DNA of 50,598 nt from an uncultured Eubacteriales bacterium (lineage in GTDB: Bacteria > Bacillota > Clostridia > Lachnospirales > Anaerotignaceae). The stretch is from assembly GCA_949743655.1 (NCBI GenBank), contig CATJUP010000071.1, positions 1 through 50,598 of the forward strand, read 5' to 3'. This document shows positions 1 to 50,598 of the stretch, one piece after another (the first letter of the stretch is position 1; the number at the start of each line of letters is the position of its first letter). The notes under the pieces are model-generated. The model saw only the letters and a program-made list of their open reading frames with translations. It was not told the origin of the DNA and did not search any database. The position numbers and the translations under genes were made by a program.

Positions 1-290
1 TGAAATAGTTCAGCCAATAACTTTTGCACACAATAGTTAAGAGTTAAAGTTCTTTCGCTTTCTTTCTTTCAAGAAATATATTTGTATGTGTCGCGTAAAT
101 ATGAATTGAAATAGTTCAGCCAATAACTTTTGCACACAATAGTTAAGAGTTAAAGTTCTTTCGCTTCCTTTCTTTCAAGAAATATATTTGTATGTGTCGC
201 GTGAACATGAATTGAAACAGTTCAGCCAATAACTCTTGCACATAATAGTTAAGAGTTAAAGTTCTTTCGCTTCCTTTCTTTCAAGAAAGG
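1..290. repeat. ~106-bp tandem direct repeat, about 2.7 copies (1-106, 107-212, 213-~290), left edge possibly truncated by window
   Basis: Units begin tgaaatagttcagccaataacttttgcacacaatagttaagagttaaagttctttcgct and recur at 107 and 213 with few substitutions; last copy ends in the inverted repeat cttcctttctttcaagaaaggaag. Confidence 0.9.
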
Positions 291-299
291 AAGAAACTT

Positions 300-1685
300 T
301 TACTTCCAAGCATACTTCCATTTTCCGCTTTTAATTCTAAGTATACATATAAGTCCTCTAAAAACAGTATCGACACTTATACCAAGCCATATACCAACAA
401 CACCTAAATTAAATTTATAAGCCAGTAAATAGCATGATGCCAGTCTTATAACCCACATTCCCACAAATCCGGCTATAAGCGGTATTTTTACATCACCCGC
501 CCCACGGCATATTCCGCTTATAACTATGTAAAGACTAAAAAATACTTCCGAAGCCGCGGCTATTTTAAGTGTAATAGCGCCTTGCTGTATAACAAGAGGG
601 TCGTTTGTGAAAATACTTATAAAAAATTTTGAGAATATAAATACTGGCACACACATAATGGCTATAGCTATTATATTTATAACACATACAATAAAAGCAA
701 ATTTATCGGCTAATTTTTCATTTTTAGCGCCTAATGACTGACCTACAAGCGCCGTTGCTGAGTCTGCCAAACCGTAAGACGGCAAATAAAATATACCCTC
801 TGTTTGGTCTGTAAGGTAATGCGCTGCCAAAGCTATAGTACCAAGACCCGAAATCATTCCCGTAAGTACAATATGCCCAAAACTCAAAGAACATCTTTCA
901 ATACATACAGGCACTCCTATTTTAATTACATCAACAATAGTTTCCTTTTTTGGTCTGTAATCGCCCCTAATTTTTATTTTAACTGGTGTGTCATTTTTGT
1001 AAAGCATAACAACAAGAAACAACGCCAATGTTATATGCGAAACCGCCGTTGACACAGCAGCACCTTTAATACCCATTCCAGCACCATATATATTAAAAGA
1101 AACACCAAAAATATTAATATAACGTGATGGATAGATTAATATAAAATTTCCCGCAATATTCAAAACATTAGCCGCTATATTTGCAAAAAGCGGAAGTTTT
1201 GTATTTCCGGCAGCACGCATAACACCAGAGACAACAGTTGATATTGTGACAGTGCCAAGACTTAAACCAACTATTTTAAAATATAAAGCCGCTAAATCCA
1301 CAACATCTTTTTCAGCCCTAAGCCATACAGGAAGTTTTTCGGCTATGCTAAACGCCAATAACGATATTAAAATACCCAAACAAACCGAAAGTGTTATAGA
1401 CTGTCTTACTGTTTTGCGTACAATATTAAATTTTCCTTCTCCTATAAATTTAGCCACTATAAACATAAACGCCGCGCAAAGAGCCATATTAAAACCATTT
1501 ATAAACCATATTGTAGACGCCGTTACAGCTATAGCCGCTGTTGCATTAGCCCCTATAGAACCCACCATGCCTATATCCGCAAGAGACACCATACATATCA
1601 AAAACTGTTCTGCTATAGCTGGCCATGAAAGTTTAAAAACTGTGTGTGTTGGATTTTTTCCATAATTAAGTATATTGTTTTCCAT
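300..1685 (-). CDS. MATE family efflux transporter
   Basis: Multi-TM protein with MATE-like N-terminus (FKLSWPAIAEQFLICMVSLADIGMVGSIG). Track ORF starts at 1694, but that ATG lies within the putative RBS (aggggaatgg); ATG at 1685 (MENNILNYGKN) seems more likely. Confidence 0.85.
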   Translation of the reverse strand: MENNILNYGKNPTHTVFKLSWPAIAEQFLICMVSLADIGMVGSIGANATAAIAVTASTIWFINGFNMALCAAFMFIVAKFIGEGKFNIVRKTVRQSITLSVCLGILISLLAFSIAEKLPVWLRAEKDVVDLAALYFKIVGLSLGTVTISTVVSGVMRAAGNTKLPLFANIAANVLNIAGNFILIYPSRYINIFGVSFNIYGAGMGIKGAAVSTAVSHITLALFLVVMLYKNDTPVKIKIRGDYRPKKETIVDVIKIGVPVCIERCSLSFGHIVLTGMISGLGTIALAAHYLTDQTEGIFYLPSYGLADSATALVGQSLGAKNEKLADKFAFIVCVINIIAIAIMCVPVFIFSKFFISIFTNDPLVIQQGAITLKIAAASEVFFSLYIVISGICRGAGDVKIPLIAGFVGMWVIRLASCYLLAYKFNLGVVGIWLGISVDTVFRGLICILRIKSGKWKYAWK

Positions 1686-1876
1686 AATAACCATTCCCCT
1701 ATATATTTAGAGACTTTATACCTAAAAATCCCTCAAAATCTCGTTTAATTAAAATTCACTAATTATATTAATTACAATATATCATCAAAGAAATAATAAT
1801 ACAAATAAAAAATACGTAATTAGACAAGCGTTTTAAAAATATAATTTTTTAGATAAGCTATTTTTAAGGGGGTTAC

Positions 1877-2458
1877 ATGCTTAACATAATATGGAGTTTT
1901 GTTATAGGTTTTGGAATTATAATGTGTTTTTTAACTGGAAATACTGAAACAGCAATAAATTCAATAACATCTGGCGCTGCTGATGCTATTGAGCTTTGTG
2001 TGTTTATGGCTGGTACAATGTCGTTTTGGAGCGGAATAATGAACATAGCTGAAAAAAGCGGTCTTGTTGAGAAAATATCTCAAAGTATACGTCCTGTCAT
2101 ATCATTTTTGTTTCCGGATATTCCTCCCCACAGTATGGCTTTTAAATACATATGTATAAATATGACGGCAAATTTTATGGGTTTGGGCTGGGCAGCTACA
2201 CCCGCGGGATTAGCTGCCATGAGTGAGATGAAAAAAATAAACCGTGTTACAAATACCGCAAGCCGCTCTATGTGTATGTTTATTATAGTAAATGTATCAT
2301 CTATACAGCTTTTACCTGTAAATATTATAATACTGCGTCAAAAATATATGAGCGCCTCACCTTTTGACATAGTTATACCTGCGTTAATAGCTACATCAGT
2401 ATCAACTATAACCGCCATTTTAGCGGCTAAAATATGTGAGAGGAGATATTTTAAATGA
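1877..2458 (+). CDS. spmA: Spore maturation protein A (nucleoside-recognition domain membrane protein)
   Basis: 193 aa, SpmA-like sequence (SGAADAIELCVFMAGTMSFWSGIMNIAEKSGL; WAATPAGLAAMSEM), overlapping a downstream SpmB-like gene. Confidence 0.85.
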   Translation: MLNIIWSFVIGFGIIMCFLTGNTETAINSITSGAADAIELCVFMAGTMSFWSGIMNIAEKSGLVEKISQSIRPVISFLFPDIPPHSMAFKYICINMTANFMGLGWAATPAGLAAMSEMKKINRVTNTASRSMCMFIIVNVSSIQLLPVNIIILRQKYMSASPFDIVIPALIATSVSTITAILAAKICERRYFK

Positions 2459-2982
2459 GCATTATAAACACTATTTCAGCCGGTCTTATGCCTGCTGTTA
2501 TACTTTTTGTTGTTTTTTATGGTGTTATAAAACGCGTACCAATGCTTGATATATTCGCTGAGGGAGCTAAAAACGGACTTATTACTGTTTTTGATATACT
2601 TCCTGTACTTATAGCGCTTATGTGTTTTTCTTCAATATTTGTAAAATCAAATATGTCGGCGGTTTTCCAAAAAATAATAAGCCCTATTACTGATATTATA
2701 AAATTTCCTTCCGAGCTTGTTCCAATAATGATAATGAAAATGTTCTCATCTTCGGCGGCTACTGGGCTTTTAACCGAAATATATTCAATGTTTGGTCCAG
2801 ACTCTTACATAGGCAGAACGGCATCTATAATGCTTTCTTGCACAGAAACAATTTTTTATACAATGAGTATGTATTTTACATCTGTAAACATAAAAAACAC
2901 ATTATACACATTAGGCTGCTGTTTGTTCTCAACATTATGCGGCGTAGCGGCAAGCGCAATTTTGGCTTATATTATGTGGTAA
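2455..2982 (+). CDS. spmB: Spore maturation protein B
   Basis: 175 aa, PFGxxD-type SpmB features (GAKNGLITVFDILPVLIALMCFSSIF; SAATGLLTEIYSMFGPDSYIGRTASIMLSCTETIFYT); 4-nt overlap with spmA. Confidence 0.85.
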   Translation: MSIINTISAGLMPAVILFVVFYGVIKRVPMLDIFAEGAKNGLITVFDILPVLIALMCFSSIFVKSNMSAVFQKIISPITDIIKFPSELVPIMIMKMFSSSAATGLLTEIYSMFGPDSYIGRTASIMLSCTETIFYTMSMYFTSVNIKNTLYTLGCCLFSTLCGVAASAILAYIMW

Positions 2983-3052
2983 AATCGTACTTGTTTTTTA
3001 TAAAAATATATAATATACTAACTTGTAAATTATTTTTTAAGGTTGTGATTTT

Positions 3053-3550
3053 ATGAACGGAAGAGACAAAAGCGAAACAGAAGGAATTACATTATTAGGC
3101 AATAAAAACAACATATACAAAACTGATTACGCCCCTGAAGTGCTTGAGACATTTGTAAACAAACATCAAGAAAACGACTATTTTGTTAAATTTAACTGTC
3201 CTGAGTTTACAAGTCTGTGCCCTATAACAGGTCAGCCGGATTTTGCAAGTATATATATATCTTATGTGCCAAATATAAAAATGGTTGAGAGTAAATCACT
3301 AAAATTATATCTTTTTAGTTTTAGAAACCATGGCGACTTTCACGAAGACTGCGTTAATATTATAATGAAAGACCTAATAAAAGTTATGGAGCCAAAATAT
3401 ATTGAGGTTTGGGGAAAATTTACTCCACGAGGCGGAATATCAATAGACCCTTACCGTAATTACGGCATTAAGGGCACAAAGTGGGAACAGCTTGCTTGGG
3501 ACAGGCTGTCTCATCACGACATGTATCCTGAAAAGATTGATAATAGGTAA
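3053..3550 (+). CDS. queF: NADPH-dependent 7-cyano-7-deazaguanine reductase (preQ1 synthase)
   Basis: 165 aa with QueF hallmarks: [59 protein letters not shown]. Confidence 0.93.
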
Positions 3551-3634
3551 CAAACACTAACTTTAACTGAATTAAAAACTGTATTATTTACAAAAATAAA
3601 ATAAAAATTTGGCTATGTTAAGGAGGATTAAAAA

Positions 3635-4732
3635 ATGAAAAATAAAATATTATTTTTGATTTTAGCTGCTTTTACGGCTGTTTCTTTAGCCGGCTGCGGT
3701 TCTTCATCTAAAAGCGAAAACACAAATAACAACGATTTAGTAGTATCTGGTGACGGTTTTGAGGTGTCAATTACTGACAGTGAAGACGATGCAATAAACA
3801 ATGGTGAAATTAATATAACCGTACAAAATAATGAACCTGTAAACGTGGCTCTTATTAAAGGACCTACAGCCATAGGCGCTGTATCGCTTATGAAAGACAG
3901 TGACGATGGCAAAACAGAGGGTAATTATAAATTTATACTTGAAACAGCTCCCGATAATGTTATAAGCAAAATTATATCTGGTGAAGTTGACATCGCGGCT
4001 GTTCCTTCAAACTCGGCAGCAGCTATTTATAATAAAACTAATGGTGGTGTTTCTGTTGCCGCTATAAACACTTTTGGAAATTTATATATTTTAGAAAACG
4101 GCAACACAATAAACTCTATTGAGGATTTAAGCCAAAAAACAATAACTTCAACAGGTCAGGGCGCTGTTCCAGAATATGTTTTAAATTATGTGCTAAATGA
4201 GAGCAAAACTCAAAACGTGTCAATAAATTTTATGCAGACACATCCAGAGTTAGCAACAGCTTTGGCATCTGGAGAGGTAGACATAGCTCTTTTGCCCGAA
4301 CCTTTTGTTGATGTCGCAATGGCTAAAAACCCAAATTTACGTGTAGCAATAGATATAGCACAATTTTACGATAATTATTCGGGCATTGATAAAGGGGACA
4401 AGCCTAACACTCTCCCTATGGGCTGTATAATTGTTAAAAACGATTTTGCTCAAAATAACAAAGAAAAACTTGATTTATTTATTAAAGAGTATAAAAAATC
4501 AATAGATTTTGTAAACAACAATACCGAGCAAAGCGCTCAGTACACATCCGAATATGGAATTATAGAAAACAAAGAAATTGCCCAAAAAGCCATACCAAAA
4601 TGCAGTATATATTATGTAGACGGCGATGATATGAAAACCACACTTGAGAGCTTTTTTAAAATAATGTATGCTGCCAACCCAAAATCAATAGGCGGAAAAA
4701 TGCCTGAAAATGATTTTTATTATAACTCTTGA
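3635..4732 (+). CDS. ABC transporter substrate-binding lipoprotein (NMT1/SsuA-like fold)
   Basis: Lipobox SLAGCGSS, periplasmic-binding-like sequence (SGEVDIAAVPSNSAAAIYN; GEVDIALLPEPFVDVAM); followed by permease and ATPase; RBS aaggaggatt. Confidence 0.8.
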   Translation: MKNKILFLILAAFTAVSLAGCGSSSKSENTNNNDLVVSGDGFEVSITDSEDDAINNGEINITVQNNEPVNVALIKGPTAIGAVSLMKDSDDGKTEGNYKFILETAPDNVISKIISGEVDIAAVPSNSAAAIYNKTNGGVSVAAINTFGNLYILENGNTINSIEDLSQKTITSTGQGAVPEYVLNYVLNESKTQNVSINFMQTHPELATALASGEVDIALLPEPFVDVAMAKNPNLRVAIDIAQFYDNYSGIDKGDKPNTLPMGCIIVKNDFAQNNKEKLDLFIKEYKKSIDFVNNNTEQSAQYTSEYGIIENKEIAQKAIPKCSIYYVDGDDMKTTLESFFKIMYAANPKSIGGKMPENDFYYNS

Positions 4733-4768
4733 GTGATTTTGTGTATATTTTAAAATTTTCTAAAAAAG

Positions 4769-4811
4769 TTTGCCGTTAGAGAATTGATACTTCTCTAAAT
4801 GGCAAATTTTT
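4769..4811 (+). terminator. Intercistronic hairpin between binding-protein gene and permease gene
   Basis: gtttgccgttagagaa-ttgatac-ttctctaaatggcaaatttttt: ~15-bp imperfect stem followed by T-run. Confidence 0.55.
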
Positions 4812-4825
4812 AGGATGTGATTTTT

Positions 4826-5551
4826 TTGAAAAAGGGAAATATAATATCTATAATTGTATGGCTTATTATATATCAGCTAATAAGTTTAGCCATAAATAAA
4901 AACTTGCTTGTGCCCTCATTATACAGTATAGTTATGGCTTTTTTTTCACTTTGCTCAAAAAAAGTTTTTTGGGTTACGGTTTTGTTTTCGGTTTTAAGAA
5001 TACTTTTTGGTTTTTTATCAGCAGTTATTTTTGGCGTAATTATAGCTGGCATCTCGTATTTTTTTAAACATATAAACACATTTTTATATCCCGCTTTAAG
5101 TGTTATAAAAGCCACTCCTGTGGCTTCTTTTATAATATTAGCTATTTTATGGATAAAGACTGGCTATGTACCAGCTTTTATATCCTTTTTAACAGTACTT
5201 CCCATAATATGGTCAAATGTGTTTCAAGGTCTTAACCAAACTGACAAAAAACTTATAGAAATGGCTGATGTTTTTGAATTTGGCTTTTTAAAAAAAATAA
5301 AAATGATATATATACCTCAAATAACGCCGTATTTTAAAACCGCCTGTATAACTGGTTTAGGTTTTGCGTGGAAAAGCGGAGTTGCGGCTGAAGTTATAAG
5401 TGTTCCAAACTTATCTGTGGGACGTAGACTTTATGAGGCAAAAATATATATAGAGACTTCCGAGCTTTTTGCCTGGACATTTGTTGTTATAATTTTAAGC
5501 ATATTGTTTGAGAAAATTTTAATATTTTTGTTTAAATTAAAAAATAGGTGA
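4826..5551 (+). CDS. ABC transporter permease (SsuC/TauC-like)
   Basis: Binding-protein-dependent permease signature region (SVIKATPVASFIILAILWIKTGYVPAFISFLTVLPIIWSNV...GLGFAWKSGVAAEVI). Track start 4817 is GTG inside taggatgtga; TTG at 4826 is an alternative start. Confidence 0.8.
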   Translation: MKKGNIISIIVWLIIYQLISLAINKNLLVPSLYSIVMAFFSLCSKKVFWVTVLFSVLRILFGFLSAVIFGVIIAGISYFFKHINTFLYPALSVIKATPVASFIILAILWIKTGYVPAFISFLTVLPIIWSNVFQGLNQTDKKLIEMADVFEFGFLKKIKMIYIPQITPYFKTACITGLGFAWKSGVAAEVISVPNLSVGRRLYEAKIYIETSELFAWTFVVIILSILFEKILIFLFKLKNR

Positions 5552-6183
5552 TAAAATTGATTTGTTTCAAAAATGTATCAAAAAGTTATGATAAAGAGGT
5601 ATTTAAAAATTTTAACGCTTGTTTTAAAAACAATGTAACAACGGCTATATTAGGTCCTTCTGGCTGCGGAAAAACAACTCTTATAAACATGCTCCTTGGC
5701 ATTGTAAAACCTGATAGCGGTGATATAACTGGCATACAAAACAAAAAACTTTCAGCAGTTTTTCAGGAGAACAGACTTTTGGAAACATTTAGCTTAAAAC
5801 AAAACATAATGGTTTCAAACTGTTCAAAAAATGAGGCTGAAAATGTTTTAAATGAACTTAAAATTATTGATTATTCAAATTTATACCCTAACGAGCTAAG
5901 CGGCGGAACAAAAAGGCGCGCGGCTATAGCCAGATGTATATTAAAAAAAGCCGATATATACATTTTTGATGAGCCTTTTAAAGGCATTGATACTGCTCTT
6001 AAAAAACATATAATTAAATATATTAAAAAATATATACATCAAAAAACATGTATTGTTGTCACCCATGATATTGATGAGGCTATAGAAATGGCTGAAAGTG
6101 TTAAAACACTTAACTCAAGCGGATTAATTGATATTGACAAAAACGATACTGATTTTATATACAGTTTTAAAAATTTAAAATAA
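5548..6183 (+). CDS. ABC transporter ATP-binding protein
   Basis: Walker A GPSGCGKTT, signature LSGGTKRRAAIARCI, Walker B ADIYIFDEPFKG; overlaps permease stop by 4 nt. Confidence 0.92.
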   Translation: MIKLICFKNVSKSYDKEVFKNFNACFKNNVTTAILGPSGCGKTTLINMLLGIVKPDSGDITGIQNKKLSAVFQENRLLETFSLKQNIMVSNCSKNEAENVLNELKIIDYSNLYPNELSGGTKRRAAIARCILKKADIYIFDEPFKGIDTALKKHIIKYIKKYIHQKTCIVVTHDIDEAIEMAESVKTLNSSGLIDIDKNDTDFIYSFKNLK

Positions 6184-6198
6184 ACAATACAAAACCTA

Positions 6199-6227
6199 TT
6201 GACATTATAGGAAATATGTTTTATATT
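6199..6227 (+). promoter_or_regulatory. Sigma70/SigA-type promoter upstream of metY
   Basis: TTGACA (6199-6204) - 17 bp - TATATT (6222-6227). Confidence 0.7.
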
Positions 6228-6349
6228 ATACCTATTAAACAGATATGAACTCGAATATTAAAGTGATTGTAATATATGGCTATTATATATTTAATCTGTT
6301 TTTTACAGCTACTTTTGATAATACGTTTTTTGAGAGGAGATAATAAATT

Positions 6350-7639
6350 ATGTCAAACAAAAATTACAAATTTGAGACAATACAAATACACGCTGGTCAA
6401 GAAAATCCAGACCCTACAACAGATGCAAGGGCTGTGCCCATATATGCCACAACATCATATGTTTTTAAAAACAGCGCACAGGCGGCAGGACGTTTTAATC
6501 TTACCGAAACCGGAAACATATACACAAGATTAATGAACCCCACAAGCGATGTTTTTGAACAGCGAATATCCGCTCTTGAGCATGGTGTTGGTGCCCTTGC
6601 TGTAGCCACTGGCTCAGCGGCAATTACTTATGCTGTGCAAAATATAGCTTTAGCCGGTGACCATATTGTGTCATCAGCTAATATTTATGGCGGAACATAC
6701 AATCTTTTTGCCAACACATTAAAAGAACAGGGATTAAGCGTAAATTTTGTTGACCCTTCAGAACCCGAGAATTTTGAAAAAGCAATTAAACACAACACAA
6801 AACTTTTATATGCCGAAACACTCGGAAACCCAAATTCTGATGTTATAGATATTAAAGCCATAGCCGACATAGCGCACAAACATGGAATACCACTTATAAT
6901 AGACAATACATTCGCCACACCATATCTTTTGCGCCCTATTGAGTATGGAGCTGATATAGTTGTTCATTCAGCAACAAAATTTATAGGCGGTCATGGTACG
7001 GCAATGGGCGGCGTAATAGTAGATTCTGGAAAATTCGACTGGACTCAAAACGACAAATTCTTAGGTCTTTCAAAACCTAACCCGTCATATCATGGCGTAG
7101 TATTTACAGACGTGGCTAAAGAGGCGGCTTATATAACAAAAGTACGTACAACACTTCTTAGAGACCAAGGCGCCACAATATCACCTTTTAACTCATTCCT
7201 TCTTTTACAGGGGCTTGAAACACTTTCTCTTAGGGTTGAAAGGCACGTGTATAACGCCCTTAAAGTTGTAGATTTTCTTAAAAACCATAACCAGGTTGAG
7301 AAAGTAAACCACCCTTCTTTAGCCATAGGAAAAGAAAAAGAACTTTATAATAAATACTTTAAAAACGGCGCCGGTTCAATATTCACTTTTGATATAAAAG
7401 GCGGCTCAAAGACAGCCAAAAAGTTTACCGAAAGTCTTAAACTGTTTTCGTTGTTAGCCAATGTAGCCGATGTTAAATCGCTTGTAATTCATCCCGCGTC
7501 AACAACACACTCACAGTTATCAGAAAAAGAGCTCTTATCTGTTGGTATTAAACCTAACACTGTAAGACTGTCAATAGGCATTGAGCATATAGACGATATA
7601 ATATCCGACATTGAAAATGGCTTTAATGCAGTAAAATAA
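6350..7639 (+). CDS. metY: O-acetylhomoserine aminocarboxypropyltransferase / sulfhydrylase (PLP-dependent)
   Basis: 429 aa, Cys/Met-metabolism PLP family: FETIQIHAGQENPDPTTDARAVPIYATTSYVF, PLP lysine context VVHSATKFIGGHGTAMGG, VIHPASTTHSQLSEKE. Confidence 0.9.
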   Translation: MSNKNYKFETIQIHAGQENPDPTTDARAVPIYATTSYVFKNSAQAAGRFNLTETGNIYTRLMNPTSDVFEQRISALEHGVGALAVATGSAAITYAVQNIALAGDHIVSSANIYGGTYNLFANTLKEQGLSVNFVDPSEPENFEKAIKHNTKLLYAETLGNPNSDVIDIKAIADIAHKHGIPLIIDNTFATPYLLRPIEYGADIVVHSATKFIGGHGTAMGGVIVDSGKFDWTQNDKFLGLSKPNPSYHGVVFTDVAKEAAYITKVRTTLLRDQGATISPFNSFLLLQGLETLSLRVERHVYNALKVVDFLKNHNQVEKVNHPSLAIGKEKELYNKYFKNGAGSIFTFDIKGGSKTAKKFTESLKLFSLLANVADVKSLVIHPASTTHSQLSEKELLSVGIKPNTVRLSIGIEHIDDIISDIENGFNAVK

Positions 7640-7665
7640 AAACCATATATACTCATATTTATAGT

Positions 7666-7694
7666 TTGACAACGCTTTTTAAGCGTGTTATTAT
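7666..7694 (+). promoter_or_regulatory. SigA-type promoter of second MATE gene with a palindrome in the spacer
   Basis: TTGACA (7666-7671) - 17 bp - TATTAT (7689-7694); spacer contains ACGCTT-TTT-AAGCGT (7672-7686). Confidence 0.7.
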
Positions 7695-7714
7695 CAACAA
7701 TATATTAATATAAT

Positions 7715-7742
7715 AACAGTTGTGGCATATACCGCAACTGTT
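7715..7742 (+). promoter_or_regulatory. Leader hairpin of second MATE gene (terminator/attenuator-like)
   Basis: aacagttgtgg-catata-ccgcaactgtt: 11-bp stem (one G-U) followed by tttaat, between the predicted promoter and the gggggat RBS. Confidence 0.5.
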
Positions 7743-7764
7743 TTAATATTGGGGGATAAAAATT

Positions 7765-9114
7765 TTGGCTGTTGATAATGACTATTTAACTCAAAAAAAG
7801 CCGCTTAACGCTTTAATTATATTTGCTTTGCCAATTATAATAGGCAATTTATTTCAGCATACATACACAATGGCAGACTCGGCTATAGTAGGGCGTTATG
7901 TAAGCGAGCAGGCGTTAGCCGCCGTTGGAGCATCTTATGCTTTAACAAATATTTTTATATGTATAGCTATAGGCGGCGGCATAGGTTCTTCGGTTATTGT
8001 AAGCCAATATTTTGGCGCTAAAAATTATGAAAAAACAAAGTCAGCCGCTTATACATCACTAATTGTATTTTTAATTATAAGCGTGTTTTTGGGCGTTTTT
8101 GGTCTGCTTTTAAGTGAAAAAATAATGATATTATTAAATACCCCAAAAGACGTGATTGACATGTCTGTTGAGTATTTAAACATTTATTTTATGGGACTGC
8201 CCTTTTTGTTTATGTATAATGTACTTTCATCTATGTTTAACGCCCTTGGAAAGTCAAAAATACCTCTGTATTTTTTGATTTTTTCATCCGTTTTTAATGT
8301 CGCTTTAGATTGGATACTTGTAACACAATTTTTTATGGGCGTATCAGGCGTGGCATGGGCAACACTTATAGCTCAAAGTATATCATCTGTTTTATCGTTT
8401 TTGGTATTAATTTTTGAATTTAAAAAATTTGAGGGAAAAAGCGCATTTGTTATAAATGAGATATATCCCATGGCAAAAATAGCATTGCCTTCTATATTAC
8501 AGCAGTCAACAGTATCAATAGGCATGATGCTTGTTCAATCTGTTGTAAATAGTTTTGGCTCTGAGGCTTTAGCAGGTTTTTCTGCCGCAATGAGAGTGGA
8601 GTCGATTTGTATTGTTCCAATGACAGGTATAGGTAATGCCGTATCATCTTACACGGCACAAAATATAGGCGCTAACAGTGAAAAGCGCGTTGTTGAAGGT
8701 TATCATGCCGCAAACAAACTTGTTTTTGTATGCGCCGCTACTATATTTGTTATATTAAAACTTTTTAACAAATCTATTATATCGCTCTTTTTAGGCACAA
8801 ATGGTACATTAATGGCTATAAACACAGGTCAAAGTTTATTGTCTTTTATGGCATGGTTTTTTTGTTTAATTGGTTTAAAAATGGCTGTTGACGGATTACT
8901 TCGCGGTTCAGGCGACATGAAAGTTTTTACAATAGCTAATTTAGTAAATTTATTTATACGAGTTTTTACAGCTATGACTTTTGCTCCGCGTATTGGAATT
9001 TTTATGGTTTGGTACGCTGTACCTATAGGCTGGCTTTCCAATTTTATTATATCTTTTGCCGAATACCGCACTGGAAAGTGGAAAGAAATATATAAAAATC
9101 GTATTAAAAAATAA
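7765..9114 (+). CDS. MATE family efflux transporter (TTG start)
   Basis: 449 aa, MATE sequence PLNALIIFALPIIIGNLFQHTYTMADSAIVGRYVSEQALAAVGAS; RBS gggggat. Confidence 0.9.
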   Translation: MAVDNDYLTQKKPLNALIIFALPIIIGNLFQHTYTMADSAIVGRYVSEQALAAVGASYALTNIFICIAIGGGIGSSVIVSQYFGAKNYEKTKSAAYTSLIVFLIISVFLGVFGLLLSEKIMILLNTPKDVIDMSVEYLNIYFMGLPFLFMYNVLSSMFNALGKSKIPLYFLIFSSVFNVALDWILVTQFFMGVSGVAWATLIAQSISSVLSFLVLIFEFKKFEGKSAFVINEIYPMAKIALPSILQQSTVSIGMMLVQSVVNSFGSEALAGFSAAMRVESICIVPMTGIGNAVSSYTAQNIGANSEKRVVEGYHAANKLVFVCAATIFVILKLFNKSIISLFLGTNGTLMAINTGQSLLSFMAWFFCLIGLKMAVDGLLRGSGDMKVFTIANLVNLFIRVFTAMTFAPRIGIFMVWYAVPIGWLSNFIISFAEYRTGKWKEIYKNRIKK

Positions 9115-9170
9115 AATATAACATCACCTTTTATATCTCTTTAAATAAAACTAATTAAATAAATTTAACA

Positions 9171-9204
9171 TTATGGGCACTGTAACTAATTACAGCGCCC
9201 ATAA
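9171..9204. terminator. Bidirectional terminator hairpin between convergent MATE and purH
   Basis: ttatgggcactgtaa-c-taattacagcgcccataa: long inverted repeat with one mismatch between convergent genes, T-rich on the + side. Confidence 0.6.
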
Positions 9205-9223
9205 TAACAAAACTATTATATTT

Positions 9224-10399
9224 TTAGTGGTGGAAAAGACGTATGCCCGTAAAGCACATAGCCATATTGTATTTGTCGGCTGTATCTATAACAAGAGCGT
9301 CACGTATAGAGCCTCCTGGCTGAGCCACATATTTAACTCCACTTCTGTAAGCCCTTTCTATATTGTCTCCAAAAGGGAAAAACGCGTCAGAGCCAAGTGA
9401 TACATCAGTCATATTTTTAAGCCATTCCTTTTTTTCTTCTGCTGTAAATATTTCTGGTTTGGTGTTAAATATATTTTGCCATTTTCCATCGGCTAAAACA
9501 TCCATATAATCCTCACCTATGTACAAATCTATGGCGTTATCTCTATCAGCGCGTCCTATTGAATTTACAAAATCAAGCCCCATAACTTTAGGGTTTTGAC
9601 GTAAAAACCAGTTGTCGGCTTTATTTCCAGCAAGTCTTGTGCAATGTATTCTGCTTTGTTGCCCCGCGCCTATGCCTATAGCCTGTCCGCCTTTAGCAAA
9701 ACATACAGAGTTTGATTGTGTGTATTTAAGTGTTATAAGAGATATTATAATATCAATTTTAGCCTCTTCAGGTATTTCTTTATTTTTAGTCACAATATTT
9801 GTTATAAATTCTTTATCAATATTAAGCTCGTTTCTTCCCTGTTCAAAAGTAACACCAAACACCTGTTTTGTCTCTATCTCTTTCGGTTTATAATTTGAGT
9901 CAATCTCAATTATATTATAATTTCCATTTTTCTTTGCTTTAAGAATTTCGAGAGCCTCATCAGAAAATCCAGGCGCTATAACTCCGTCTGATACCTCTCT
10001 TTTAATTATATTGGCTGTAGAAACATCGCATATATCCGAAAGAGCAATAAAGTCGCCAAAAGATGACATTCTGTCAGCGCCTCTCGCCCTTGCGTAAGCC
10101 GATGCCAAATGAGAAAGCTCTCCTAAATCGTCTACCCAGTAAATTTTTTTAAGTGTGTCATTAAGAGGAACTCCCACAGCGGCGCCTGCTGGCGACACAT
10201 GTTTAAACGATGTAGCCGCTGGCAAATTAGTTGCTTTTTTTAGTTCTTTTACAAGCTGCCAACCATTTAAAGCATCAAGAAAGTTTATATATCCTGGTTT
10301 TCCGTTAAGCACTTTAATTGGAAGCTGACCATTTTCAATAAATATACGTGACGGCTTTTGATTAGGGTTACAGCCGTATTTAAGAAATAACTCATCCAT
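9224..10399 (-). CDS. purH: Phosphoribosylaminoimidazolecarboxamide (AICAR) formyltransferase, stand-alone
   Basis: 391 aa matching the AICAR transformylase half of PurH (LRYGCNPNQKP-like N-terminus KYGCNPNQKPSRIF; FKHVSPAGAAVG; YTQSNSVCFAKGGQAIGIGAGQQSRIHCTRLAG; SDAFFPFGDNIERA). Confidence 0.88.
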   Translation of the reverse strand: MDELFLKYGCNPNQKPSRIFIENGQLPIKVLNGKPGYINFLDALNGWQLVKELKKATNLPAATSFKHVSPAGAAVGVPLNDTLKKIYWVDDLGELSHLASAYARARGADRMSSFGDFIALSDICDVSTANIIKREVSDGVIAPGFSDEALEILKAKKNGNYNIIEIDSNYKPKEIETKQVFGVTFEQGRNELNIDKEFITNIVTKNKEIPEEAKIDIIISLITLKYTQSNSVCFAKGGQAIGIGAGQQSRIHCTRLAGNKADNWFLRQNPKVMGLDFVNSIGRADRDNAIDLYIGEDYMDVLADGKWQNIFNTKPEIFTAEEKKEWLKNMTDVSLGSDAFFPFGDNIERAYRSGVKYVAQPGGSIRDALVIDTADKYNMAMCFTGIRLFHH

Positions 10400-10412
10400 T
10401 AAAAAACCCCCT

Positions 10413-11126
10413 TTATTTGTTTTTGTTTACAATTCTTGTGTCATATTTTCCTGTTTTTATATCTATAAATCTTACAAACAACGAAACTTTATTTTCCTCA
10501 TTAAGGCTTGACCAAAGCATATCTGTAAACTCGTCTATATTTCCTGATATTTCAACTCTTTTTGGTTCTCCCTCAAAACTTGGCAATGGGTTTTCGTTTT
10601 TAGCATAAGTATGTATAAATCTTCCTTCACCATTTACAGGATTGTTGTAAGCAAATGTAAAACGCTCACAGCTTTCCGGTCTTTTGTCATCGCTTTTTAA
10701 TATACTTAAAGCGTAATTATAAATACCGTTATCAATATGCACTATACCCGAAATTCGAGGTGTGTAATTAGGCGCGTCCGGCTCAAACTCTCTTGTTCTC
10801 AAAGACTGCTCAAATGTCTGCTGTTTATCCATAAGCTCATATATAGTGTCTGTTTGGTCACCGTTTGTAATTATTGTTTTATTTCCCAAAACTCTCACAG
10901 GAGCATAAATTATAAGACTTGGGTCTTCAAGTTTTGTTTCATCAAACGCCTGTGTGCGTATACCATTATCACACTCAACAAAAACTCTGTTGCGGCTATT
11001 AGCACTTCTTCCCATTATAAAATATGCTGTAACGGCTGTTTTGCCGTCAGCTGACTTTCCTATAACAATTCCCCTGCCCGGATAAGGGTTTGACATTAAC
11101 TCTTCTTTTAAAGATATAATTTCCAT
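10413..11126 (-). CDS. purO: IMP cyclohydrolase, PurO-like
   Basis: 237 aa; N-terminus NPYPGRGIVIGKSADGKTAVTAYFIMGRSANSRNRVF is typical of the PurO/IMP_cyclohyd family; directly upstream of the AICAR formyltransferase. Confidence 0.8.
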   Translation of the reverse strand: MEIISLKEELMSNPYPGRGIVIGKSADGKTAVTAYFIMGRSANSRNRVFVECDNGIRTQAFDETKLEDPSLIIYAPVRVLGNKTIITNGDQTDTIYELMDKQQTFEQSLRTREFEPDAPNYTPRISGIVHIDNGIYNYALSILKSDDKRPESCERFTFAYNNPVNGEGRFIHTYAKNENPLPSFEGEPKRVEISGNIDEFTDMLWSSLNEENKVSLFVRFIDIKTGKYDTRIVNKNK

Positions 11127-11317
11127 AACAAAAACCTCCCTAATATAAACTATTGTTTATAACATATTATATAAAATTACGTCAAAATTCAAGAGCGTAT
11201 TTATACCTTAATAGTCTAAATCGCTTTTATAAATAACGCTATACAATTTATTCAAAAAAATACAGTAATAACTTGTTTAAATATTTTAATGTATTAATAC
11301 GATTTGGCACACTATTA

Positions 11318-11346
11318 TTGACAATTTAATCACCATGTTAGATAAT
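11318..11346 (+). promoter_or_regulatory. SigA-type promoter upstream of pyrBI
   Basis: TTGACA (11318-11323) - 17 bp - GATAAT (11341-11346). Confidence 0.6.
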
Positions 11347-11411
11347 TTAATTAACAAATAATACTAAAACAAATAATTTTATACAAATCATTAAAAAGAG
11401 AGGTCACACCA

Positions 11412-12320
11412 ATGAGACATTTAATAGACCCGTTAGACTTTACAAAAGAAGAAACTGAACAGTTATTAAAAACAGCGGAAGACATACGTCTTAACCCAGA
11501 AAAATACAACAATAAATGTGCCCATAAAAAAATAGCCACGCTTTTTTATGAGCCAAGCACAAGAACAAGATTGTCATTTGAAAGCGCAATGATAAATTTA
11601 GGCGGAAGTGTAATAGGCTTTTCAAGCGCCGATTCCTCAAGCGCTGCTAAAGGCGAGAGCATAGCCGACACAATAAGGGTAATAAGTATTTTTGCCGATA
11701 TAGCCGCTATACGCCACCCAAAAGAAGGCGCACCTATGAGAGCTTCAATGTTTTCTACTATACCTGTTATAAACGCTGGAGACGGCGGTCATCAGCACCC
11801 TACCCAAACACTTGCCGATTTAGCCACAATACGCCGCCGAAAAGGAAGTCTTGAAAATCTTAAAATAGGTTTTTGCGGCGACCTTAAATTTGGACGTACT
11901 GTACACAGTCTTATTAAAAACATATCACGCTGGTCTGGCATAAGTTTTGTTTTTATAAGTCCTAAAGAGCTTAGAGTACCAAGCTATATTATAAATGAAA
12001 TGCCTAATAATACGCCTTATACCGAAACAACAGACTTAGAAGAGGCTCTTCCTGAGATTGATATACTTTACATGACACGTGTGCAAAGAGAACGTTTTTT
12101 TAACGAAGAGGACTATGTAAGACTTAAAGACAGCTATATACTTACTGAGAAAAAAATGGAACTTGCCAAAAAAGATATGGCTGTACTCCACCCTCTTCCA
12201 AGAGTAAACGAAATAGCTTTAGGTGTTGATAAAGACAAAAGAGCCGCTTATTTTGAACAGGTAGAAAACGGGCTTTATGTGAGAATGGCACTTATATTAA
12301 AATTATTAAACATAGATTAA
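11412..12320 (+). CDS. pyrB: Aspartate carbamoyltransferase catalytic subunit
   Basis: 302 aa; [21 protein letters not shown] carbamoyl-phosphate motif, [24 protein letters not shown]. Confidence 0.96.
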
Positions 12321-12332
12321 AGGAGTGATAAT

Positions 12333-12758
12333 ATGCTTAACATAGACGAAATCCAAAACGGCGTTGTAATAGACCATATAAAAGCTGGCATGAGTCACAC
12401 TTTAGCCGATGTTGCTGGTCTTTATTCTCTTGACTGTGGTGTAGCTATGATTAAAAATGTAAGAAGTACAAAAAGCGGTAAAAAAGATATAATAAAAATA
12501 GAAGGCGATACATCCTCAATAAATTTTGGTGTATTAGCTTATATAGACCCTGAAATAACTATAAACCACATTAAAAATGGCAAAATAATAAAAAAAGAAA
12601 AGCCTGTGCTTCCAGACACACTTGTAAATGTAATGCGTTGCAAAAACCCACGCTGTATAACAAGTATAGAACATGAGTGCGACCATATATTTAAATTTAC
12701 ACAAAGTGGAAAATACCGTTGTGTTTACTGTGAGGAAGAGTTTAACCGACTAAAATAA
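12333..12758 (+). CDS. pyrI: Aspartate carbamoyltransferase regulatory subunit
   Basis: 141 aa; C-terminal zinc site CKNPRCIT...CDHIF...YRCVYCEEEF; immediately downstream of pyrB. Confidence 0.95.
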   Translation: MLNIDEIQNGVVIDHIKAGMSHTLADVAGLYSLDCGVAMIKNVRSTKSGKKDIIKIEGDTSSINFGVLAYIDPEITINHIKNGKIIKKEKPVLPDTLVNVMRCKNPRCITSIEHECDHIFKFTQSGKYRCVYCEEEFNRLK

Positions 12759-12838
12759 TTCCCAAAGGGAATTATTTATTTAATAAAGGCGGGCACAGCC
12801 GCCTTTATTAAATAAAAATCCCTCTTACGAGGGATTTT
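12755..12838. terminator. Three consecutive perfect hairpins downstream of pyrI
   Basis: ataattccc-aaa-gggaattat (12755-12775), tttatttaataaaggcgg-gcacag-ccgcctttattaaataaa (12775-12816), aaaatccctc-ttac-gagggatttt (12815-12838). Confidence 0.8.
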
Positions 12839-12840
12839 AG

Positions 12841-13058
12841 TCGGTTATGAATATTTTCGCAATGCGAAAATATGAATAGTTTTTGCTAATTTGTTACATC
12901 ATTCAACCATTATTAATATAAATATATCAAAAAATGTATTTGTCGGTTATGAATATTTTCACATTACGAAAATATGAATAGTTTTTACTAATTTGTTATA
13001 TCTTTCAACCCTTATCAATATAAACATCTCAAAAAATATATTTGTTCGTTATGAATAG
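12841..13058. repeat. ~102-bp intergenic tandem repeat (2 copies plus remnant), each copy with internal hairpin
   Basis: tcggttatgaatattttcgcaatgcgaaaatatgaatagttttt... at 12841 recurs at 12943; third partial ttcgttatgaatag at 13045. Palindromes at 12851-12873 and 12953-12975 (second degraded). Confidence 0.85.
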
Positions 13059-13075
13059 CTTTTATTTTTTTCACT

Positions 13076-13468
13076 TCACTTATTGCTTATATAACTCTCA
13101 AAAGCAAAACATATAATAAAATTTATAACAGCTATTATAACATATGGTATATAGCTGATTATATTTATGTCTCCCTCCAAATTTAAAGCAAACGAAAAAA
13201 CAACTGAAAACAAGTACATAATAAAATATATCTTTTTTAAAAGCGTATCTCTATACATAAGACTTACAAAAATCATAAAAACACCTGTTATATATGGCAT
13301 TGCCGCTCTTGGATTAATAATCTCTGCCAAACAGTCGCTTAAAGAGTATACTGGACTTATCATAGTGTAGTAATAAAACATATACAAAGCCATAAAAACA
13401 AGCGGCAAAGCAGGTTTAAAATATACATGGCTGTTATATCTTTTATAAATATCATATATAAAATCCAT
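13076..13468 (-). CDS. Small multi-TM hypothetical membrane protein
   Basis: 130 aa, about 4 hydrophobic segments, ATG preceded by ggagg RBS. Confidence 0.65.
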   Translation of the reverse strand: MDFIYDIYKRYNSHVYFKPALPLVFMALYMFYYYTMISPVYSLSDCLAEIINPRAAMPYITGVFMIFVSLMYRDTLLKKIYFIMYLFSVVFSFALNLEGDINIISYIPYVIIAVINFIICFAFESYISNK

Positions 13469-13659
13469 ATATTTTCCTCCAGCTTAAAATTTATAAAATA
13501 CAATAATATTTATTCTAACATAATTGATATTTTTTGACAATTCAATACCTCAAAAAAACAAAACCCAATTTACAGAAAACATTATCCTGTTGAAAAAAAC
13601 ATAAATAAATGTTAAAATTTAATTAAATATAAATTAATTTTAAAGAAAGGAATTTAAAA

Positions 13660-15489
13660 TTGAGAAAAATTTGTTTTTTAATCGTTTTACTTTTGTTTTC
13701 TGTTATTTTTTCAGTTACGGCTTTAGCTGATAATATTGTTATATCTCCAATAGATAGCCGTCCTGTAAGCAATATATATTTTGAAAATCTCATAAGTTTA
13801 AATAATGATAAACTTTATACCATTCCAGTGGAAGAACTTGATATTTTTACACCAGACACAGAGCGTTTTGCAAACAGTGCCGCTGTAAGGGAAATTACAC
13901 GTAAAAACGTAAGTTTAAACCCAAGCGAAAACACAACTGTTATAATAAACGCCTCAACATATTTTACAGGCGGTCTTATTGGCAGCCGCTGTGCTGAACA
14001 ATATTCTAAAACAGACGAAGCACTTAAAGAACTTTTAAGCCTTATAAAAGAATATCCAAAGCCTAAATATTATATAAATATAGCTATGCCGCGTAATCTT
14101 CCTGAAACAAGAGGACAAAAAATTTGGGCTGACAACAATAAAATAAAAGGTATAGGAGCTTTTTATATAGAGTGTAACCCTAATTGCGAGGATTATGACA
14201 ATATATTGAAAATGTCTTATGTAACACCGTCACAGTTTTTAATGGAATACGGTTATGTATACAATAAACTTGCCGAAGGACAGCCCCTTACTGAATGGGA
14301 GAATAAATTTATTGAATTTTGCCGTAAAAACTATGAAAATAACTTAGAATACAATTATTACATACAAAACTATATAACTCCCTTTAAACAAACAGCTAAA
14401 ATATGCGAAAGACTTATAATGTGGCAAAAATCCAAAAATTTGGATGAGATAGTTATAGGCAATGACGATTTACAGTTGCCGGCTATAATATCTTACTTTT
14501 TTTCAAAAGGCGAAAATTGGCTCCCTCTTGAAAATGGTACACCTATAAAATATAGTTTTTCAAGAACATATATGAACAATATTATAAAATCAATGAATAC
14601 TTTTTTCTCTAAACAAGAAACAAACGCTGCCCTTGAGGGAAAAGGCGATAAAATAAATTTTATATTTGGTATGGACGAAATACCTCAGCTTATATACGCC
14701 AGAAGTTTGGCTCAAAAAAACGGATACCATGCAAACATAGATATTAAAAACTACAAAAACAACTTTGTAGCGGCTGACTATGACGTAATGACAAGCGACA
14801 AATTAGCCCAAAACGCTTTAAATTTTGTATCGGCTAACACCGACAAAAAAGGCGATAAATTTAATATGTTTATATTCGATTACAGTGTATGCTCTAAAGA
14901 CGATAAAAACAATTTAATTTTAGCTCTTTCTGACTCTTTAAAACAAAACGAAACAGGTATTATAGAGCTTTACGATTATAAAACAATTAAAAACGCCGAT
15001 AATTTTGTGTTTAGAGAACTTTTAGAAAATTCAGCATCCAAAAATGGCAAAATTGGCATAACTGAACTGTCTTGCTTTTGCGCATGGAACACAAACGCCA
15101 ACGCCATAGGTATAGGCATAGCAAATGCCGCTGTGTACTCAATAGCCAAAAACAACACAAAAGATTTTGTATCGTTTGCTGAAAAACATGCAAATATATT
15201 AAGCCAGCACATACTTGATGACGGCATTTATTATGGCGGAATACGCGAAAAACTTACCGCCGAAAATTACAAACCTCAAAAAACCGAAATACAGCAAAGT
15301 GAAAAACTTATTAAAAATATCGAAACTCAAAAAGTTATAGACGCATTTGTAGGAAACCGCTTTTTAATAAACCAAAAAACCGCGCTTATTACGGATTTTA
15401 AAATAACTAAAGCCGCTTTTCCATGGCAAAGACTTTTTGATTGCGATATACGTACTGAGTGCTGTGCTGTTGAGTTAATAACTAACTGA
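13660..15489 (+). CDS. DUF4127 family secreted protein (TTG start)
   Basis: 609 aa, signal peptide, SPIDSRPVSNIYFENLISL near N-terminus as in DUF4127; RBS aaaggaat. Confidence 0.75.
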   Translation: MRKICFLIVLLLFSVIFSVTALADNIVISPIDSRPVSNIYFENLISLNNDKLYTIPVEELDIFTPDTERFANSAAVREITRKNVSLNPSENTTVIINASTYFTGGLIGSRCAEQYSKTDEALKELLSLIKEYPKPKYYINIAMPRNLPETRGQKIWADNNKIKGIGAFYIECNPNCEDYDNILKMSYVTPSQFLMEYGYVYNKLAEGQPLTEWENKFIEFCRKNYENNLEYNYYIQNYITPFKQTAKICERLIMWQKSKNLDEIVIGNDDLQLPAIISYFFSKGENWLPLENGTPIKYSFSRTYMNNIIKSMNTFFSKQETNAALEGKGDKINFIFGMDEIPQLIYARSLAQKNGYHANIDIKNYKNNFVAADYDVMTSDKLAQNALNFVSANTDKKGDKFNMFIFDYSVCSKDDKNNLILALSDSLKQNETGIIELYDYKTIKNADNFVFRELLENSASKNGKIGITELSCFCAWNTNANAIGIGIANAAVYSIAKNNTKDFVSFAEKHANILSQHILDDGIYYGGIREKLTAENYKPQKTEIQQSEKLIKNIETQKVIDAFVGNRFLINQKTALITDFKITKAAFPWQRLFDCDIRTECCAVELITN

Positions 15490-15505
15490 AACGGAAGTGA
15501 TACCA

Positions 15506-18418
15506 TTGAAAATAGGCCTTGACATAGGCTCAACCACAATAAAGAGCATTGTTATAGATAAAGCCAACAAAATAATATACTCATCATACGAAAGGCATTT
15601 TTCACAAATAACGGCAAAAACTGTAGAGATACTTAACACTATAAAAAATAAATTTAAAAATCAAAAATTCTCAATAGCTATATCCGGTTCGGCTGGAATG
15701 GGAATGGCTGAAAGCTGCGATATTGATTTTGTTCAGGAAGTTTACGCCGAAAAAGTAGCTGCCGAAAAAAACATACCTAATTCTGATGTAATTATAGAGC
15801 TTGGCGGTGAGGATGCCAAAATTATATTTTTGGGTCAAACAATGGAAGCAAGAATGAATGGCACATGCGCTGGCGGTACTGGCGCTTTTATAGACCAAAT
15901 GGCTACATTGCTTGATATAAAAACAGAACAAATGAACGACTTAGCGGCACAGCATGATAAAATATACACAATAGCGTCAAGATGCGGCGTTTTTGCTAAA
16001 AGCGATATACAGCCGCTTTTAAATCAAGGCGCTAAAAAAAGCGATATAGCCATAAGTATATTTTATGCTGTTGTAAACCAAACAATAGGCGGTCTTGCTC
16101 AAGGTCGTCCTGTTGAGGGAAATGTTGTATATTTAGGCGGACCGCTTACATTTATGCCAGTTTTAAGAGAATGTTTTGACAAAACAATAGGAACTAAAGG
16201 AGTGTGCCCTGAAAACTCACTTTATTATGTAGCTTTGGGGGCAGCTTATTGTGCCAAAAAAGAGACCGTTATTGAAGAAGCCATTGACAGATTATCAAAA
16301 TATATATCAATATCAGAGTGGGCAAAACTTCCACCTCTTTTTGAAAACGAATATGAATATAACAAATTTAAAACACGTCACTCAAAAGCCGATGTTAAAT
16401 ATGCCTCTTTAAGTGATTATAACAAAAACACATTTATAGGCATAGACGCGGGCAGCACTACTATTAAAGCCGTTGTAACAGGTGAAAACGGAGAAATACT
16501 TCACAGTGTTTATATGTCAAACAGCGGTAATCCTGTTCCAGTTATACATAATTTTATAACAGAGCTTTACAAATTAAAGCCTGACATAAAAATTAAAGCC
16601 TCTTGCGTAACAGGATATGGTGAAGATATAATTAAAAACGCGTTTCACATAGACAGCGGGCTTGTTGAAACAGCGGCACATTTTACAGCCGCCAAATATT
16701 TTATGCCTGATGTTGAGTTTATAATAGACATAGGCGGACAGGACATGAAATGCTTTAAAATAAAAAATGGCGTTATAGATAATATTTATCTTAACGAGGC
16801 ATGTTCATCTGGCTGCGGCTCATTTTTGCAGACATTTGCTAATACTCTTGGCTATGATGTTGAAGAATTTTCAAAAATGGGGCTTTATGCCAAAAACGCT
16901 GTTGATTTAGGTTCACGCTGTACGGTATTTATGAACTCATCAGTAAAACAAGCGCAAAAAGACGGGGCGTCAACAGGCGACATATCCGCCGGACTTTCAA
17001 CAAGCATAGTTAAAAACGCCATATATAAAGTAATAAGACCATCAAGCGTTGACGAGTTAGGCAAAAACATAGTTGTTCAGGGCGGCACATTTATTAATGA
17101 TGCTGTTCTTAGAGCATTTGAAAAAGAAATGGGTGTAAATGTTATACGCCCTGTTATAGCCGGTCTTATGGGCGCGTATGGCTGTGCGCTTTATGCCAAA
17201 ACACTTAACATAGAAAAAAGTTCTATACTTAACGCCTATGAACTTAAAAACTTTAGTCATAGTGTAAAAAGCGTAAACTGTGGGCTTTGTTCAAATAACT
17301 GCCGTCTTACAGTAAACTCGTTTGGTGACGGAAGCAAATATATAGGCGGAAACCGTTGTGAAAGACCAGTAACAAAAAATACATCTGTTGGAGAGCTTAA
17401 CATATATAAATTTAAACAAGACTACATTAAGTCTTTAACCCCAACAAACAAAGGCATTAAAATTGGCATTCCCTTAGGGCTTAATATGTACGAAATGGCT
17501 ATATTTTGGTACAGATTTTTTATAGAACTTGGCTTTGATGTGGTTATATCACCATTATCGGACAGAGATATTTTTTTAAAAGGGCAAGCCACAATACCAA
17601 GCGATACTGTGTGTTTCCCGGCTAAACTCGTTCACGGGCACATAAAATATTTAATTGAAAATGATGACATAAAATATATATTCTATCCCTGCATGAGTTT
17701 CAATTTTGATGAACATTTAGGCGACAATAATTATAACTGTCCCGTTGTAGCATATTATCCAGAAATCATAGCCGCAAATATGAAAATTAAAGAAGGCGTT
17801 ACACTTATAAACGACTATGTAGGCGTACATAGAAAAAAGGATTTTTCTAAAAAACTTCACACCATATTATCAAAATATTTTAATAATATTAAATTAGGCG
17901 CTGTTAAAACCGCCTCCGAAAAGGCGTTTGAGGCACATGACGAGTATATGAAAGCCATAAGGGAAAAGGGTATTGATATAGTTAAAAAAGCTGAAAAACT
18001 TGACAAAAAAATTATTGTTTTGGCTGGTAGACCATACCATGCTGACCCTGAGATAAATCATGGTATAGACACGCTTTTAGAAAGCATGGACACTGCTGTT
18101 ATAAGTGAAGATGCTTTAAGCGGATTTGTTGAGAAATTTAGAGTAAATGTACTCAATCAGTGGACTTATCACGCAAGGCTTTACGCTGCCGCTAAATATA
18201 TATCCGACAAATCAAATATGGAGCTTGTGCAGCTTGTAAGTTTTGGCTGTGGTTTAGACGCTATAACTACAGACGAGGTTCGTTCTATAATAGAAAAAGC
18301 CGGTAAAATATATACTCAAATTAAAATAGATGAAATAACAAATCTTGGTACAGTAAAAGTAAGACTTAGAAGTCTTTTAACAGCTTTAAAGCAACAGGAG
18401 GAAAAATTAAATGGCTGA
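15506..18418 (+). CDS. Large acyl-CoA dehydratase activase: two BcrAD/BadFG ATPase domains plus DUF2229-like region
   Basis: Two copies of the ASKHA activase motif set (GLDIGSTTIKSIV...NGTCAGGTGAFID...ASRCGVFAKSD; GIDAGSTTIKAVV...NEACSSGCGSFLQ...GSRCTVFMNSS), then CGLCSNNC region. Track start is GTG 15497; TTG at 15506 is better spaced from the ggaagtga RBS. Confidence 0.85.
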   Translation: MKIGLDIGSTTIKSIVIDKANKIIYSSYERHFSQITAKTVEILNTIKNKFKNQKFSIAISGSAGMGMAESCDIDFVQEVYAEKVAAEKNIPNSDVIIELGGEDAKIIFLGQTMEARMNGTCAGGTGAFIDQMATLLDIKTEQMNDLAAQHDKIYTIASRCGVFAKSDIQPLLNQGAKKSDIAISIFYAVVNQTIGGLAQGRPVEGNVVYLGGPLTFMPVLRECFDKTIGTKGVCPENSLYYVALGAAYCAKKETVIEEAIDRLSKYISISEWAKLPPLFENEYEYNKFKTRHSKADVKYASLSDYNKNTFIGIDAGSTTIKAVVTGENGEILHSVYMSNSGNPVPVIHNFITELYKLKPDIKIKASCVTGYGEDIIKNAFHIDSGLVETAAHFTAAKYFMPDVEFIIDIGGQDMKCFKIKNGVIDNIYLNEACSSGCGSFLQTFANTLGYDVEEFSKMGLYAKNAVDLGSRCTVFMNSSVKQAQKDGASTGDISAGLSTSIVKNAIYKVIRPSSVDELGKNIVVQGGTFINDAVLRAFEKEMGVNVIRPVIAGLMGAYGCALYAKTLNIEKSSILNAYELKNFSHSVKSVNCGLCSNNCRLTVNSFGDGSKYIGGNRCERPVTKNTSVGELNIYKFKQDYIKSLTPTNKGIKIGIPLGLNMYEMAIFWYRFFIELGFDVVISPLSDRDIFLKGQATIPSDTVCFPAKLVHGHIKYLIENDDIKYIFYPCMSFNFDEHLGDNNYNCPVVAYYPEIIAANMKIKEGVTLINDYVGVHRKKDFSKKLHTILSKYFNNIKLGAVKTASEKAFEAHDEYMKAIREKGIDIVKKAEKLDKKIIVLAGRPYHADPEINHGIDTLLESMDTAVISEDALSGFVEKFRVNVLNQWTYHARLYAAAKYISDKSNMELVQLVSFGCGLDAITTDEVRSIIEKAGKIYTQIKIDEITNLGTVKVRLRSLLTALKQQEEKLNG

Positions 18419-19676
18419 TTTAAAAAGAGAAAAAAGCGGAAGAATAGTATTTACAAAAGAAATGAAAAAAGAATATACAATACTTGTTCCGGATATGCTG
18501 CCTATACACTTTAACATAATGAAAAACATATTTACAAACGCCGGCTACAAAATAGAGCTTTTAGATAACAGCGGCGAAAGTGTAAAACAGCTTGGACTTA
18601 AATATATGCATAACGACATATGTTATCCCGCTTTGCTTGTAGCAGGACAATTTTTGGACGCTCTTAAAAGCGGCAAATATGATGTTAATAAAACAGCTCT
18701 TATGATAATGCAAACGGGTGGTGGGTGCAGAGCATCAAACTACATACATCTATTAAGAAAAGCACTTTTAAAAGCCGGTTATGAGAATGTACCTATAATA
18801 TCATTTAACTTATCCGGTTTAGAGCGTAACAGCGGTTTTAAACTTACACTTCCTATAATAAGGCGTATGCTTGCCGGTGTAATATATGGCGACCTTATAA
18901 TGCTTTTAAGCAACCAAACAAGACCTTACGAGGTTAAAAAAGGCGACAGTGACAGGCTTATCAAAAAATGGATTGCCGAACTCTCAAAACAGTTTACGGC
19001 ATCAAAGGGCTATAGTTTTTCTCAAATGAAAGAGAATTTTGAAAAGGTAATAAAAAGTTTTTCCGAAATAAAACTTAAAAAAGAAATTAAAACAAAAGTA
19101 GGAGTTGTAGGTGAAATATATGTTAAATATGCCAAATTTGCCAACAACAGTCTTGAAAAATTTTTAGCAGACGAAAACTGTGAGGTAATGGTTCCGGGGC
19201 TTATGGGCTTTTTAATGTTTAAAGTTGACGCGCGTGTACAGGATTTTTTAATTTATGGCGGAAGTAAAATAAAATTTACATTAGCTAAAGCGCTTTTAAG
19301 ATATTTAGAGAAAATAGAAAAAGCATTTATGGAAGCTATTGATAAATCCCGTTTTACACAACTTTCATCATACAACGATACAAAACCGCTTGTAGATAAT
19401 ATTATAGGTCTTGGCAACCGTATGGGCGAAGGCTGGTTTTTACCAGCTGAAATGATAGAACTTGTAAAACACGGTTATGACAATATAGTTTGTACACAGC
19501 CTTTTGGCTGTTTGCCTACTCACATATGCGGTAAAGGCATGGTACATAAAATAAAATCAATGTATCCTCATGCTAACATTGTGCCTGTTGATTACGATAC
19601 CGGCGCTACTAGAGTAAACCAGGAAAACCGAATAAAACTTATGCTCTCTGTGGCAAAAGAGAAATTGCTGGTATAA
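18411..19676 (+). CDS. 2-hydroxyacyl-CoA dehydratase-like protein (partner of the large activase)
   Basis: 421 aa; MHNDICYPALLVAGQF, MQTGGGCRASNYIHLL, QPFGCLPTHICGKGM; strong RBS caggaggaaaaatta; 8-nt overlap with upstream gene. Confidence 0.75.
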   Translation: MADLKREKSGRIVFTKEMKKEYTILVPDMLPIHFNIMKNIFTNAGYKIELLDNSGESVKQLGLKYMHNDICYPALLVAGQFLDALKSGKYDVNKTALMIMQTGGGCRASNYIHLLRKALLKAGYENVPIISFNLSGLERNSGFKLTLPIIRRMLAGVIYGDLIMLLSNQTRPYEVKKGDSDRLIKKWIAELSKQFTASKGYSFSQMKENFEKVIKSFSEIKLKKEIKTKVGVVGEIYVKYAKFANNSLEKFLADENCEVMVPGLMGFLMFKVDARVQDFLIYGGSKIKFTLAKALLRYLEKIEKAFMEAIDKSRFTQLSSYNDTKPLVDNIIGLGNRMGEGWFLPAEMIELVKHGYDNIVCTQPFGCLPTHICGKGMVHKIKSMYPHANIVPVDYDTGATRVNQENRIKLMLSVAKEKLLV

Positions 19677-19686
19677 AAATACTGAA

Positions 19687-19723
19687 TTAACTTTTAAAAC
19701 CGCGATGCGGTTTTAAAAGTTAA
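19687..19723 (+). terminator. Perfect terminator-like hairpin
   Basis: ttaacttttaaaaccgc-gat-gcggttttaaaagttaa, 17-bp perfect stem. Confidence 0.75.
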
Positions 19724-19901
19724 TCAAACATATTACAGCCGCTAAAAAATTCTTTTTTTCCAGTTAAATTTTATGTTATAATCACCGCCTATGTACCAAT
19801 ACTTTCTAACAAATTACAGTCTGCAAAAATATTATTACTCAAAATTATAACCCTCATAAACAAAATCGTATAACAATTCAATTATGCAAAAAATGCAAAA
19901 A

Positions 19902-19939
19902 AATGAAACTACCCATTTTAATTACTTGGTAGTTTCATT
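19902..19939 (-). terminator. Intrinsic terminator of the etf operon
   Basis: Minus strand: aatgaaactacc-(14 nt)-ggtagtttcatt followed by tttttgcatttttt. Confidence 0.75.
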
Positions 19940-20005
19940 AAAAATTTGGTTTATTTGTTAAAGTTTTTTAAAAATATCAGTTGTGCAAAAATCCACACAA
20001 TGACT

Positions 20006-20977
20006 TTACGCTCTTAATTTTTTAATTTCGTTTATCATTTCAGGTATTACCTGCATAACGTTTCCTACTATGCCAACATTAGCCACATCAAATATAGGCG
20101 CGTCCTCATCTTTGTTTATAGCCACAATATAGTCAGAGCCAACCATTCCTGTAACATGCTGTGTAGCGCCAGATATACCACAGGCGATATAAAGTTTAGG
20201 AGCTACAATTTTACCTGATTGACCTATTTGGTGTGCTCTTGAAATCCAGCCGGATTCTATAGGCGCTCTTGTTGCGCCAACAACACCGCCTAAAACGTCA
20301 GCAAGCTCTTTAACAAGAGAGAAATTCTCGGCAGAACCCATTCCACGACCGCCAGCTACAATAACCTCTGCGTCTTCAAGATTTACAGACTCTGAAATTT
20401 CTTTTACAACGTCAACAATTTTAGTTTTTACATTTTCAGGTGTTATATTCTCGTTTATAATCTCCGCTGTACTTTCGGCTGGTTCACATTTTTTAAACAC
20501 ACCGCCTCTTATTGTAGCCATTTGAGGCAATGTATCAATTACATTTTCGGCAAGTATTGTGCCGCCATAAACAGGGCAAGTGAAATGTATTTTTCCGTCA
20601 TCACCCATTTTAATGCCTGTAACATCGCTTGCGCAGCCTGTGTTAAGTTTTACGGCTACTCGTGGAGCAAGGTCTTTACCATTTTGAGTAGCGCCTATAA
20701 ATACAGCTTCTGGGTTATATTTTTTGCAAATCTCAGCAACAGCAAAAGCGTACTCATCTGATGAGTAATCTGAATTTAACTCAACAGTAATTACGGCGTC
20801 AGCGCCATAATTGGCTGCTTGTTTAGCTGTTTCGGCTAAGTTTTTGCCTAAAACAACAGCTACTGTTTTTAAACTTTTAGCAGCGGCTATTTCTTTAGCA
20901 GGTGTAATCATTTCAAGACCTACATTTTTAATAACGCCTTCCGCCGTTTCCATTACAACAAAAATACAGTTATCCAT
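20006..20977 (-). CDS. etfA: Electron transfer flavoprotein alpha subunit
   Basis: 323 aa; ETF alpha FAD motif (GGRGMGSAENF...TRAPIESGWISRAHQIGQSGK...YIACGISGATQHVTGM). Confidence 0.95.
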   Translation of the reverse strand: MDNCIFVVMETAEGVIKNVGLEMITPAKEIAAAKSLKTVAVVLGKNLAETAKQAANYGADAVITVELNSDYSSDEYAFAVAEICKKYNPEAVFIGATQNGKDLAPRVAVKLNTGCASDVTGIKMGDDGKIHFTCPVYGGTILAENVIDTLPQMATIRGGVFKKCEPAESTAEIINENITPENVKTKIVDVVKEISESVNLEDAEVIVAGGRGMGSAENFSLVKELADVLGGVVGATRAPIESGWISRAHQIGQSGKIVAPKLYIACGISGATQHVTGMVGSDYIVAINKDEDAPIFDVANVGIVGNVMQVIPEMINEIKKLRA

Positions 20978-20992
20978 TTTATTTGCCCCTCC

Positions 20993-21784
20993 TTAGAATA
21001 CTTTGGCATCTTTCAAAATTTCCATAGCCTTTGCCATTGTGTCCTCAAACGTTTTTTCGTTTATTTTAACGCCAGCCTGTTTTTTAGGAGGCTCACTTAA
21101 AGAAATAACTTTTACTGAAGGAACAATTTTATCATCCTCAACACCTAAATCAGCTTTTGAAATTTCGCCTATAGGTATTTTTCTTGCTGCCATTTTGCTT
21201 TTCATTGTAGGGTATCTTGGGTCATAAGCTGGTTTATTTACAGTAACAACAGCCGGAAGAGAAGTCTCAACAACATTATATCCTTCTTCTGTTTCTTGTT
21301 TTACTGATATTCCGCCGTCTTTAAGCTCTATATCAACTATACCTGTAACACAGCCAATTCCAAGTCTTTCGGCAAGCTGTGCGCCTACCATTCCCGTTGT
21401 GCAGTCAGTAGTTTCTTTACCACAGAATATAATATCAAATTTAGCGCCGTTAAGCTCTTCAATTTTTGCTACAGCTTTTGAAAGAGTATATCCTGTTGTA
21501 AGGCTGTCCATATCACCCAAACCATCTTCATTTACAATATAAGCCTTAGACGCACCAACAGCGAGACAGCTTTTAAGAGCGTCTTTAGCTTTTTCTGGTC
21601 CTATAGCCACTACAGTTATAGTACCCTCATTAGCCTCTTTAAGTCTTGTAGCCATTTCAAGAGCATAAGTATCAAAAGCGTTAGCCACCATTGTTACTCC
21701 GTCAACAGCTGGTTTTCCAGATGAGTTAAGCCCAATTTTGACAGAATCGTCAGGAACTTGCTTTACACATACTAATATTTCCAT
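20993..21784 (-). CDS. etfB: Electron transfer flavoprotein beta subunit
   Basis: 263 aa; MEILVCVKQVPDDSVKIG; FCGKETTDCTTGMVGAQLAERLG; MAARKIPI. Confidence 0.95.
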   Translation of the reverse strand: MEILVCVKQVPDDSVKIGLNSSGKPAVDGVTMVANAFDTYALEMATRLKEANEGTITVVAIGPEKAKDALKSCLAVGASKAYIVNEDGLGDMDSLTTGYTLSKAVAKIEELNGAKFDIIFCGKETTDCTTGMVGAQLAERLGIGCVTGIVDIELKDGGISVKQETEEGYNVVETSLPAVVTVNKPAYDPRYPTMKSKMAARKIPIGEISKADLGVEDDKIVPSVKVISLSEPPKKQAGVKINEKTFEDTMAKAMEILKDAKVF

Positions 21785-21903
21785 TATTTAACCTCCATAA
21801 TATTTAAAACATTGAGGGTTTTACCCTTGATCCATAATGGGAAACTCTTGTTTCCCCAAAAATTAAAAACATATACCTTTTAAAAGGGCTGCGCCCTATT
21901 AAT

Positions 21904-23043
21904 TTACATTCCTTTAAGTACGCTTTTAGCTATTACACTTCTTTGAATTTGATTTGTTCCTTCATAAATCTGGAATATTTTAGCGTCTCTTAAAAGTTTT
22001 TCAACGGGATATTCACGGCTATAGCCGTATCCGCCTAATATCTGTATAGCGTCAAGAGCCACTTGTACGGCTATATCTCCAGCATAACATTTAGCTATAG
22101 CGCTTTCTTTGGCAAATGATAGACCTTGTTCTTGTCTTAATACCGCTTGAACAACCATGGCTCTGGCTGTTTCGGTTTTTATGTCCATATCAGCTAACAT
22201 AAATTGTATAGCTTGATGATTTGATATAGGACTTCCAAAAGTTATTCTCTGTTTTGAATATTTAACAGCCTCTTCTATACATCTTTGAGCTATTCCAACA
22301 GCGCCCGCGCCAACATAAGCTCTTGACATGTCAAGCGTTTTCATGGCTATCATAAAGCCCATTCCCTCTTTGCCCAAAAGCGCGCTATGAGGCAACCTAA
22401 CATCCTCTAATACAACGTCAGTTGTGTTTGAGGTTCTAATACCCATTTTGTTCTCGTGGTTTCCAACACTAAGTCCTTCTGTGCCTTTAGGCACTATAAA
22501 AGCGCTTATACCTCTTATTCCCCTCGACTTATTCGTCATGGCAAATATAACATAAAAATCAGCTATACCGCCATTTGTTATAAAACACTTTCTGCCGTTT
22601 AAAACATATCCGTCATCATCTTTTACAGCTACTGTTTTTGTATTTGATGAGTCAGAACCAGCCATAGGCTCGGTAAGTCCAAAAGCTGCCTGTCCGCCGT
22701 TAAGCACTATATCACAAGCCCACTTTTTTTGTTCTTCACTTCCCGCTATAAGTACAGGTCTTAAAGCAAGCCCTGTAGCCGACATAGTAGTGTAAAATCC
22801 CGCGTCAGCTTTTGCCATTTCCTCACATATAGCGGCACATGTAACAGCGTCTATACCCACACCGCCATATTGTTCAGGCACTTCAATAGCGCTAAGCCCC
22901 ATTTCGGCGCCCATTTTAACAATATTTTCTGGAAACTCGCCTGACATATCAAATTCTTTACACTGTTCTTTTACCTCGTTTTCGCAAAACTCTTTTACTG
23001 TGGCTACAAGTTCTTTGCCTTCCTCTGTTAAAATATAACCCAT
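21904..23043 (-). CDS. Acyl-CoA dehydrogenase paralogue 1
   Basis: 379 aa; AFGLTEPMAGSDSSNTKTVA, GRKCFITNGG, ILGGYGYSREYPVEKLLRDAKIFQIYEGTNQIQR with catalytic Glu. Confidence 0.95.
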   Translation of the reverse strand: MGYILTEEGKELVATVKEFCENEVKEQCKEFDMSGEFPENIVKMGAEMGLSAIEVPEQYGGVGIDAVTCAAICEEMAKADAGFYTTMSATGLALRPVLIAGSEEQKKWACDIVLNGGQAAFGLTEPMAGSDSSNTKTVAVKDDDGYVLNGRKCFITNGGIADFYVIFAMTNKSRGIRGISAFIVPKGTEGLSVGNHENKMGIRTSNTTDVVLEDVRLPHSALLGKEGMGFMIAMKTLDMSRAYVGAGAVGIAQRCIEEAVKYSKQRITFGSPISNHQAIQFMLADMDIKTETARAMVVQAVLRQEQGLSFAKESAIAKCYAGDIAVQVALDAIQILGGYGYSREYPVEKLLRDAKIFQIYEGTNQIQRSVIAKSVLKGM

Positions 23044-23072
23044 TTGCCGTTTCCTTTCTCACTAAAATTTAA

Positions 23073-24212
23073 TTAAAATTTTCCCATAACGGCTCTTGAT
23101 ATTACTATACGCTGTATTTGGTTTGTTCCCTCATATATTTGGAATATTTTAGCGTCTCTTAAAAGTTTTTCAACCGGATACTCACGGCTGTAGCCATATC
23201 CGCCCAATATTTGTATAGCGTCAAGAGCCACCTCAACAGATATATCTCCAGCGTAACATTTAGCTATAGCGCTTTCTTTATTAAAAGGAAGTCCCATTTC
23301 TTGAAGTGTGAGAGCGTGTATAACCATTTGACGCGCTGTTTCGGTTTTGATTTCCATATCAGCTAACATAAACTGTATAGCCTGAAATTTTCCTATAGGT
23401 TTTCCAAATGTTACTCTTTGTTTTGAATAAGCTACAGCCTCGTCAACACATCTTTGAGCTATTCCAACAGCGCCTACACCAACAAAAGTTCTTGATAAAT
23501 CAAGCGTTTTCATTGCTATTTTAAAGCCCTCTCCCTCTTTGCCAAGCATAGCTGAGGCAGGAACACGAACGTCCTCAAAAACAACATCAGTTGTGTTTGA
23601 TGTTCTTATTCCCATTTTGTTTTCCTCGTTGCCTGCGCTTAAGCCTGGAGTGCCAGAAAATATAAGAAAAGCTGAAATTCCCTTATTGCCCGCTGTTTTA
23701 TCTGTAGCGGCTGTAACAACATAAAAGTCAGATATAGCTCCATTTGTAATAAAGCATTTTCTTCCGTTTATAATATAATCGTCACCGTCTTTTACAGCAG
23801 TTGTTTTACAGCATGAAGGGTCAGAACCGCCCATAGGCTCCGTAAGACAAAATGCGCCATGTTTGCCGTTAAGTATTAAATCGCTTACTTGCTGTTTTTG
23901 CTCTTCAGTACCAGCTATAAGCACAGGTTTATACCCAAGGTTTGTAGCTGTCATTGTTGTGTAAAAACCAGCGTCAGCTTTTGCCATTTCCTCATAAAGA
24001 GCAGCGGCTGTTATTTTATCAATACCTATTCCGCCATACTCCTCCGGTACTTCAAGAGCATTAAGTCCCATTTCGCAAGCCTTTTCGTACATTTCTTTTG
24101 GCCACTCACCGGATATATCGTACTCTTTGCACTGTTCTTTTACTTCATTTTCACAAAACTCTTTTACTGTAGCTAATAAATCTTTTCCTTCTTCATTAAG
24201 TATATATCCCAC
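23073..24212 (-). CDS. Acyl-CoA dehydrogenase paralogue 2
   Basis: 379 aa; same domain motifs, CLTEPMGGSDPSCCKTTA, YEGTNQIQR. Confidence 0.95.
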   Translation of the reverse strand: MGYILNEEGKDLLATVKEFCENEVKEQCKEYDISGEWPKEMYEKACEMGLNALEVPEEYGGIGIDKITAAALYEEMAKADAGFYTTMTATNLGYKPVLIAGTEEQKQQVSDLILNGKHGAFCLTEPMGGSDPSCCKTTAVKDGDDYIINGRKCFITNGAISDFYVVTAATDKTAGNKGISAFLIFSGTPGLSAGNEENKMGIRTSNTTDVVFEDVRVPASAMLGKEGEGFKIAMKTLDLSRTFVGVGAVGIAQRCVDEAVAYSKQRVTFGKPIGKFQAIQFMLADMEIKTETARQMVIHALTLQEMGLPFNKESAIAKCYAGDISVEVALDAIQILGGYGYSREYPVEKLLRDAKIFQIYEGTNQIQRIVISRAVMGKF

Positions 24213-24391
24213 TATAAATTACCCCTCTATTATAAATTTTTTAATATGCTTTGTCAAACAAAAACCAGCGTTACTCTTTAGCAAAATCCAATAGACTTTT
24301 TTGTGGCGCTAAAAGCGATACAAAAAACTTTAAATAAGTATTTAACGCCACATAAAATTTTTATTAAGTCTATTATTTATTTTTAAAAGTC

Positions 24392-24408
24392 TTGTGCATA
24401 TTGCGCAA
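24392..24408. promoter_or_regulatory. Operator-like pseudo-palindrome A
   Basis: TTGTGCA-TAT-TGCGCAA; shares core GTGCANNNTGCGC with 28857-28869. Confidence 0.35.
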
Positions 24409-24455
24409 TTTTTACTTACTCTTATTTAAATTGGCGTTATCCACAAAAATGTTTA

Positions 24456-25592
24456 TTAAAATTTACCCATAACCGCGCGGGATATAACCGTTCTTTGAAT
24501 TTGGTTTGTTCCCTCATATATTTGGAATATTTTAGCGTCTCTTAAAAGTTTCTCTACAGGATATTCACGACTATAACCATATCCGCCCAATATCTGTATA
24601 GCGTCAAGCGCCACCTCAACAGCTATATCTCCAGCGTAGCATTTAGCTATAGCGCTCTCTTTGGCATAAGGTAATCCCTCATCTTGAAGTTTTAAAGCGT
24701 GCAAAGACATTTGGCGAGCTGTCTCGGTTTTAATTTCCATATCGGCAAGCATAAACTGTATAGCCTGAAATTTTCCTATTGGCTGACCGAATGTAACTCT
24801 TTGTTTAGAGTACGCCACAGCCTCATCTATACATCTTTGAGCAACGCCAACAGCGCCTATACCCATTACAGCCCTTGCCATGTCAAGTGTTTGCATAGCT
24901 ATTTTAAAACCGTCTCCCTCTTTACCTATTAAGCAGTCTTCTGGTATTTCCATGTCTTCAAAAACAACATCTGTAGTGTTTGAGGTTCTTATACCCATTT
25001 TATTCTCCTCATTGCCAACACTTAAACCAGGTGTACCTTTTTCAACATAAAAAGCGCTCATTCCTTTTACGCCTTTTTCTTTGTCTGTCATTGCCGTTAC
25101 TATGTAAAAATCAGCTATACCGCCATTTGTTATAAAACATTTTCTTCCATTAAGAACATATTTGCCATCTTTTTTGATAGCTGTTGTTTTGTTATTTGAC
25201 GCGTCAGAACCCGCCATAGGTTCTGTAAGACAAAACGCGCCGTATCCGCCATTTATAAGTATATCAGCCGCTTTTTGTGCCAAATCATCTCTTTTACCTA
25301 TTATAAGCGGTTTAAGTGTAAGATTTGTAACAGCCATTGTTGTAAAAAATCCGGCATCAGCTTTTGCCATTTCCTCATAAAGAGCGGCATAAGTAGTGCG
25401 GCTTATTCCTATTCCGCCATATTCCTCTGGCACTTCTATAGCATTAAGCCCCATTTCGCCGGCTTTTTGGTACATTTCTTCAGCCCACTCGCCCGAAACG
25501 TCATATTCTTTACACTGTTCTTTTACCTCTTTTTCGCAAAATTCTTTTACTGTAGATAATAAATCTTTTCCCTCTTCATCAAGAATATACAT
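24456..25592 (-). CDS. Acyl-CoA dehydrogenase paralogue 3
   Basis: 378 aa; CLTEPMAGSDASNNKTTA, YEGTNQIQR. Confidence 0.95.
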   Translation of the reverse strand: MYILDEEGKDLLSTVKEFCEKEVKEQCKEYDVSGEWAEEMYQKAGEMGLNAIEVPEEYGGIGISRTTYAALYEEMAKADAGFFTTMAVTNLTLKPLIIGKRDDLAQKAADILINGGYGAFCLTEPMAGSDASNNKTTAIKKDGKYVLNGRKCFITNGGIADFYIVTAMTDKEKGVKGMSAFYVEKGTPGLSVGNEENKMGIRTSNTTDVVFEDMEIPEDCLIGKEGDGFKIAMQTLDMARAVMGIGAVGVAQRCIDEAVAYSKQRVTFGQPIGKFQAIQFMLADMEIKTETARQMSLHALKLQDEGLPYAKESAIAKCYAGDIAVEVALDAIQILGGYGYSREYPVEKLLRDAKIFQIYEGTNQIQRTVISRAVMGKF

Positions 25593-25608
25593 TTTTTACA
25601 CCTCTATA

Positions 25609-26745
25609 TCAAAATTTACCCATTATTGAGCGTGATATAACCATTCTTTGAATTTGATTTGTTCCCTCATATAACTGGAATATTTTAGCGTCTCTCAGAA
25701 GTTTTTCAACAGGGTACTCACGGCTGTAACCATATCCGCCCAATATCTGTATAGCGTCAAGAGCCACTTGTACTGCCATATCACCAGAATAGCATTTAGC
25801 TATAGCGCTTTCTTTTGAGTATGGAAGTCCCATTTCTTGCAACTGCATAGCGTGAAGCGACATTTGACGTGCCGTTTCGGTTTTAATTTCCATATCGGCG
25901 AGCATAAACTGTATAGCTTGAAATTTTCCTATTGGCTGACCGAATGTAATTCTTTGTTTAGAGTACGCAACAGCCTCATCCACACATCTTTGCATAATAC
26001 CTGTAGCACCTATACCCATAAGCGCCCTTGTAATATCAAGTGTTTCCATACATGTAACAAAACCTGTTCCCTCCTCACCAATAAGTGCTGACGCGGGAAC
26101 TCTCATATCCTCAAAAACAACGTCTGTAGTGTTTGAGGTTCTTATACCCATTTTATTTTCCTCGTTACCAGCGCTTAAACCTGGAGTACCTTTTTCAACA
26201 AGAAAAGCGCTCATTCCTTTTACGCCTTTTTCTTTGTCTGTCATTGCTGTTACTATGTAAAAGTCAGCTATACCGCCGTTTGTTATAAAACATTTTCTTC
26301 CGTTTATAATATAGTCATCGCCGTCTTTTACAGCGGTTGTTTTATTGTTTGAAGCGTCAGAACCCGCCATAGGCTCTGTAAGACAAAATGCACCATATCC
26401 GCCTTCCAAAAGTAGAGTTGCAGCGCGCTGAATTTGGTCTTCCCTTCCGGCTATAAGAAGTGGCTTCATAGCAAGATTAGCCGCCGACATTGTTGTAAAA
26501 AGTCCGGCATCGGCTTTACTCATTTCTTCATAAAGAGCAGCTATAGTTGTTTTGTTAAGCCCCAAACCGCCGTACTCCTCTGGTACTTCAAGAGCATTAA
26601 GCCCCATTTCGCTTGCTTTATCGTTAATATCTTTTGGCCACTCGCCCGATACATCGTATTCTTTGCATTGCTCTTTTACTTCTTTTTCACAAAACTCTTT
26701 TACTGTAGCTAATAAATCTTTTCCCTCATCGTCAAGAATATACAT
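25609..26745 (-). CDS. Acyl-CoA dehydrogenase paralogue 4
   Basis: 378 aa; CLTEPMAGSDASNNKTTA, LYEGTNQIQR. Confidence 0.95.
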   Translation of the reverse strand: MYILDDEGKDLLATVKEFCEKEVKEQCKEYDVSGEWPKDINDKASEMGLNALEVPEEYGGLGLNKTTIAALYEEMSKADAGLFTTMSAANLAMKPLLIAGREDQIQRAATLLLEGGYGAFCLTEPMAGSDASNNKTTAVKDGDDYIINGRKCFITNGGIADFYIVTAMTDKEKGVKGMSAFLVEKGTPGLSAGNEENKMGIRTSNTTDVVFEDMRVPASALIGEEGTGFVTCMETLDITRALMGIGATGIMQRCVDEAVAYSKQRITFGQPIGKFQAIQFMLADMEIKTETARQMSLHAMQLQEMGLPYSKESAIAKCYSGDMAVQVALDAIQILGGYGYSREYPVEKLLRDAKIFQLYEGTNQIQRMVISRSIMGKF

Positions 26746-27055
26746 AATTTTTCCCTCCTAAAACTGTGGGTATAGTTTTACCCGCTTCTGCTTTGGGGTT
26801 TTAAATAGGCGTTTTTAAACGCCTGAGAAGTCTTTGACCCACAAAGCCATTAACAGAAATTTACGTTTCTTTTATGAATATATTTTTATTAATCAGCATA
26901 TAGAGTATGTTGTATTATAAAGGGAAACAAATGTTTCCCTTTTAAATTTTTTACCACGCTTTAAGCATACAGCAGCTCTACAAATGAAGTAAATACCAGC
27001 GCAGCCATTATCTAAAGTGTGCCAGAGTATGAGACTTTTATCCCCGCATTAAAAA

Positions 27056-28477
27056 TTATAATTTATAACAAACTTTACCAGGGTTAAGTATAAGATTAGG
27101 GTCGAACACTTTTTTAATATTTTTCATGAGCTCCATTTCAACAGGACCTACACACTCGGCTAAATATTCTTGTTTAGCGTGACCTATTCCATGCTCGCCC
27201 GATACAAGACCGCCTATTTTATGCGCTTGTTCATACATATCGTCCATAGCGGCTTTACATTTTTCTTCCCATACACTTTGCTCCGCATTGTCACGGCAAA
27301 CATATATGTGAAGATTTCCGTCTCCAGCGTGACCAAAACTTCTTATTCTCATTCCGTGTTTTTCCTCAAGAGAATTTACATACTCAAGATAAGATGCTAT
27401 TTTGCTTATAGGTACTACAACATCGCACTCATCAAGCTCATCTGTGTCTGCCTGTATAGCCTCAAGGAAAGAACCCCTTGCCGCCCACGCGTTCTTTTTA
27501 AGTTCTGGAGTATCAGCCACAAGTATATCTATAGCGCCCTCCTCAAAAAGTATTTCAGATACTTGCTCGGATATTTGCTCCAACTCTTCCATAGAGTCGC
27601 CGTCAAACGACACAAGAAGATATGCTCCAGCCTCAACACCGTCTATAACTTGAGGGAATACTTGCTTTTCCAAATATTTCTCACTCATTCTAACAATGTC
27701 TTTTTCCATAAACTCAAGTGCCTGTGGGTTAAGACCAGAAAGCAATACTTTTGGAACAGCGCCTATACAAGCGTTAAGGTCCTCAAAAGGAACTATAAGA
27801 CTTATTATTTCTTTAGGCGCTGGAACAAGTTTAAGAGTGATTTCCGTTATTATTCCCAATGTTCCCTCAGAACCTATCATAAGATTTAAAAGGCTGTAGC
27901 CTGTACTTGTCTTTTTTACATTGCTTCCCAAATTAATAATTTCGCCTGTAGGCAAAACAACTGTCATAGCCCTTACATAATCTCTTGTAGTGCCATATTT
28001 AACAGCTCTCATACCGCCAGCGTTTGTTGATACGTTTCCGCCCAATGTAGCAAATTTCTCACCTGGGTCTGGCGGATAAAGAAGTCCCTTTGACGCCGCG
28101 TCATCAGCTAAGTTTTGTAAAAGCACACCAGGCTGTACTCTTACCGAAAGATTTTCCATATCATACTCAAGTATTTTATTCATTTTAGTTGTAGCCAATA
28201 CAACTCCGCCATTTATTGCTACCGCGCCGCCTGTAAGACCCGTGCCTGCCCCCCTTGGAATAACAGGTATATTGTTTTGATTACATAATTTCATAACCTC
28301 GGCTATTTCTTCTGTTGACGCTGCTTCAACAACAGCCTCTGGTTGAAATTTTCCATAAACAGGCATTTCATCGTGGATATAATCCTCGTTAATCTCATCT
28401 CCGGCAAATACTCTGTTAGGCGCTATTTCTTTAAGTTTTTTAATAATATCTTCAGTTACTTTGTTGTACTGCTGCAT
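27056..28477 (-). CDS. FAD-linked 2-hydroxyacid dehydrogenase (GlcD / LctD-like D-lactate dehydrogenase)
   Basis: 473 aa; PCMH FAD domain PVIPRGAGTGLTGGAVAINGGVVLATTKMNKIL, GGNVSTNAGGMRAVKYGTTRDYVRAM; C-terminal SFGHAGDGNLHIYVCR, GLVSGEHGIGHAKQEYL. Confidence 0.9.
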   Translation of the reverse strand: MQQYNKVTEDIIKKLKEIAPNRVFAGDEINEDYIHDEMPVYGKFQPEAVVEAASTEEIAEVMKLCNQNNIPVIPRGAGTGLTGGAVAINGGVVLATTKMNKILEYDMENLSVRVQPGVLLQNLADDAASKGLLYPPDPGEKFATLGGNVSTNAGGMRAVKYGTTRDYVRAMTVVLPTGEIINLGSNVKKTSTGYSLLNLMIGSEGTLGIITEITLKLVPAPKEIISLIVPFEDLNACIGAVPKVLLSGLNPQALEFMEKDIVRMSEKYLEKQVFPQVIDGVEAGAYLLVSFDGDSMEELEQISEQVSEILFEEGAIDILVADTPELKKNAWAARGSFLEAIQADTDELDECDVVVPISKIASYLEYVNSLEEKHGMRIRSFGHAGDGNLHIYVCRDNAEQSVWEEKCKAAMDDMYEQAHKIGGLVSGEHGIGHAKQEYLAECVGPVEMELMKNIKKVFDPNLILNPGKVCYKL

Positions 28478-28792
28478 GTTAGTTCCCCCTTTATATAATT
28501 GTTATTTTAAATACATAATTGTTTGTTAATAAACTATCGGTTTGGTGGTCATACCGCAATGTTTATAATCAAAACTTTGTTAATTTTTATAACCGCCTCT
28601 ATACAAATTTGTACCTCAAATTAATTAAAAACTTAGTTTAAAACTCTATAAAACAAATTTTAAACATATGTTTACAACAAGAGGTCTTATAATAATATAA
28701 CACACTAAGATAATATCACAGGTGAATATATTAATTATATTTAGTTTTTTGTTTGTTTTAAGGCTTAAAGACTTATTTAATTTTTATAATAT

Positions 28793-28830
28793 ATTTTGTT
28801 AAATATATTATATAACATATATAACAAAAT
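28793..28830. promoter_or_regulatory. 38-bp AT-rich imperfect palindrome in the glcD-murA intergenic region
   Basis: attttgttaaatatattatataacatatataacaaaat, symmetric except two base pairs. Confidence 0.4.
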
Positions 28831-28852
28831 TTCAAATCAAAAATAAAGGCTC

Positions 28853-28873
28853 TTTAGTGCAATATGCGCTAAA
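28853..28873. promoter_or_regulatory. Operator-like pseudo-palindrome B
   Basis: TTTAGTGCA-ATA-TGCGCTAAA; one mismatched pair. Confidence 0.35.
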
Positions 28874-29019
28874 AACACTATACTTTTGTGCAATTTTATC
28901 AAAAAAGTAAGTTTTAAATTTAACAAGTATAACCGCATAATGTCAAATCTAAAACTCACTTTATCAAATATTTAACACACCAAATAGACCAGCGTTCTAT
29001 ATATTGCAACAATTTTTTG

Positions 29020-30297
29020 TTATTGGCTTTTTTCTTCGCTTTCTTCCAATCTAATTATATCAGCCCCTAATGCTCTTAACTTTTTATCTATACTGCTATA
29101 ACCTCTTTCTATATGGTAAATATCACCTATTTCTGTTTTGCCTTCCGCCGCTAAAGCCGTTATAATAAGCGCTGCCCCTGCGCGTAAATCCGGCGCGTTT
29201 ACTCGTGAGCCAGTAAGTTTTTTTACACCTTCAACAACTGCCACACGCCCTTCGGTTTTTATGTCTGCCCCCATTCTCTGCATTTCTCCCGCCTGCAAAA
29301 AACGGTTTTCAAAAACAGTTTCTGTAACTATGCTTGTACCTTTAGCCATTGTCATAACACTCATAAATATTGCCTGCATATCAGTGGGAAAACCAGGGAA
29401 TGGCATTGTTTTAATATTAAACGCCTTTTTTCTCCCATTTGAGCAAACACGCAAGCCATCTTGAAGCTCCTCAATTTTTACACCACATTCTGTAAGTTTA
29501 GCCGCGGCGGGTTTTATATGACCATAAACAGCATTTTTAATTATCACATCACCATCTGTAATTGCCGCGGCCGCCATAAAAGTTCCCGCCTCTATTCTAT
29601 CTGGTATAACTGTGTGTTCGGCGCCATGCAGTTTTTTTACTCCTGTTATTTTAATTGTTCCGTTACCAAAACAAAAAACGCTTCCACCCATTTTATTAAT
29701 AAAATTAACCAAATCCATTATTTCTGGTTCAAGAGCGGCGTTTTCTATAACTGTAACTCCCTCGCTTATAGCTGCTGCCATTATTATGTTTTCGGTAGCT
29801 CCCACGCTTGGAAAATCTAAATATACATATCCACCTTTTAATTTAGTGCATTTAGCCTCTGCCGCTCCATGTTCCTGTTTTATTTTTGCGCCCAATTTTT
29901 CAAAACCCTTTAAATGTAAATCTACAGGTCTACTTCCTATAGGGCATCCTCCTGGCAAAGGAAGTTTTGCTTCGCCGTTTCTTGCTAAAAGCGGTCCCAT
30001 TATAAGAAAAGACGCTCTCATTTTTACAGCCTCATTCTCGTTTGATACATCACCTTGAGTACACACCGCTTTTATTTTTATCTCTTCTGTTATCTCGTTA
30101 TAGTCCACATAAGCGCCAGTCTTTTTTAAAATATCAATAAGTATAAAAACATCTTTTAAAGGAGGTACTTGTTTTATAACACATTCCTCATCAGTTAAAA
30201 GACAGGCGCATAATATAGGCAAAACAGCGTTTTTGGCTCCGCTTAAACATACCTCTCCTTTAAGAGGTCCGCTTTTTTTTACAACAAACAAAGACAT
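29020..30297 (-). CDS. murA: UDP-N-acetylglucosamine 1-carboxyvinyltransferase
   Basis: 425 aa; KKSGPLKGEVCLSGAKNAVLPIL, active-site loop PGGCPIGSRPVDLHL, DLRAGAALIITALAAEG. Confidence 0.93.
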   Translation of the reverse strand: MSLFVVKKSGPLKGEVCLSGAKNAVLPILCACLLTDEECVIKQVPPLKDVFILIDILKKTGAYVDYNEITEEIKIKAVCTQGDVSNENEAVKMRASFLIMGPLLARNGEAKLPLPGGCPIGSRPVDLHLKGFEKLGAKIKQEHGAAEAKCTKLKGGYVYLDFPSVGATENIIMAAAISEGVTVIENAALEPEIMDLVNFINKMGGSVFCFGNGTIKITGVKKLHGAEHTVIPDRIEAGTFMAAAAITDGDVIIKNAVYGHIKPAAAKLTECGVKIEELQDGLRVCSNGRKKAFNIKTMPFPGFPTDMQAIFMSVMTMAKGTSIVTETVFENRFLQAGEMQRMGADIKTEGRVAVVEGVKKLTGSRVNAPDLRAGAALIITALAAEGKTEIGDIYHIERGYSSIDKKLRALGADIIRLEESEEKSQ

Positions 30298-30435
30298 AAT
30301 TAAAAAATCCCCCTTAAATCTCTTTTAAAGTTATTATGCCTTTTTTGTGGCTATTATATAAACTGAAATAACTGTTATTTATATTTACTTTTATTACAAA
30401 TTTTTCATATTATTAATTTTAATAAATATAAACTG

Positions 30436-30464
30436 TTGACACTTTTTAATTAAGTTGTTATATT
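30436..30464 (+). promoter_or_regulatory. SigA-type promoter of the flavodiiron gene
   Basis: TTGACA (30436-30441) - 17 bp - TATATT (30459-30464). Confidence 0.7.
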
Positions 30465-30539
30465 CTTATTCAAAAGTATTTGTTTATAATCAAAATAAAA
30501 TTATTATAATAACAGTAATTAAGGAGGAAAATATTAAAA

Positions 30540-31745
30540 ATGCACTGTGTAAGAGAAGTAACCGAAAATATATATTGGATAGGCGCTAATGATAGACGTC
30601 TTTCACTTTTTGAAAACATACACCCTATACCAAATGGTGTATCTTATAACTCATATATTCTTTTAGACGAAAAAACTGTGCTTTTTGACACTGTTGATTG
30701 GTCTGTATGCCGTCAATTTTTAGAAAATATAGATTATATTACTAAAGGCAAAAAAATTGATTATATAGTAATAAACCATGTAGAACCAGACCACGCCGCG
30801 TCTTTACAGGAAATACTTATACGTTTTCCAGAAATTAAAATAATAAGCACACCAAAGGCATTTTCTTTTATTAAACAATTTGGCTTTTCTTTAAACTCTC
30901 ATGAGTGTATACAAATAAAGGAAGGCGATGAAATGAGTTTTGGCAAACATACAGTTAAATTTATAACAGCGCCTATGGTACACTGGCCAGAGGCTATGGT
31001 TACTTTTGACACTACAAGCGGCGTTCTTTTCTCGGCAGACGCTTTTGGAAGTTTTGGCGCTCTTAATGGAAAATTGTTTAATGATGAAATTAATGTTGAC
31101 ACAGATTGGCTTGATGAGGGAAGAAGATATTACACAAATATAGTTGGAAAATATGGTCCACAAGTACAGGCATTATTAAAAAAAGCGTCTTCTATAGTTG
31201 ATAAAATAAAATTTATATGTCCTCTCCATGGTCAGGTTTGGCGTTCTAATTTTGAATATTTAATTAATAAGTACAATTTATGGAGTACTTACGAGCCAGA
31301 GGAAAAAGGTGTGTTAATTGTATATGCGTCTATGTATGGAAACACCGAATCTGTTGTTGATTCACTTGTAAACGAGCTTACAAAAAAAGGCATTACAAAT
31401 ACTGCCGTTTATGATGTCTCATCAACTCATGTCTCACAGTTAATATCCGAGTCTTTTAAATACTCCCATATAATATTAGCGTCTGTAACATACAACATGG
31501 GTATATATCCTACAATGCACAATTTTATTGTTGATATGAAAGCGCTTAATTTACAAAAACGCACATTTGGCATAATAGAAAACGGTACATGGGCGGCAAG
31601 CTCTGGAAATCTTATTCAAAAATTTGTTGAAAATGAGCTTAAAGACTGCAAAGTTATTGAAAAAAGGTTTTCAATTAATTCTTCAGCCCAAAATGATAGA
31701 TTTGATGAGCTTTTAGAGCTTAGTGAAATTATAGCTAAAGCGTAA
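30540..31745 (+). CDS. fprA: Flavodiiron protein (FprA-type A flavoprotein, O2/NO reductase)
   Basis: 401 aa; diiron ligands NHVEPDHAAS, MVHWPEAM, SADAFGSF, CPLHGQVW; flavodoxin domain VLIVYASMYGNTESVVD; RBS aaggagg. Confidence 0.93.
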   Translation: MHCVREVTENIYWIGANDRRLSLFENIHPIPNGVSYNSYILLDEKTVLFDTVDWSVCRQFLENIDYITKGKKIDYIVINHVEPDHAASLQEILIRFPEIKIISTPKAFSFIKQFGFSLNSHECIQIKEGDEMSFGKHTVKFITAPMVHWPEAMVTFDTTSGVLFSADAFGSFGALNGKLFNDEINVDTDWLDEGRRYYTNIVGKYGPQVQALLKKASSIVDKIKFICPLHGQVWRSNFEYLINKYNLWSTYEPEEKGVLIVYASMYGNTESVVDSLVNELTKKGITNTAVYDVSSTHVSQLISESFKYSHIILASVTYNMGIYPTMHNFIVDMKALNLQKRTFGIIENGTWAASSGNLIQKFVENELKDCKVIEKRFSINSSAQNDRFDELLELSEIIAKA

Positions 31746-31755
31746 TGGTGTAAAT

Positions 31756-31800
31756 ATAACAAAATAAAAACCACCGGCTTGGTGGTTTTTATTTTGTTAT
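31756..31800. terminator. Perfect 20-bp stem terminator downstream of fprA
   Basis: ataacaaaataaaaaccacc-ggctt-ggtggtttttattttgttat. Confidence 0.85.
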
Positions 31801-32011
31801 AGAGTGCTTTAAGTGCTACTTTATGTGTCACCCAATTACACATATATAAATTTTTTTGGTTTTAAATTACATAAACTAAAATTTAGTTTTGTCCGTATTT
31901 AATCCACTGCGGTCAAAGTTTTTAAATTTTCAAAATTACTGTCATATGCGTTTTTTGCTGTAATAAAATATTTGTACTTTAAAAATTGATTTTACTCAAT
32001 ATTTATATGTA

Positions 32012-32539
32012 TTACTTATATTCAAAAAATACAATAGTTCCGTTTACTGATGTAATTTGGTTTTCGCTTATAGATATATTTATATCATCAAGCATACAAC
32101 GGTAAGCGCTTTCATTTAAACGGTGCAATATATTTTTTGCGCTGTCATAGCTGTTACTGCTAAAATTAATTGATATGCTTCTTCTTATAATATCGCTGTC
32201 GGTATCCACAGTACCAAAAGATAAGCTATAGTCCAATGTATCCGACAAAATGCTATTAAGCTCAAACATTACCTGTTTAATATTATCGTATTCAGCTAAG
32301 CCAACAGGTTCCTCATTATTTTCAAAAATTTGGTTAAGCTCTTTAACCATGCTGTCTCTTTTTTCCGCACGCTTTACAGAAGCATCTAACTGCTCACGCA
32401 AAACCATTGATGAGTTTTCAATAGTATCGATTTCGCGGGTAATAGGCAAATAAAACAGCATAAAATACGCACTTATAACAGCTATAATTAAAAGCACGCA
32501 TAATAGTCCCGTTTCACGGGCTGTTAGCCGTATTCTCAC
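32012..32539 (-). CDS. pilO: T4P assembly protein, PilO-like
   Basis: Single N-terminal TM then coiled-coil; follows PilM and PilN. Track start (TTG 32566) lies upstream of the aaggagg RBS; GTG at 32539 is a better start. Confidence 0.7.
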   Translation of the reverse strand: MRIRLTARETGLLCVLLIIAVISAYFMLFYLPITREIDTIENSSMVLREQLDASVKRAEKRDSMVKELNQIFENNEEPVGLAEYDNIKQVMFELNSILSDTLDYSLSFGTVDTDSDIIRRSISINFSSNSYDSAKNILHRLNESAYRCMLDDINISISENQITSVNGTIVFFEYK

Positions 32540-33095
32540 TTGCCTCACCCTCCTTTTCAAGCTCAATTAATATTCCTGTTGACACAGTGCTGCTGTTGTT
32601 ATCCATTGTACGGGCGGCACTTATAGACGTACTTTTAACTATTGGCGACATCTCAATTTTTTGCACAAATTCAGCCGTTTTGGCTAAGTCCACTCCCGAA
32701 AATTGCACAACCACATTATTTTTGCTTATTGATATGTTACTTATATTTGCGCTGCCGTCAATAGTGTTGTCCAAAAGAGTTAATATATCCATTCTGTCAA
32801 TAAGATTGTTTTCCTCCTCGGTAGATGAATATATACTGTATTGCTCTAAAACATAATCATAATCACTAAGCCTAATAGAGTATTCGTTAAGCCTTTCTTC
32901 AAGTAATTTTGTGGACTCTCTTGCTTGCTGTACGTTTTTGTATAAATCATATACTGTCAATTTGGCTACACCTAAAATAATTACAATAACCAAAAGTACA
33001 TAAAGCGACATTGTAGCTGGTTTTGTTGTTTTATCAACTTTATAATATAAGTTCAAACTTCGTTTTTGCGGATATGCTTCTTTTTTATTTCTCAT
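32514..33095 (-). CDS. pilN: T4P assembly protein, PilN-like
   Basis: 193 aa, single TM near N-terminus (PATMSLYVLLVIVIILGVAKLTVYDLY) then coiled-coil; overlaps pilM stop. Confidence 0.75.
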   Translation of the reverse strand: MRNKKEAYPQKRSLNLYYKVDKTTKPATMSLYVLLVIVIILGVAKLTVYDLYKNVQQARESTKLLEERLNEYSIRLSDYDYVLEQYSIYSSTEEENNLIDRMDILTLLDNTIDGSANISNISISKNNVVVQFSGVDLAKTAEFVQKIEMSPIVKSTSISAARTMDNNSSTVSTGILIELEKEGEASENTANSP

Positions 33096-34075
33096 CGTGC
33101 CACCTCCATAGCCGCGCCTATAGCAAACAGAGCTGTAGAGGCATTTTGTACTTTGTTAGGCAAAATATCAACAGCGTTCAAAAGCTCCATGCTCACTTGC
33201 TCAGTTATAGCCTGTATTAAAGGCTCAAACTTAGCACCGCCGCCAACAACATAAATACCTTTTAAATCGCTTTTTTGATATGTAAATCTATAAAAATTAA
33301 CCACTTTCAAAATTTCAACGGCTATTCTCTCACACATTTCATAAACCGCCGGCATATTGGCAATATCATTACTTTTGGCTATTTTATAAGAGTTAGCCAA
33401 AAATTTGTCTATACCAAGCTCATCAGCCGCTATTTGGTTTATATGTCCGCCGCCAAAAGGTATTTGTCTTGTTGCCTGCACTCTGTCACGCCAAACAACA
33501 GTTATTCGTGTGCGCTGTTCTCCTAAATCCACAAAACAATATTCCTCGCCTTTATTGTCATTCCATGCCTTTCGTGAAAGAGACACCAAAGACATTTCCT
33601 GTGGAAGTATTGTTTTAAGATTAATTCCCGCTTTATAAAATATGCCTGCATATTCCGCTAATTTGGCTTTTGGTGCCACAGCCGCCATCATAGGCATACT
33701 TTCATCATCTTCACCGTCATAACGCTCACAAACCGCGTAATCACAAAAATATTGGTCAGGAACACCTTGTATAAATTCCGAAAACTCATACGGCAAATTC
33801 ATAATAAGCTGTTGCTGAGTCATTTTTGGCATTGTAACAAGCCTGCATATAGAGTGACTGGCTGGCAAAACCAAAGCCGCCGCCGCTTTAGGAAGTTTTA
33901 AATTTTTACGTGTCTCTTTTAAAAACTGTGAAAACGTGTTGGGCATTACAATATTGTCGCCCTCAACTAAATTTTCTGGCAAACGTACTTCCTCAACTCT
34001 AATAACATCGCCTCGCAAAACAGCTATTTTCATACTGTTACTACCAATATCAAAGCCTATTTTAGTTTTTTCCAT
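33092..34075 (-). CDS. pilM: T4P assembly ATPase-fold protein PilM
   Basis: 327 aa; KIGFDIGSNSMKIAVLRG, VDLGEQRTRITVVW, GIYVVGGGAKFEPL. Confidence 0.85.
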   Translation of the reverse strand: MEKTKIGFDIGSNSMKIAVLRGDVIRVEEVRLPENLVEGDNIVMPNTFSQFLKETRKNLKLPKAAAALVLPASHSICRLVTMPKMTQQQLIMNLPYEFSEFIQGVPDQYFCDYAVCERYDGEDDESMPMMAAVAPKAKLAEYAGIFYKAGINLKTILPQEMSLVSLSRKAWNDNKGEEYCFVDLGEQRTRITVVWRDRVQATRQIPFGGGHINQIAADELGIDKFLANSYKIAKSNDIANMPAVYEMCERIAVEILKVVNFYRFTYQKSDLKGIYVVGGGAKFEPLIQAITEQVSMELLNAVDILPNKVQNASTALFAIGAAMEVAR

Positions 34076-34094
34076 GTTTCCTCACCCCCAATAA

Positions 34095-34871
34095 CTACAT
34101 AAACAGGCTTAAATACCATTTAATAAAATTTCCGCCAAAACATACTGTTAAAACACAGCCTAACGCCAAAAACGGACCAAAAGCAATGCCATTTGAATAA
34201 TCCTTTTTAATAAAAAAAGCTAAAATACCCATTACAGAACCTAAAAACAGTGTAAGCAATATTTGTGTCCAATCTAAATACATTGACATAACCATTAAAA
34301 GTTTAATATCACCGCCGCCCATTGTCTCTTTACCAGTTATTTTGTCCATAGCCAAAACAACCAACAAAAGTAGTGCCGGCATACAAAATGATATTAAAAT
34401 GGTATTAATAGTATCTAAAAATGGCTCGCCTAAAATAAAAAACCAAACTACACGGTTTAAAGCCATTAGCAGTACAATTTTATCTGGTATTATATGCTTT
34501 TTTATATCTACAATAGAAAGAGGCAGCAAAAGCGCTGTAAACACTATCCATTTAAAAAGTTCCAAACTTATACCAAATTTTAAACCCACAAAAGCAAAAG
34601 CTATAGCTCCCGCAATTTCTGCCAAAACACACTCAAATGGAATTTTAGCCCCGCAATGGCAGCATTTACCCTTAAACGCCAAATAGCTAATTATTGGCAC
34701 AAGTTCTATAGGCGACAATGTATTACCGCAATCAGCACATTGTGAACGACCCTTTACTAAACTTTTTCCTTCTATCCAGCGTGACACCATACAATCTAAA
34801 AAACTTCCAGCCACAGCACCTAACACAATAAGCCAAAAAATAAAATAAAACTCAAATAAATTATACAACAC
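34095..34871 (-). CDS. pilD: Prepilin peptidase (GTG start)
   Basis: 258 aa; GSFLDCMVSRWIEGKS, two CxxC pairs (CADC, CHC), D-containing catalytic loops SIVDIKKHIIPD and GGGDIKLLMV. Confidence 0.9.
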   Translation of the reverse strand: MLYNLFEFYFIFWLIVLGAVAGSFLDCMVSRWIEGKSLVKGRSQCADCGNTLSPIELVPIISYLAFKGKCCHCGAKIPFECVLAEIAGAIAFAFVGLKFGISLELFKWIVFTALLLPLSIVDIKKHIIPDKIVLLMALNRVVWFFILGEPFLDTINTILISFCMPALLLLVVLAMDKITGKETMGGGDIKLLMVMSMYLDWTQILLTLFLGSVMGILAFFIKKDYSNGIAFGPFLALGCVLTVCFGGNFIKWYLSLFM

Positions 34872-34929
34872 TTGTTTCTCCTAACACTATGTAATTAATA
34901 CCATGGGTTTGGTATTCGCTTACACAAAT

Positions 34930-34938
34930 CCCCCCCCC
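34930..34938. repeat. C9 homopolymer (G9 on the T4P coding strand) between pilA and pilD
   Basis: atcccccccccaagcg; about 60 nt upstream of the pilD start. Confidence 0.9.
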
Positions 34939-34999
34939 AAGCGTTTTTTATATTTACCGAAATGTCCATAAAAAATTACAGTCTTAATTTAAATATTTT

Positions 35000-35031
35000 C
35001 CCCGGTACAGCCAACCGTTTTATTACCGAGG
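35000..35031 (-). ncRNA. Hairpin downstream of pilA with loop containing GGTTGGCT
   Basis: Minus-strand RNA CCUCGGUA-auaaaacGGUUGGCUg-UACCGGGG: 8-bp stem (one U-G wobble that becomes a mismatch on the other strand). Confidence 0.5.
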
Positions 35032-35065
35032 AATTGATTGTTTATTTTAATTAATAACTGATATA

Positions 35066-35557
35066 TTATGTAGTATGTTTTGCGTCTTTAGCTGTTGTAC
35101 AAAGATTTTCATCTTTTATATCATTCTCTGCTTCTGCACCCCATTGCATAGAAACTATACCATCTTCATTTATTTTAAGAGCTAAAATTTTATCTTCATG
35201 TGAAGTCGCTGCTTTCGCGCATTTACCATATTCAGTTATAGAAGTCTTATCAGTGCTTATTACACCTCTAGCTGCATCATAGTAATAAACATCACCCGCG
35301 TTAATCTTTGTGGTAGTAGATGATGGATTACCACTAGTGTAAATTGTTGCGTCAGTACCAGCTAAATATTGTAACATAATTTCAGCTTTAGCAGCTCTTT
35401 CGTTAGCTGCGTCTGTAGCGTGTTTTGTTTTATCCATAGAGTCATTAACAACTGGTATAGATACTGCTACCAATATAGCTATAATAGCCACAACAATAAG
35501 CATTTCTATAAGCGTAAAGCCCTTTTGATTTTTAAGTCTTTCTTTAAATTTTTTCAT
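35066..35557 (-). CDS. pilA: Major type IV prepilin (PilA-like)
   Basis: KERLKNQKG|FTLIEMLIVVAIIAILVAVSIPV class III signal peptide; start at 35557 with gaaaggattgaagaa RBS preferred over track start 35707; two Cys in the C-terminal region. Confidence 0.9.
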   Translation of the reverse strand: MKKFKERLKNQKGFTLIEMLIVVAIIAILVAVSIPVVNDSMDKTKHATDAANERAAKAEIMLQYLAGTDATIYTSGNPSSTTTKINAGDVYYYDAARGVISTDKTSITEYGKCAKAATSHEDKILALKINEDGIVSMQWGAEAENDIKDENLCTTAKDAKHTT

Positions 35558-35606
35558 TTCTTCAATCCTTTCAAAAAATATGTTATAATAATTGTGTATG
35601 TATATT

Positions 35607-35641
35607 TTATTAATGGTACGGGTTGGCTCGTACCTTAATAA
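35607..35641 (-). ncRNA. Structured 5' leader hairpin of pilA with loop AGCCAACC
   Basis: Minus strand TTATTAAGGTACG-[AGCCAACC]-CGTACC(A)TTAATAA; 13-bp stem with 1-nt bulge, about 50 nt upstream of the pilA ATG. Confidence 0.55.
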
Positions 35642-35650
35642 ACTATTTTC

Positions 35651-35676
35651 AATACTCAAGCGTATGCTTGAGTATT
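35651..35676. terminator. Hairpin between pilC and pilA, T-run on + side
   Basis: aatactcaagc-gtat-gcttgagtatt followed by tttttt on the + strand. Confidence 0.5.
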
Positions 35677-35692
35677 TTTTAAAGTTTTTTGT

Positions 35693-35740
35693 CCAACTTT
35701 TTTTCAAAAAAGTTGGTCGGGGTTTGGGGCGGATAGCCCC
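35693..35740. repeat. Candidate interspersed intergenic element with two hairpins
   Basis: ccaactttttttcaaaaaagttgg (35693-35716) and ggggc-ggata-gcccc (35726-35740). Confidence 0.5.
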
Positions 35741-35752
35741 AACACTCTAACA

Positions 35753-36955
35753 CTAAATAGACGAGTACATACTAAACATAGGTAAATACACTGCCAAAAG
35801 TATAAACACAACAAACACCGCTAATACGCAAATTATAATCGGTTCCAAAAGACTAAGCGCTCTGTCTGTGCTTACACTTACTTCATTATCGTAATAATTA
35901 GCCAATACCTCTAAAGTAGACTCCATAGAGCCTGTGCTCTCACCCATTGCAGTCATTTCAACAAGCATTTTAGGTAATTGCTGGCTGCTTGCCATACACT
36001 CGCCCAAAGCTCTTCCACCCTCAACACCTGGTATTGTTTTTAACACTTCCTCCGACATACATATATTGCTCATAGCCCTTCCAGATACCTCTATAGCCTG
36101 CAATATAGGCATACCCGCTGCTAACATTGTAGACATTGTATGGGCAAATTGACTTGCTCCTGCCATTCTTCCTATTTTACCTATAACCGGAATTGATAAA
36201 TAAAATTTGCTTAATAACTTTCCGCCTTTTTTTGTATGCCTGTAAACATTTAAAAATATAATAATTACAGCTAAAGCAAAAATAATAAATAAAGCATATT
36301 TGCTAAAAAAGTTAGATACAGCTATAAGTGCCACTGTAATTGGCGGAAGTTGTACACCCATCGACTGAAACGTGTTTATAAAAGCTGGCACGGCATAGCC
36401 CATTATTATAGTAACAACAATAACAGCCACAACAATTACAAAAACGGGATAAGTAATTGTGCTTATAGCTTTAGCCTGCGTTTTAGCTGTGCGGTCATAA
36501 TAATCCGCCATACGCTCAAAAGCGGTTACTAAATCTCCAGACTCCTCACCGGCTCTTATAGTCTCTCTAAAAGTAACAGGAAGTTTTTCGCCTCTTTGTT
36601 CTAAACTATAACTCAAGCTCCAGCCGTTTGACACATCTTCTGACACCTGCTTTAAAAGTTTAGCCAAAACTTTGTCGTTTGTTTGCCCCGCTACTAAATC
36701 CACAGTTTGAACAAGCGGAAGTCCAGCTCTAAGTATTATTGAAAACTGTTTTGATGTTATAGCCAAATTTTTAGCGTTTATTTTTTTTAACCGTGATAAA
36801 GTCTCACTTTTTGAATATGGCACTTCTTTAATAGTAAGTACCACGTCACAGTTTTGTCGTATTTTTATTACTGCCTCATTTTGGCTTGAGGCTTCTACAA
36901 CACCGTTTACTTTTTTACCGCCTGTATAGGCAGCCTCATATATATATGTTGGCAT
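35753..36955 (-). CDS. pilC: T4P inner membrane platform protein
   Basis: 400 aa with two GspF domains (FSIILRAGLPLVQTVDLV; FAHTMSTMLAAGMPILQAIEVSG; MTAMGESTGSMESTLEVLANYYDNEV). Confidence 0.93.
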   Translation of the reverse strand: MPTYIYEAAYTGGKKVNGVVEASSQNEAVIKIRQNCDVVLTIKEVPYSKSETLSRLKKINAKNLAITSKQFSIILRAGLPLVQTVDLVAGQTNDKVLAKLLKQVSEDVSNGWSLSYSLEQRGEKLPVTFRETIRAGEESGDLVTAFERMADYYDRTAKTQAKAISTITYPVFVIVVAVIVVTIIMGYAVPAFINTFQSMGVQLPPITVALIAVSNFFSKYALFIIFALAVIIIFLNVYRHTKKGGKLLSKFYLSIPVIGKIGRMAGASQFAHTMSTMLAAGMPILQAIEVSGRAMSNICMSEEVLKTIPGVEGGRALGECMASSQQLPKMLVEMTAMGESTGSMESTLEVLANYYDNEVSVSTDRALSLLEPIIICVLAVFVVFILLAVYLPMFSMYSSI

Positions 36956-36967
36956 AAATCCACTCCT

Positions 36968-38032
36968 TTAAAACTGTTTAAAAGCAGTTTTTTGCTGTTT
37001 TTGCTGACTTTGTTCCCTTAAAGCGCTCTCGTAAACCTCACGAGTTATGGCTCCAGAGTTATATAAGTTTTGCACGGCTTTATCCATAAGTATGTTTCCT
37101 ATATTTCCTGTTGTTTGTATTGTGTTGTGTATTTGAGGCGTTTTGCCCTCTCTAATTAAATTGCGTATAGCGCCGTCAGTTTTCATTACCTCGCACGCTA
37201 AAACACGTCCCTTTTTAGAGGCTTTTGGCAAAAGCTGCTGCGACAAAACGGCTTTTAAACACATAGAAAGCTGAAGTCTTATTTGCTGTTGTCTTTCCGC
37301 CGGAAAAACATCCACAATACGGTCTATAGAGTCAGCGGCGGAATTTGTGTGAACAGTGCCAAAAACAACATGACCTGTTTCAGCGGCTGTAAGAGCCGTT
37401 TCTATAGTTTCTAAATCTCTCATCTCACCTACAAGTATAACATCAGGGTCTTCTCTAAGCGCGGCACGCAAACCAGCGGCAAAACTTTTTGTATCACGTC
37501 CAATCTCACGCTGGTTAATAACACATTTATCTGGTGTGTAAATATACTCAATAGGGTCTTCAAGAGTGAGTATATGTTTATATTTAGTATGGTTAATATC
37601 ATTAAGCACAGCGGCGAGTGTCGTTGATTTTCCAGAACCTGTTTCACCAGTAATAAGAACAAGCCCTTGATTATAGCTTGAAAACTCGTTTACCACAGCC
37701 GGAAGACATAAATCTTTAATTTCAGGTATACTCTCGTTTAAAAGCCTTATAGCCGCCGACCATATCCCTTGTTGTCTAAAAACATTAATACGGCATCTTG
37801 TTCCCGCTATTGTAGCTGATAAGTCAATCTCTCCTATGCTTTTAAGTTCCTCAAATCTCTCGCCTGAAAGTTCTTTGGCTATTTCCTCACATTGTTCATT
37901 TGTAAGTATATCGCTCTCAATTTCTTTAATAGAGCCGTCTATTCTATATTTTGGCGAAATACCGCAGACGATGTGTATGTCAGACGCTCCATCTTTAAAC
38001 GCTTTTTCAACATACTTTTCTGTAAAACTCAT
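36968..38032 (-). CDS. pilT: T4P twitching/retraction ATPase
   Basis: 354 aa; ITGETGSGKSTTLAAVLNDIN, Asp box TLEDPIEYIY, EDPDVILVGEMRDLETIETALTAAETGHVVFGTVHTNSAADSIDRIVDVFP. Confidence 0.93.
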   Translation of the reverse strand: MSFTEKYVEKAFKDGASDIHIVCGISPKYRIDGSIKEIESDILTNEQCEEIAKELSGERFEELKSIGEIDLSATIAGTRCRINVFRQQGIWSAAIRLLNESIPEIKDLCLPAVVNEFSSYNQGLVLITGETGSGKSTTLAAVLNDINHTKYKHILTLEDPIEYIYTPDKCVINQREIGRDTKSFAAGLRAALREDPDVILVGEMRDLETIETALTAAETGHVVFGTVHTNSAADSIDRIVDVFPAERQQQIRLQLSMCLKAVLSQQLLPKASKKGRVLACEVMKTDGAIRNLIREGKTPQIHNTIQTTGNIGNILMDKAVQNLYNSGAITREVYESALREQSQQKQQKTAFKQF

Positions 38033-38080
38033 TTTATCCTCCTAAAAAACATAAAACTCATTTTTTACACATTTTAATAT

Positions 38081-39772
38081 TTAACTTCCCAAAACTCTTT
38101 GCACTTCTTCAACAGATGTAATACCATTTAAAACAAGCTCTTTACAGTTTTCAATAATAGGTTTAAAATTTGTGTTTTTTATAGCGTTTTCAAGTTCTTT
38201 TAGAGATTTAGAGTGTATGGCTCTTCGTATTTCACTTGTAACAGTAAGTATTTCAAAAGCGCCTATACGTCCTCTGTAGCCTGTATTAAAACACTCGCTG
38301 CAACCAGCTCCTTTATAAAACTGATATTCTCCTTCATAAATCCCCATTAAAGCCATTTCCTCTTTAGTAGGTGTATAAGGCTTTTTACAGTGAGGGCAAA
38401 TTCTTCTTAAAAGTCTTTGCGATACTATTGCCTTTAAAGCCCCAGCTATAAGATAAGGTTCAACGCCTATATCAATCAAACGGTCTATAGAGCTAACCGC
38501 GTTGTTTGTATGTACTGTTGACAAAACCAAATGCCCTGTCATAGCGGCTCTCATGGCTATTTCAGCCGTTTCACCGTCTCTTATTTCACCAACAGCTATA
38601 ATATCAGGGTCTTGTCTAAGTACCGAACGCAAAACGGAGGCAAATGATAAACCTATTTTTTCATTAATTTGTACCTGGCATATTCCATTTATGTGATACT
38701 CCACAGGGTCTTCAAGAGACACAAGATTTATTTCGTCCCTTTTAAGTTTATCTATTATAGCGTAAAGTGTTGAGGTTTTACCCGAGCCAGTAGGACCAAC
38801 CATAAGTATAACGCCCTCTGTGCTGTGCTCCACAATATTAGAAAACATAATGGCATTGTCACCGCTCAAACCCAAACCGTCTATTGTTGCAAGCTCTGGC
38901 GTTTTACGCAAAAGACGTATAACTATTTTTTCACCATGTATAGTTGGAAGTGTTGATATACGCAAATCAATGGTTTCTTGATAAACTGTGACGTTAGCTC
39001 CTCCATCTTGAGGAACACTTTTTTTTGCTATGTCCATTTTAGCCATAATTTTTATACGAGATATAACACTACTTTGAAGTTCTTTTGGAACAGTTATAAT
39101 ATGCCTAAGTGTGCCGTCTATACGCATACGCACTATAAGTCTCTCAAATTCAGGTTCTATATGTATGTCGCTCGCTTTTTCGGTACAAGCGCGCTCTATA
39201 ATTGAGTTTACCAAACGTATAGCCGGCGCGGCATCTGTCTCGTCTTCATCAACCATTAAATTTTGATTTGTAACAGTATTTACAGAACCATACTGACTGC
39301 CGAGCAAATCTTTCTGCATATCTTGAATAGCGCGTATAGCGCCTTGATTGCTGTATAAATTTTGCACAGTTCGCTCAACTGCTGACATAGTGGCAATCAT
39401 TGGTATTACACGCCGTTTTGTAAGAGCAGTAATTTCTTCTATAGCCATAAAGTTAAGAGGGTCTGTCATGGCAAGCCAAACTTCAGCACGAGCGGCTTTA
39501 ACTGGTACTACAGAATACTTTTTTGCTATATTTTTAGGCAAAATCTGAGCCATTTCCGCCGGAATTGAATATGAATTTAAATCTATAAATTCAACTCCAA
39601 TTTGGTTCATTAATGTGTCTATTAATTGTTTTTCAGTTATAAAACCGTGTTTTTGCAAAACAGTGCCTAAACGCTCACCGCTGTCTTTTTGAAGTGACAG
39701 TGCCTCATCTAATTGTTCATGTGTTATAACTTTGTTTTTAATAAGCATATCGCCTAACCTTACGTAAGCCAT
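38081..39772 (-). CDS. pilB: T4P assembly ATPase with N-terminal MshEN-like domain
   Basis: 563 aa; Walker A MVGPTGSGKTSTLYAI, SLEDPVEYHINGICQVQIN, tetracysteine CPHC...CSEC; two 24-residue RLGxxL motifs at N-terminus. Confidence 0.95.
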   Translation of the reverse strand: MAYVRLGDMLIKNKVITHEQLDEALSLQKDSGERLGTVLQKHGFITEKQLIDTLMNQIGVEFIDLNSYSIPAEMAQILPKNIAKKYSVVPVKAARAEVWLAMTDPLNFMAIEEITALTKRRVIPMIATMSAVERTVQNLYSNQGAIRAIQDMQKDLLGSQYGSVNTVTNQNLMVDEDETDAAPAIRLVNSIIERACTEKASDIHIEPEFERLIVRMRIDGTLRHIITVPKELQSSVISRIKIMAKMDIAKKSVPQDGGANVTVYQETIDLRISTLPTIHGEKIVIRLLRKTPELATIDGLGLSGDNAIMFSNIVEHSTEGVILMVGPTGSGKTSTLYAIIDKLKRDEINLVSLEDPVEYHINGICQVQINEKIGLSFASVLRSVLRQDPDIIAVGEIRDGETAEIAMRAAMTGHLVLSTVHTNNAVSSIDRLIDIGVEPYLIAGALKAIVSQRLLRRICPHCKKPYTPTKEEMALMGIYEGEYQFYKGAGCSECFNTGYRGRIGAFEILTVTSEIRRAIHSKSLKELENAIKNTNFKPIIENCKELVLNGITSVEEVQRVLGS

Positions 39773-39798
39773 TTTTTCTCCTCCTTTTTACAGTTTGG

Positions 39799-40311
39799 CT
39801 ATATAGCGTTTTCACTGTTAAGACAGCGCACTGTAAAATTAGTTTTGCATGTAATATTATCGTTTTGTCCATTTAAAGCTAAATCTATTGTAAAAAAAGT
39901 ATTGTCATAAGTTATAATAAGTTCTTTTGTTTTATATGCACCATTGCCATAAGCGCCTGAAGGCACAATTTTTTTGCCTCCTATTTCTATCTGACCATCA
40001 TCGTTTATGTTTATATCAGCGGCGTTACCATAAGAATCGCTGTTGTAGCTTTTAACAGTATTGTCGGCATTTAGTTTTACATCTCTTGCGCAGCGTAAAT
40101 CATCCGCTAATAAATCTGATATTGTAGCGGCAAGTATATGTATTTCTGATTGAGCTGTAATATTTTTGTAGCTGTTAAAAGCTAAATTAATACCTGTACC
40201 CAAAATTAAACTTAAAAATATAAATATAACCACAACGCAAAGTGTTTCTATAAGAGTTATACCTTTAGAGTTTTTTAGTTTTTGTATCATATTAATTCTC
40301 CGCATAATCAA
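39799..40311 (-). CDS. Minor prepilin 1
   Basis: NSKG|ITLIETLCVVVIFIFLSLILG class III signal peptide. Confidence 0.8.
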   Translation of the reverse strand: MIMRRINMIQKLKNSKGITLIETLCVVVIFIFLSLILGTGINLAFNSYKNITAQSEIHILAATISDLLADDLRCARDVKLNADNTVKSYNSDSYGNAADININDDGQIEIGGKKIVPSGAYGNGAYKTKELIITYDNTFFTIDLALNGQNDNITCKTNFTVRCLNSENAI

Positions 40312-40316
40312 GCCTT

Positions 40317-40613
40317 TTATTTCTTTTTATAAGAATACATCTCATTCTCTCCAAAAAATACTATTTCGGTCTCAAATGTTTGACTGTTGCCAACAATAAT
40401 CACATTTCCGCTTGGCGTAAGCTCAATTTCTTGTTTTTCGGCGGCGGATATAGCATTGTAATAATTGGTATCAGCGTTTTTAGCCTGTTCATTTATTTTT
40501 ACAGACGCCATTATAGCAAAAAATAACATAGACACCGACAATGACGCTATTAATATAGCCGCTAAAGCCTCAATTATTGTCTCACCATTTTGTTTTTTTA
40601 ATTTATTAATCAT
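40317..40613 (-). CDS. Minor prepilin 2 (short, PilV/GspI-like)
   Basis: 98 aa; KKQNG|ETIIEALAAILIASLSVSMLFFAIM, retains E5; 4-nt overlap with upstream gene. Confidence 0.7.
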   Translation of the reverse strand: MINKLKKQNGETIIEALAAILIASLSVSMLFFAIMASVKINEQAKNADTNYYNAISAAEKQEIELTPSGNVIIVGNSQTFETEIVFFGENEMYSYKKK

Positions 40614-41380
40614 GGCGCTGTTCCCAACTCCTCTTTAGCAATCCAATTAAGTTTCCATTTTAAAGGCTCAGTAAAATTAACGCTGCTTGTACTTGGATTA
40701 TCTTTTGGCTGTGGAACACTCCCGCCAACAGGCGTAAGTTCCGCCTCTAATTTATAGTCATAATCCAAATTTGTATAATCATCTGTTCCGGCTATAGAAG
40801 CAGTAACCCTTATACGGTATCCATCATGTAATTTTATAACAACAGTTACATCATCTTTAAGAGCACCATAATTCTCAGCATTATTAACTTGTAAAGTTAA
40901 TGTGTGGTTCTCTTTTAAATTTTGAGAAAGCCATGTGCCTTTATATCTGTCTTGCCCGTCTTTTGGTTTAGAGTCAACAAAATTTTCAAAATCTTTAGAA
41001 AAAACAGCATCCAAATCATCTAAAAGCGGCAGAACATTTGTTCCGTTTTCTGACAAAGAGCACTTAAATTCCCCTTTTGTCTGCTCATATGTATGTTCGG
41101 TATACTCATACCAAATTCCCCAAGTGTATTTATCCTCTTTTTTATATGTGTATTTTCCCGTATACTCGGCTTCTGTAAGAGCATCGCAAACAAGGCGCAA
41201 TGCTGAAGTAAGAGCAAAATATTTTTGCTGCTCCTCTTTTTCACCACGTGTTTTTCCGGCATTAGATGCAGAGGCGGCAAGTATTGTTGACGATACCATT
41301 ATACATATAATAAAAAACAAAATAGAAAACAAAATAGTTACGCCTTTTTGACTTTTTAATTTATAACAAAACCGCCTCAT
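40610..41380 (-). CDS. Minor pilin-like protein lacking E5 (PilX/GspK-like position)
   Basis: 256 aa; KSQKGVTILFSILFFIICIMVSSTILAASASNAG. Confidence 0.65.
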   Translation of the reverse strand: MRRFCYKLKSQKGVTILFSILFFIICIMVSSTILAASASNAGKTRGEKEEQQKYFALTSALRLVCDALTEAEYTGKYTYKKEDKYTWGIWYEYTEHTYEQTKGEFKCSLSENGTNVLPLLDDLDAVFSKDFENFVDSKPKDGQDRYKGTWLSQNLKENHTLTLQVNNAENYGALKDDVTVVIKLHDGYRIRVTASIAGTDDYTNLDYDYKLEAELTPVGGSVPQPKDNPSTSSVNFTEPLKWKLNWIAKEELGTAP

Positions 41381-41403
41381 AATATATCTCCTTATTAAGC
41401 GTT

Positions 41404-44400
41404 TTAATTTATTACAACAACAGGTACGCTTATTTCTAAAATATGTGTTCTTTCATCAGCAACCGCCTCAATAGTAATCAAAATATTTGTTTCTCCCGCT
41501 TTGTGTCCGGTTAATGTTAAAAGCACCTCATTAGGCAATACATTTTCATTATCCAAAACAGCGGTCACAATAGTCTCATTATCTACTTTAATATTTCTGC
41601 TGTTAATAACTACATTTGTATCATTGTTAGGCAGCAAAACATTAAAATAAACTGTTGGTTTTCCAGAACTCAAATTTATTTCAACCGGTGGCACTGCATA
41701 ATCAAAATCCGGTTTATTTATTCTAAAAGTTATAGGGTTTAACACTGAGTAATCAATTTCATTATGAGTATATTTACAGCGTACATTCTCAACTGCTGCT
41801 GTTACATCACTATTTGTTGTTTTTAAATTTAGTTTTAAACCGTTTTCGGTTTGCTCTATGTTTATATACTCAAAATACTCACTTTCTCCCTCTCTTTTAA
41901 ACTCTTTTATATCAATACCCAAATCGCCTAAATTTAATAAAGTGTTATTTTTACCATAAGGTGTAAGCGATATACTTGTTGTATCGTTTGTAAACAAATT
42001 TACAGGACTTGAATTTGGTCTAAACTCCAAAACAGCCGTTACATTTACAACCACTCGTATTGAGTAGGTTTTTCCGCCATAGCTATAGTTTATTGTTAAT
42101 GTTGTGTGTCCCACGCCTTTGCCTGTTACTGTAAGCACATTATATTTATCTACATTTCCAACAGCTATATTATTATCTTCGCTTACTACATTCCATGTTC
42201 CATTAGGTTGCGCGTTTCCAACAAGAGAGAGTGTTTCCTGGCTTGAGTTATTTACAAACAAATCAAGCTCTATAGGCGTGGCACCGTTTAATCGTTTAAT
42301 ACCATTCATAGGCCAGCTACCATAATGAACATTATAAGCCCCGTTTTCTCTTGTCAATATTGTAGGGAATGGATAATCCAAACCTTTAAGTTCTGTATAT
42401 CTGCTTGGAGCATAACTGTATTTTCCCGAAAGAGAAAACTCACCGTCATCTGTTGTTGATGTTACAGGCGAAAATGCTGTAAGCAAGCTGTATATATTGT
42501 AGCCATTTACATTTTCTTCACTTGATAACTGCTCGTAACTAAGACTTGTAACTCCTGCCGTTCCATTTATGTCGGTTTTAATTCCGCTTATTCCATCCGT
42601 ATTATTTTTTAATGCTTCCGAGCTTAAATAATAGCTGTTTTCTATAGTACAAACACCATGGTTTGCAAGCGTATCACCAGAAGAAGGGATATTATTTATT
42701 GAATAAATCTCTCCCGTACCGCCTAAAGCGTATAATGCTTTTATTTTAGAATTGGCGTTTTTAGCTGGCAAAGTAACATAACTGTAACAGTTAGTAATTG
42801 CGTTATTGGTCTCATTAATTTTATTGTTAGGGTCGCCCACTACTCCTATTCTTTTTGTTGTTCCAAAAACATCAAGAGGTTTAAAGTAACTTCCGCCAAC
42901 AATTCCGCCAATATATATTCCTGGTGTTTCTTTTGCGGCTTGAGAGTCTATATTTATACTTCCGCCAGAATAGCAGTTTTCTATACTTCTTTGACAAGTT
43001 CCCACAAGTCCGCCTATACGCATATTGTCTTTATCAAACGCTTCTGATGGTACATTTATATCTGTAATAGCCGAACAGCCTGTAAGCGACATACTTGATA
43101 TTCCCACAAGCCCGCCGGCGCCAATTCCGCCCCAACTTCCAGTATTTAATCTTGCTTTAACATTAATAGTGTAACCCGCCACAGAACAGTTTTGTATACT
43201 GCTGCCGCTGTCTGATGCAGCCATACCAGCCAAAACGCCTATAGAGTACCAAGCGGATTTTGTACCTCCAGAGTATGCCTCTACTGTTCCATTTCCGTCT
43301 GAAGAGTAAAGAATTATATCTTTAAGTTCTCCATTATAAACTATTCCAAACAATCCGGCGCACGATGACTCTTGACCGTGTATATTAACATTTTCAATCA
43401 TATATCCGCCGCCGTCATAAACACCTCCAAACCACGCATAAAGATTACCTAAATTTCCGCTTGTTTCGTCATAATACTCGGCTATAGGTGTAAAATATGT
43501 ACTGCTGTCTCCCTTAATATCATGTGTTTGCTGCCAATAAATTTTTTCAGTTTTAGCGGCGTAAGAAAGATATGGGAAATGTGTATAATTATCTTTTTCT
43601 ATAACCGTGTTTGTGTTTATTTTATTTAAATTCCAATTTATATTTTGTAACTGAGAAATAGCGCGTATTTCGTATGGATTAAAATTACTGTTTCCAGGTT
43701 CATCTATTATATTTTGGTCGTATATTTCTTCCCAGCCATACGGAATATTTTTAACAGAAATAGCATCGGCAAAATGAGGATTAACATTAAACTCCACATT
43801 AATAGTGCCTTGATACAAATTTATAGAGCCACTTTTTGCCTCAGAAGGATACATACCTCCACCATATTGCGCCAAGCCAAAACTGTGATAAGAGTGGAAA
43901 GTGTAGTCACCCATTAAAGACTTCAAAACATTGTTCACATTGGCATTTTCATACTGTGGCATAGGCGCTTTAAACTCAACACCCGCGTTTTTGTTTACAG
44001 AGTAATTAATACCGCTTGCCGACATTCCCAAAACTGATGCTACATCGTCTGAAGAATAATAACCATATCCATAATCAGTAACAACACCTCCGTCACTATA
44101 TGAATTTGACAAAGTAGTTTGCTTTATCACAGTTTTATTTTTTGCGTCAACCGCCAAAAGGCTTACATCATAAGTTGTTCTTCCCAATACTTCTAATTTT
44201 TCCCAATAGTATACTCCCATAACACCCAATTCCATAGGTGTTGGCCAACTTCCGTAATGTACATAATTTCCTTTAGCGTCTTTAACTGTAGCAGGATATG
44301 GATATACCCCTCCAAAATCAGCCGATAAGCCGCCTAAAGCCATTGTATTTATAACATTTGATACATTCTCATTGTCCGGTGACGGTTCTGTCATTTGGCT

Positions 44401-47400
44401 GTATGTTTTTTCTGCCGCCTTTTTTGGTGTGTAGCTTGCGTTATAAGATATATCTCTATATGTAAAGTTTCCTCTATTTAAATAAACCGTGCCTGTTTGA
44501 CTTCCTTCTGTAATTCCGCAAAAAGCGTATGTTTCAACATTTAATCCGCTTGAGCGCAGATTAACAGCCGCATAACTGTCTTTTATATAACTTCTGTTAT
44601 ATCCCACAAAACCGCATACTCTTGCTAAAGATGTAGAGTCAACCTCTGATGTTACACGCCCCACAGAATACGAGTATTCAATAGTTCCTCCTGTAGCGTT
44701 TTCTCCTACCAATCCGCCTACATAAGATGACGCAAAATTTGAACTGTCTGTTGAAAGCATTCCTACCTCAGCGGCGCTGTTTTGTATTATTCCGCTGTTT
44801 TGACCTACCAAACCGCCTACATAAATTATTCCGCCATAAGCCATTCCCTTTAAATTAGCTCCCGAAACAGCACAGTTAATTACAGAACCCATGTTTCCGC
44901 CCACAAGTCCGCCTAAATATTGCCCAACAGCACTGTTTCCTATAGTTACAACAAGTTCTTTATTGTAGTCCATATTATAAACAACATTACGTATAGTACC
45001 TGTTGAGTAGCCAAAAAGACCGGCATAAGCTCTATCACTGTCTTTATAAATATCAAAACTTATTTCTGATATACTAAAACTATGACCATCATATGTGCCG
45101 TTAAATGGACTGCTCTGTCTTCCTATAGGAGATTGAGTTGACTTGCTAAACTTATTTCCATATCCTGTATATTTGCTGTATACCAAATCCAACTCTTGAT
45201 TAAACGTATACGAATTATCGTTATGATAGTATTGGTCATAAGCACTTAAAATACGTAAATGTCTTGGTGTACGCACAGTTACAGGTATACTTTTGGCATC
45301 AGGCGCCTCGTCTTCAGTTTCAACTGCTGTTCCGGCAAAATGAGGATTATAATAATAATTTCCTAAATTTGTTACTCCCTCTATTGAATAACTAAAATTC
45401 AATGGCTGATAGAAATTAGGAGCGGCGTAATCTACATTAACAATACTTTCTGGAATTGGCGCTATACAAAATACACTTCCGTCCTCACTTTCAACAGTAT
45501 CCAAATATGATATATCATAATTTTCGGTTGTTGTAACAGTTTCGGCGGCATTGTTTAAATGAGTGTAATCAATTTTTAGCATTCCCGCACTTGGAAGTTC
45601 ACTTTTAAGCATAGCAACAGCGTATCCGTCTATAACAGGAATATTATTTTTTAAACTTGCAACACCGCCACCCTGAAAACCAAAAGAGTTATCCTCATAT
45701 TGCTCGTAATAAACCAAACTTGCTTTTTGGAACTGCGCGCCCCAATCCCCATAATGAGGAATATCTTTAATACCTGGAAAATCATAAACGCTCAAATCCA
45801 AATCTGTACGCAAATTATAAGGCTCGCTTGAGTTACGCTCTTTAAACTCAAACTCAGCGCCTAACTCTTTTTGAAAGTCCTCGTTTGTCATATCAGCGTA
45901 TGTTTTTGTGTGCTCGTCCGCGCCAGTGCCAACAGCAAGGCTATAATACTTTTCACTTGCTGCTGATATTTTATCAGCCAAATTAATTATTACGGCGTTG
46001 TCTTTTTTATCTGTATAACGCATTACACTATAAACACCATTTAATTTAATACTACCATTGCCCAAACATACACCAGCGGCGTTATCACATTCTGACATAT
46101 CAATAAATCCCGCGGTATAAGCGTTTTTAGCAGTTATCTCGGCTAAATTATTGCCAACTAAACCAGCGGCGTTTTTACCATATAAATAACAGTCAGAATA
46201 AGAATTATTAATTTCAATATCATTTAAAGCTGTGCCAATTAAACCGCCCACAGTTTCACCTTTAATAAGTGTGGCGGCAAAACAATTTGTAATAATGCCT
46301 CCGTCCATAATTCCAGCTATTCCGCCCGAAACTTCGCCCAAAATAGAATAATTATAACCGTCCTCATTATTTCCTAATTTTCCTCTTAAATTAGATGTTC
46401 CAATATCTCTTTGCCAATATACATAACAGTTTGTAAATTTTGTGTTTGACGCATTACCCACAAAAGCACCTGTAGCAGTAACATCGGTGTTTATTGTAGT
46501 ATCAACCAAACTTAAATTTAAAAACTCAGTATCGTTTGTTTGGGCAAAAAGCCCCGCGCCTGTTTTATTTTCAGCGCTCTTAGGAGTAATATTTAATTTT
46601 TGGATTAAATTACCACATCCATCATACTTTTTAATACTGTCGTTTTGTATAGGTATAAAATCATAATTAGAACACATTATATTAGCTATTTGTTCAGCGC
46701 TTGTTTTGTTTTTTACGCCCGAAAAATTCTCGTCAATATTTTGAATATGACGCAAATACTCTATTTTAGCTGTGTTTCCTCCACTACCTTTAGCAAAAAG
46801 ACTGTTGTCGCTAACTGTGGCTGTACTGGAACTTATTCCGCTATAATTTACTGTTGCTGTAGCTGTAAAGTCTCCACCAAAACCACTTGTAACAGTACCA
46901 AATAAGTCTTTAAACTGTTTTCCGCTTTTAAGTGAGTCTAAAACCCATGAGTACGAGTAATTAGCGGCACCGTTGTTATAATTCAAATTCTCATTTTCTA
47001 AAACAAGTTCAATATTTTTTCCTCCATACGAAAGCGTAACTGACAAATTAGTAGCGCTTGCCGCTGTAATAGGCACACTATAACTAACTTTAAGTGTTAG
47101 TTCTTCTTTATTGTCTATTGTTATAATAGGTGTATAAAGCGCTCCGGTACTGCTGTTTTGGGCAGTTTCCCCTCCATAATATCCTATAATAGGATTATTA
47201 CTCATTCTTATTTTTGCTGGAGCAGCACGCCAAATATTATAAAAGCCTTGAAAATCATCAACTTTTATTTCTTCCTCAGTAAAAAACACGTCTGTTACAC
47301 TTCCAGTTTTTGGCTCATAAACAACATAAAAAAAGTTGTCTTTTAATTTTGGGTCAATACTTCCTGAAGGTAGTAAATCAGAATGGTCTTGATTTGGCTT

Positions 47401-47706
47401 GTAATATATGTAATATAAATCCGTGTCTTTATCGTTGCCTTCTTCATCTTTAATATTAGCTGTAATTAAATTATCGGCAAAAACAACACGTTCTTCAAGA
47501 CGCCCGTTATTATATAAAGATACCGCACGGTTTTGAGAAGACATATATATTTCTTTAGCCATATTGTCAAGCTCAATAAGTTTTAAATTACGCATATGTT
47601 TTGTTGCGGCTACAGCGGATACAGACATAAAAATTATCATTATAACCACAACAACAAGAAGTTCTATAATTGTTAGACCTTTGCAATATTTATTTCTCAT
47701 TTTCAT
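41404..47706 (-). CDS. Giant prepilin-type protein (2100 aa) with GLUG-like repeats and C-terminal Ig-like (BIG2-type) domains
   Basis: N-terminus NKYCKG|LTIIELLVVVVIMIIFMSVSAVAA; repeated GGLVGxNxGxIxNSYS motifs; HYGxW motifs at three positions; C-terminal NIAVGNVDKYNVLTVTGKGVGHTTLTINYSYGGKTYSI. Confidence 0.85.
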   Translation of the reverse strand: MKMRNKYCKGLTIIELLVVVVIMIIFMSVSAVAATKHMRNLKLIELDNMAKEIYMSSQNRAVSLYNNGRLEERVVFADNLITANIKDEEGNDKDTDLYYIYYKPNQDHSDLLPSGSIDPKLKDNFFYVVYEPKTGSVTDVFFTEEEIKVDDFQGFYNIWRAAPAKIRMSNNPIIGYYGGETAQNSSTGALYTPIITIDNKEELTLKVSYSVPITAASATNLSVTLSYGGKNIELVLENENLNYNNGAANYSYSWVLDSLKSGKQFKDLFGTVTSGFGGDFTATATVNYSGISSSTATVSDNSLFAKGSGGNTAKIEYLRHIQNIDENFSGVKNKTSAEQIANIMCSNYDFIPIQNDSIKKYDGCGNLIQKLNITPKSAENKTGAGLFAQTNDTEFLNLSLVDTTINTDVTATGAFVGNASNTKFTNCYVYWQRDIGTSNLRGKLGNNEDGYNYSILGEVSGGIAGIMDGGIITNCFAATLIKGETVGGLIGTALNDIEINNSYSDCYLYGKNAAGLVGNNLAEITAKNAYTAGFIDMSECDNAAGVCLGNGSIKLNGVYSVMRYTDKKDNAVIINLADKISAASEKYYSLAVGTGADEHTKTYADMTNEDFQKELGAEFEFKERNSSEPYNLRTDLDLSVYDFPGIKDIPHYGDWGAQFQKASLVYYEQYEDNSFGFQGGGVASLKNNIPVIDGYAVAMLKSELPSAGMLKIDYTHLNNAAETVTTTENYDISYLDTVESEDGSVFCIAPIPESIVNVDYAAPNFYQPLNFSYSIEGVTNLGNYYYNPHFAGTAVETEDEAPDAKSIPVTVRTPRHLRILSAYDQYYHNDNSYTFNQELDLVYSKYTGYGNKFSKSTQSPIGRQSSPFNGTYDGHSFSISEISFDIYKDSDRAYAGLFGYSTGTIRNVVYNMDYNKELVVTIGNSAVGQYLGGLVGGNMGSVINCAVSGANLKGMAYGGIIYVGGLVGQNSGIIQNSAAEVGMLSTDSSNFASSYVGGLVGENATGGTIEYSYSVGRVTSEVDSTSLARVCGFVGYNRSYIKDSYAAVNLRSSGLNVETYAFCGITEGSQTGTVYLNRGNFTYRDISYNASYTPKKAAEKTYSQMTEPSPDNENVSNVINTMALGGLSADFGGVYPYPATVKDAKGNYVHYGSWPTPMELGVMGVYYWEKLEVLGRTTYDVSLLAVDAKNKTVIKQTTLSNSYSDGGVVTDYGYGYYSSDDVASVLGMSASGINYSVNKNAGVEFKAPMPQYENANVNNVLKSLMGDYTFHSYHSFGLAQYGGGMYPSEAKSGSINLYQGTINVEFNVNPHFADAISVKNIPYGWEEIYDQNIIDEPGNSNFNPYEIRAISQLQNINWNLNKINTNTVIEKDNYTHFPYLSYAAKTEKIYWQQTHDIKGDSSTYFTPIAEYYDETSGNLGNLYAWFGGVYDGGGYMIENVNIHGQESSCAGLFGIVYNGELKDIILYSSDGNGTVEAYSGGTKSAWYSIGVLAGMAASDSGSSIQNCSVAGYTINVKARLNTGSWGGIGAGGLVGISSMSLTGCSAITDINVPSEAFDKDNMRIGGLVGTCQRSIENCYSGGSINIDSQAAKETPGIYIGGIVGGSYFKPLDVFGTTKRIGVVGDPNNKINETNNAITNCYSYVTLPAKNANSKIKALYALGGTGEIYSINNIPSSGDTLANHGVCTIENSYYLSSEALKNNTDGISGIKTDINGTAGVTSLSYEQLSSEENVNGYNIYSLLTAFSPVTSTTDDGEFSLSGKYSYAPSRYTELKGLDYPFPTILTRENGAYNVHYGSWPMNGIKRLNGATPIELDLFVNNSSQETLSLVGNAQPNGTWNVVSEDNNIAVGNVDKYNVLTVTGKGVGHTTLTINYSYGGKTYSIRVVVNVTAVLEFRPNSSPVNLFTNDTTSISLTPYGKNNTLLNLGDLGIDIKEFKREGESEYFEYINIEQTENGLKLNLKTTNSDVTAAVENVRCKYTHNEIDYSVLNPITFRINKPDFDYAVPPVEINLSSGKPTVYFNVLLPNNDTNVVINSRNIKVDNETIVTAVLDNENVLPNEVLLTLTGHKAGETNILITIEAVADERTHILEISVPVVVIN

Positions 47707-47793
47707 ACCTTCTATTTTTTTATAATAAATTGTTTACTTATCAACACAAAATGAAAGTTTTATTAAAAATTTCTAATGTTTTTGTTTAAAAAA

Positions 47794-47864
47794 AACCTCC
47801 CTTTTACAAGGGAAGTTTTTCCTAAATATAAAAACCCCCCCCCATTTTAAATTGGGAGGTTCAT
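47794..47864 (-). terminator. Tandem terminators downstream of the histidine kinase gene, one containing a 9-bp homopolymer
   Basis: Minus strand: aacctcccaatttaaaatgggggggggttttta and cttcccttgtaaaagggaggtttttttt. Confidence 0.65.
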
Positions 47865-48072
47865 TATCATATCCAAATAATTAATTACACTAACGTGTCG
47901 AATATAAAGTCTTCTTAAGTTATTTACAATTATAATATATATTGTACTAAAATTCAACCATTTTAATAAATTATTATTTCAAATTTATATCATATTTACA
48001 ATTAATATATTTCTAAATATATGTATTATCTACTTTTAATTGTATTTATGTACAAAACTGGTTATATTTGAA

Positions 48073-50391
48073 TTATTTACACTTTTGTTTTTCAATCAAA
48101 ACTTTTGTTATTTTATTAAACATTTTAACTGTATCAAGTGGTTTAGATATATGTCCATCCATGCCAGATTTAATAGCCTTTTCACAGTCTTCTTTAAAAG
48201 CATTAGCCGTAATAGCTAAAATTGGAATTGCGGCTTTTTCATTATCCTCAAACGTTCTTATACATCTTGTGGCTTTATATCCATCCATATTAGGCATTTG
48301 TATATCCATAAGTATTAAATCATAATATCCATTTTGAGATTTTAAAAGCATATCTACACATTCCACTCCGTCTTTAGCTCTTTCAACAATACAGCCTTTG
48401 CTTGTTAAAAGTTTTGTGGCTATAATGGCATTTATATCAATATCTTCCGCTAACAAAATACGTTTTCCTTTTAATAAAGTATCATTTATAATTTCTGTAT
48501 GTTCGGTTATATTTTGCTCCGTTTTTTCTTCTATTCTATGCGGAAGTTTTATTGTTACTTTTGTACCCTTTCCAGAAGCGCTCTCAATATAAACTGTTCC
48601 TTTCATCAAATCAACCAAATTTTTAACAATAGTCAGCCCAAGACCAGTACCTTGAATACCGCTTATTGTTGAAGTACGCTCTCTTGAAAAAGACTCATAT
48701 ATACGAGGCAAAAACTCACTTGATATTCCAATACCGTTATCCTCAATAATTGTTTCAACAAAACATGTATTTGGTGTTTCTCCTTCTATTTCTTTAAAAC
48801 TAACGTTTATTTTGCCGCCATTTGATGTGTATTTAACAGCATTACTCATAATGTTTAAAAATATTTGAGAATAACAAGTTTTGTCTACATACATATACTT
48901 ATGTTTTATATTCCAAATTACACTATGTTCCAAATTTTTTTTACTAAAATCACTTTCAAATATAGTTAGCAGTTTATTAAATGTTTTTTTTACGTCAATT
49001 AATTCCTCTTGTATTATAACTTTATGATTTTCAATTCTAGACAATTCCAAAATATTGTTTATTAAATCCAAAAGCTGTTTGCCAGAAACACTAATATTTT
49101 TTAAATACTCCTTTTGTGTTTCAACATCATCATTTTCTAAAGCTAAATTTGTAAAGCCAAGTATAGCATTCATAGGTGTACGAATATCATGAGACATATT
49201 AAATAAAAATTCAGATTTAGCTTTGTTAGCCTCCTCAGCGTATTTTACAGCTTTTTCAAGTTGCTCTTTTTGTTTTTTAATTTTTTCACTCATCTCAATT
49301 TTTTCAGAACTTTGCAAAAGGCTGTCAACCATACTATTTATATGGTCGCTTAATTCCAAAAATTCTTTACTGTTTTTCACATCCACTTTTGTTTTAAGAT
49401 TTCCACATTGTATTTCTCTAAGATTAACATTAATTTGTTTAATTTGTTCAATTACAGTTTTATTCATAGTATTTTCCACTGATTTTACTAAAATAAGAGA
49501 AATTAAAATAAGCGCTACTAAAAGCAAAAGTTCGTTAGTAATAATTGATTTATAAAGACTATCTACTGGCTTTACCCATAATATATAGTTATTATCAATT
49601 TTTCTTGATAAACAGTGATATTTGTTTTGTCCTATAACTGTGTGAAACGCTTTACCTTTATTAAGCTCATCCATTTTAAACCCAATTTCTGACGCACTTT
49701 TTTCAACGTCAGATACCACTGTTGAACCTACTACCTTTTGAGTGTCAGCGTTAATAGCATAAAGCTGGTATCCAACACTTGTTCTAAGAAGTGAAAAAAT
49801 ATAAGATAGCTCATTTTTTTCAGTTGCGCGAAGTACATTAACCGGATACATTCCAACTTGTATTATAAATTCTTTATTATCACTCCAAATAGCCGAATAT
49901 TGAACAGACTTTCCCTCAGGCGTATTTGGTGTAATATCTTGTACAAGTTCCATAGAATTATATTCAAGCAACGGTTTAAAAAAACTCATCTGCTCACCAG
50001 AGTCAAATGAGTAACCAATATACTCTGGATGTGTTCCTGATATAATAACACCGTTTTTATCAAAAATATGTATTTCGTCAACTTTAACATAATTGGCTAT
50101 CTTTTTAAGTTCATATATATCATTCATAGCATCTGGATTATATTCAATAATATAATCCACAGTACGTGCCGCATTTAAACAATAATGCTCGTATTCTTTT
50201 TTTACCTCTTTTAACTCTTTTGAATTTTCATCCAAAATTTGTTCAATTTGGTCAAACATTTGAATAGCATATTTTTTATTTTCTCGGTCAACACTAAACA
50301 TTTGTATAAATGTTGAGAGAAAAATTATTATACATACCATAATAAGAGTTATTTTTATCATATTTTTTACAACTATATTTTTTATGGTCAA
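48073..50391 (-). CDS. Hybrid sensor histidine kinase / response regulator
   Basis: 772 aa; two TMs flanking an extracytoplasmic sensor, HAMP-like linker, HisKA FLFNMSHDIRTPMNAILGFTNLAL, HATPase EDNGIGISSEFLPRIYESF..GTGLGLTIVKNLV, REC domain ILLAEDIDINAII...DLILMDIQMPNMDGY...ISKPLD. Confidence 0.93.
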   Translation of the reverse strand: MTIKNIVVKNMIKITLIMVCIIIFLSTFIQMFSVDRENKKYAIQMFDQIEQILDENSKELKEVKKEYEHYCLNAARTVDYIIEYNPDAMNDIYELKKIANYVKVDEIHIFDKNGVIISGTHPEYIGYSFDSGEQMSFFKPLLEYNSMELVQDITPNTPEGKSVQYSAIWSDNKEFIIQVGMYPVNVLRATEKNELSYIFSLLRTSVGYQLYAINADTQKVVGSTVVSDVEKSASEIGFKMDELNKGKAFHTVIGQNKYHCLSRKIDNNYILWVKPVDSLYKSIITNELLLLVALILISLILVKSVENTMNKTVIEQIKQINVNLREIQCGNLKTKVDVKNSKEFLELSDHINSMVDSLLQSSEKIEMSEKIKKQKEQLEKAVKYAEEANKAKSEFLFNMSHDIRTPMNAILGFTNLALENDDVETQKEYLKNISVSGKQLLDLINNILELSRIENHKVIIQEELIDVKKTFNKLLTIFESDFSKKNLEHSVIWNIKHKYMYVDKTCYSQIFLNIMSNAVKYTSNGGKINVSFKEIEGETPNTCFVETIIEDNGIGISSEFLPRIYESFSRERTSTISGIQGTGLGLTIVKNLVDLMKGTVYIESASGKGTKVTIKLPHRIEEKTEQNITEHTEIINDTLLKGKRILLAEDIDINAIIATKLLTSKGCIVERAKDGVECVDMLLKSQNGYYDLILMDIQMPNMDGYKATRCIRTFEDNEKAAIPILAITANAFKEDCEKAIKSGMDGHISKPLDTVKMFNKITKVLIEKQKCK

Positions 50392-50598
50392 TATAAAAAC
50401 CTCCCCCTCTCCAAAAATAATATATGTTAGCTTTTTAAACCATATAAACTATTTTTAAATTGTTTTAGTAATTAATAATGTCAAAACATATGAAATTATA
50501 AAAACTTTATTAAAAGTAATTTTATTATATATTATATACCACATTTTTACAATATTTTTTAAAATATATGAAAATTATAATAATAATCAATTACAAAA

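Follow-up and report, generated by a model that had tools for sequence, protein, structure and literature searches.

The window (the whole 50,598-nt stretch of DNA that we analyzed) encodes, at the head of a T4aP operon, a giant prepilin that we consider likely to be a modular minor pilin: an H-type head of ~170 aa followed by a repeat-rich ectodomain of ~1,900 aa, carried at or near the pilus tip and acting as a putative binder. The prepilin signal, the homology of the head, the C-terminal graft, the operon, the slot and their conservation can all be read directly from the sequences. Display at the tip is suggested by the company of H-, I-, J- and K-type genes.

Features of the pilus operon and domains of the giant prepilin (window coordinates)
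Feature	Coordinates (strand)	Basis
Giant modular prepilin, H-slot minor pilin	41404..47706 (-)	ORF; GLUG 8.6e-11; N_methyl 5e-4; operon context conserved
Prepilin leader, aa 1-10 ending KG (8 aa, MRNKYCKG, if ATG 47700)	47677..47706 (-)	Sequence, RBS-like site; cleavage predicted
Pilin head, aa ~11-180: hydrophobic helix with Glu5, head to IGYYGG	47167..47676 (-)	Aligns with stand-alone pilins
Beta-rich linker domain, aa ~181-310	46777..47166 (-)	Alignment: conserved among family relatives
GLUG module A, aa ~314-660, HYGDW at aa 651	45727..46767 (-)	Motif count, own-module alignment
GLUG module B, aa ~806-1160, HYGSW at aa 1150	44227..45291 (-)	Best Pfam GLUG matches, motif count, own-module alignment
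GLUG module C, aa ~1338-1805, HYGSW at aa 1794	42292..43695 (-)	Motif count, own-module alignment
C-terminal tail, aa ~1806-2100, possibly Ig-like	41407..42291 (-)	PF13629 below cut-off, no Big_2
K-type minor prepilin, 256 aa, without Glu5	40610..41380 (-)	Signal; GspK is best match in 12/18 slot members
I-type minor prepilin, 98 aa	40317..40613 (-)	GETIIEAL signal, weak ComGE match
J-type minor prepilin, 170 aa from TTG	39799..40311 (-)	Signal with Glu5; true start probably internal
pilB, extension ATPase, 563 aa	38081..39772 (-)	Orthologues in family, alignment
pilT-like ATPase, 354 aa	36968..38032 (-)	Cross-match to pilB query, gene order
pilC-like platform protein, 400 aa	35753..36955 (-)	Sequence, gene order
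pilA, probable major pilin, 213-aa ORF	35066..35707 (-)	PF07963 3.4e-10, ComGC-like 5.5e-10
pilD, prepilin peptidase, 258 aa	34095..34871 (-)	PF06750 5e-24, PF01478 2.4e-14
pilM, 327 aa	33092..34075 (-)	PF11104 1.8e-19; TIGR01175 1.3e-26, below its cut-off
pilN-like, 193 aa	32514..33095 (-)	Position between pilM and pilO; no significant profile match
pilO-like, 184 aa	32012..32566 (-)	Position; weak T2SSM match, E = 0.0064
Intergenic region upstream of operon	47707..48072 (-)	RBS-like site just before giant gene; no Rfam RNA

The open reading frame runs for 2,100 aa, as the first-pass annotation had reported, with no stop inside. A second ATG at 47700 is preceded 7 nt upstream by an RBS-like AGAAGG, so translation probably starts there, giving the leader MRNKYCKG and a protein of 2,098 aa. 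The N-terminus reads KG followed by LTIIELLVVVVIMIIF, with Glu at position 5, and agrees with the class III prepilin signal described earlier: a Gly-ended leader and ~20 hydrophobic residues with Glu at +5 (KG followed by LTIIELLVVVVI...). The N-methylation model PF07963, proposed as a check, fell just below its cut-off in the protein scan (20 bits vs 21.2, E = 5e-4) but exceeded it in the genome scan (26 bits).

The many GLUG-like repeats noted at the outset were borne out by Pfam (PF07581, E = 8.6e-11, 5 stretches) and by a motif count, which gave 12 sites, most in three clusters, together with three HYGxW motifs. They follow a head (aa ~11-180) like that of stand-alone pilins of 189-191 aa, which is the layout of a modular pilin. 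The ectodomain, comprising three GLUG arrays and linkers, is probably mostly beta. An Ig-like match in the linker domain (PF24619, E = 0.0039) lay below the cut-off, and the Ig-like modules that had been placed at the C-terminus are no more than possible: Big_2 gave no match, and PF13629, a pilus-associated domain, was the one model to match the isolated tail, at E = 3.6e-4, again below the cut-off. In Pfam, the protein had no match to the PilC/PilY1 beta-propeller (PF05567), and no recognised ligand-binding domain was found in it. A PDB sequence search with the whole giant gave no match; the head alone returned pilin N-helices plus weak unrelated matches. AlphaFold yielded a pLDDT of 36.5 for aa 1-335 without other sequences, and 35.7 for GLUG module B aligned with the giant's own modules A and C. 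The motif count found no LPXTG, as first observed, and no sortase was detected in the 91%-complete genome (192 contigs), where the search controls gave matches; we therefore rejected an LPXTG surface protein.

The operon order is giant, three more prepilins, and pilB-T-C-A-D-M-N-O. Ahead of pilB stand four prepilin-like genes, in keeping with the original description: the giant and then K, I, and J, with spacings of -4 to about 26 nt. Within this T4aP machinery, pilD and pilM were identified by profile, pilB by orthologues (40-64% identity in 11 other family genomes, with GPTGSGK invariant in the alignment), and pilC, pilT, pilN, and pilO mainly by sequence and order. The start of pilA is probably internal, because the signal glycine is residue 63. 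J-slot members gave weak matches to ComGE, ComGF, and PilV models. In the genome scan, GLUG was matched nowhere outside the giant's operon. Rfam searches around the operon, riboswitches included, returned nothing relevant, and upstream of it the AT-rich sequence makes promoter and terminator predictions unreliable.

Of 58 genomes compared from the bacterium's own family, 12 have this pilB, and the giant prepilin with its operon was present in 11 of them; the remaining 46 all lacked it (p = 5e-11, without correction for relatedness). Related classes have the pilin head too, mostly in the order H-K-I-J, and the proteins that carry it reach 4,121 aa. Chance can be excluded, because the related genes keep head, size class, and gene position. 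In two species the slot holds nothing but the head, a pilin of 189-191 aa that stops directly behind IGFYGA, the equivalent of the giant's IGYYGG (aa ~174-179). A single slot holds proteins of 189-191, 363, ~1,200, ~2,000, and ~4,100 aa, and in other lineages different repeat families follow the same head. Two genomes have the order K-I-J-H, and at three head-bearing loci (L160, L162, and L163) no K-I-J was detected alongside. In some relatives (L111 and L112), the arm may be split into an H pilin of ~670 aa and separate large secreted proteins. No relative was found among the viral contigs searched.

The giant is encoded with I, J, and a K lacking Glu5, the residue needed for pilin subunit packing. 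By slot, Glu5 was present in 20/20 H, 18/18 J, 13/16 I, and 0/18 K proteins. Among the 20 H-slot proteins, the PRK10506, ComGD, and GspH models matched 15-17, gspJ 2, and ComGE 18, with general pilin models matching as many. As H-type models match the giants no oftener than general ones, the main grounds for the H identity are gene order and the Glu5 pattern. Since the H-K-I-J order recurs and bare 189-191-aa heads fill the same slot, the best reading of the giant is a minor pilin of H type (GspH/FimU/ComGD position) that carries a giant C-terminal module. Membership of the tip complex is likewise the best reading, given the gene order, the Glu5 pattern, and the resemblance to GspK in 12/18 K-slot members. 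The first-pass annotation had proposed a candidate pilus-tip adhesin. Its pilin-anchored giant ectodomain and minor-pilin assignment are retained, and the position is refined: H sits beneath K-I-J and against the shaft in known tip complexes, so the ectodomain would extend outward close to the tip instead of making up the apex.

A plausible assembly path can be outlined. PilD would cleave the leader; K, I, and J would form the start of the filament, and the giant would join beneath them, its hydrophobic helix and Glu5 providing the contact. Below it, PilB would then add the PilA shaft, with PilT driving retraction, so that the ectodomain would be carried at or near the tip. Its most likely targets would be a surface, a glycan or protein, or another cell. 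No secretin was detected in the genome, where the search controls gave matches, and we propose that no outer-membrane pore would limit the size of the ectodomain.

One polypeptide would, on this scheme, do the job of the minor pilins plus PilY1 in diderms, and the giant may stand in for PilY1, as had been suggested. PilC/PilY1 is reported to be absent from monoderms (PMC9934059), which together with the undetected secretin favors that suggestion; the genome search for PilY1 gave no match, but its controls gave none either. More broadly, we give even chances to the proposal that in Clostridia without an outer membrane the H subunit is a covalent PilY1 substitute, with a fixed head and an arm that can reach ~4,100 residues, is exchanged between lineages and may be split in L111 and L112.

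Other roles for the giant were weighed. DNA capture has been proposed for the beta-solenoid of Thermus ComZ and for the ComGD-ComGF interface, the genome encodes a ComEC-family protein, and all prepilin motifs detected in the genome scan are in the giant's operon. ComZ itself, a pilin that carries this solenoid, is a DNA binder (PMC6561018). That the giant is mainly a DNA receptor, its tip ectodomain capturing DNA for transformation, is nevertheless unlikely: its net charge is about -80, its homologues are acidic too, and ectodomains that vary by lineage are more in line with diversifying adhesins than with a single DNA ligand. Similarly unlikely is intercalation along the shaft in the manner of Clostridioides difficile PilJ. 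The helix region does resemble major pilin helices, many homologues retain the IAIP break, and adhesive intercalated pilins are known (PMC13234629), but gene order links the giant to the K-I-J tip set, and steric considerations in published modelling put bulky modular pilins at the tip (PMC8179133, PMC9934059).

Retention of Glu5 throughout the H slot, the gene's place inside a pilus operon, and its presence or absence together with pilB make it improbable that the prepilin helix merely anchors a surface protein that never enters the pilus, even though a handful of relatives with the head are encoded apart from any detected minor pilin, and the L103 giant has a C-terminal hydrophobic segment as well. 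A secreted M26-type (IgA1 protease-like) peptidase shown on pili is very improbable, and protease identity was rejected: GLUG occurs in M26 proteases and one homologue matches an end segment of Peptidase_M26_N (9.2e-9), yet the HExxH zinc motif is absent from the giant and from 21 of 22 homologues checked, and the M26 catalytic domain is unmatched. Misassembly of a prepilin gene onto a neighboring surface-protein gene is hardly credible despite the fragmented genome, and is refuted: the fusion recurs, with the gene order unchanged, in many independent genomes that span several families and in some cases consist of very few contigs.

As a modular minor pilin, the giant would be a single pilus subunit about ten times the usual size, with some relatives reaching twice the giant's length. 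It points to a way in which bacteria that lack an outer membrane can bear very large adhesins on retractable pili; such display in monoderms lacking PilY1 is known mainly from Streptococcus sanguinis. With the natural size series one can test how large a cargo a tip subunit can bear, whether a limit on size disappears where there is no secretin, and whether the evolution of pilus adhesins proceeds by swapping modules on a fixed head. Modular pilins have already been published, probably including pilin with GLUG; the giant's size, the fixed slot, and the series from bare head to 4,121 aa appear undescribed in the literature searched.

We take IPR011493 to be the GLUG motif, and by that identification the combination of pilin and GLUG is already recorded. 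It corresponds to the pilin plus IPR011493 architecture listed in a 2021 survey of modular pilins, whose main text gives no size, operon slot, or family conservation for it and whose most extreme named multi-domain example has 860 residues (PMC8179133). The survey reads the IPR012902-IPR011493 architecture as an M26 peptidase (PMC8179133), whereas the giant lacks the catalytic motif.

The S. sanguinis modular pilins PilB and PilC are tip-located adhesins which, like the giant, come from a monoderm and carry a C-terminal module, in the giant a putatively functional one, behind a class III pilin module; PilB adjoins the shaft, as the giant in the H slot would (PMC8179133, PMC9934059). Processed PilB, however, has 454 residues and a vWA module, against 2,100 aa with GLUG here and relatives of up to 4,121 aa with GLUG or other repeats, and S. 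sanguinis uses PilA/B/C where the giant's operon keeps a full H-I-J-K-like set. Thermus thermophilus ComZ is likewise a pilin with a large repetitive domain, a beta-solenoid, proposed to be at the tip (PMC6561018). In that diderm protein a solenoid of ~380 residues is inserted inside the sheet of a GspK-like head, whereas in the giant, judged by sequence, the ~1,900-aa module is attached behind an intact H-type head, and the K without Glu5 has a gene of its own. Diderm T4aP similarly present a very large adhesin, PilC/PilY1, via a minor-pilin tip complex, but PilY1 is a non-pilin held non-covalently and the giant is a pilin with a fused module. Finally, the ComGD-E-F-G tip and the T2SS GspH-I-J-K set share with the giant's operon four minor pilins, one of them Glu5-less, and have H/ComGD adjoining the shaft, as is predicted for the giant; ComGD and GspH are ordinary-sized pilins, and the operon described here has the order H-K-I-J.

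The N-terminus of the giant, MKMRNKYCKG/LTIIELLVVVVIMIIF, is a prepilin signal of class III, Glu5 included, and Pfam N_methyl scored 26 bits in the genome scan and 20 bits (cut-off 21.2) in the protein scan. Translation probably starts at the second ATG, 47700, because a ribosome-binding-like AGAAGG sits 7 nt ahead of it. GLUG was recovered by the Pfam protein scan (8.6e-11), and by motif count it falls in three clusters (aa 461-514, 895-997, and 1450-1600); HYGxW ends each of three modules, at aa 651, 1150, and 1794. The prepilin signal and GLUG-like repeats of the first-pass annotation were thus borne out, while its C-terminal Ig-like modules are at most hinted at by PF13629, which matched the isolated tail below cut-off (E=3.6e-4).

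As also proposed there, the giant is the first of four prepilin-like genes ahead of pilB: prepilins of 256, 98, and 170 aa follow on the same strand, then pilB-pilT-pilC-pilA-pilD-pilM-pilN-pilO. Profile tests covered PilD, PilM, and the pilin signals, and orthologue searches supported pilB; pilT, pilC, pilN, and pilO were named mainly by sequence and order. All prepilin motifs detected by genome scan lie inside this operon, and the giant is the sole GLUG protein detected. Neither a secretin nor a sortase was found in the 91%-complete source genome, where positive controls gave matches.

Coordinates of window features and of related loci in other genomes
Feature	Location	Strand	Observation
BadF/BadG-DUF2229 genes	window, 15497-19676	+	first protein 973 aa, BadF/BadG-type ATPase plus DUF2229 domains; next, a second DUF2229 protein; a DUF4127 protein adjoins
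Four consecutive ORFs	window, 21904-26745	-	like size, 378-379 aa; both tested ones are acyl-CoA dehydrogenases
Giant prepilin	window, 41404-47706	-	2100 codons without a stop (ORF reading)
Hybrid histidine kinase	window, 48073-50391	-	response-regulator domain; same strand, directly upstream, 366 bp from giant gene
Broken family giant	G022, L057:10148-16032		single-contig genome; frame in two parts, 428 + 1511 aa
4035-aa giant	G219, L103:7373-19480		C-terminal hydrophobic segment (aa ~4008) and basic tail, absent from other checked giants
2780-aa H-slot prepilin	L158:6055-14397		List_Bact (Flg_new) repeats (E=1.7e-68) replace GLUG in ectodomain
2451-aa giant	L106:1988-9343		CBM_5_12 below cut-off (E=2e-4)
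Short H-slot prepilins	G194, G062 (L111:2528-10403, L112:6516-14345)		670-675 aa; then 1247-1360-aa protein (signal-peptide-like N-terminus, List_Bact repeats), then 563-673-aa protein

Within the family, full-length PilB of the window type occurs in 12 of 58 genomes, 11 of which have the giant and operon; no giant was found in the remaining 46. The Fisher p for this co-occurrence (5e-11) is too small, since the genomes are kin. Intact family giants span 1343-2219 aa. In G025 and G034 the giant hits a contig end and the operon is spread over several contigs; the G022 split is either a real frameshift or an assembly error. G056, the one PilB-bearing genome without a giant, has the most diverged PilB (40%).

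Where the neighbourhood is assembled, the usual order is giant (H), a prepilin without Glu5 (K), one of ~100-150 aa, frequently with a GET or GES start (I), and one of ~160-320 aa (J). Glu5 is present in 20/20 giants, 18/18 J, 13/16 I, and 0/18 K proteins, and GspK matched 12 of the 18 K proteins. The H-type models ComGD, GspH, and PRK10506 matched 15-17 of 20 giants and gspJ matched two, general pilin models and ComGE matching equally often. Judged mainly by gene order and the Glu5 pattern, the four correspond to the H-I-J-K set, which initiates and tips type 4 filaments (PMC9934059, PMC10191384, PMC12153270). Exceptions to this arrangement are G062 and G194 (K-I-J-H), where the 670-675-aa prepilin and the separate proteins after it are possibly a split, non-covalent counterpart of the giant, and three loci of genus g183 (L160, L162, L163), with heads in 483-, 501-, and 2446-aa proteins and no K-I-J detected alongside. 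In other T4aP clusters examined in the order, Glu5 prepilins are mostly of ordinary size (largest 599 aa), and any large subunit is usually K-like without Glu5, commonly 450-1,080 aa.

A profile of the pilin head plus linker, the next domain, matched in 26 of 295 genomes of the order. In the regions examined outside the family, most of the proteins exceed family size (4121, 4035, 3722, 3509, 3284, 2732, 2725, and 2451 aa; smaller members, 1891, 1185, and 1171 aa). The head-only profile, run on samples of 388 genomes of the class and 398 of the phylum, matched in 15 and 6 of them, respectively, and added prepilins of 3749, 2780, 2446, 2182, 2034, 1232, 501, 483, 363, and 189-191 aa. The G120 match and several weaker head-only matches were rejected as not prepilins.

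In two species the 189-191-aa pilin fills the H slot, its stop codon overlapping the K start. It aligns to the window protein (E=1e-8 to the head; 2e-11 to a relative) as far as IGYYGG, terminating shortly past the equivalent IGFYGA. Because this stand-alone pilin ends near this point, the alignment identifies aa ~11-180 as the giant's pilin module and all beyond as an addition. Added parts vary by lineage: GLUG, List_Bact repeats, an M26_N end segment, and a marginal CBM5/12, the last possibly hinting at polysaccharide binding.

Sequence establishes the prepilin signal, the homology of the head, the operon and slot, and the graft at the C-terminus. We infer that PilD would process the giant, which would be incorporated below K-I-J, displayed at or near the pilus tip, and act in adhesion. 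DNA capture is possible, as the source genome encodes a ComEC-family protein, but the giant is strongly acidic. One architecture of the 2021 modular-pilin survey, IPR011493, is presumably pilin plus GLUG. The survey read pilin-IPR011493 as an M26 peptidase (PMC8179133), which does not fit the window protein because a motif check found no HExxH.

Modular pilins are already known, with 264 architectures described in 2021, the most extreme multi-domain case having 860 residues (PMC8179133), and the giant is a variant among them. On giant or unusually large pilins and on GLUG, the main texts of openly licensed papers yielded nothing closer. The features that appear to be new are the size class, an H slot that stays fixed, a series running from bare head to 4121 aa, and conservation together with a single operon type.
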